From positions 1 to 34,592 of the forward strand of contig JAPKMU010000006.1 in assembly GCA_026645745.1 (NCBI GenBank): a stretch of DNA of 34,592 nucleotides, in the 5' to 3' direction. Of this stretch, positions 1-34,592 are shown in pieces. The notes under the pieces were generated by a model. The model made no database searches and was not told the DNA's origin. It worked only from the letters and a program-made list of their open reading frames with translations. The first letter of the stretch is position 1. Each line of letters starts with the position of its first letter. The translations under genes were made by a program, and so were the position numbers. Source of the stretch: Anaerolineae bacterium. Lineage in GTDB: Bacteria; Chloroflexota; Anaerolineae; Aggregatilineales; Phototrophicaceae.

Positions 1-199
1 CACCCGCGCCTTGCAGCCACAGCATCACTTGATAGACGACATAGGCGCTGAGGAGCATAAACTCGCCATGCGCGAAGTTGATGACGTCGCTGGACTTGAA
101 CACCAGCACCAAACCGAGCGCGATCAAGCCGAGCAGCGCACCTTCGCTTAAGCCGGTGTACGTCAGTCGGATGAACTTTAATAATAAGTCTGCGTCCAC
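1..199 (-). CDS. livH: Branched-chain amino-acid-type ABC transporter permease, N-terminal fragment (LivH family)
   Basis: Only the first 66 codons are present; the gene continues off the left edge. The proposed start is a GTG at 199 with an ACGAGG-like Shine-Dalgarno about 5 nt upstream. The start lies 13 nt after the stop of the acyl-CoA ligase gene, so it is probably co-transcribed with it. The translation begins VDADLLLKFIRLTYTGLSEG and contains GALLGLIALGLVLVF followed by INFAHGEFML, the typical first membrane helix and N(F/L)AHGEF motif of LivH-type permeases. The protein would form part of the membrane channel of a HAAT-family importer with the LivG ATPase upstream. The substrate cannot be told from this fragment: the family moves leucine/isoleucine/valine but also amides, urea and aromatic acids. 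Confidence 0.8.
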   Translation of the reverse strand, partial: MDADLLLKFIRLTYTGLSEGALLGLIALGLVLVFKSSDVINFAHGEFMLLSAYVVYQVMLWLQGAG

Positions 200-212
200 A
201 AAAGCCTCGTCT

Positions 213-2114
213 TTATTCGTCCATGCTTTCGATTCGAACATCCACCTGAATCGTCTGCGTCTTCCCGTCCTGATACGTGATGGTGCTGACGATGTGTACG
301 CTCCCAGTATCGCCATACAGTCCACCGACCAATTCGTGATAGCGCTGCGCGACAAAACCACGCCGAACTTTGCGCGTGCGCGTCAGTTCGGCATCGTCCG
401 CATCCAGTTCTTTGTAGAGAAGCAGGAAGCGGCGGATGCGTGCTGCTGGCGGCAAGTCGGAATTCGTCCGTTCAACTTCTTTGCGGATCAGCGCGTAGAC
501 GGGCGGCTTCTGCGAAAGGTCGGTGTACGTCGTATACGCGATCTTGTTGTTTTCTGCCCACTTGCCCACGTTGCCAAAATCGATGTTGATCATCGCGGTC
601 ACAAACGGATAATCGCCGCCGAACACAACTGCTTCTCGTACATAAGGGCTGAACTTGAGCTTGTTTTCGATAAACTGCGGCGAGAATCGTGTTCCATCTG
701 CCAATGTCATCACATCTTTTGCACGGTCGATCACGATCAGGTGACCGCTTTCATCAAAGTAACCGGCATCCCCTGTCCGCACCCATCCGTCAGGTGTGAT
801 CGTCTTGCTGGTGGCTTCGTCGTCGTTGTAATAACCTTGAAAGCAAACCGAGCCGCGCACGAGTATCTCGCCGCTTTCGTCGCAACTGACTTCAGCACCG
901 GGAAATGGCGTCCCGACGGTCTGGAACTTAATCTCATCGTCGCGGTGGAGCACACAGATACCCGTTGTTTCGGTTTGTCCGTACCCCTGCTTCAGATTGA
1001 CGCCCATCGCATGATAAAACCGGAAGATATCCGGTCCGAGCGCCGCGCCTGCCGTGTACGCCCAGCGCACATTCGACAAGCCAAGTTGATCAAGCAGGTT
1101 GCGGAAAACCAACCAATAAGCGAAACGCGCCATTAAGCGCCCGATCGCGCCCATCGGTTTGCCGTCGAACTTCGCGTTTGCTGCACGATAACCCACGCTC
1201 ATCGCCCAATTGAACATGGCGCGCTTGAGGCGGTCGGCATCCTCGATTTTCACTTGAACCTGACTAACCATGTTTTCCCAGATGCGCGGGGGAGCAAACA
1301 TGATGTGCGGTCCGATTTCGCGGATATTCGTCTGAACGGTTTCTGGTTCTTCAGGAAAGTTGAGCGCGAACCCAATTTTCAGCCCGCATGCCATCGACAT
1401 CATCTGCTCACCGATCCATGCCAGCGGCAGGAACGATACAAACTGGTGATCTTGCGTGAAGTGGTCTACCGAGGTCATGCCATCCGCCATCGACATCAAG
1501 TTGTGATGGCTGATCTTCGCGAGCTTCGGGCGCGAGGTTGTGCCGGAAGTCGTGCTGATGATAGCGATATCCTCAGCAGTCCCCAGATCAACCTGTTGAT
1601 CATAAAAGTGCGGGGTGTTTTCGTGGTAGGTGATCCCTGCCGATTCAACGTCTGGGAAACCCATCAAGAACGGTTCGGCATAGTTGCGCAGCCCTTTGGG
1701 ATCGTAGTAGATCAGCTTATCCACCGTCGGCAGTTGATCCCAGATTTCGATCAACTTATCGACCTGTTCCTGATCTTCAACGACGATAAAGCGCGCGTCG
1801 CATTTCTCGGCGATATACGCGATTTCTTCTGCGACCGAGTCTTGATAAATACCAATTGATGCGCCGCCCAACGACTGCGCTGCGACTTCCGAGATCACCC
1901 ACTCCGGGCGGTTATCTCCGATGATGATGATCCGGTCACCGCGCTGAAAACCGAGCGTGTGCATGCCCAGCGCAAAATTGCGGACACGCTCCGCGAACAT
2001 CCTCCATGAAACCGACTGCCACACCCCAAAACGTTTCTCGCGTAGGGCGATCTTTTCGTTGAACCGCTGAGCATTTTCTCGTAACTGTTTTGGCAGCGTA
2101 TCAACCGCCATCAT
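213..2114 (-). CDS. AMP-dependent acyl-CoA synthetase/ligase (long-chain fatty-acid type)
   Basis: A 633-residue ANL-superfamily enzyme that activates a carboxylic acid to acyl-AMP and then acyl-CoA. Visible motifs in order: P-loop STTSGTTSRPK (187-197), adenine-binding GYGQTETTG (377-385), GWVRTGDAGYFDESG (443-457) with the ribose-binding Asp, the hinge region IDRAKDV (462-468), and a C-terminal TRTRKVRRG segment (579-586) in the region of the A10 catalytic lysine. The length fits bacterial long-chain acyl-CoA ligases. Two adjacent ATGs (2114 and 2111) are possible starts; GAGGG lies 3 nt from the first and 6 nt from the second, so 2111 may be the true start. The gene sits between livG and livH on the same strand. 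This arrangement suggests that the transported substrate, or a product of it, is a carboxylic acid activated on entry. The exact acyl substrate is not decidable from sequence. Confidence 0.9.
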   Translation of the reverse strand: MMAVDTLPKQLRENAQRFNEKIALREKRFGVWQSVSWRMFAERVRNFALGMHTLGFQRGDRIIIIGDNRPEWVISEVAAQSLGGASIGIYQDSVAEEIAYIAEKCDARFIVVEDQEQVDKLIEIWDQLPTVDKLIYYDPKGLRNYAEPFLMGFPDVESAGITYHENTPHFYDQQVDLGTAEDIAIISTTSGTTSRPKLAKISHHNLMSMADGMTSVDHFTQDHQFVSFLPLAWIGEQMMSMACGLKIGFALNFPEEPETVQTNIREIGPHIMFAPPRIWENMVSQVQVKIEDADRLKRAMFNWAMSVGYRAANAKFDGKPMGAIGRLMARFAYWLVFRNLLDQLGLSNVRWAYTAGAALGPDIFRFYHAMGVNLKQGYGQTETTGICVLHRDDEIKFQTVGTPFPGAEVSCDESGEILVRGSVCFQGYYNDDEATSKTITPDGWVRTGDAGYFDESGHLIVIDRAKDVMTLADGTRFSPQFIENKLKFSPYVREAVVFGGDYPFVTAMINIDFGNVGKWAENNKIAYTTYTDLSQKPPVYALIRKEVERTNSDLPPAARIRRFLLLYKELDADDAELTRTRKVRRGFVAQRYHELVGGLYGDTGSVHIVSTITYQDGKTQTIQVDVRIESMDE

Positions 2115-2141
2115 CTACCCTCTTCAAAAGAAATAAAACGA

Positions 2142-2951
2142 TTACCCTTTACCGAGGTACGCCCGAACCACATCGGGATTCTCTTTAATTTCAGCAGGCG
2201 TTCCGGTTGCAATACAACGTCCAAAGTCCAAGACCGCGATTTGATCGCTGATGTCCATCACCACGCCCATATCATGTTCAATCAAAACGATGGTCACGCC
2301 CCATTCCTCATTGATGTCGAGAACATAGCGGGCGATGTCTTCTTTTTCTTCGGCGTTCATCCCCGCCATTGGCTCATCGAGCAGGAGCAGGCTTGGATTG
2401 ATTGCCAAGGCGCGCCCTAATTCCACCCGCTTTTGCAGCCCATACGCCAATGCGCCCACCGTCTGATTACGAATATTCTGAATTTCCAACAGATCGATCA
2501 CATACTCGACAAAGCGGCGGTGATTGATTTCCTCGCGCTGGGCTGCTCCCCAATACATCAACGCACTGAAGACATTTTTACGCATATGGACATGCCGCCC
2601 CAGCATGAGGTTATCCAGCACTGACATGTGACTGAATAATTCGATATTCTGGAATGCACGGGCGATACCGAGACGGGGTAGTTGGTGAGGAGGAGACTTA
2701 ACGAGATTCGTGCTGCCGTAAAGAATGCGCCCCCGTTGGGGACGATACAGCCCGCAAATGCAGTTGAGCATACTTGTTTTACCCGCGCCGTTCGGTCCAA
2801 TGATGGCGAATATTTCACCAACATTCACCGTAAAGCTCACGTCAGATAGGGCATTCACCCCTCCGAAACTCAGGAAAACATTCTCAACCTGCAGCGGATA
2901 TGCGGCAGGACGATCAGCTTCATAAGGTCGTGCAAACCGTGATAGCTGCAT
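2142..2951 (-). CDS. livG: ABC transporter ATP-binding protein, branched-chain amino-acid type
   Basis: A 269-residue ABC ATPase. Walker A GPNGAGKTS (52-60), a signature region of the LivG/LivF kind LAYGLQKRVELGRAL (168-182, in place of LSGGQ), Walker B LLLLDEPMAGM (188-198) and the switch His in IEHDMGVV (225-232) are all present. The MNAEEKEDIARYV segment and VMDISDQIAVLDFGR are typical of LivG. About 20 residues precede the first family-conserved stretch, so a later start is conceivable. It powers import through LivH/LivM-type permeases in the cytoplasmic membrane. It is the first gene of a minus-strand operon with the acyl-CoA ligase (27-nt gap) and livH, and is divergent from the MBL-fold gene across 84 bp. 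Confidence 0.9.
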   Translation of the reverse strand: MQLSRFARPYEADRPAAYPLQVENVFLSFGGVNALSDVSFTVNVGEIFAIIGPNGAGKTSMLNCICGLYRPQRGRILYGSTNLVKSPPHQLPRLGIARAFQNIELFSHMSVLDNLMLGRHVHMRKNVFSALMYWGAAQREEINHRRFVEYVIDLLEIQNIRNQTVGALAYGLQKRVELGRALAINPSLLLLDEPMAGMNAEEKEDIARYVLDINEEWGVTIVLIEHDMGVVMDISDQIAVLDFGRCIATGTPAEIKENPDVVRAYLGKG

Positions 2952-3035
2952 TTATGAGTCTCAAAAAAACTAAAGGCGGAAACGATTTATTACAATTTGG
3001 CACACATTTCGTTAGTATATCGGTGATATTATGCC

Positions 3036-4061
3036 GTGCGCGCGGATCGCAGTCAAATGAAAAGTAAAAGTGACAAACGTAATATATTGGACGATTCTGT
3101 GTCATCAATTCTGTTCTTTCAGCGACTTTTTCCAAGCGCGAACAGCATTCTCGTGCGCGGAAATCGTCCCATCCTCATTGATCCCGGCTTCCAAACTGAT
3201 CTTTCCGAAACCGAGCAGTTGATTTCAAACGCCGGTGTACCCCCTTCCCAAGTCGCGTTGATCGTCAACACGCACTACCACAGCGATCATGTTGGCGGTA
3301 ATCATGGATTTCAGACGCACTGGCACACCCCCATCGCGGCATCTGCGATTGATGCTCGCCTCATCAATGATCGGGATCGGGATGCGTGCGCCGCAGAATG
3401 GCTCGGTCAGCCTGTTGAACCGTACAGAGTTGATCAAGCGCTGATGCCGGGGGACGTTTTGTCAACAGGAGCGGTCGATCTCGAAGTGATCGCCGCGCCG
3501 GGGCACACGCTCGGTCATATTGTGCTATTTGCGCGTGAATCGGGGGTTTTGATCGCCGGGGATACGTTTCACGCCGATGATGTCGCATGGTTGAACGTGT
3601 TTCGAGAAGGTGCGGCAGCGATCTACCGGATGATGGACACGTTGGATCGGCTGGCGGCGCTGCCGTTGAAACGCTCGTACAGCGGGCATGGCGCGCCGTG
3701 CGAAACGCCGATTCATACCATCGACGCGGCACGGCGGCGCTACGAAAAGTGGATTCATGATCCGCAGAAAATCGGATGGCACGCGTGCAAGCGCATCTTC
3801 ACGTATGCGCTGATGCTCGAAGACGGGATGATCCGCCCAGAAATCGAGCGCTATCTGCTGCGCGCGAACTGGTTTTATGACTATGCGCGGTTCGTGTTCG
3901 ATCAATCCCCCGCCGAGTTTGTCCAGCCGCTCTTGGACGAATGCACCCGATCCGGCGGCGCAGAGTGGCGCGGCGATAAACTGTATGCCCGCGCGCCGTA
4001 TGTCGCGCCACCGCGCGGCTACGCCGATTCTGCGAAACCGCCGAAGGATTGGGATAGGTGA
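3036..4061 (+). CDS. MBL-fold metallo-hydrolase
   Basis: Metallo-beta-lactamase-fold hydrolase. Using the GTG at 3036, the metal-binding motif THYHSDHVGG falls at 79-88 (H80, H82, D84, H85). The downstream ligands are in APGHTLGH (His157 or His161), the bridging Asp in AGDTFH (D176) and a final His in SGHG (H218). About 120 residues follow the catalytic domain, rich in aromatic and basic residues, probably a helical substrate-recognition domain as in glyoxalase II-like and lactamase-like proteins. The start is uncertain: ATG 3057 is in frame and likely as good as GTG 3036, and neither has a clear Shine-Dalgarno. The substrate is unknown (thioester, phosphodiester and lactone hydrolases all share this fold). 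It stands alone between divergent livG and a convergent small membrane protein. Confidence 0.85.
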   Translation: MRADRSQMKSKSDKRNILDDSVSSILFFQRLFPSANSILVRGNRPILIDPGFQTDLSETEQLISNAGVPPSQVALIVNTHYHSDHVGGNHGFQTHWHTPIAASAIDARLINDRDRDACAAEWLGQPVEPYRVDQALMPGDVLSTGAVDLEVIAAPGHTLGHIVLFARESGVLIAGDTFHADDVAWLNVFREGAAAIYRMMDTLDRLAALPLKRSYSGHGAPCETPIHTIDAARRRYEKWIHDPQKIGWHACKRIFTYALMLEDGMIRPEIERYLLRANWFYDYARFVFDQSPAEFVQPLLDECTRSGGAEWRGDKLYARAPYVAPPRGYADSAKPPKDWDR

Positions 4062-4070
4062 ACAGCTCGC

Positions 4071-4418
4071 CTACCTCAAGAAGTCATATACTGCGTAGAC
4101 TGCTGCAAAAAGCAGACCAAAGAAGACCCCTGAAAACACACCCGCGATTGGGACAGAATACAGGAAGTCTTTGTTTACTCCACCGTCCATCAAACACGCT
4201 GCAAGAATCAACAGGGGGATGCCGCTTCCCGCCAGATATCCTACTCCCAGAATCCGAGCTGGCGATCCTTTTAGAGTAATTGAGAACAGAGGGGTAGATA
4301 CGCACCTACCCATGCCAAAACCGATGGTTGTTCTCCGTCTTTTGATGGCGAGTATTCCCGCCACAAGACCAGCACTCAGGAATGCCCATGGAAAAATGAA
4401 ATCCATAAATGCACTCAT
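4071..4418 (-). CDS. Small integral membrane protein of unknown function
   Basis: A 115-residue protein that I do not recognise. It has about four hydrophobic segments: FPWAFLSAGLVAGILAI near the N-terminus, ILGVGYLAGSGIPLLILAACL in the middle, then VPIAGVFSGVFFGLLFAAVYAV at the end. A short basic loop (KRRRTTIG) lies between the first and the rest. It starts 12 nt after the stop of the upstream aminotransferase gene on the same strand, with GAGGGA about 8 nt before the ATG, so it is probably co-transcribed. Its end lies 9 bp from the stop of the convergent MBL-fold gene. It may be a lineage-specific protein; the context gives no clear role. Confidence 0.6.
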   Translation of the reverse strand: MSAFMDFIFPWAFLSAGLVAGILAIKRRRTTIGFGMGRCVSTPLFSITLKGSPARILGVGYLAGSGIPLLILAACLMDGGVNKDFLYSVPIAGVFSGVFFGLLFAAVYAVYDFLR

Positions 4419-4430
4419 AATGCTCTTCCC

Positions 4431-5540
4431 TCACCGCAGCCCCTGCAAAACCTTCCCTAACGCCGCGATTCCTTCTTCAATCGTCTGCTCCGGCAGATAA
4501 GCGAAGCACAAACGCAGATGCGAGTCGTCTTTCACATCGGCATACGACGCCGCGCCGGGAAATATCTCGATCCCGTGGGCTTGCGCCGCCTGAATCACTG
4601 ATACTGCCGACATCCCATCCGGCACACTCGCCCAGATGAAATATCCCCCACCCGGTGCTGACCAATTCAACCAATCCGGCATATGGCGATCCATCGCCGC
4701 CGCCATGACATCATGCTTGCGCGCGTAGAACCGCCGCGCCGCTTCGATTTGTGCGCCAAACTCACCCGATTCGATGTATGCCGATACAACTTCCGTATTG
4801 AACATGCTCGTCCCGCCGTCACCCTTAAAACGTTGGATGGTGGCGATCATCGGCGGCGTGGCATACACCCACCCCACGCGAAGCGCGGGCATCACCAGCT
4901 TAGAAACAGAGGCAATCGTCACCACGCGCCCGCTTGTGTCAAACGACTTAATGATCGGTGGCGGCGCTGCGCCGTAATACAGCGGTTGATAGGTCACGTC
5001 TTCCAGAATCGTAAAATTATGCCGTTCCGCCAGCGCGAGCAGCGCCTTACGATTTTCGACGCTGTAACAAATCCCCGTCGGGTTATGGAATGCCGGAATC
5101 GCATAAAACAGTTTAACCCGGCTGCCGTACTCCTTGAGTGTGCGTTCGAGGGCTTCGAGATCAATCCCGTCACTGCGAATCGGCACGCCGACCACTTGAA
5201 CGCGGCTCATCTGAAAGATTGTCACGGCGAAGAAGAATGTGGGACTTTCGACGATGACCACATCCCCCGGTTGAGTCAGCGCACGGCATGTCGTATCGGC
5301 GCTTGAAAGTGCGCCTGTCGTCACGATGATCTCCTCGACGCTGGTTGGCATCCCATACAACTCTGCCACCAAGCGCGCGATTTGGGTGCGTGCGCGCATC
5401 GTTCCCGGTAATTCGCCCGCATATTGAAGCGCATCGCTGTGCAGCATGATCGCGTGCATGAATTGGTCTATTCGCTCACGCGGGATGAGCGATAAATCCG
5501 GGTAGCCAGTTTTGAAATCATAAAGAACCGTGTTAGCCAT
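4431..5540 (-). CDS. PLP-dependent aminotransferase, class I/II fold type I
   Basis: A 369-residue fold-type I aminotransferase. The Schiff-base lysine is K214 in SVSKLVMPALRVGW, followed by the phosphate-binding Arg221. Other PLP contacts are N153 in FHNPTG, D181 in ILEDVTY and Y184. The N-terminus (YDFKTGYPDLSLIP) and the domain order resemble the MocR C-terminal domain, 2-aminoadipate or aromatic/branched-chain aminotransferase group, without a GntR DNA-binding domain. The ATG at 5540 has TAGGA 7 nt upstream. It transfers an amino group between an amino acid and a 2-oxoacid in the cytoplasm; the specific substrate is not readable from sequence. It is divergent from glgX across 96 bp and is followed by the small membrane protein gene. 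Confidence 0.87.
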   Translation of the reverse strand: MANTVLYDFKTGYPDLSLIPRERIDQFMHAIMLHSDALQYAGELPGTMRARTQIARLVAELYGMPTSVEEIIVTTGALSSADTTCRALTQPGDVVIVESPTFFFAVTIFQMSRVQVVGVPIRSDGIDLEALERTLKEYGSRVKLFYAIPAFHNPTGICYSVENRKALLALAERHNFTILEDVTYQPLYYGAAPPPIIKSFDTSGRVVTIASVSKLVMPALRVGWVYATPPMIATIQRFKGDGGTSMFNTEVVSAYIESGEFGAQIEAARRFYARKHDVMAAAMDRHMPDWLNWSAPGGGYFIWASVPDGMSAVSVIQAAQAHGIEIFPGAASYADVKDDSHLRLCFAYLPEQTIEEGIAALGKVLQGLR

Positions 5541-5593
5541 AAGATTTCCTAATGAACAATAGGTCTTTCAGCAGATCACGACCTAAGCACTTC

Positions 5594-5602
5594 TGATATG
5601 AT
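5594..5602 (+). promoter_or_regulatory. Probable extended -10 promoter of glgX
   Basis: TGATATGAT fits an extended -10 (TGn followed by TATGAT). It would give a transcript start near 5609 and a leader of about 28 nt before the glgX ATG. No convincing -35 lies 17 nt upstream, which is tolerable for extended -10 promoters. This is inference from consensus only. Confidence 0.35.
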
Positions 5603-5636
5603 AACCGATGGTTCATTGCATAGGTGAAAATACTCG

Positions 5637-7877
5637 ATGACGAACGAAGCACAGCAGGTCAGCACCAACTCCGCTGTTGAGCCGGTTCCTTCTCGTAAGC
5701 TCTCTGATTACACAAGCAGCCCATATCCGATCGGGCGCGGCACACCGATGCCGCTTGGCGCGACACCTGTACCCAACGGTGTCAATTTCGCGGTTTTTTC
5801 CAAACACGCGACAGGCGTTGTACTGGTCTTATACCGTAAGGGCGAATCGGAACCGATGGCAGAGATTCGTTTCCCCGATAACTATCGCGTGGGAAACGTC
5901 TACTGCATGACGGTTTATGACATCAATCACCGCCAAATCGAATACGGGCTGCGCGTATTCGGTCCTTATGACGCAAAGCGCGGACATCGCTTTAATCCGG
6001 ACGAAATCCTCATCGATCCACACGCACAAGCGATCACCGGGCGCGGCAAATGGCGCGAACGCGGCGAATTGTTCACCAGCGGGAATGATTTTCCGTATCG
6101 CGGGCGTATCCCCGGTCATGATTTTGATTGGCATGGAGATCGCACGCTTAATCACCCCATCGAAGACCTCGTGATCTACGAAATGCATGTACGGGGGTTC
6201 ACCGCGCACCCGTCATCAGGCGTGCGTCACCCCGGCACATATGGCGCAGTCGTCGAAAAAATCCCGTACTTGAAGAGCATCGGTGTTAACGCAGTAGAAC
6301 TCCTCCCCGTTTTCGACTTTGACGAATTTGAGCATAACATCGTCGTCCCGCCGCCGGATGCGCCGATCAACTACTGGGGGTACAGCACCGTCAACTTCTT
6401 CTCGCCGAAAGCTGGGTTTGCGGCTGGCGGCGCAAGCGAAGGCGAAATCGATGAGTTCAAGTACATGGTACGCGAACTCCACAAGGCGGGCATCGAAGTT
6501 ATCCTCGATGTGGTGTTCAACCATACCGCTGAAGGCAACGAGCACGGTCCGACCCTCTCGTTTAAGGGGGTGGACAATCAAACCTACTACATGCTCACAC
6601 CCGACGGCTACTACTACAATTTCAGCGGAACCGGGAACACCTTCAACTGTAATCAGCCCGCCGTGATCCAGTTTATCGTCGATGCGCTCCGCCATTGGGT
6701 GTTTGCTTATCATATCGATGGTTTCCGTTTCGATCTTGCGTCGATCTTGGCGCGCCGCGAAGATGGCACGCCGCTCGGTGATCCGCCGCTGCTCAAAACG
6801 ATCGCACATGATCCTGTTTTGGGGCGTACCAAGTTGATCGCAGAACCTTGGGACGCGGGCGGCTTATATCATGTCGGTGGATTCCCGGATTATGGGCGTT
6901 GGGGCGAATGGAACGGCAAATACCGCGATACCATCCGTAAATTCGTGCGCAGTGATGCCGGTACGGTGCCGGAAATGATGCAGCGCCTCATGGGATCGCG
7001 CGATCTGTACCCAACACGCGGACCTATCGCGTCCGTCAATTTCGTCATCGCCCATGATGGGTTTACGCTCAACGACTTGTTCAGCTACAACGACAAACAC
7101 AACGAGGCGAACGGCGAAGACAACAGAGACGGCGCGAACGATAACAACAGTTGGAACTGCGGCGTCGAAGGCGAAACCGATGACCCGGAAATTCTGCGCT
7201 TGCGCCGCCGCATGATGAAGAACTCGATAGCGATCCTGATGGTGAGTCAGGGCGTTCCGATGATCAGCATGGGCGATGAAGTTGCCCGCACACAAGGCGG
7301 GAATAACAACGGCTATTGTCAGGATAATGAGATCAGCTATCTCGATTGGACATTCCTTGAGACGAACGCGGAAATCTACCGCTTCTATCAGCACGTGATC
7401 GCTTTCCGGCATCATCATCCTGTCTTACGGCATGGCTATCACTTACGCGGCGAGGATTATCAGGGTGCAGGAATTCCCGATATTTCATGGTATGACGTCG
7501 ATCTCGCTGCGGATCAGCCCGTCAATGAACGTTTGACCCTCGCGTTTTTGTTAAGCGGCAAACACGCGAAAGGCGGTCTTGCTGAGGATAATGACATCTT
7601 CGTTGCCATGAACATGCATTGGGAAGATCAGTATTTCTCACTGCCTCAGCTTCCGGGCAAACGCTGGTTCGTGTTTGCAAACACGGGCGTTGATGCGCCC
7701 TATGATATCTGCGAGCCGGGTGAAGAAGTTCGACTGGATGATCAAGTCAATTTGATGCTGACCTCGCGTTCCGTCATCATTCTAGTTGCGCGCGAAGTCG
7801 ACGAACCTGATCCTGTGCAACCCCAAACTGCGCAAGATTCACAGGGGCGCGCGTCAAAACGCAAAACGAAATCCTAA
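5637..7877 (+). CDS. glgX: Glycogen debranching enzyme GlgX (isoamylase-type alpha-1,6-glucosidase)
   Basis: A 746-residue GH13 subfamily 11 enzyme that hydrolyses alpha-1,6 branches of glycogen. The N-terminal CBM48-like beta-sandwich region starts at GRGTPMPLGATPVPNGVNFA (34-53). GH13 conserved regions follow: DVVFNHTAEG (291-300), DGFRFDLASIL (361-371) with nucleophile D366, AEPWD (402-406) with acid/base E403, and AHDGFTLNDL (472-481) with D474. A C-terminal beta domain ends in a basic tail (RASKRKTKS). The length matches GlgX/TreX. The ATG at 5637 is preceded by AGGTG at 10 nt. No other glycogen gene lies nearby, so it appears to be a stand-alone unit. A strong hairpin lies directly after its stop. 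Confidence 0.95.
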   Translation: MTNEAQQVSTNSAVEPVPSRKLSDYTSSPYPIGRGTPMPLGATPVPNGVNFAVFSKHATGVVLVLYRKGESEPMAEIRFPDNYRVGNVYCMTVYDINHRQIEYGLRVFGPYDAKRGHRFNPDEILIDPHAQAITGRGKWRERGELFTSGNDFPYRGRIPGHDFDWHGDRTLNHPIEDLVIYEMHVRGFTAHPSSGVRHPGTYGAVVEKIPYLKSIGVNAVELLPVFDFDEFEHNIVVPPPDAPINYWGYSTVNFFSPKAGFAAGGASEGEIDEFKYMVRELHKAGIEVILDVVFNHTAEGNEHGPTLSFKGVDNQTYYMLTPDGYYYNFSGTGNTFNCNQPAVIQFIVDALRHWVFAYHIDGFRFDLASILARREDGTPLGDPPLLKTIAHDPVLGRTKLIAEPWDAGGLYHVGGFPDYGRWGEWNGKYRDTIRKFVRSDAGTVPEMMQRLMGSRDLYPTRGPIASVNFVIAHDGFTLNDLFSYNDKHNEANGEDNRDGANDNNSWNCGVEGETDDPEILRLRRRMMKNSIAILMVSQGVPMISMGDEVARTQGGNNNGYCQDNEISYLDWTFLETNAEIYRFYQHVIAFRHHHPVLRHGYHLRGEDYQGAGIPDISWYDVDLAADQPVNERLTLAFLLSGKHAKGGLAEDNDIFVAMNMHWEDQYFSLPQLPGKRWFVFANTGVDAPYDICEPGEEVRLDDQVNLMLTSRSVIILVAREVDEPDPVQPQTAQDSQGRASKRKTKS

Positions 7878-7884
7878 ATGCTCA

Positions 7885-7917
7885 CACGCCCCTTTCTAGA
7901 AGCTAGAAAGGGGCGTG
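7885..7917. terminator. Perfect 15-bp stem-loop after glgX
   Basis: CACGCCCCTTTCTAG and its exact reverse complement are separated by a 3-nt loop (AAG), starting 8 nt after the glgX stop. No run of T follows on either strand, so it is not a canonical intrinsic terminator. It could still end transcription or protect the 3' end of the mRNA. Its decamer ACGCCCCTTT occurs again at 7992-8001. Confidence 0.6.
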
Positions 7918-7991
7918 CTGATCGCTTCGCACCACGCATACCCCCCGCGAAAGCGTCTTCTCGCACCAAAATGAAGAAAGAAAGAAATCTA

Positions 7992-8022
7992 ACGCCCCTT
8001 TGCATCGAAACGTCGGTATACT
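7992..8022 (+). promoter_or_regulatory. Putative promoter and repeat element upstream of the Lrp-aminotransferase operon
   Basis: TATACT at 8017-8022 is a good -10 box and would start transcription near 8029, downstream of the first possible ATG (8028) and upstream of the preferred ATG (8073). No consensus -35 is present. The -35 position is instead covered by ACGCCCCTTT (7992-8001), the same decamer found in the stem of the hairpin at 7885-7917. It may be an operator, for instance for the Lrp-like protein itself, but that is inference. Confidence 0.3.
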
Positions 8023-8072
8023 AAGAAATGAAACGAAGAAATCTTGACACGGATACCAATTCGGAGAAGATC

Positions 8073-8549
8073 ATGAAGGGAGAACTTGACGAGATCGATC
8101 GTACCATACTGATTGAACTCCAGCAGGACGGAGCGATCAGCAACGCCGAACTCGCAAGACGAATCTCGTTGTCACCGCCTGCCGTCCATGCGCGGATCAA
8201 GCGGTTGGAAGACTTAGGCTACATTCAGCAGTACGTCGCAGTCCTAGACCGAGAAAAGCTGGGCTATGACATGCTGTGCATGGTTGGCGTCACACTTCAG
8301 CGGCATCAACCGGAACAAATTGATCGCTTTCATGAAGAAGTACGCCGCATGCCGGAAGTGATGGAATGTCACTTTTTAACGGGCGACTTTGACTATTTGC
8401 TCAAAGTTGTCGTGCGTAACCGTAAGGAACTGGAACGCTTCCTCATGGATCGACTCACGAGAATACCCGGCGTTTCAAGGGTATCCACCAGCCTTGTCCT
8501 TGGGGAAATCAAATATTCGCTTTCTTTACCCTTGGATCAAACAGAATGA
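8073..8549 (+). CDS. Lrp/AsnC family transcriptional regulator
   Basis: 158 residues from the ATG at 8073. The start is chosen because GGAGA lies 7 nt upstream, because the protein then begins MKGELDEIDRTILIELQQDG as the family does, and because a -10 box at 8017-8022 would put ATG 8028 before the transcript start. The N-terminal winged HTH covers about 5-60, with SNAELARRISLSPPAVHARI as helix-turn-helix and KRLEDLGYIQQYVAVLD as the wing. The C-terminal RAM/ligand-binding domain contains VMECHFLTGDFDYLLKVVV and a closing LVLGEIKYSLSLPL. Members sense amino acids and regulate amino-acid metabolism. Its stop overlaps the aminotransferase start as ATGA, so the two are translationally coupled and it probably controls that gene. 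Confidence 0.92.
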   Translation: MKGELDEIDRTILIELQQDGAISNAELARRISLSPPAVHARIKRLEDLGYIQQYVAVLDREKLGYDMLCMVGVTLQRHQPEQIDRFHEEVRRMPEVMECHFLTGDFDYLLKVVVRNRKELERFLMDRLTRIPGVSRVSTSLVLGEIKYSLSLPLDQTE

Positions 8550-9733
8550 TTACCCTCAGTTCAGAAGTTGGTCATCTCAAGCGATCAGTCATGCGCGACT
8601 TGCTCGCGCTGGCGACCGACCCGGGAATCGTCTCCTTAGCCGGAGGGCTTCCCGCCACCGAATACCTACCAGTCGCTGAATACACACAATGCCTAAATAC
8701 CGTTCTTCAACGTGACGGCGGGCGACTGCTCCAATACAATCCGCAGCATCCCGGTTTGCGTAGTTGGATCGCAGAGTACATGCGCGGGCGCGGTGTTGAC
8801 TGTGAACCCGATCACGTTTTCATCACCAACGGCGCGCAGCAAGGCTTAACCATCCTGTCGCGGCTGCTGCTTGACCCCGGCGCTCCCGCAGTTATTGAGG
8901 AGGCGACTTTCACCGGAATTCAGCAGGTGACAGCCGGACGAGGCGCACAGGTGATCACCATTCCAACTAGTCTCACCGACGGCGCGGACACGGACGCGCT
9001 CGAAGCCGCGTTTAGAGAACACCATCCTCGCTTCGCCATCATCATTCCGGATTTTCACAACCCGCTCGGCGTCAGCCTGTCGCTCCAAAAGCGCCGCCGC
9101 ATTGCCAGCCTCGCCGCCAAATACGAAATCCCGATCATCGAAGATGATCCTTATTCCGCACTCCGGTTTGAGGGCAAGCCGCATCCACCGATCAAAGCGT
9201 TCGATCATGACGGGTTCGTGTTCTACATCGGATCGTTCTCGAAGATGCTTGCGCCTTCGGTGCGGCTTGGCTGGATCGTTGCCTCACCCGCATTGATCCC
9301 CAAAATCACTGTGATCCGTGAATCAATCGATCTCGAATCCTCAATCTTGACGCAGACCGCCGTTTACGAGTTTTTGTCTCAGGGGATGCTCAAGCCGCAC
9401 TTAGAGCAGCTTAACCGGGTCAATCGTGAACGCCGCGACGTACTCCTTGAGGCACTTCGCGCCAATTTTGGTGAAAGTGCCCAGTGGACTCACCCTGAAG
9501 GTGGGTTGTTTGTGTGGCTCACGATGCCAGACTGCATTGACACATGGGGCGCATTCCAACGGGCGCTTGATGAACATGTGATTTACATTCCGGGGGCTGC
9601 ATTTGCTCATGACGGAAGCTGCTGCAACGCGATGCGCTTGAACTTCAGCAGCGCCCCGCCCGATAAAATCCGACTAGCTGTCGAACGGCTAGCGGCAGTT
9701 TTCGCGCCGCTGATGCCTGTCGCGGCACTCTAA
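8546..9733 (+). CDS. PLP-dependent aminotransferase (2-aminoadipate/aromatic, MocR-like group)
   Basis: A 395-residue fold-type I aminotransferase of the LysN/ARO8-like group. SLAGGLPATEYLP near the N-terminus and LLQYNPQHPGLRSWIAEYM are hallmark segments. K233 in GSFSKMLAPSVRLGW is the PLP Schiff-base lysine, with N172 in FHNPLG, the IIEDDPYSALR motif (198-207) and R240. It usually interconverts 2-aminoadipate, branched-chain or aromatic amino acids with their 2-oxoacids. The start overlaps the stop of the Lrp-like regulator by four bases (ATGA), an operon linkage that suggests feedback by the amino acid it handles. It resembles the aminotransferase at 4431-5540 in general build, but the two are clearly different in sequence. 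A 9-bp hairpin lies 13 nt after its stop. Confidence 0.9.
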   Translation: MITLSSEVGHLKRSVMRDLLALATDPGIVSLAGGLPATEYLPVAEYTQCLNTVLQRDGGRLLQYNPQHPGLRSWIAEYMRGRGVDCEPDHVFITNGAQQGLTILSRLLLDPGAPAVIEEATFTGIQQVTAGRGAQVITIPTSLTDGADTDALEAAFREHHPRFAIIIPDFHNPLGVSLSLQKRRRIASLAAKYEIPIIEDDPYSALRFEGKPHPPIKAFDHDGFVFYIGSFSKMLAPSVRLGWIVASPALIPKITVIRESIDLESSILTQTAVYEFLSQGMLKPHLEQLNRVNRERRDVLLEALRANFGESAQWTHPEGGLFVWLTMPDCIDTWGAFQRALDEHVIYIPGAAFAHDGSCCNAMRLNFSSAPPDKIRLAVERLAAVFAPLMPVAAL

Positions 9734-9746
9734 AGCGTGAACTCAA

Positions 9747-9769
9747 TGGGCGGGGTGCGTCCCCGCCCA
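9747..9769. terminator. Stem-loop between convergent genes
   Basis: TGGGCGGGG / CCCCGCCCA form a perfect 9-bp stem with a 5-nt loop (TGCGT), 13 nt after the aminotransferase stop and 11 nt after the stop of the convergent membrane-protein gene. It is probably a bidirectional transcript end. No T-run follows on either strand. Confidence 0.6.
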
Positions 9770-9780
9770 CCCTAGTTCGA

Positions 9781-12069
9781 TTACGCACTGCCCCCCGTAT
9801 CCTCTTGGTGATCGACCATCTCAACAGGTTGTTTTGCGGAATCCGCGTTCATCGCTTCGCGCGCAAACGCATATCCGATCAAACCAATCCCCAGTCCGAG
9901 CGGCAGCAGCCAAGGGCTGATCTGGATAATCCAAACAGCGAGCTGTGCGATACCAGCGCCGATCCAGACCAGCACAGTGAATCCAACCACCGCAATCGCC
10001 ATCTTCAACAGGGGGATGAAAACATGCCGGTACAAAAACCGTAGAATCTCGCGCCAATACCTGATCACCAGCGCAGCAGCAAGCACAGCAAATGCGATCC
10101 GCGCCGCATCCAACCGCCAGACCAACATTAGCCAACCGGAAATGACCAGCGTCGTATACGCTGCCATCACGCCTGCCTGTGACCACCGTTTGCTCCGCGC
10201 TTCGACCACCCAACCGCCTACGCCTATAACCACCATCAGCAGCATAAACAGCGTTTGCGGATCAAGCGCAATCAGCCATGCGAGTTTTAGACCAATAAAC
10301 CCGATTTGAAGGATGGCAATCGGCATCCAGTAGGCTGCCCGCGTCCGCGCAATCGCTTCGCCGCACAAAATCAAGCCGATCACCGATGCCATGATCGCTT
10401 CCGGCACTGTGTAAAACACCATCAGCAAGCCGATCAGCCACAGCATCCAACTCGCGCTGTAGATCATCCAACCGGACAAGCGCGGCATCGTCATCAGCAT
10501 GCGCCCCAGCACAAACCATCCTGCGCTCAAAGCAACCAGCGTCATTCCCTGCTGCGCTGTCGGCATTCCAGTGTAGTTCAAGAGGACTAGAACCCATACA
10601 GCGCCCATCCATCCACCAATGAGCAAAAAAAGATTCCGGAAATTGCCATTCAAAAACGGGCTGAGTTCAGGCGGGATCAGCCGATCAATCAACCCCACCC
10701 ATACCGGATGTCGTCCTGCGATCACCAGACTGCTGGTGACGAGCGCCGCGATCACGACGATTCCAAGCGACAGCGGCAGCCAGAGTGCACTCTGCAAGGT
10801 GAGTGTTAGCCCTAAAAGGAGATAAAGATACCCGACCGCAAAGAATGGCAGTCTCATCGCTGGGCGACGATGGGTCAGCGAGTGACCGAGCGCGATCAAG
10901 CCGAGTGCCAATACCTGCCACTCAACGCCCATCAGCGGCAGCGACCACAGCGACGGCATCCAATACGTGAGTAACAGCGCATACGGAAGCGGCAGCACGA
11001 TCAGCGCGGCATACAAAAGCGCGGGCAGCCGATAGAGCAGCCCCGCCGCGATCCACAAACCGCACGTCACTAACAGCGTAATCGTCACGATGAGCGGGGA
11101 TGCCGCATCGATATTCCGCGCTGTCCACAGCAGGATCAGCACGGTTAACCCCAGTGCGAGATCTGCCAGCGCCCATCCGGTGACTGCTTCAACAAGGGTA
11201 GTTTCACCTTTGCGCTTGTTTTTGTGCAGTGTCGTCCAGATTCGTTCGGTGAGTAAGGCGGCAGTCGCCATGAGTGCCAACCATAAGCCAAACGCGCCGG
11301 TAGCGTTCAACCAGTCGAAGTAAAACACAATCCAGCCGCCGCCAATCAGCCATACGCCACCGTGCGCTGCAAGCAGTTGGTCGCGCCCCATCATGACGAG
11401 CAGGAAAACGCCGCCGAGGATCAGTGTCAGCGAGGTACTAAACGGACTCACAACGGCATTGGCACGCAAAAATAGGCTCAACCCAATTGAACCGATCACG
11501 ACCATAAGCGCACCGATGCGGTACGAGTTCACCCATCGTGTGTCTTGGCAGATGCGCGGCACACCAAACCACCAGATCGCCGCGACCGATAGCAAGAGCG
11601 GGGCAACCCAATGCGGCGGCAGGAGAAAGTATCCCATCAATGACCATGCAGCGCTCACTTGAAGAATCAGCACCAGCGGGTACAGCGCCGCAAAGCGCAC
11701 ACGGTGTCCGGTGATCGTTACCAGCACCGCCACCACGACGATCCCCAATCGCCACAGCACTTCCCCGCCTTCGATTAAATGTGTCTTTGTAGAAAGGTGC
11801 AGCAGACCTGCTGAAAGCATCCATGCACCCGCCGCCACAATCCCGCGCGGAACCAACATGGCACGCAAGTATCGCATCGCCAAGCCGCCGATCAGGTAAA
11901 ACAGCGCGGGCGCGGTCAGCGACATCAACACATGTGCAAAGAAAAATGGCGATGTCAAATCGCGCATCAAGAACGCGGTCGAGCCGACGATCAGCGCGAT
12001 TCCCCCATAGAGCGGAACTTGAAGCTGATCGGTCTCCGTTGTTCGGAGGAATGATTGGGTCTGCATCAT
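9781..12069 (-). CDS. Very large polytopic membrane protein of unknown function
   Basis: 762 residues from ATG 12069. I do not recognise the family. Almost the entire protein is hydrophobic, with roughly 24-28 membrane segments in an unbroken series and only short basic loops (such as LHKNKRKGE), and a short acidic C-terminal tail (QPVEMVDHQEDTGG). There is no visible soluble domain, nucleotide-binding motif or metal-binding cluster. A GTG at 12117 would add 16 residues, but ATG-ATG at 12069/12066 has GAGG 3 and 6 nt upstream and is preferred. It lies 95 bp downstream of the histidine kinase on the same strand, with a 7-bp inverted repeat (12115-12121 / 12139-12145) in between, so it is probably the last gene of the signalling operon. 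It could be a transporter, a glycan-handling membrane protein or a partner of the sensor. Confidence 0.75.
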   Translation of the reverse strand: MMQTQSFLRTTETDQLQVPLYGGIALIVGSTAFLMRDLTSPFFFAHVLMSLTAPALFYLIGGLAMRYLRAMLVPRGIVAAGAWMLSAGLLHLSTKTHLIEGGEVLWRLGIVVVAVLVTITGHRVRFAALYPLVLILQVSAAWSLMGYFLLPPHWVAPLLLSVAAIWWFGVPRICQDTRWVNSYRIGALMVVIGSIGLSLFLRANAVVSPFSTSLTLILGGVFLLVMMGRDQLLAAHGGVWLIGGGWIVFYFDWLNATGAFGLWLALMATAALLTERIWTTLHKNKRKGETTLVEAVTGWALADLALGLTVLILLWTARNIDAASPLIVTITLLVTCGLWIAAGLLYRLPALLYAALIVLPLPYALLLTYWMPSLWSLPLMGVEWQVLALGLIALGHSLTHRRPAMRLPFFAVGYLYLLLGLTLTLQSALWLPLSLGIVVIAALVTSSLVIAGRHPVWVGLIDRLIPPELSPFLNGNFRNLFLLIGGWMGAVWVLVLLNYTGMPTAQQGMTLVALSAGWFVLGRMLMTMPRLSGWMIYSASWMLWLIGLLMVFYTVPEAIMASVIGLILCGEAIARTRAAYWMPIAILQIGFIGLKLAWLIALDPQTLFMLLMVVIGVGGWVVEARSKRWSQAGVMAAYTTLVISGWLMLVWRLDAARIAFAVLAAALVIRYWREILRFLYRHVFIPLLKMAIAVVGFTVLVWIGAGIAQLAVWIIQISPWLLPLGLGIGLIGYAFAREAMNADSAKQPVEMVDHQEDTGGSA

Positions 12070-12164
12070 ACGCCTCACATGTTTTGATCCAGCGTAAAGC
12101 AGACGAAGATCAAACACGATGCGCGCGCGTCATTCCCTCATCGTGACAAGCGCACAGATTCCCA

Positions 12165-13406
12165 TCACGGGAGCGGCAGTTCAACTGTAAATGTGCTGCC
12201 CTGCCCCGGGTTACTCTGCACTTTGATCGTGCCGCCGTGCAGCCGCGCAAGTTGAAGCGCAATATCCAACCCCAAGCCAACCCCAATCCGGCGGCTGTCC
12301 AGTTGAACAAACGGCACAAATACCAGTGCTTGCTGTTCCGCCGGGATGCCGATCCCCGTATCACGCACCTCGATCAGCAGCATTTCCCCGCGCCTATATG
12401 TCCGCACGCCAATTTCGCCGCGCGCCGTATATTTCGCCGCATTACCGATTAAGTTGGCGACGATCTGCCGTAGTCGCACCGGATCGCCGTGATAGGTGGG
12501 AAGCGCATCATCACACTCAACTTTGAGCGCTACCCCCGCCACCAGCGCCGGACGATGTTCTTCAGCGGCAGCACGGCAGATAGCGTTTAAATCGCATGGT
12601 TCACGCTGAAGGGTCAGCTTGCCTGTGTTCAAGTGCGCGCTGTCCAGTAGATCGCTTACCAAGCGGTTAAGCTGCCCGCTTTCTTCGATGATTTGCGCGA
12701 GATACTGCTGCTGCGTCTGAGTAAACTCGGTGCGCTTGAGGAGCTTGGCAAATCCGAGAATCGAGTTCAGCGGTGTGCGCAGTTCATGGCTCACCCGCGC
12801 GAGAAAGTGTTGGCTTTGTGCGCGTACTTGCTCTGCAACATAGGCAGAGTTGATCTCAATTGCTAGATGATTCAAAAACTGAAGCGTCTGAAACACGAAT
12901 GCACCCAGTAAAATGTTATAGCTCACCAGCAAGTAAGACGGCGGGTGAACCTGACGCAGCACGGGCAGCACCTCGTAAATCAGGCTGATCCAAAACGCCG
13001 CAATGCACCCCGCTTGAATCAAGATGCGCTGCCGTCCGGTGAACAGCATCCCCGCGAACGTGTACGGAATGATGAACGTGAGCGCTGTCACTGCACCCAA
13101 GCCGCTGATGATCAGCCCTTGAATCAAAAACAGCGCGAGCATACTCACCAGCCAAATCGATGCCCACTTCGTGTAAAACCCGAACAGATACACAAGCGCC
13201 ACGCACATCGCCAGCGCACCGTATAAATGCGGGTACGGCAGTTCTTGAAACGCTGCCGATGCCCACAGCAGCATTTCGCCAAGTACGAGCTGCCAGCCGC
13301 GTGCACGCCAATACGTATTCACCTGCTGGGCTGCCTGCCGCTGAACCGCTGTTGGCAGCAGATTATCGTCATCCACCCAAGGCGCGTTTAAAAGTTTCTG
13401 CCACAT
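12165..13406 (-). CDS. Membrane sensor histidine kinase
   Basis: 413 residues. About six membrane helices occupy residues 38-180 with almost no extracytoplasmic domain, so it probably senses a membrane or intramembrane cue. A short linker leads to the HisKA/DHp domain, H-box VSHELRTPLNS with His207, and second helix YLAQIIEESGQLNRLVSDLL. The ATPase domain follows: N-box with N318 and N322 (IVANLIGNAAKYTA), G1 DTGIGIP (349-355), F-box FVPF (363-366) and G2 GVGLGL (375-380). All catalytic motifs are intact. The ATG at 13406 lies inside the upstream REC gene (38-bp overlap). A GTG at 13376 would reduce the overlap to 8 bases, and neither has a strong Shine-Dalgarno. Its likely partners are the REC and the REC-LuxR-DHp proteins encoded just upstream. 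Confidence 0.9.
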   Translation of the reverse strand: MWQKLLNAPWVDDDNLLPTAVQRQAAQQVNTYWRARGWQLVLGEMLLWASAAFQELPYPHLYGALAMCVALVYLFGFYTKWASIWLVSMLALFLIQGLIISGLGAVTALTFIIPYTFAGMLFTGRQRILIQAGCIAAFWISLIYEVLPVLRQVHPPSYLLVSYNILLGAFVFQTLQFLNHLAIEINSAYVAEQVRAQSQHFLARVSHELRTPLNSILGFAKLLKRTEFTQTQQQYLAQIIEESGQLNRLVSDLLDSAHLNTGKLTLQREPCDLNAICRAAAEEHRPALVAGVALKVECDDALPTYHGDPVRLRQIVANLIGNAAKYTARGEIGVRTYRRGEMLLIEVRDTGIGIPAEQQALVFVPFVQLDSRRIGVGLGLDIALQLARLHGGTIKVQSNPGQGSTFTVELPLP

Positions 13407-13728
13407 GATCTGGGTCTAAGGGTTTCGCTAAATAATCGGTGACAACTGCCGGAAAACGCTCACGCTGAATCGATTCCGCATACGCCGAAACAAGGATCAC
13501 CGGGGCGGGATGAATAGTCGTCACCACTGCTGCCAGCGCCGCGCCGTCTGTATCCGGCAGATCGAGGTCAAGCACATATAAATCCGGGCGTTCCCTTTCT
13601 GCCGCTGTTCGCGCTTCGCTCCCATTTCCCACTGTGATTAAGCGATAGGGGGTTAAATCGCTTACTATCGCGCTCATTAGGAACCGCGCAGGGGGGTGAT
13701 CTTCGACGCACAGAATCGTCTTTTGCAT
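13369..13728 (-). CDS. Stand-alone response-regulator receiver (REC) protein
   Basis: 119 residues consisting of a single receiver domain. It has the acidic pair E9/D10 in CVEDHPPARFLM, phosphoacceptor D54 in YVLDLDLPDTDG, the Ser switch in VILVSAYAES and the conserved Lys in DYLAKPLD. No output domain follows, which fits a phosphorelay intermediate or phosphate sink, like CheY/Spo0F-type proteins. ATG 13728 gives the usual receiver N-terminus MQKTILCVEDH. A GTG at 13749 overlaps the stop of the preceding gene as GTGA and would add seven residues, so that start is also possible. It is sandwiched between the REC-LuxR-DHp gene and the kinase gene and overlaps both or nearly so. Confidence 0.85.
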   Translation of the reverse strand: MQKTILCVEDHPPARFLMSAIVSDLTPYRLITVGNGSEARTAAERERPDLYVLDLDLPDTDGAALAAVVTTIHPAPVILVSAYAESIQRERFPAVVTDYLAKPLDPDHVAETFKRALGG

Positions 13729-13745
13729 CGTCGTTTCGCCGCCTA

Positions 13746-14549
13746 TCACTCTTTCAAACCTTCGATCAGTCCGTCCAGCCGTTCTGCTTCAAGGATCAAC
13801 TGCTGCAAGTATTCGGCGTCTGCCGCATCGAGCGAACCATTACGCTCAAGACGACTTTGCAGCAGGCGGGCTAAGCCGATGAGGGCGTGCAGGGGAGTCC
13901 GCAATTCGTGACGCACAGCCGCACCGGGTTTTGGCAGTTCGCGGAGCTGCTGCGCCGCTTTGACTGCCGCCTCACGGGTATCCACGCCTAATTTGGTGTA
14001 GATGTTCGAGATGTGGTTGCGGATCGTGCCGTGCGCCACGCCAAGCATGTCCGCAATCTCCGGGTTTGCGTGTCCTTCAGCCGCCAAGCGCAGAATCGCC
14101 CGTTCGCGCGGCGTGAGGGTGAATTTCTGGCGCGAACTCGCCAGTGCTGCCGCCGCTGTTGGCGATAAAAACATCCGCCCAGCAGTAACCGCGCGGATTC
14201 CGTCTGCCAACCGCAATGAAAAGTCGTCGCTCTTGACCACGTAGCCGCCCGCGCCCGCATTGAGCAGTTCTTCAATCCACACCGCATCGTCATGCCCCGT
14301 TAGCACGAGAATACCCATGTAGGGATAACGCGCTTTCAGGTCACGGACGGCAGCAACAGGTTCAAACTGCTGACGGGTATACGACAAATCCATCACCAAT
14401 GCATCAGGGGGACGGCTGTTCACCAGTGTAATCATCTGGGCGGCGTCGGTCGTCTCCCAGATCACACGCAGATCAAGTTCTTTCGCCAATTCCTGCCGCA
14501 CGATCTTTAAGATCAGCGGGTGATCATCCATCAATGCGACGCGGATCAT
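13746..14549 (-). CDS. Response regulator REC-LuxR HTH with a C-terminal histidine-kinase DHp hairpin
   Basis: 267 residues from ATG 14549. This start is chosen because MIRVALMDDHPLIL is a typical NarL/FixJ N-terminus, GAGGA lies 7 nt upstream, and longer versions would overlap the divergent asnB. REC domain 1-122: D8/D9, phosphoacceptor D54 (VMDLSY), T84 and K106, all intact. LuxR-type HTH 141-203: LTPRERAILRLAAEGHANPEIADMLGV and TIRNHISNIYTKLGV. Residues 210-267 are odd: AAVRHELRTPLHALIGLARLL (His214) and YLQQLILEAERLDGLIEGL have the sequence and spacing of the two helices of a HisKA dimerisation domain, yet no ATPase domain follows. It could bind DNA as a dimer held by this hairpin, or accept phosphate in trans from the neighbouring kinase. 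Confidence 0.9.
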   Translation of the reverse strand: MIRVALMDDHPLILKIVRQELAKELDLRVIWETTDAAQMITLVNSRPPDALVMDLSYTRQQFEPVAAVRDLKARYPYMGILVLTGHDDAVWIEELLNAGAGGYVVKSDDFSLRLADGIRAVTAGRMFLSPTAAAALASSRQKFTLTPRERAILRLAAEGHANPEIADMLGVAHGTIRNHISNIYTKLGVDTREAAVKAAQQLRELPKPGAAVRHELRTPLHALIGLARLLQSRLERNGSLDAADAEYLQQLILEAERLDGLIEGLKE

Positions 14550-14597
14550 CTGTCTATCCTCATGTCTGCCGCCCCTATTTTCCGCCGCTCTTTCCCC

Positions 14598-14603
14598 TAT
14601 AAT
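14598..14603 (+). promoter_or_regulatory. Consensus -10 box upstream of asnB
   Basis: TATAAT matches the sigma-70 -10 consensus exactly and lies 26 nt before the asnB ATG, giving a leader of about 20 nt. No good -35 is seen 16-18 nt upstream. The 80-bp gap is shared with the divergent response-regulator gene. Confidence 0.4.
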
Positions 14604-14629
14604 AAATCCATCTGGCGAAGGGTGCGCAC

Positions 14630-16570
14630 ATGTGTGGAATTCTCGGCATGTTACGGTACAACGGCGTGGGCATCGACCCGCGTGTGATCGCGGAGGGTGC
14701 ATCGATCCTACGCCATCGTGGACCGGATGGTGACGGCTATGTGTTGATCAACACCGCATCCGGCGCATCCGATTCACGCATAGGTGACGATCCGCCTCCC
14801 GGTATTACATTTCCGCACTGGTCGCAGCCGTCCGCCTTCCCGCCTGATCTGATCCTCGCCCAGCGCCGCCTTGCGATCATCGATCTTTCACCCACTGGTC
14901 ACGAGCCGATGACTGTTCCCGGCGGTGCATATTGGCTGACGTTCAACGGTGAAATCTATAACTATCTCGAACTGCGCGATGAACTCCGTGCTCTAGGGGT
15001 GACATTTCGTACTGAGTGCGACGCCGAAGTGCTGATTCAAGCCTATGCCACATGGGGAATCGACTGCCTCAGCCGCTTGATCGGCATGTTCGCGTTCGCA
15101 CTCTGGGATCAACCGAACCAGCGGCTTTTTTGTGCGCGCGATCATTTGGGGATCAAGCCCTTTTACTATGTCAACACACCGGATCGATTCGCATTTGCAA
15201 GCGAAATGAAGGCTTTCAAAGCGCTTGCGCCTGAAGCACTCCAACCCGATCACGATCAATTGATGTGGTTTTTGCGCTACGGCATGATCTACAACGCGCC
15301 GCATACGTTCTATGAAGGCGTGCGCGAACTCCCCGGCGGGCATTATGTGATCGTGCAAGATGGACAGGTTAGCGATCCGGTGCGCTGGTGGGATGTCGAT
15401 CTCGAACGTGCACGTGCTACCTACAATTATGCCGACCCTGAAGGTGAGTTTCTCCGCTTGATGCAAGATTCGGTCAAGCTTCAACTTCGGAGCGATGTTC
15501 CGGTCGGAACGTGTTTGAGCGGCGGACTCGACAGCAGTACGATTGTTGCGCTTAGTACCGCGCAGCTCAACGGCGGAAGCATGAACAGTTTTTCGTCCGT
15601 GTATCCAGTCAAAGGGCTGGACGAAACTCACTTCGTTGGACTGGTTGAAAACCGCTATCACACCATCCAGCACCGAGTCACGCCTGCCCCTGCTGACTTC
15701 TTCACCCGCCTGCAAAAAATCACATGGCATCAAGACATCCCGACCGCTTCCGCCAGTTTGTACACACAGCATCATGTTATGGAGTTGGCGCACGGAAACG
15801 TCACGGTACTGTTAGATGGTCAAGGCGGTGATGAATTATTCGCCGGGTACTTGAATTATGTTGTCTACTATTTAAGCGATCTTCGCCGCCGCGATCCTAT
15901 CCGCTGGGTGCGCGAAGAAACCGCATTTATCACCGGACTGCGGTCGCGCTTCAACGCTTCGTTGAGCGGGCGCGAATTCGTGAATCGCATTGTGCAGTAT
16001 CTCCGGCACGGTCGCCGCCCACTAAACGTGCTCAAACCGGAGTGTCACACCGCCGCTGACCAGCGTGAACGGGCAACGCCGCGCCGCCAGCTTACGGGTG
16101 CGGATGCGCTCAACAATTTTCTGTACGGCGCGATTGTGCGCGACAGTATCCCCTCACTGCTGCATTACGAAGATCGCAACAGCATGGCATACGGCATCGA
16201 AGCGCGCGTGCCCTATTTGGATCATCGCATGGTTGAATTCGCGCTCGGTGTGCCATCCGAGCAGAAAATACGCGGTATCGAGACCAAGTGGTTCATGCGC
16301 CGCGCCCTACGGGGAATCCTCCCCGACACGATCATTGACCGACGCGACAAACTCGGCTATCCAACGCCGTTCGCGCAGTGGCTTCGTACCGATCTCAAGA
16401 GCGATGCACAGGCGATCCTGTTCGACGGTGCTGCGCGCCGCACGTGGATCGACTCCGCTGCCGTAAAAAACATCTGGGATGCACACCAAAGCGGTACACG
16501 CGATCTCAATCACACCATTTACCGTTTGATCACGGCGGAAATGTGGTACGCCGCGCAAGTGGGAGCATAA
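14630..16570 (+). CDS. asnB: Asparagine synthase (glutamine-hydrolysing), AsnB type
   Basis: A 646-residue two-domain amidotransferase. The N-terminal nucleophile Cys2 (MCGILGMLR) and RHRGPDGDG start the class II glutaminase domain, with FNGEIYNY (105-112) and ECDAEV. The synthetase domain has the PP-loop SGGLDSS (297-303), GQGGDELFAGY and EARVPYLDHRMVEFAL. It adenylates a carboxylate and transfers ammonia from glutamine. Compared with E. coli AsnB, about 30 extra residues (roughly 40-72) interrupt the glutaminase domain, as I recall for some cell-surface-locus homologues. GAAGGG lies 8 nt before the ATG. It stands at the head of a glycan gene cluster, so it may amidate a uronic acid or peptide rather than (or besides) aspartate. 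Housekeeping asparagine synthesis cannot be excluded. Confidence 0.92.
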   Translation: MCGILGMLRYNGVGIDPRVIAEGASILRHRGPDGDGYVLINTASGASDSRIGDDPPPGITFPHWSQPSAFPPDLILAQRRLAIIDLSPTGHEPMTVPGGAYWLTFNGEIYNYLELRDELRALGVTFRTECDAEVLIQAYATWGIDCLSRLIGMFAFALWDQPNQRLFCARDHLGIKPFYYVNTPDRFAFASEMKAFKALAPEALQPDHDQLMWFLRYGMIYNAPHTFYEGVRELPGGHYVIVQDGQVSDPVRWWDVDLERARATYNYADPEGEFLRLMQDSVKLQLRSDVPVGTCLSGGLDSSTIVALSTAQLNGGSMNSFSSVYPVKGLDETHFVGLVENRYHTIQHRVTPAPADFFTRLQKITWHQDIPTASASLYTQHHVMELAHGNVTVLLDGQGGDELFAGYLNYVVYYLSDLRRRDPIRWVREETAFITGLRSRFNASLSGREFVNRIVQYLRHGRRPLNVLKPECHTAADQRERATPRRQLTGADALNNFLYGAIVRDSIPSLLHYEDRNSMAYGIEARVPYLDHRMVEFALGVPSEQKIRGIETKWFMRRALRGILPDTIIDRRDKLGYPTPFAQWLRTDLKSDAQAILFDGAARRTWIDSAAVKNIWDAHQSGTRDLNHTIYRLITAEMWYAAQVGA

Positions 16571-16576
16571 CCCCAA

Positions 16577-17830
16577 GTGCGGATCACAATTTTGACCCAA
16601 TTTTATCCGCCGGAATTCGGCGCGGCAGCAATCCGCCTAAGCCGTTTGGCGCGTTTGTTAGCGGCAGAGGGGCATCAGGTCACCGTGCTGACGGGTATGC
16701 CGAATTATCCCGAAGGTGTAATTCCGTCCGCGTATCGCCGCAAGATTTTCAAACGAGAAACGGTTGATGGCGTCCACGTGCGCCGCGTGTGGGTGTATGC
16801 CAGCCCATCCAAACGCGCGCGCGCGCGTCTGCTCAACCAATTCAGCTTTTTGGTGATGGCAGCGCTGCGCGGGACATTTCTCGCGCGCCCCAATGTATTT
16901 CTCGTGGAATCGCATCCCCTGCCGATTGTGTTAGCGGCGGGCTGGCTCAAACGCATCAAACGCGCCCCCATTGTCCTCAACGTCTCGGATTTATGGCCCG
17001 AGTCGGCGGTTGCGACAGGTGCGTTAAGTGCAGACAGCCGGATGGTCAAAATCGCATCGAGAATCGAAAAGTGGGCATATCACGATGCCGCGCAGATCAT
17101 CTCGATGACACAGGGGGTTCATGATGGAATTTTGCAGGTGCATCCCCACCCTGATCGGGTGACGTTGATACAAAACGCAGTTGATCTGGAGCGTTTCAAA
17201 CCGGGCGGTGATAAACTGCGCCGCGAAGTGCGCGAAAATTACGGCATCGGGGAGCAGTTCACAGCGGTGCATGTCGGCAACATGAGCTTGACCTATGATT
17301 TTGACATTCTTTTAGAAACCGCCGCTGCACTCCCTAAAATGGCATTTCTATTCGCGGGCGGCGGCTCACAAGAAGCGGATATTCGTAAGAAAGCAGCAGA
17401 GCGCGGTTTGAAAAACATTATCTTCGCGGGAGTTCTCCCTCATGCGGATATGCCGGGAATTTGGGCAGCGGCAGACGCCAGTTTGATCGCCCTCCGCGAT
17501 CATTCGGTTGCTGGCGGAACGCTCCCCGCTAAAATGTACGAATCGTTGGCGACAGGAACGCCTGTCGTCGCAGCGATACGCGGTGAAGGCGCGACGCTCA
17601 TCGAACAAGCGGGAGCGGGCATCGTCGTTCCCATCGGGGATGCTGCTGCTTACGTCGCTGCACTTCTGCGGCTCGCAGACGATCCGGCGCTCCGCGAGAA
17701 AATGCGCGCTGATGCCCGTGCTTATGCTGAACGCCACCTCTCACCGGATCGCGTCAAGTTGCGCTACATTGAACGCTTTGAACAAGCTCTCCATCTGAAG
17801 CAGCACACACCGAAGGACAAACAATCATGA
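16577..17830 (+). CDS. Glycosyltransferase family 4 (WbuB/WcaI-like)
   Basis: A 417-residue GT-B glycosyltransferase. The N-terminal domain begins MRITILTQFYPPEFGAAAIR and holds VTVLTGMPNYPEG and VSDLWPESAVATGAL, segments typical of WbuB/WcaI-like enzymes of O-antigen and exopolysaccharide loci. The C-terminal donor domain has VHVGNMSLTYDFDILLE, FAGGGSQE and the E-x7-E region LPAKMYESLATGTPVVA. It probably transfers a sugar from a nucleotide donor to a lipid-linked acceptor on the cytoplasmic face. The start is a GTG six bases after the asnB stop; no strong Shine-Dalgarno is close, so asnB translation may feed it. Its stop overlaps the next gene as ATGA. A (CG)7 tract (16814-16827) lies within it. 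Confidence 0.9.
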   Translation: MRITILTQFYPPEFGAAAIRLSRLARLLAAEGHQVTVLTGMPNYPEGVIPSAYRRKIFKRETVDGVHVRRVWVYASPSKRARARLLNQFSFLVMAALRGTFLARPNVFLVESHPLPIVLAAGWLKRIKRAPIVLNVSDLWPESAVATGALSADSRMVKIASRIEKWAYHDAAQIISMTQGVHDGILQVHPHPDRVTLIQNAVDLERFKPGGDKLRREVRENYGIGEQFTAVHVGNMSLTYDFDILLETAAALPKMAFLFAGGGSQEADIRKKAAERGLKNIIFAGVLPHADMPGIWAAADASLIALRDHSVAGGTLPAKMYESLATGTPVVAAIRGEGATLIEQAGAGIVVPIGDAAAYVAALLRLADDPALREKMRADARAYAERHLSPDRVKLRYIERFEQALHLKQHTPKDKQS

Positions 17831-18861
17831 CCCCTCGTCCTCTCAAACTGGCGGTGATCGGGTGCGGACGTATTGCGCCACGTCACGGTCAAGCGCTTGA
17901 AACCATCCGCGAGTCCCATCAGGTTGAAATCACCGCAGCATGTGACGTAATCGAAGCCCGTGCCAAACACTTCGCGGATGACTTCGGTGGTGATGTGTAT
18001 ACCGATTACCGCGCCGTGTTAGATCGCCCCGATATCGATCTGGTCACGGTATGCGTACCTTCCGGTCTGCATGCGCAAATCGGAATCGATGCGGCAAAGG
18101 CAGGTAAACATGTCCTCGTTGAAAAGCCAATCGCGCTCACCACAGCCGATGCTGATGCGCTTATTGATGCTTGTGATGCTCAAGGCGTCACGCTCGGCGT
18201 TGTCCTGCAAAATCGCTTTAATCCGCCGATGCGTGATCTCCGCGCTCTGGTCGATTCAGGCGATCTCGGCAAGATTGTTCTGGGCGGGATTACCGTACGC
18301 TGGTATCGTCCTCAAGAATATTATGAGGATGGATGGCATGGTACATGGGCGATGGACGGCGGTGCGCTCATGAACCAATCAATCCATCATATCGATGCGC
18401 TTCAGTGGTTGATGGGCGATGTCGAAAGCGTGTTCGCGTATACGGGAACTCTCGTTCACACGATGGAAGCCGAAGACGTGGGCGTGGGCGTTGTACGCTT
18501 TAAGTCAGGAGCGCTGGCGACAATCGAAGGTTCAACCGTTACTTACCCTGAAAACCTCGAAGCCTCAATTGCACTGTTTGGCGAAAAAGGATCGGTGAAG
18601 GTTGGCGGAACGGCGCTCAACCGTAAAGTCTTCTGGAAAGTCGCCGGACAAATCGAACACGAGCGCGAAATCCTCACCCGTGAAGCGGTCGATCCGCCAA
18701 CGGTGTACGGTTACAGCCACCGTGAGCAGATCATTGAGATGCTCGATGCTGTCCGTGAAAACCGCCGTCCATCAACGCATGGACGCGAGGCGCGGCGCTC
18801 TTTAGCGCTTGTAAGCGCTTTGTACGAATCGGCACGCACCCGCCGCGAAGTCTATTTCTAG
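17827..18861 (+). CDS. Gfo/Idh/MocA-family NAD(P)-dependent oxidoreductase
   Basis: 344 residues. The N-terminal Rossmann domain begins with LAVIGCGRIAPRH (nucleotide-binding G12-G14), then ITAACD, TVCVPSGLH and the family-typical LVEKPIALT (97-105, with Lys100). The C-terminal alpha/beta domain has DGGALMNQSIHHIDALQWLMG, with H187 or H188 and D190 in the usual catalytic positions. Family members in glycan loci oxidise nucleotide sugars at C3 (WlbA/WbpB-like). The start overlaps the GT4 stop by four bases (ATGA), so it works in the same pathway and probably prepares a donor sugar. Its stop shares CTAG with the stop of the convergent transglutaminase-like gene. Confidence 0.9.
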   Translation: MTPRPLKLAVIGCGRIAPRHGQALETIRESHQVEITAACDVIEARAKHFADDFGGDVYTDYRAVLDRPDIDLVTVCVPSGLHAQIGIDAAKAGKHVLVEKPIALTTADADALIDACDAQGVTLGVVLQNRFNPPMRDLRALVDSGDLGKIVLGGITVRWYRPQEYYEDGWHGTWAMDGGALMNQSIHHIDALQWLMGDVESVFAYTGTLVHTMEAEDVGVGVVRFKSGALATIEGSTVTYPENLEASIALFGEKGSVKVGGTALNRKVFWKVAGQIEHEREILTREAVDPPTVYGYSHREQIIEMLDAVRENRRPSTHGREARRSLALVSALYESARTRREVYF

Positions 18862-19676
18862 AGATCAGGGAATAATTCACGCCAGTTCGTGCTGTCAAAC
18901 TGCACATACGGTTCGAGCGGCGGGAAGTAGCTAATTCCCATTAACGGCAACCGGCGGCGAAGCCGCTGCATATCATACCCTTCATCAAGGTGCAGGCGCG
19001 CTTCCGGGCGGTTCACATCAAGGAGCGGTGTGTAGAAATAGCGGTATTCGCGCACCGCTTGTTCTAGCATCTCAAAACCGCTCCGGCTGATCCATGTGTT
19101 CGTCGTTGAGTCGAATAGTTCCCATTGGTCATCAACACGAATTTCGAGCCACGCATGTTCACCGTCCGAAACGAGTACGCGCCATGTTAGTCCAAGCCGC
19201 TCCGCTACGCGGAACTGGGCGTACGTCACCGTTGCGCAGTGACCGCGCTCTTGTGATAGAAACTGCACAAGCGAAGTGGGAAAATCGGCGACACCGTATA
19301 CATAGCCAATGTGAATCAAGTACATGCTAAACAGACCCGCAAGCCGGTCAGGGTGATCTTCGCGCCATAAAACTGCCAGCCGTTCCTGATTTTCGGCATA
19401 ATATGCAGCGACAGCGTCAAGAATCTCGTCATCCGTTTGCGCGCCAGCCGCCGCGGCGATTTCATGTAAGGTTGGCACGTCGGGTCCGGGCATCGCATCA
19501 AACACATAATCCGCTGCTGATAGGGTTGGCGTTGATACTGGCGTAGAAATGGCGATGGGACTCACGAGTTGTCTAAGCTCTGGTTGATAAAACTGTTGGC
19601 TCACGATGACAACCAACACAACCAACGACGTGGTGATCAGCAGGGGGATTGCGTATATGATTCTACGTTGAGTCAC
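18858..19676 (-). CDS. Membrane-anchored transglutaminase-like (papain-fold) protein
   Basis: 272 residues from GTG 19676, chosen over TTG 19697 because GGAG lies 6 nt before it. An N-terminal signal-anchor helix (IIYAIPLLITTSLVVLVVIVS) is followed by a Ser/Thr/Pro linker (SPIAISTPVSTPTLS) and an extracytoplasmic domain. The transglutaminase-like triad is visible: Cys147 in RGHCATVTYAQF, His174 in DGEHAWLEIR and Asp189 in ELFDSTTN. Family members are cysteine proteases, amidases or cross-linking enzymes; the reaction here is unknown. It is transcribed against the surrounding glycan genes, converges on the oxidoreductase with a 4-bp stop overlap, and diverges from the next glycosyltransferase across only 41 bp. 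It may act on surface protein or peptide. Confidence 0.75.
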   Translation of the reverse strand: MTQRRIIYAIPLLITTSLVVLVVIVSQQFYQPELRQLVSPIAISTPVSTPTLSAADYVFDAMPGPDVPTLHEIAAAAGAQTDDEILDAVAAYYAENQERLAVLWREDHPDRLAGLFSMYLIHIGYVYGVADFPTSLVQFLSQERGHCATVTYAQFRVAERLGLTWRVLVSDGEHAWLEIRVDDQWELFDSTTNTWISRSGFEMLEQAVREYRYFYTPLLDVNRPEARLHLDEGYDMQRLRRRLPLMGISYFPPLEPYVQFDSTNWRELFPDL

Positions 19677-19717
19677 GGTATTCTCCGAGCCTACCAACGC
19701 ACGCAGGAGCGCGCACG

Positions 19718-20887
19718 ATGAAACAACACCACATTTGCGTGATCTCGCTCGCGCTTCCCATTGAAATTGATCCGCGCACAGGACGACATGTTGAAGTATT
19801 GAGCCAGCATTTTGATGTTACCTTTATCGGGTTTGGAACGCCATCACCGACTTGGCAGGTTGCGGTTAAGCCAATTGATGTTTCTTCGGGGAGACTGCGT
19901 CGGTTGTTTGAGATTCTCCTGCTGGTCATCGGTCGGCTAATTCCATACGCCTATGCGGTGTATTTCTGGACGCGTCCCCGTTATCGTCAATCCCTTGCTG
20001 CCGCCATCGAAGCGCGCCCTGATGCCTATCATGCAGCAGACTGGGCAACTCTCGCAGTTGCGGCACGCGCGGCTCAGCTGACCGGCGCGAAAGTCGTTTT
20101 CGACATTGACGAATATTGGGCGCTCTTTGACGAATCTAAACGTATGTGGCTCTGGTTCTTCTCACCGTTGATCCGCTACACGCTCAAGAAATATGAAAAA
20201 CACGTCGATGCTTCGATAACGGTATCGCGCCCATTTGCAGAACGTTACGAGAAAGAGCACGGTTGGAAGCCGATCATCGCTACCAACGCTCCTTATTACG
20301 TAGAATCCCCCGATCATGAAACCGATCCGGATCACATCATACTGATTCATCACGGAACGGCGCTGCGTGATCGCAAACTAGAAACCTTGATCGAGATGGC
20401 AGTACTGCTCGATCAGCGTTATACACTTCACCTGATGATTGCCGCAGACCGCTCGGATTATCTTCCTGATCTGCGCCAGCTTGCCGAGCGTGTCGCACCG
20501 AATCGGGTGATATTCCGCGAACCTGTTCCATATTCCCATGTCGTACAAACGATTGCCGATGCCGATATTCAAGTCGCGTTTATGGCACCCACCACCTACA
20601 CATGGCTGATGACGCTGCCTAACAAAATTTTCGAGTCAATGATGGCGGGATTGGCAGTTCTCGTTGCGCCGTCGCCTGCTATGGCAGATGTCGTTCGCAC
20701 AGCCAACGCTGGTTGGGTCGCAGACGGATTCACGGCGGCAGATTTGGCACGGATCTTTAATGCCTCGCTATCGACGACATCCGCGAAAAACGCCGGAATT
20801 GCCCGTGCTGCTGCCAAGTTCACCAACGTTGAAACTGAGATCGGGCAGATTCTCAACTTATATCGTCACCTTTTGGAAGGAAAATGA
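19718..20887 (+). CDS. Glycosyltransferase (GT-B, GT4-like)
   Basis: 389 residues. The GT-B fold is suggested by an N-terminal domain with ICVISLALPIEIDPRTGRH and YHAADWATLAVAARAAQLTG followed by VVFDIDEYW, then a donor domain with ILIHHGTALRDRKLETLIEMAVLL, NRVIFREPVPYSHVV and LPNKIFESMMAGLAVLVAPSPAMADVV (the GT4-like E-containing donor loop). The ATG at 19718 has AGGAG 8 nt upstream. Its stop region overlaps the next glycosyltransferase as ATGA, so the two form one unit. It probably adds a sugar to the same surface glycan as its neighbours; donor and linkage are unknown. Confidence 0.85.
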   Translation: MKQHHICVISLALPIEIDPRTGRHVEVLSQHFDVTFIGFGTPSPTWQVAVKPIDVSSGRLRRLFEILLLVIGRLIPYAYAVYFWTRPRYRQSLAAAIEARPDAYHAADWATLAVAARAAQLTGAKVVFDIDEYWALFDESKRMWLWFFSPLIRYTLKKYEKHVDASITVSRPFAERYEKEHGWKPIIATNAPYYVESPDHETDPDHIILIHHGTALRDRKLETLIEMAVLLDQRYTLHLMIAADRSDYLPDLRQLAERVAPNRVIFREPVPYSHVVQTIADADIQVAFMAPTTYTWLMTLPNKIFESMMAGLAVLVAPSPAMADVVRTANAGWVADGFTAADLARIFNASLSTTSAKNAGIARAAAKFTNVETEIGQILNLYRHLLEGK

Positions 20888-22071
20888 ATGTGCATTTACT
20901 AATTGTTCCTTCGTACTTTCCAAATGAAGTGACGTACCTCACCGGCAGCTTCTTTTTGGAACAAGCGTATGCGCTCCATAAGGCAGGGCATCAAGTTGGC
21001 GTGATCGTTCCTCCTTGGCTGAAGGTTACACTAGCGCGCATTCGTCAGCGCAGGTTAGCTCCACTCATGCGGTTGACACGTGAGCAGGAATTCACCGATT
21101 TTCCGGTTTACCGCATGCATTGGGGTGCATTTCCCCGAATTCTGCCCGTGATTGCGGCACCGCTAGCACTTGTTGCCGCCGAATGGGCGTTGAAGCAGTA
21201 CATCGCACAGCATGGCAAGCCGGATATCCTTCATGGTCACGATGTGTTTTACGGGGGGTATATCAGCGCAATGTTGGGCATCAAACATCGTATCCCATCC
21301 GTGTTAACCGAGCATTCCACGCGCTATATGGAAGGCAAAGTGATCCTTCCCGGTCAGCGCCCTATCCTTCGCCAAGCGCTGCGACAAAGTCGATCAGTGA
21401 TTTGTGTTAGCCAAGCTTTACTGGAATCCCTTCGTGACTTCTTGCCAAATCTCGAAGGTATTGTCATTCCAAACTTGATCGATACCGACTATTTCAGCCT
21501 TGCCTCCTCTCGTAATGGCAATCCATGCACATTTTTCGCAATTGGATCGGCTGAACCCCGCAAACGCTTTGATTTGTTGGTTGAAGCGTTTCATGCGGCG
21601 TTTAGGAGCGATCCCAAGGCTAAGTTAAAAATTGCTGGAGAAGGATCAGAAACTTCGTTGATCAAGGCGCAAGTTACAGCGCTTGGGCTAGACAACCAAG
21701 TGGATTTATTAGGGCGTTTAAGTCGGGAGCAGGTACGCAAAGTGATGCAGGATTCACATGTTCTCGTATCTAGCAGCCAGATTGAAACATTTGGTATAAG
21801 TCTGATCGAAGCGCTTGCGTGCGGAAAACCCATTATTTCCACTGCATCCGGTGGCGCAAACGATATTGTTACGCCTGACGTAGGGTTGCTTGTGCCCGTC
21901 GATGACTTAGAAGCCCTGACCAACGCGCTGAAGCAAATGCTCGATCAGCATGCAACATACGATCCACAAAAACTTCGTCAGATATGTATCACACGCTACA
22001 GTGAATACGCTGTTGTTGCCGAACTTGAGCGTGTTTACGATCGAGTTTCACACTCTGTCCTGCATATGTAG
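20884..22071 (+). CDS. Glycosyltransferase family 4
   Basis: A 395-residue GT4 enzyme. LIVPSYFPNEVTYLTGSFFLEQAYALHKAGH opens the acceptor domain; GHDVFYGGYISAMLG and PSVLTEHSTRYMEG follow. The donor domain carries FAIGSAEPRKRFDLLVEAF, LLGRLSREQVRKVM and the classic E-x7-E loop SSQIETFGISLIEALACGKPIIS. The ATG overlaps the stop of the previous glycosyltransferase by four bases (ATGA), implying coupled expression. The base composition looks slightly more AT-rich than the flanking genes. It ends 118 bp from the convergent, frameshifted GT2 gene. Confidence 0.92.
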   Translation: MNVHLLIVPSYFPNEVTYLTGSFFLEQAYALHKAGHQVGVIVPPWLKVTLARIRQRRLAPLMRLTREQEFTDFPVYRMHWGAFPRILPVIAAPLALVAAEWALKQYIAQHGKPDILHGHDVFYGGYISAMLGIKHRIPSVLTEHSTRYMEGKVILPGQRPILRQALRQSRSVICVSQALLESLRDFLPNLEGIVIPNLIDTDYFSLASSRNGNPCTFFAIGSAEPRKRFDLLVEAFHAAFRSDPKAKLKIAGEGSETSLIKAQVTALGLDNQVDLLGRLSREQVRKVMQDSHVLVSSSQIETFGISLIEALACGKPIISTASGGANDIVTPDVGLLVPVDDLEALTNALKQMLDQHATYDPQKLRQICITRYSEYAVVAELERVYDRVSHSVLHM

Positions 22072-22189
22072 CGCTTAATGCAGTTGATATCAGGGAAACC
22101 CATTGAAGAAGGCTACCCTACGAACCATTCGCGAAGAGGTACCAAAGATACAAAAGCTGTAGGAATTACAGATACTCCTGCAAATGTTC

Positions 22190-23136
22190 CTAATCGGGTA
22201 GAAGTCGTCCCCGGTTTAGGCGAAACACCAGCTTATCTAGTGCGCTGGCGAATGATGTATGCAGCACACAGTCAACTGCAATTGCGGCGGCAAGCACACG
22301 CCGACCATTCCGTTTGCCCCGAATGAAGCGTCCGGTCAGAGGAAGCGCTTCCGAGCGTTTCCCTTGCACGTAATGATGCTTGAGCATCCGCCAATCGAGA
22401 TACAGTGATGCTTCTTCATGCGCGGCGCGCACCTCTGGCGCAAGTGCTGGTTCAGCGAACACGCGGCTGATCACAATGCGCATCTCGTTTTCAAACTTGA
22501 ATGCCTGACTTACGCTCTTGCTCGTTGCATGAAGTCGAAATGCGCCGCGAAAACCCGGCACATAGCGGATTTCGTACCCTGCCAACGCCATGCGAATCCA
22601 ATAGTCATAATCCATGCAGTAGTGCAGCGATTCGTCAAACAGCCCGATCCGATCCATCACTGGCGTCGCCAAAATGTTCCCTGCTGTGGATTCGGCTGCC
22701 CACCCGTGATCGCGCTCACAAGTGAGTAAGGACGCGCGCGAAAATCTCCATACATTGTACCGTCTGCGCGGATCAGATTCGCATCCGAGAAGATCACGCT
22801 TACATCGGGATGAGTCTCAAAGTATTCTGCCGTGAACCGCACGGCACCCGGCAGCAGCAGATCATCCGAGTTCAAGTAGGTAAGGATTTCTCCCTTTGCT
22901 TGGCGCATCCCCTTGTTGATCGCGTCTGTCTGCCCGTTGTCTTTCTCGCTCACCCATGTCATGCGCGAATCATCGATCGATTTCAGTACCTCAAGTGTCC
23001 CATCGGTTGAGCCGCCATCCATCACGATCAACTCAAGTGCAGGGTAACCTTGGTCGAGCACACTCATGATTGATTCGCGGATAAACTGCGCTTGATTAAA
23101 CGAAGGCATCACAACCGATACAAGCGGATAAGACAT
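22190..23136 (-). pseudogene. Glycosyltransferase family 2, interrupted by a frameshift
   Basis: Two overlapping reading frames together make one GT2. The N-terminal half (22657-23136) starts MSYPLVSVVMPSFNQAQFIRE and has VMDGGSTDGT, AINKGMRQAKGE and the donor-binding YLNSDDLLLPGA. It breaks off after QQGTFWRR with a stop at 22657-22659. The C-terminal half (22190-22672) resumes in another frame with VMDRIGLFDESL and MDYDYWIRMALAG, exactly what follows TFWRR in this family. A -1 shift (one missing base) at about 22660-22668 restores a protein of about 315 residues. AAGGA lies 7 nt before the ATG. The other motifs are undamaged, so the shift is either recent or a sequencing error. It faces the opposite way from the flanking glycan genes. 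Confidence 0.8.
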
Positions 23137-23220
23137 GGAGCAGTCCTTATTGGTTACTCATCACAACGAAATGTACGATAATCTTGTGCCTGTTCGAGCG
23201 AGATAAAGCAAAGGCGAAAT

Positions 23221-25590
23221 ATGCGTCGACTCCCAACACTCCTGTTAGCATTTTACCTGATCTTTTTGGGTGGCAGCGCATACCATTCCCAGTTGTTTGT
23301 GATCCGCATCGCCCACCACGCGATCATGACCGTTCTCTTGGTGATCTGGTTAATCATCCGTATTCGGCGCGGTGTTGGGCTGCCGAGAACACCCTACAAT
23401 TGGCTGTTGATTGCGTTGATTGGTGTTTGGCTGTTTTCTGCCGGGTTTGCGCTTGATCCGCGCATCTCTTTAGAAAGCGCATGGTTTCCCATCACCCATG
23501 TACTGATCTTCTTCTACATCACCGCACTCTTTCAAGCGGGGCGCGGTAGAGTCGTCATGGAGACGGTTTTCATGATTGGCACGGTGATTGTCGTTGCGGC
23601 AGGCGCGCAAGCGATCACTTGGCTGAACGGCTGGCTTCCCCTCCTCAGCAGTGAACTCCCGTTTCCTCCTGTTCTTCCCCGGCTCGATCAACCTTTTGGC
23701 GTGACAACATGGCTGGGCGCATTCGCCGCCCCACTCATCTTAATCGCAATCGCGTGGGCGCTCACCGTGCGCCGACGCGATTATCGCCCGCCGCTCTGGG
23801 GGCTTGCTGCCGCGCTGACATTGATTCTCGTCTTGACGACATCGCGCGGTAGTTTTATCGCACTCGGTGTGAGCGTGAGTATTCTCGTGGCGCTCCGTCT
23901 GTGGAGTCGCCCATCACTCAACCGGATCATTCCGGTCGGTTTTGCCGCGCTGGTCGGCGTGGGGTTGATTGGCGGCGTGATCTTCTTGATCAGCCGGGAT
24001 GCATCGCGCGCAGGTGGCGACGTGCTTCGCGTTGATTTGTGGAGTACCGCAGTTGAAGCCGCGCAGGATGATCCCCTGACCGGTGTTGGCATTGGCATGT
24101 TCGGGCGTGCGCACCGCACCTACCGCGATCCCACCTATGTCGATGATCGACTCGGCACAGCGCATAACCTGTATTTGAACACAACCGCCGAAACCGGACT
24201 GCCGGGATTGCTGCTCGTGATCGCCCTAGCCATCATCGGCATGCGTGTATGGCGGCAGCAGTGGCGCAGCGCCGAGTCCGATGGGCGAAAGCTTAGGCTA
24301 GAAGCCGCTGGTGCAGCACTCATCGGGTTCGGGGTTCAAAGCTTGTTCGATACGTTCACGCTGACCAATACCATTCTGCTGCCGCTCGTCTTGGTCGCCT
24401 ACATCAGCAGTCCACCGCGCACCGCTGCCGATCCACCTATCAAGGGCAGTCAAGCTGCGGCAGGCATATTCGCTGTCCTGATTGCCGTTTACGGTGTTGG
24501 ATTCGCAATCTCCGACCGCGCACAGTCGTTGTTTGATCAAAGCGTCCGCACGCAGTCATTGGCGGCAGTCGAAGAAGCAGAGAGCCTTGATCCGCATCTT
24601 CGCTTATATGAACTCCAGCGCCTTTATCTGATTGCCTCCAATCCTGAAACGCCAACCAGCGAGGCAATCCGTGCCTACGAGCACGCGGTTGCGCTTGAGC
24701 CGACATGGGATGTCGGATGGATCAACCTTGTGCCGCTTTATCTTGCAGTGGATGACGTCGAGAGCACGCGGACTGCCCTCGAACGTGCCGCGAATATCAG
24801 CAATTGGAACGGCGCTTGGTTCGGATGGGCGTACCTAAGCGAACAACATAATCTCGCTTCGGCGGACGAAATCCAAGACGCTTACGTGCGCTCGATGGTG
24901 AATTTGCCCACGAATCGCGCGTTTTGGACGGAAACGCCCATACGCGAAGCAGCAGTTCAGGAGTATGCGGAAGCACAACCGCTTGAGGTTCGCTATCGCA
25001 CTTACGCGGCGATTTTCCCCAATCGCGCCGTCGAACTCGTCCCCTCGCATCCAGAAACGGCGGTCGAGTGGTGGATTGTCGGGCATCATGCGCTCACCAT
25101 CCTCAACGATTCGGCATCGGCGGATACTGCTTTCCCACAGGCGATCCAGCGCGACCCGGCACGCGGTGATTTTTACGTCTGGCGAGCGCTTGCGAGGCAC
25201 GAAACACCCGTACCAAGTGAGCCAACACTGGCAACTGCTGATCGCCTAGGCACGACTTATGACTCGGTAATCACTGCACAGTTGCAGCTTGCCGAATCAC
25301 CGGAACAGGTGCGGTTACTGCGAATCGAGATTGTCGGCAGCCGCTACATCGAACAAAACTTTGAAGGTGTGCTGTTTCAAGGACGCCGCGCGGAATTCCT
25401 CCGCATCAGCGAATGGTCAGCCGAACCCCTCACTGCCGAAGCCGCCGCTGTCTGGTTTGATCTTGCCGCCGATTTTGTTTCGCGCGGTGACCGCGAAACC
25501 GCCGCGCAGGTGCTGCGCTTATTCCTTGAACGCTACCCATCCAATACACAAGCGCGGGAGCAGTTGACCGCGATCGAAGGGAGTTCGTAA
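23221..25590 (+). CDS. O-antigen ligase/polymerase-like membrane protein with TPR C-terminus
   Basis: 789 residues. Residues 1-430 hold about 11-12 membrane helices with the Wzy_C/WaaL-type core: LTTSRGSFIALGVSV (R209), DDPLTGVGIGMFGRAHRTY and GTAHNLYLNTTAETGLPGLLLV, where His315 in AHNLYL is the usual ligase His. Residues from about 430 to the end are soluble, with TPR-like helical repeats (AIRAYEHAVALEPTWDVGWI and, near the end, AAQVLRLFLERYPSNTQA). Such proteins join undecaprenyl-linked glycans to lipid, protein or a growing polymer on the outer face of the membrane. AAAGG lies 6 nt before the ATG. The stop overlaps the next, related gene as TAATG. Confidence 0.87.
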   Translation: MRRLPTLLLAFYLIFLGGSAYHSQLFVIRIAHHAIMTVLLVIWLIIRIRRGVGLPRTPYNWLLIALIGVWLFSAGFALDPRISLESAWFPITHVLIFFYITALFQAGRGRVVMETVFMIGTVIVVAAGAQAITWLNGWLPLLSSELPFPPVLPRLDQPFGVTTWLGAFAAPLILIAIAWALTVRRRDYRPPLWGLAAALTLILVLTTSRGSFIALGVSVSILVALRLWSRPSLNRIIPVGFAALVGVGLIGGVIFLISRDASRAGGDVLRVDLWSTAVEAAQDDPLTGVGIGMFGRAHRTYRDPTYVDDRLGTAHNLYLNTTAETGLPGLLLVIALAIIGMRVWRQQWRSAESDGRKLRLEAAGAALIGFGVQSLFDTFTLTNTILLPLVLVAYISSPPRTAADPPIKGSQAAAGIFAVLIAVYGVGFAISDRAQSLFDQSVRTQSLAAVEEAESLDPHLRLYELQRLYLIASNPETPTSEAIRAYEHAVALEPTWDVGWINLVPLYLAVDDVESTRTALERAANISNWNGAWFGWAYLSEQHNLASADEIQDAYVRSMVNLPTNRAFWTETPIREAAVQEYAEAQPLEVRYRTYAAIFPNRAVELVPSHPETAVEWWIVGHHALTILNDSASADTAFPQAIQRDPARGDFYVWRALARHETPVPSEPTLATADRLGTTYDSVITAQLQLAESPEQVRLLRIEIVGSRYIEQNFEGVLFQGRRAEFLRISEWSAEPLTAEAAAVWFDLAADFVSRGDRETAAQVLRLFLERYPSNTQAREQLTAIEGSS

Positions 25591-27380
25591 TGCCGCGCCG
25601 TTCAACGCAGACAATCCTCATCCTGTTGATCACGTATGTACTGCTCATCGGCGGGACATTTAACGGGATGTTGAACCCAGAAATCAAATTGATCAGCATG
25701 ATCGTGCTCAGCGTCGGCGCGGCATTCTGGCTGTTCATTCGCACGCGCGGCGGCTGGCACTGGCATCGCACGCCGCTTGATGGCGCGCTGCTCCTGTGGG
25801 GATTGGCATTCGCTGTTTCGACCGCTGCCAATCTCGACCAAGCGCGGCGGATCATGCTCGGCTTGTGGTACATGGGGTTGTATATTACCGTGTGGTACGC
25901 CCTAGCCGACGCGCTCATGAACGGCGCTGTTAAACGCGAGACCCTGATTGACGGTCTGATCGCCACCGCTGCCTTTGTCATATTATTCGGATGGGTTCAG
26001 GTATACGGCAATATCGGTGCGGGCTTGGTTCGCCCCGGCAGCGTGATCGGAAATCCAAACTCGCTCGCAGGTTTTCTCATACTTGCCCTCCCATTCATCG
26101 TCGAGCGCATTGGGACGCATCGTCCGTCATCCCGCGCTGTGATGACGGTCATGGCGACATTTGGGATTATCCTTTTCTTCCTAACTCAATCTCGTTCCGC
26201 TTTCCTTGCATTCGGCGCGGCAGTCGCGGCGCGTATCATCCTCTACGCCTACGAACACAAACTGCACACACGGGACGGACGCGCAGCATACCGTGAGCGT
26301 TTAACCCCATTGCAGAAGCGGCTGATCTCGCTCGCTTTTCTAGTCGGGCTGCTCGGTGTGCTGGCTGTTGCGGTGTTCCTCGTCTACTCGTTGAGCGTTC
26401 CGGGACGCACGCTTGATCTACGCTCGTTCATCTATGACACGGCATTCACCCTGTTCAACGAACAGCCGATCACAGGGCACGGTATCTTTACCTTCGGCGG
26501 CGGACTCGCTCGCCTGAATTCCACACCACCAACCGAACCACACAGTCATGCACACAGTTTAATCTTCAATACTGCCGCTGAAACCGGAATTGTCGGGTTG
26601 TTGGCGCTAGGGTTTACTGTCATTGCTAGCTTACGCGCCATCGTCCCCAACTTGAATCGGTTTCCTGCGTCAGAGAAGCGTATTTTGCGTGCCGGAACTG
26701 CGGCATTGATCGGCTTTGGGGTGCATCACGTCCTTGACCTGCCCTCGATGATGCCAACAATCTTCTTGATGATGCTTATCAGCCTCAGTGTGTGCATGAT
26801 CCCAATTCAGCCGTCCCCGCTCCGCCGAACTGTAACCCGATGGGCGACTGCCGCTCTTGTGATAGCGCTGGTGATTACAGGCTGGTGGGGAACAATCAGC
26901 TACAACATGTATGTGAACACACTGCGCGGGGTTACGACTGCGAACGCTGGCGAACGCGCCCATGCCCTCGATGCCGTGATTACGCTCGATCCACTCATGC
27001 CTGTTTATCATCAGCAGCAGGGCTATTTGTATGCAGTGGCAGGTGACTACGCGCATGCCGCTGCCGCCTTTGAGCGCTACACACAGCTTGCGCCAGAATA
27101 CGTCGCCGGGTGGGCGAATCTAGGCGGACTTTATGGAGTCATCGGAAGGCAAGAAGACGCCGTCAACGCGATTCGCAGTGCATTACAGCTCGCACCGGAG
27201 ATGGAGTCGCTGGAATTTCCACTGGAAAGAATTGAACAAGGGATATTCCAATCCGAACCGCCAGCGGATAGCGATCCATTCGCGGAGGATATCCCATTCA
27301 ATGTGAACATCAACCAAATTCAGTACTTGCGGTTGGCGCTGCCCCGTCAATTCCTGCCGCTTTTACGGTTAACACCATGA
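25590..27380 (+). CDS. O-antigen ligase/polymerase-like membrane protein with TPR C-terminus (second of a tandem pair)
   Basis: 596 residues. The membrane core carries FLTQSRSAFLAFGAAVA (R202), EQPITGHGIFTFGGGLARLNS and a His-rich HSHAHSLIFNTAAETGIVGLLALG, parallel to AHNLYLNTTAETGLPG in the preceding protein. About 12 membrane helices are followed by TPRs near 455-545 (DYAHAAAAFERYTQLAPEYVAGWANLGGLYGVIG and QEDAVNAIRSALQLAPE). It starts at the last base of the previous stop codon (TAATG), so translation is coupled. The pair look like distant paralogues rather than a recent duplication. One may polymerise and the other ligate the glycan; this is inference. Confidence 0.87.
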   Translation: MPRRSTQTILILLITYVLLIGGTFNGMLNPEIKLISMIVLSVGAAFWLFIRTRGGWHWHRTPLDGALLLWGLAFAVSTAANLDQARRIMLGLWYMGLYITVWYALADALMNGAVKRETLIDGLIATAAFVILFGWVQVYGNIGAGLVRPGSVIGNPNSLAGFLILALPFIVERIGTHRPSSRAVMTVMATFGIILFFLTQSRSAFLAFGAAVAARIILYAYEHKLHTRDGRAAYRERLTPLQKRLISLAFLVGLLGVLAVAVFLVYSLSVPGRTLDLRSFIYDTAFTLFNEQPITGHGIFTFGGGLARLNSTPPTEPHSHAHSLIFNTAAETGIVGLLALGFTVIASLRAIVPNLNRFPASEKRILRAGTAALIGFGVHHVLDLPSMMPTIFLMMLISLSVCMIPIQPSPLRRTVTRWATAALVIALVITGWWGTISYNMYVNTLRGVTTANAGERAHALDAVITLDPLMPVYHQQQGYLYAVAGDYAHAAAAFERYTQLAPEYVAGWANLGGLYGVIGRQEDAVNAIRSALQLAPEMESLEFPLERIEQGIFQSEPPADSDPFAEDIPFNVNINQIQYLRLALPRQFLPLLRLTP

Positions 27381-27456
27381 TGACAGCGCATCATCATCAA
27401 CGGTGCTGTGTTTTAGTACTGTAGAAAAGCACAAAACAAACATGCAGGGGTCAGGA

Positions 27457-28089
27457 ATGGATGTCTTTGCAGCACTGCTGTACTTCGTGCTCGCGTACTT
27501 ACTCGGCTCAGTTCCAATCGGTTACCTGATTGGCAAGGCGCACGGGTTCAACATCTTTAACGAAGGCAGCGGCAACATGGGCGCGAACAATATCACGCGC
27601 AAATTGGGCTATTTTTGGGGTGGACTCACATGGTTTCTCGACAGCATGAAAGGAATCGGCGCGATCTTGCTGATTCGCGCCCTTGTCCCATCGGAAGAAT
27701 ACGCGTTGGCAACTGTGATCGGTGCAGTCGGGGCAATCGTTGGGCATAACTGGTCAGTTTTTGTCGCCATGATTACGGGTAGGCTGCGGGGTGGCAAAGG
27801 CGCGGCAACTGCTATCGGTACGTGGCTGACATTTTTCCCTCCGCTCATGATCGCCGGAGTGATGGCAATCTGGGTGTTGATCGTCGTGATCACGCGCTAT
27901 GTCTCACTCGCCGTGCTCGTAACGACAGGATTGGTCGCCTTGACTGTAATTGTCATGGTTGCGCAGGGATCATTCGCTCCGATCTTCTTGCTTTACTTGC
28001 TTGTGCCGATCATCGTGTTCTATCGGCATCGCGAAAATATCATCGCCCTCAGTGAAGGGCGCGAACGGAAACTCGGTCAGCGCATCTAG
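27457..28089 (+). CDS. plsY: Glycerol-3-phosphate acyltransferase PlsY
   Basis: 210 residues from ATG 27457, chosen because GGGG lies 6 nt upstream and MDVFAALLYFVLAYLLGSVPIGYLIGK is the family N-terminus. Earlier in-frame starts (GTG 27403, ATG 27442) would add a non-conserved tail. The three PlsY loop motifs are visible: GSVPIGYLIGK, NEGSGNMGANNITRKLG (the glycerol-3-phosphate site, usually GSGNxGxTN) and GHNWSVFVAMITGRLRGGKGAA. Five or so membrane helices fit the family. It transfers the acyl group of acyl-phosphate to glycerol-3-phosphate in the first step of phospholipid synthesis. It is followed 25 nt later by ssuE. Confidence 0.92.
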   Translation: MDVFAALLYFVLAYLLGSVPIGYLIGKAHGFNIFNEGSGNMGANNITRKLGYFWGGLTWFLDSMKGIGAILLIRALVPSEEYALATVIGAVGAIVGHNWSVFVAMITGRLRGGKGAATAIGTWLTFFPPLMIAGVMAIWVLIVVITRYVSLAVLVTTGLVALTVIVMVAQGSFAPIFLLYLLVPIIVFYRHRENIIALSEGRERKLGQRI

Positions 28090-28114
28090 ACACATCTCTA
28101 AGGGAGGCGGACGA

Positions 28115-28645
28115 ATGGCATCAATCGTGACCATCGGAGGAAGTCCCTCGGCAGTCTCGCGCACGAATACGCTGATCGACCATCTTCAACGCCAGCTTGA
28201 AGCGGACGGACACACGGTAACGGCTGTCCGGGTACGCGACTTGGATGCGCCCGCGCTTTTACAAGGACGAACCGATACCCATTCGATTCAAACTGCTCTG
28301 GCAGCAGTTGGCGCAGCAAACGCTGTGATCATCGCTACTCCAGTTTACAAAGCGGCATACACGGGTGTCCTCAAAGTTTTTCTGGATGTCCTGCCCGCAA
28401 ATTCGTTCGCGGGAAAAGCTGTTCTGCCTATCGTCGGCGGGGGATGGGCGAATCATGCACTTGTGCTGGATTATGCACTCAAGCCTGTTCTGGCGGCGCT
28501 TGGCGCATCGGTCATCCTTTCCGGTGCGTTTTTGATCGACAGCGAATTCGTCAAGCTTGAAGATGGATCAGGATTCACGTTCTCGGAAAACTTGCAGGAA
28601 AAAGCGCGCGACTTGTACCATTCATTGACTGCTGTAATCAAGTAA
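28115..28645 (+). CDS. ssuE: NAD(P)H-dependent FMN reductase
   Basis: A 176-residue flavodoxin-fold reductase. The FMN phosphate loop VTIGGSPSAVSRTNTL and IIATPVYKAAYTGVLKVFLDVLP are diagnostic of the SsuE/MsuE group; VLPIVGGGWANHALVLDYALKPVLAALGA follows. The ATG at 28115 has a strong GGGAGG 7-8 nt upstream, so a much longer in-frame version beginning at 27950, inside plsY, is not needed. It makes reduced FMN for the monooxygenase encoded 41 bp downstream (SsuD). Together they release sulfite from alkanesulfonates for sulfur nutrition. Confidence 0.9.
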   Translation: MASIVTIGGSPSAVSRTNTLIDHLQRQLEADGHTVTAVRVRDLDAPALLQGRTDTHSIQTALAAVGAANAVIIATPVYKAAYTGVLKVFLDVLPANSFAGKAVLPIVGGGWANHALVLDYALKPVLAALGASVILSGAFLIDSEFVKLEDGSGFTFSENLQEKARDLYHSLTAVIK

Positions 28646-28686
28646 ACTCCGGTTAAGACGGTTCATTTGAAAAGGTGATTTACGCC

Positions 28687-29808
28687 ATGCTGCAAGATAT
28701 TCTTTGGTTTGTTCCCGGAATGGGGGACACGCGCTATCTTGGGACTCAAAACACCCGCCGTAATACCAGCCATGACTACTTGGCGACTGTTGCGAAGACA
28801 ATTGATGCACTGGGTTTTTCCGGCGCACTCCATCCAACTGGTTTTGGCTGCGAAGACTCATGGGTGATGGCAAGCTCGATGATCCCGCTTACAAAGCGTA
28901 TGAAATTCTTGATCGCTTTTCGCCCCGGAAGCCTTTCACCCACGCTGGCGGCGCGCATGGCAGCAACATTCGACCGTTTTTCGGATGGGCGACTGCTCCT
29001 CAACATCATCACCGGGGGCGATCCGGTTGAACTAGCGGGTGACGGCATGTTCCTCAGTCACGATGAACGTTATGAAGTCACCGATGAATTCTTGGAAGTC
29101 TGGCGTGGGTTGTTCACCGGGCAAGAAGTCAACTTTGAAGGCAAGCACATCCAAATTAAGGGTGGACGACTCGCGTTTCCGCCTGCGCAGCTTCCCTATC
29201 CGCCGCTTTTCTTTGGAGGATCATCTCCGGCAGCAATCGAAGTTGCGGCAAAGCATGTTGATGTCTACTTGACTCTTGGTGAGCCGCCAAAAGACACGAA
29301 AGAGAAATTCGACCGCGTGCGCGCTGCGGCTGCAAAATATGGTCGTCATATGCGCTTTGGCGTCCGGCTGCATGTAATTGTGCGCGAAACCGAAGAAGAA
29401 GCATGGAAAGCGGCGAATGACCTGCTGAAATATGCTTCTGATGATGTGATCGCCCAAAATCAGGCGCATCTCGCCCGCTTTGACTCGGTTGGTCAGAGCC
29501 GCATGGCGTCGCTGCACGGCGGAGATCGCGGTTCGCTGGAAGTCAGCCCGAACTTATGGGCAGGCATTGGTTTGGTCAACAAGGGTGTCGGCACAGCGCT
29601 CGTCGGTAGTCCTGAGATCGTCGCCGCGCGCTTGATGGAGTATGTTGAACTCGGCGCGGATACGTTTATCCTTTCGGGCTATCCTCACCTAGAAGAAGCC
29701 TACCGTGTTGCGGAATTGGTCTTTCCGCTCCTCCCTGACTGGCAGAACATGGTCGGCGCAAACAACCGCGTGTTCCATCCAGCAGGCATCCCATCTACTT
29801 GGCAGTGA
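28687..29808 (+). CDS. ssuD: FMNH2-dependent alkanesulfonate monooxygenase
   Basis: 373 residues from ATG 28687 (AAGGTG 9 nt upstream); a GTG at 28675 would add MIYA. It aligns by eye with E. coli SsuD over nearly its whole length: [96 protein letters not shown] and [22 protein letters not shown]. The catalytic-site Cys of the E. coli enzyme is conserved in GCEDSW. It cleaves C1-sulfonates or longer with O2 and FMNH2, giving aldehyde and sulfite. It forms a unit with ssuE. The usual ssuABC transporter genes are absent from this window. Confidence 0.93.
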
Positions 29809-29816
29809 AGTTCGTA

Positions 29817-29838
29817 TGGGGCATGTGTACATGCCCCA
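29817..29838. terminator. Stem-loop between ssuD and the convergent glycosyltransferase
   Basis: TGGGGCATGT / ACATGCCCCA is a perfect inverted repeat (10 bp with a 2-nt loop, or 9 bp with a 4-nt loop), beginning 8 nt after the ssuD stop and 13 nt beyond the convergent gene's stop. It could serve both transcripts. No T-run is present. Confidence 0.6.
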
Positions 29839-29851
29839 ACTCTGCGTGTTC

Positions 29852-31102
29852 CTATTGTTGTAAGTAGCGGTTGATCACCGCGACCGCATTCCCAACTCCG
29901 TCCTCCGTGCGAATCGCAGCGCCAATCGCTTCCGCACGCTGGCGCATCGCGCTGTCGGTTACGACGGAGCGAATCGCACTTGCAAGCGCTTCTGAGGTCA
30001 ATTTCTTCTGCGGAATCGGCGCAGCACCGACGCCAAGCTCATGCAGCCTCGCACCCCAAAACGGTTGATCGCCTAAAAACGGCACGATCACGCCCGGTAT
30101 ACCGGCGCGCAATCCAGCGGCTGTTGTCCCCGCTCCACCGTGATGCACAACCGCTGACATACGCGGAAACAGCCATTCATGCGGCACGGCGTCGAGCATA
30201 TAGACGTTCTCCGGTATTGAGTCCGCTCGCAGTGCTCCCCAACCGCTTGCCAGTACACCGCGCACTCCTGCCTTATTCAGCGCATCGAAGACGATGCGTG
30301 CTTTCGCTGCCGGATCAACACTCACCATACTGCCGAAACCTACATACACTGGCGGATCACCTGCTTCAATGAAGCGTAAGAGATCGGCAAGCGGTTGGTA
30401 ACTTGAAGCCGTATCTAGAAACCAATACCCTGTCGCATGCACATGTGCGCCCCAGTCATTGGGGACGGGGACGACATGAGGGCTGTAGCTGTACAGTACG
30501 GGTACGGGCGTCCCATCGCGGCGAATCGTATCATTCGCAAAACTCCCGCGTCGCGTCATACCCTGCGATTCGCGCCACTCGTTGACCACCCCCATATATG
30601 GCGCGCTCACTAAGCGCGTCATGGCATAGGTCATACGGTTGAATCCGCCACCCAACTTGACCTGCGAAAAGATCGGTATCGGAAAAGCGCGCGTGGGCGA
30701 GTAAAGTGGAAGCGGCAGACTCAAAAACGCGGGAATATTCAGCTTTTCCGCAATATAATAGCCTGCCAGTGTTTTCGGATGATATACAAGCGCGTCCACA
30801 CCTTGCGCTGCTGCCCACGCGTCAGAGAACATTTGCCGAATGATCGGCTTAACCATCCCCAGCAGCTTGAGACTGTTCTTGCCACCAGACTCAACAACCG
30901 CTTTGGCTTTTTTGTCTTCAGTCAAGCGCAGGAGTTCATCTGTCATCGGCGCATACTTCAATCCATGTTCTTCCACGAAGGATTGATAGGTCGATGCTGT
31001 GGTAAAAACGATATCGTGCCCTACCGCTTGCAAACCCTTGCCGAGCGCAATGAACGGCTGCACATCGCCCCGCGATCCCATCGTCATGATCAGAATACGC
31101 AT
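29852..31102 (-). CDS. UDP-glycosyltransferase (GT1, sterol/lipid glucosyltransferase-like)
   Basis: A 416-residue GT1 enzyme. RILIMTMGSRGDVQPFIALGKGLQ is the N-terminal signature of the UGT51/MGT group acting on lipids, sterols or macrolides. The donor domain has PPVYVGFGSMVSVD, then MLDAVPHEWLFPRMSAVVHHGGAGTTAAGLRAGIPGVIVPFLGDQPFWG, which carries the HHGGAGTT and DQPFWG nucleotide-sugar-binding elements. GAGGGA lies 5 nt before the ATG. It starts 20 nt after the stop of the GbsR/MarR-type regulator and is probably in its transcript, so the regulator may control glycolipid formation or glycosylation of a toxic compound. The acceptor is unknown. Confidence 0.9.
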   Translation of the reverse strand: MRILIMTMGSRGDVQPFIALGKGLQAVGHDIVFTTASTYQSFVEEHGLKYAPMTDELLRLTEDKKAKAVVESGGKNSLKLLGMVKPIIRQMFSDAWAAAQGVDALVYHPKTLAGYYIAEKLNIPAFLSLPLPLYSPTRAFPIPIFSQVKLGGGFNRMTYAMTRLVSAPYMGVVNEWRESQGMTRRGSFANDTIRRDGTPVPVLYSYSPHVVPVPNDWGAHVHATGYWFLDTASSYQPLADLLRFIEAGDPPVYVGFGSMVSVDPAAKARIVFDALNKAGVRGVLASGWGALRADSIPENVYMLDAVPHEWLFPRMSAVVHHGGAGTTAAGLRAGIPGVIVPFLGDQPFWGARLHELGVGAAPIPQKKLTSEALASAIRSVVTDSAMRQRAEAIGAAIRTEDGVGNAVAVINRYLQQ

Positions 31103-31122
31103 CTCGTTCCCTCAAAACCCTA

Positions 31123-31593
31123 TCAGTCGTAGCCTTTTTCGCGTTTTATCTCATCCCACCGATCAAGGAGTTTGGGAAATTCCTGCGCGAGAAAGTCATT
31201 CATGTCGCGCATTAGCTCTAAACGCTTGCGCTGGGCTTTCGGCATCTCTGCGAGCAGGGTAAGTCCATGCTCTGCAAGGTCGCGTAGTTCGATAAGTTGG
31301 TGCATACGTGCCCGAAATGAACGCGTCCACATATCGGAACTGGCGCGATAATAGTCGCGGCGCTCGCCCGGCACGCGCACCTGCTCTATCAGATACAACG
31401 TTACGAGCGTCCGCAGCGCCACACTGATCGAACTTTTACTCGCACCCAGTGCCTCGACAAGATCGCCCATCGACTGGTGCGGCGGATCACAGATCAAAAG
31501 CCAACCGATGATACGCCCTTCCATCCGCGTCAACCCAGTACTCTCAAAGTACAGCCCAAAGTCCTCGACAAACTGCCGTTTCAATTCGTCCAT
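31123..31593 (-). CDS. GbsR/MarR-type transcriptional regulator
   Basis: 156 residues from ATG 31593. GGGA lies 6 nt upstream, and the predicted transcript start near 31607 makes the in-frame TTG at 31608 unlikely. It begins MDELKRQFVEDFGLYFESTGLTRMEGRIIGWLLICDPP. The winged HTH is SMGDLVEALGASKSSISVALRTLVTLYLIEQVRVPGERRDYYR. The C-terminal helices (MHQLIELRDLAEHGLTLLAEMP and RLELMRDMNDFLAQEFPKLLDRW) probably dimerise. This matches the GbsR group of MarR-fold repressors (choline sensing is the known case; many members are uncharacterised). A 20-bp palindrome overlapping its own promoter predicts autorepression, together with control of the downstream glycosyltransferase. Confidence 0.88.
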   Translation of the reverse strand: MDELKRQFVEDFGLYFESTGLTRMEGRIIGWLLICDPPHQSMGDLVEALGASKSSISVALRTLVTLYLIEQVRVPGERRDYYRASSDMWTRSFRARMHQLIELRDLAEHGLTLLAEMPKAQRKRLELMRDMNDFLAQEFPKLLDRWDEIKREKGYD

Positions 31594-31613
31594 GCCCGCT
31601 CCCTGCAACGATA

Positions 31614-31642
31614 AGTGTAGGATATTCGGTTTGTTCGGTCAA
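31614..31642 (-). promoter_or_regulatory. Sigma-70 promoter of the GbsR-like regulator operon
   Basis: On the minus strand TTGACC (31637-31642) and TACACT (31614-31619) are separated by exactly 17 bp, a near-consensus sigma-70 promoter. Transcription would start near 31607, leaving about 14 nt before ATG 31593. The -35 box lies inside the 20-bp palindrome. Confidence 0.6.
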
Positions 31643-31651
31643 TACCGAACA
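31632..31651. promoter_or_regulatory. 20-bp palindromic operator, probably for the GbsR-like regulator
   Basis: TGTTCGGTCAATACCGAACA is a perfect 8-bp inverted repeat with a 4-bp centre. A further half-site TTCGGT (31625-31630) lies just outside on one side and CGAACA (31655-31660) on the other, giving four half-sites in about 36 bp. It covers the -35 box of the regulator's promoter, the usual geometry for a repressor. It is also 55-75 bp upstream of the proposed -10 of the divergent L,D-transpeptidase gene. Confidence 0.6.
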
Positions 31652-31702
31652 CTACGAACACAACTATCTCCCTCCGATTATTTCCATGCTGCTGCGCACA
31701 TC

Positions 31703-31711
31703 TGCTAAAAT
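31703..31711 (+). promoter_or_regulatory. Possible extended -10 promoter of the L,D-transpeptidase gene
   Basis: TGCTAAAAT fits an extended -10 element (TGn plus TAAAAT). The transcript would start near 31718, about 32 nt before the ATG at 31750. No clear -35 is seen. Confidence 0.3.
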
Positions 31712-31749
31712 GAACGCCACAATCCATCCGTCATGATACAGGAGTTTAC

Positions 31750-32943
31750 ATGACTCGCTCTTTCGGTCGCGTGATGATGCTTGCGCTGCTGATGATGCTG
31801 ATCGTCGCAGCAGCAAGCACCGGTTTCCATGACCGCGTAATCGCGCAAGACTCGCCATTCCCCACCAACACCCCACACACAAACATCACCCCAACCGCAC
31901 CTGCCACCATCCCGCCGCGCGTTTCGCCAAGCGGCTTTGATCCGAGCGTGTGCGCCGACTTCACCGACGGGCGCGAATTGAGCGCCGAATGCGCCGATAT
32001 GATCGCTCGCTTTCCGCGCCCCGTCGTCGAGGATATCCCTTACGACAGTTACACCCTCAGCACCTACACTTTTTTCCGTGTCGGACCGGATGCTACCCCC
32101 ACATTTGACGTGCCCAATGGCAGCGTCATCGGTGAAATTCCGGCAGGATTCAACTTCGTCAACGCGATTGATCTGGGTACTGCGGGATGGATTCAAATTT
32201 CCGGCGGGCGTTGGATCGAAGAGAGCCGCGCCAGCATCGCCAATCCTTCGTATTTTCGCGGCGTTACGTTCACTGAAAATACCGTTACCCCGTTTGCATG
32301 GGTGCTCGACTTGAGTCGTATTTACGTCTCGCGTTACCCGGGCGGCGAGTGGGATTCCTCAACCGGACGTTGGATTGACCGCTACGAGCGTGTAAACATT
32401 TATGCGACTGCCTATGATGACGAAGGCTGGCGCTGGTACATGATCGGACCGAATCAATGGGTAGAACAGCGCTTCGTCGCCAAGGTCACCCCGGTTGCCC
32501 GTCCTGAAGGCGTCAGTGGAAAGTGGATCGCGGTTGATCTTTATGAGCAAACGCTCGTCGCTTATGAAGATGATACGCCTGTCTTTGCGACACTCGTATC
32601 GTCCGGCATGGATGGCACGGAAACCAATGAGGGTTTGTTTAATATCTGGGCGCGTATGCCTTCCGATCCAATGAGCGGTGCGACCGGAGCACCCGGCGCA
32701 TACGCTTTGCAGACCGTCCCTTGGGTGATGTACTTCGACGGCGGAATCAGTCTGCACGGCTCATACTGGCATGACTTGTTCGGCTATCGTCAAAGTCACG
32801 GCTGCGTCAACTTGACGATCAGCGATGCGCGCTGGTTATTCGAGTGGACTGGCGAAGACACACCAGACGCGGATGGAAACATTTCAACCCCCGTGTTTGT
32901 GTACAGCTCAGGCGAGTACGGCGTGACATCTTCCGGCTACTGA
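31750..32943 (+). CDS. Secreted L,D-transpeptidase (YkuD domain)
   Basis: 397 residues. A signal peptide (MTRSFGRVMMLALLMMLIV, cleavage probably near AQDS) is followed by a Thr/Pro-rich linker (38-60). A region with two SH3-like repeats comes next (roughly 100-250; GWIQISGGRWIEE and GWRWYMIGPNQWVEQRF). The YkuD catalytic domain runs from about 258: GKWIAVDLYEQTLVAYEDDTPVFATLVSSG, then LHGSYW (H336) and SHGCVNL (catalytic Cys352). It forms 3-3 cross-links in peptidoglycan or attaches proteins to it outside the membrane, so the organism has peptidoglycan. Two Cys residues (68 and 81) outside the active site may pair. AGGAG lies 6 nt before the ATG. It is divergent from the GbsR-like regulator gene. 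Confidence 0.92.
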   Translation: MTRSFGRVMMLALLMMLIVAAASTGFHDRVIAQDSPFPTNTPHTNITPTAPATIPPRVSPSGFDPSVCADFTDGRELSAECADMIARFPRPVVEDIPYDSYTLSTYTFFRVGPDATPTFDVPNGSVIGEIPAGFNFVNAIDLGTAGWIQISGGRWIEESRASIANPSYFRGVTFTENTVTPFAWVLDLSRIYVSRYPGGEWDSSTGRWIDRYERVNIYATAYDDEGWRWYMIGPNQWVEQRFVAKVTPVARPEGVSGKWIAVDLYEQTLVAYEDDTPVFATLVSSGMDGTETNEGLFNIWARMPSDPMSGATGAPGAYALQTVPWVMYFDGGISLHGSYWHDLFGYRQSHGCVNLTISDARWLFEWTGEDTPDADGNISTPVFVYSSGEYGVTSSGY

Positions 32944-32950
32944 GACTTTA

Positions 32951-32977
32951 TCGGGACAGGATCACCCCCTGTCCCGA
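32951..32977. terminator. Stem-loop after the L,D-transpeptidase gene
   Basis: TCGGGACAGG / CCTGTCCCGA form a perfect 10-bp stem with a 7-nt loop, 7 nt after the stop. No T-run follows. It probably separates this transcript from the acyl-CoA dehydrogenase gene 21 nt further on. Confidence 0.6.
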
Positions 32978-32998
32978 CTTCACAAAAAGGATTATTGC

Positions 32999-34592
32999 AT
33001 GACACAGAATAATCATTTACGGGCGCGGGATGCTCTCCGCGCATGGGAAGATAGTAAGCCGAGCAATTTCTTCCGGGCGGACGTGAATTTGCAGCATGTC
33101 CTCCAAATGTACTTAGGCGACCGCTACGCCGAAACCGCCCAACGGCTCGATGCGTTTGGGGAAGCATGTGCGACGACCATTGATCGCGCCTCAAAAATCG
33201 AAGACGAGATCGGCAATCACCCGCGCTTGAATCGTTACAGCGGCATTGGCGAACGTATTGAACAAATCGAATTTCACCCGAATCACGATGTCACGGGCGC
33301 GCTGATCTGGCAGTCGGGCATGTTGAGCCTTCAACACGAACCGGGAAACACCGTCACCCAAATGGCATTGTTCTATTTGCTTTCGCACAACGGCGAAGCA
33401 GGTCACTGTTGTTCAATCGCATGCACCAGCGGGCTGATCCGCGCACTGCAAACTGCCGCCGATCCAGACGTGCGCGATCAGTTTCTCCCACCATTGGTTG
33501 ATCCCGACTATGGGCGAATGCAGCATGGCGCGCAGTTTCTTACCGAAGTGCAAGGCGGCGGTGACGTCGGCGCAAACAGCGTGAAAGCAGTCTCGGGAAA
33601 AGACGGCACATGGCGGATCAGCGGCGAAAAATGGTTCTGCTCGAATATCAACGCCGATCAATTCTTGGTCACAGCGCGCCCTGTCAATGAACAAGGCGAG
33701 AGTCTGCCGGGGACAGCAGGCTTAGGCGCATTTGTTATCCCCCGTTTGCTGCCGGACGGTACAACGAACGGTTTCTATTTGCGCCGTATGAAAGACAAAC
33801 TCGGCACGCGCACCCTCGCCAGCGCTGAAGTCGATTTTATTGATGCCGTCGCCCATCCCATCGGGCAGCTGGATCAAGGCTTCAAGATCGTGGTCGAGTT
33901 AGTCCTAAACACCTCACGGTTGATGAATGCCGTGAGCTGCGCAGGGATCACCCACCGCGCGTATATCGAAGCCTCATCATATGCTTGTTCGCGTGAGGCA
34001 TTCGGTAAACCGATTGCGTCATACCCGATGGTACAAGAAGCCGTTGCGGATATCATGGCGGAAGCATATGCGGGGGTTTCCAGTGGTTTGTATCTCGCAC
34101 ACCTGCTTGACCGCATCGAAACAGGAAAAGCGACCGCCACCGAAAAAGCAATCTATCGTCTGCTGGTTAACGCCAACAAATACATCACCAGCGTGCGCGC
34201 CAACGAAGCTATTCACCGCGCCATTGAGGTTTTTGGCGGTAATGGCGCAATCGAGACCTTTAGCATTCTGCCACGCCTTTACCGGGACGTGATTGTTCTT
34301 GAGAGTTGGGAAGGCACGCACAACGTCCTTGCGCTCCAAATCTGGCGCGACATGGGCAAATATCGCATTCACGAGCCTTATCTTGAGTGGATTCAACAAG
34401 AACTCAGTGGAGTCCGTGCTGAAGCGCTCACCGCATTGGTGGCTGTCGTGAAGGCAGCGGTTGAGCGTACCAACGCGATGATCGCGCGGCTCGCATCGAG
34501 CGATTCCGCTATGCAGCAGGCGCATGTGCGCCGCCTAACTGACATGCTGGCTGATGTTGGTCAAGCGGCACTGCTGCTGAAAGAAGCACAGT
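32999..34592 (+). CDS. Acyl-CoA dehydrogenase, AidB-like (C-terminus beyond the window)
   Basis: 531 codons are present and the frame runs open off the right edge. The ATG at 32999 has AAGG 8 nt upstream. The N-terminal region is long, as in AidB (MTQNNHLRARDALRAWEDSK, HPRLNRYSG). Flavin-binding motifs are FLTEVQGGGDVGAN (in the position of MTEKxGGSDV) and ISGEKWFCSN; KDKLGTRTLASAEVDFIDA, then AFGKPIASYPMVQEAVADI, EVFGGNGAIETF and ESWEGTHNVLALQIWRD follow. The family uses FAD to oxidise acyl-CoA or related compounds; AidB itself is a DNA-alkylation-response flavoprotein with weak isovaleryl-CoA activity. The order of segments favours the AidB-type subfamily, but the physiological substrate is unknown. 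Confidence 0.9.
   Translation, partial: MTQNNHLRARDALRAWEDSKPSNFFRADVNLQHVLQMYLGDRYAETAQRLDAFGEACATTIDRASKIEDEIGNHPRLNRYSGIGERIEQIEFHPNHDVTGALIWQSGMLSLQHEPGNTVTQMALFYLLSHNGEAGHCCSIACTSGLIRALQTAADPDVRDQFLPPLVDPDYGRMQHGAQFLTEVQGGGDVGANSVKAVSGKDGTWRISGEKWFCSNINADQFLVTARPVNEQGESLPGTAGLGAFVIPRLLPDGTTNGFYLRRMKDKLGTRTLASAEVDFIDAVAHPIGQLDQGFKIVVELVLNTSRLMNAVSCAGITHRAYIEASSYACSREAFGKPIASYPMVQEAVADIMAEAYAGVSSGLYLAHLLDRIETGKATATEKAIYRLLVNANKYITSVRANEAIHRAIEVFGGNGAIETFSILPRLYRDVIVLESWEGTHNVLALQIWRDMGKYRIHEPYLEWIQQELSGVRAEALTALVAVVKAAVERTNAMIARLASSDSAMQQAHVRRLTDMLADVGQAALLLKEAQ

Follow-up and report, generated by a model that had tools for sequence, protein, structure and literature searches.

The window, a stretch of 34,592 nucleotides from an Anaerolineae bacterium (contig JAPKMU010000006.1), carries on its minus strand a gene for a response regulator that continues into a histidine kinase hairpin at its C-terminus. 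The gene (RR-DHp) reads from an ATG at 14549 to a stop codon at 13746, and the same interval contains many stops when translated on the forward strand. Beside it lie a single-domain receiver (SD-REC), a partner histidine kinase, and a large membrane protein. The features are as follows:

13746..14549, minus strand: response regulator gene (RR-DHp), REC-GerE-HisKA, 267 aa (Pfam and orthologues)
14229..14540, minus strand: REC domain of the regulator, residues 4-107 (Pfam Response_reg, E 6.4e-13)
13959..14120, minus strand: GerE (LuxR-type) HTH domain of the regulator, residues 144-197 (Pfam GerE, E 5.7e-16)
13752..13922, minus strand: HisKA/DHp hairpin tail of the regulator, residues 210-266, with helices at 210-237 and 242-266 (Pfam HisKA and AlphaFold2)
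13369..13728, minus strand: SD-REC, between regulator and kinase (Pfam; conserved beside the kinase)
12165..13406, minus strand: partner kinase with N-terminal hydrophobic membrane region, HisKA and HATPase_c (Pfam)
9781..12117, minus strand: large polytopic membrane protein, 778 aa, directly 3' of the kinase (homologues in other loci)

The phosphoacceptor residues are D54 in the REC domain of the regulator (codon 14390-14388), His214 in its tail (codon 13910-13908), an Asp in the SD-REC (codon 13569-13567), and His207 in the partner kinase (codon 12788-12786).

A NarL-type regulator with a HisKA tail

The regulator combines a REC domain with an intact Asp pocket (D9, D54, T84, and K106 are invariant in 12 of 12 family members) and a GerE HTH, both with NarL-family folds. 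Canonical NarL/FixJ regulators share this architecture and these folds but end at about residue 202-210 without a DHp tail, whereas all 12 members of this family continue beyond the HTH with a hairpin of 57 extra residues. The original prediction had described this hairpin as a genuine DHp (HisKA) domain lacking an ATPase domain and connected to the adjoining kinase, and we find the same; its motifs and residue numbering were also correct (D54, H214, AAVRHELRTPLHALIGLARLL at 210-230, and YLQQLILEAERLDGLIEGL at 247-265).

The tail matches HisKA (PF00512) over profile positions 7-57 of 66 with 41.4 bits and an E of 1.5e-10 (cut-off 26.9 bits), and reaches 45.7 bits when searched alone; all 12 family tails score above the cut-off. 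At sequence level, a profile of the tails also picks out the DHp domains of histidine kinases with known structures (best E about 1e-5). AlphaFold2 with an orthologue alignment predicts the expected two-helix hairpin (helices 210-237 and 242-266), and the tail modelled alone has a pLDDT of 91. Its nearest PDB folds in Foldseek are HK853 chains (TM 0.77, rmsd 1.3), with an E of only 0.14 because the fold is tiny, and the top chains come from complexes with RR468. It is the His-to-loop part of the hairpin that docks receivers in HK853-type complexes.

Beyond the hairpin the protein ends. Pfam finds no HATPase_c match in its 267 residues, as a histidine kinase would have, and the degenerate ATPase-like C-terminal domain of Spo0B and ChpT is absent. 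The HPt profile PF01627 has no match in the regulator or in its whole genome assembly.

Searches of relatives and then of the whole order (154 genomes) found the full-length tailed regulator in 12 genomes, all belonging to one order of Anaerolineae/Chloroflexi. The 11 other orthologues are 56-73% identical to the regulator in the window. Had the family ended at about residue 205, the tail would have been doubtful; the orthologues, at least 56% identical, all carry it, and the NarL-type regulators whose match stops at about 202 are paralogues with at most 42% identity. The next-best proteins in general have at most 42% identity, and nearly all of them lose the match soon after residue 202. A family scan covering about 85,000 species genomes, which by design can pick up only relatives of this regulator, gave hits in Anaerolineae/Chloroflexi alone, and the family's named records are all MAGs of that group. 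The presence of the tail in 12 genomes rules out a chance match or frame artefact as its source, and the conserved catalytic box, constant length, and gene order shared in several families rule out a pseudogene or truncated kinase.

Conservation within the regulator is highest in GerE and in the H-box helix. Mean pairwise identity is 62% for REC, 73% for GerE, and 65% for the tail, where the first helix reaches 75% and the loop 43%; since the tail is about as conserved as REC, it is under purifying selection at the level of the receiver. The H-box R213-H221 (RHELRTPLH) is invariant in 12 of 12 tails, as are G225, L226, A227, R228, L230, E254-R257, D259, and L261. The catalytic box is the most constrained part of the tail.

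This pattern bears on whether the hairpin merely dimerises the regulator on DNA, with its catalytic residues as relics. DHp hairpins do dimerise, and this one follows the C-terminal helix of GerE, which is the usual dimerisation element of NarL-type regulators. However, the least variable part of the tail is the H-box, nine consecutive invariant residues in 12 members that diverge down to 56% identity, and the loop varies freely while this box stays fixed. We therefore consider a plain dimerisation module very improbable.

The partner kinase and the origin of the tail

The order regulator, SD-REC, kinase is found in the window's genome and in eight others. Two further genomes (G151 and G066) have the SD-REC-kinase pair at a separate locus and still keep the tailed regulator; the SD-REC adjoins the kinase in every complete case. 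Kinase orthologues and regulators each occur in 12 of the 154 genomes, with 11 in common. The two exceptions are incomplete: in G106 (75% complete) the regulator reaches a contig end, and in G014 (78% complete) a contig begins with the SD-REC and kinase. Across the 11 genomes, the regulator and kinase distance matrices show a correlation of 0.86, to which shared ancestry contributes. The phosphoacceptor His is present in all 12 kinases, whose ATPase domain is intact, and the Asp and partner residues of the SD-REC are intact in the members examined.

The transmitter of the kinase scores highest against models of the hybrid kinases TorS and BarA, and also against RcsC and ArcB. Hybrid kinases of this type reach NarL-type regulators via a REC and an HPt domain. 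With control genomes giving positives, PF01627 found no HPt in 10 of the 13 carrier genomes, including the nearly complete G066, and HPt domains were present in the other three. In the 10 genomes, no other canonical phosphotransferase is thus at hand, which makes the hairpin the natural candidate for a second His. Genome G000 (87% complete) has 88 HisKA matches above the cut-off and zero PF01627 HPt matches.

Two membrane features accompany the module. The N-terminal region of the kinase (12812-13406, minus strand, about 190 aa) has several hydrophobic segments and is conserved in 12 genomes; it matches no Pfam family and is possibly an undescribed membrane sensor domain. The 778-aa membrane protein at 9781-12117 has no Pfam or NCBIfam match. 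It lies downstream of the kinase in six loci including the window's, and its homologues after the kinase in five other genomes (L043, L044, L049, L050, and L107) have 710 (contig-cut) to 1178 aa. It is possibly a fourth member of the module.

The tie between hairpin and kinase turned out to be stronger than first noted: the tail was copied from the DHp of this very kinase, and the two genes share genomes even where they lie apart. In searches of the 13 carrier genomes with the tail profile, which had about 70-170 candidate sites per genome to choose from, the best non-tail match was the DHp of the partner kinase in each of the 12 genomes where the kinase is present, even where the regulator and kinase genes are unlinked. 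A tree built from 37 DHp segments places all tails in a single clade (100/100) and separates the tails together with the partner DHps from other kinases (96/98), the latter being a small set picked mostly by similarity. The tree has only 63 columns, and we therefore do not trust its finer branching. On these sequences, the simplest reading is that the partner DHp was copied onto the regulator once, anciently.

The copy has since diverged from the partner DHp in particular places. It retains the H, E, L, R, T, P, and L of the H-box and the His-to-loop part of the hairpin, has lost the upstream FLA segment and the upstream half of helix 1, and has changed at -1 (S to R), +7 (N to H), +8, +9, +12, and +14 relative to the His. 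Some of these positions correspond to sites that set receiver specificity in other kinases. Receiver contacts sit on helix 1 below the His (PMC3433190).

The shared origin of the two hairpins also raises the idea of a heterodimer, in which the tail would pair with the DHp of the kinase and either tether the regulator to the sensor or block the kinase until a signal arrives. RetS-GacS is an established example of one histidine kinase acting on another via direct contact, and the near-perfect co-occurrence of regulator and kinase would fit. The missing upper half of helix 1, however, would shorten the contact with the kinase bundle, and mere pairing would not demand an invariant His, Glu, and Thr. 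We regard this arrangement as improbable.

Proposed phosphotransfer and alternative roles of the hairpin

Because the module contains an SD-REC, the kinase has kept its His, and most carriers lack an HPt, we rank phosphotransfer between receivers first. The original prediction named trans-phosphorylation, transfer to a REC, and mixed dimers, but did not consider the SD-REC as an intermediate. The tail would be a built-in histidine phosphotransferase within a His-Asp-His-Asp phosphorelay of kinase, SD-REC, His214, and the regulator's own D54, a serious possibility that falls short of an even chance. Somewhat more tentatively, we suggest that the relay may do without a classical HPt: the kinase DHp copied onto the terminal transcription factor would act as a cis phosphotransferase, with transfer from His214 to D54 inside one protein dimer on DNA. 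A His-Asp-His-Asp relay would assign a role to each of the three proteins that constantly occur together, the kinase, the SD-REC, and the tailed regulator.

We infer each phosphotransfer step, its direction, and the dimerisation. The membrane kinase would phosphorylate its own His207 and pass the phosphoryl group to the Asp of the SD-REC, from which it would move to His214 on the C-terminal hairpin of the regulator and on to a REC of the same regulator dimer, at D54. Phosphorylation of D54 would then free the GerE domain for DNA binding. Immediately behind the GerE dimer, two hairpins would pair in the manner of Spo0B to give a four-helix bundle.

All four phospho-sites (kinase His, SD-REC Asp, His214, and D54) are intact in all members examined, as the relay would require. 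There is also precedent for the chemistry, as Spo0B and ChpT are dimeric DHp-type phosphotransferases rather than kinases, and ChpT is unable to phosphorylate itself from ATP (PMC3433190). Several observations speak against the relay. Spo0B and ChpT have a degenerate ATPase-like domain, whereas the tail has none; the tail H-box retains the E+1, T+4, and RTPL linked to kinase and phosphatase activity; and three carriers do possess HPt domains. The SD-REC has an aromatic residue on beta-5, which is typical of terminal receivers (PMC9981736), and in a profile search it is no more like Spo0F than KdpE or CheY, so nothing marks it as an intermediate receiver. Its FATGUY-type features of intermediate receivers (PMC9981736) are mixed, and we dropped them. 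We also dropped a kinship of the SD-REC with Spo0F as evidence: a single-sequence search ranks Spo0F high, but in the profile search Spo0F does not stand out.

The invariant residues around His214 suggest two other roles. In HisKA proteins, an acidic residue at H+1 is needed for kinase but not phosphatase activity, and a Thr or Asn at H+4 is needed for phosphatase activity (Willett and Kirby, PMC3510030); the Glu at H+1 and Thr at H+4 (T218) are both invariant in 12 of 12 tails. The hairpin might thus be a cis phosphatase or phosphate drain that dephosphorylates its own REC or the SD-REC, like the DHp of a bifunctional kinase, and so serves as a built-in off switch. The conserved T218 fits this role, as does retention of the His-to-loop part with loss of the upstream half of helix 1. 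Yet the His and E+1 are just as invariant, and E+1 serves kinase rather than phosphatase activity (PMC3510030); a phosphatase alone would also leave the conserved SD-REC unexplained. We judge it unlikely.

Alternatively, the ATPase domain of the partner could phosphorylate His214 in trans, as in a split kinase, followed by transfer from His214 to D54. As the tail was copied from the partner's DHp, the ATPase domain may still recognise it; its H-box keeps E+1, R, T, P, and L invariant, and CheA3-CheA4 provides the precedent of a kinase that phosphorylates an acceptor on another protein (PMC3591291). The kinase, however, has its own His, intact in 12 of 12 orthologues, and an intact ATPase domain, so that it needs neither the tail as acceptor nor a split. 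This route would also leave the SD-REC without a role, and the FLA segment upstream of the kinase His is lost in the tail, where the Ser at -1 has become Arg. It seems to us distinctly unlikely.

Comparison with known systems and surroundings of the locus

The phosphorelay proposed here most resembles KinA-Spo0F-Spo0B-Spo0A of B. subtilis in its four-step His-Asp-His-Asp logic, stand-alone receiver, DHp-type four-helix phosphotransferase built from two hairpins, and terminal DNA-binding regulator. It differs in that the hairpin proposed as phosphotransferase forms the C-terminal end of the terminal regulator itself and lacks an ATPase-like domain, the output domain is GerE rather than of the Spo0A type, and the hairpin originated as a copy from the partner kinase. 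In CckA-ChpT-CtrA of Caulobacter, an ATP-incapable phosphotransferase of DHp fold likewise joins a kinase receiver to a regulator (PMC3433190), but ChpT is a protein of its own that has an atypical domain of the ATP-binding fold, and CckA is a hybrid kinase. The GacS/BarA, RcsC-RcsD, and EvgS relays also lead from a HisKA kinase through a receiver and a second His domain to a NarL/FixJ-type regulator; their second His domain, in contrast, is an HPt and belongs to the kinase side instead of the regulator.

Among the models for the alternatives, CheA3/CheA4 of Rhodobacter sphaeroides also has its phosphoacceptor on a protein that lacks an ATPase domain, but its acceptor is a CheA-type P1, it includes no DNA-binding regulator, and the partner lacks an acceptor whereas the kinase here retains its own. 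RetS-GacS matches one possible mode here, a HisKA protein acting on another by direct contact, except that both partners are kinases bearing ATPase domains.

The original prediction knew of no named family with the order REC-LuxR-DHp, and this still stands within the genomes, plasmids, and open-access papers we searched. REC-GerE-HisKA proteins without an ATPase domain turned up only in this family, both in 400 genomes sampled from the phylum and in plasmids; the scan of species genomes (about 85,000) could find only relatives of the family, and the open-access literature yielded no description of the architecture. An independent fusion may exist in another phylum. No second such fusion appeared among the best 10 candidates per genome of a GerE+DHp profile in the 400 sampled genomes; the other matches stop in or shortly after GerE, or mostly continue only through stop codons. 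One plasmid match spanning 92% of GerE+DHp was rejected as the same fusion because it has no H-box.

The domains and chemistry are already known; what is new, as far as we could check, is how they are arranged and that the tail derives from the cognate kinase. The family shows a possible route to a phosphotransferase, in which the phosphoacceptor hairpin of a kinase was copied to a regulator and retained as far back as the lineage can be traced. If the phosphorelay is real, it would be a one-protein terminal stage and would explain how relays could operate in HPt-less genomes. With about 57 residues, no ATPase domain, and a DNA-binding protein as fusion partner, this minimal DHp would also be convenient for separating phosphatase, acceptor, and dimerisation roles.

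We looked for a conserved operator 5' of the regulator gene and found none. On the opposite strand beside the module, a series of asparagine synthetase, glycosyltransferase, and membrane-protein genes at 14630-28645 resembles a polysaccharide cluster. It is a possible target of the regulator; the neighbours of the module differ in other genomes. At 22190-23136 (minus strand), two overlapping ORFs of about 160 aa each look like the two halves of one glycosyltransferase, possibly separated by a frameshift or an assembly error.
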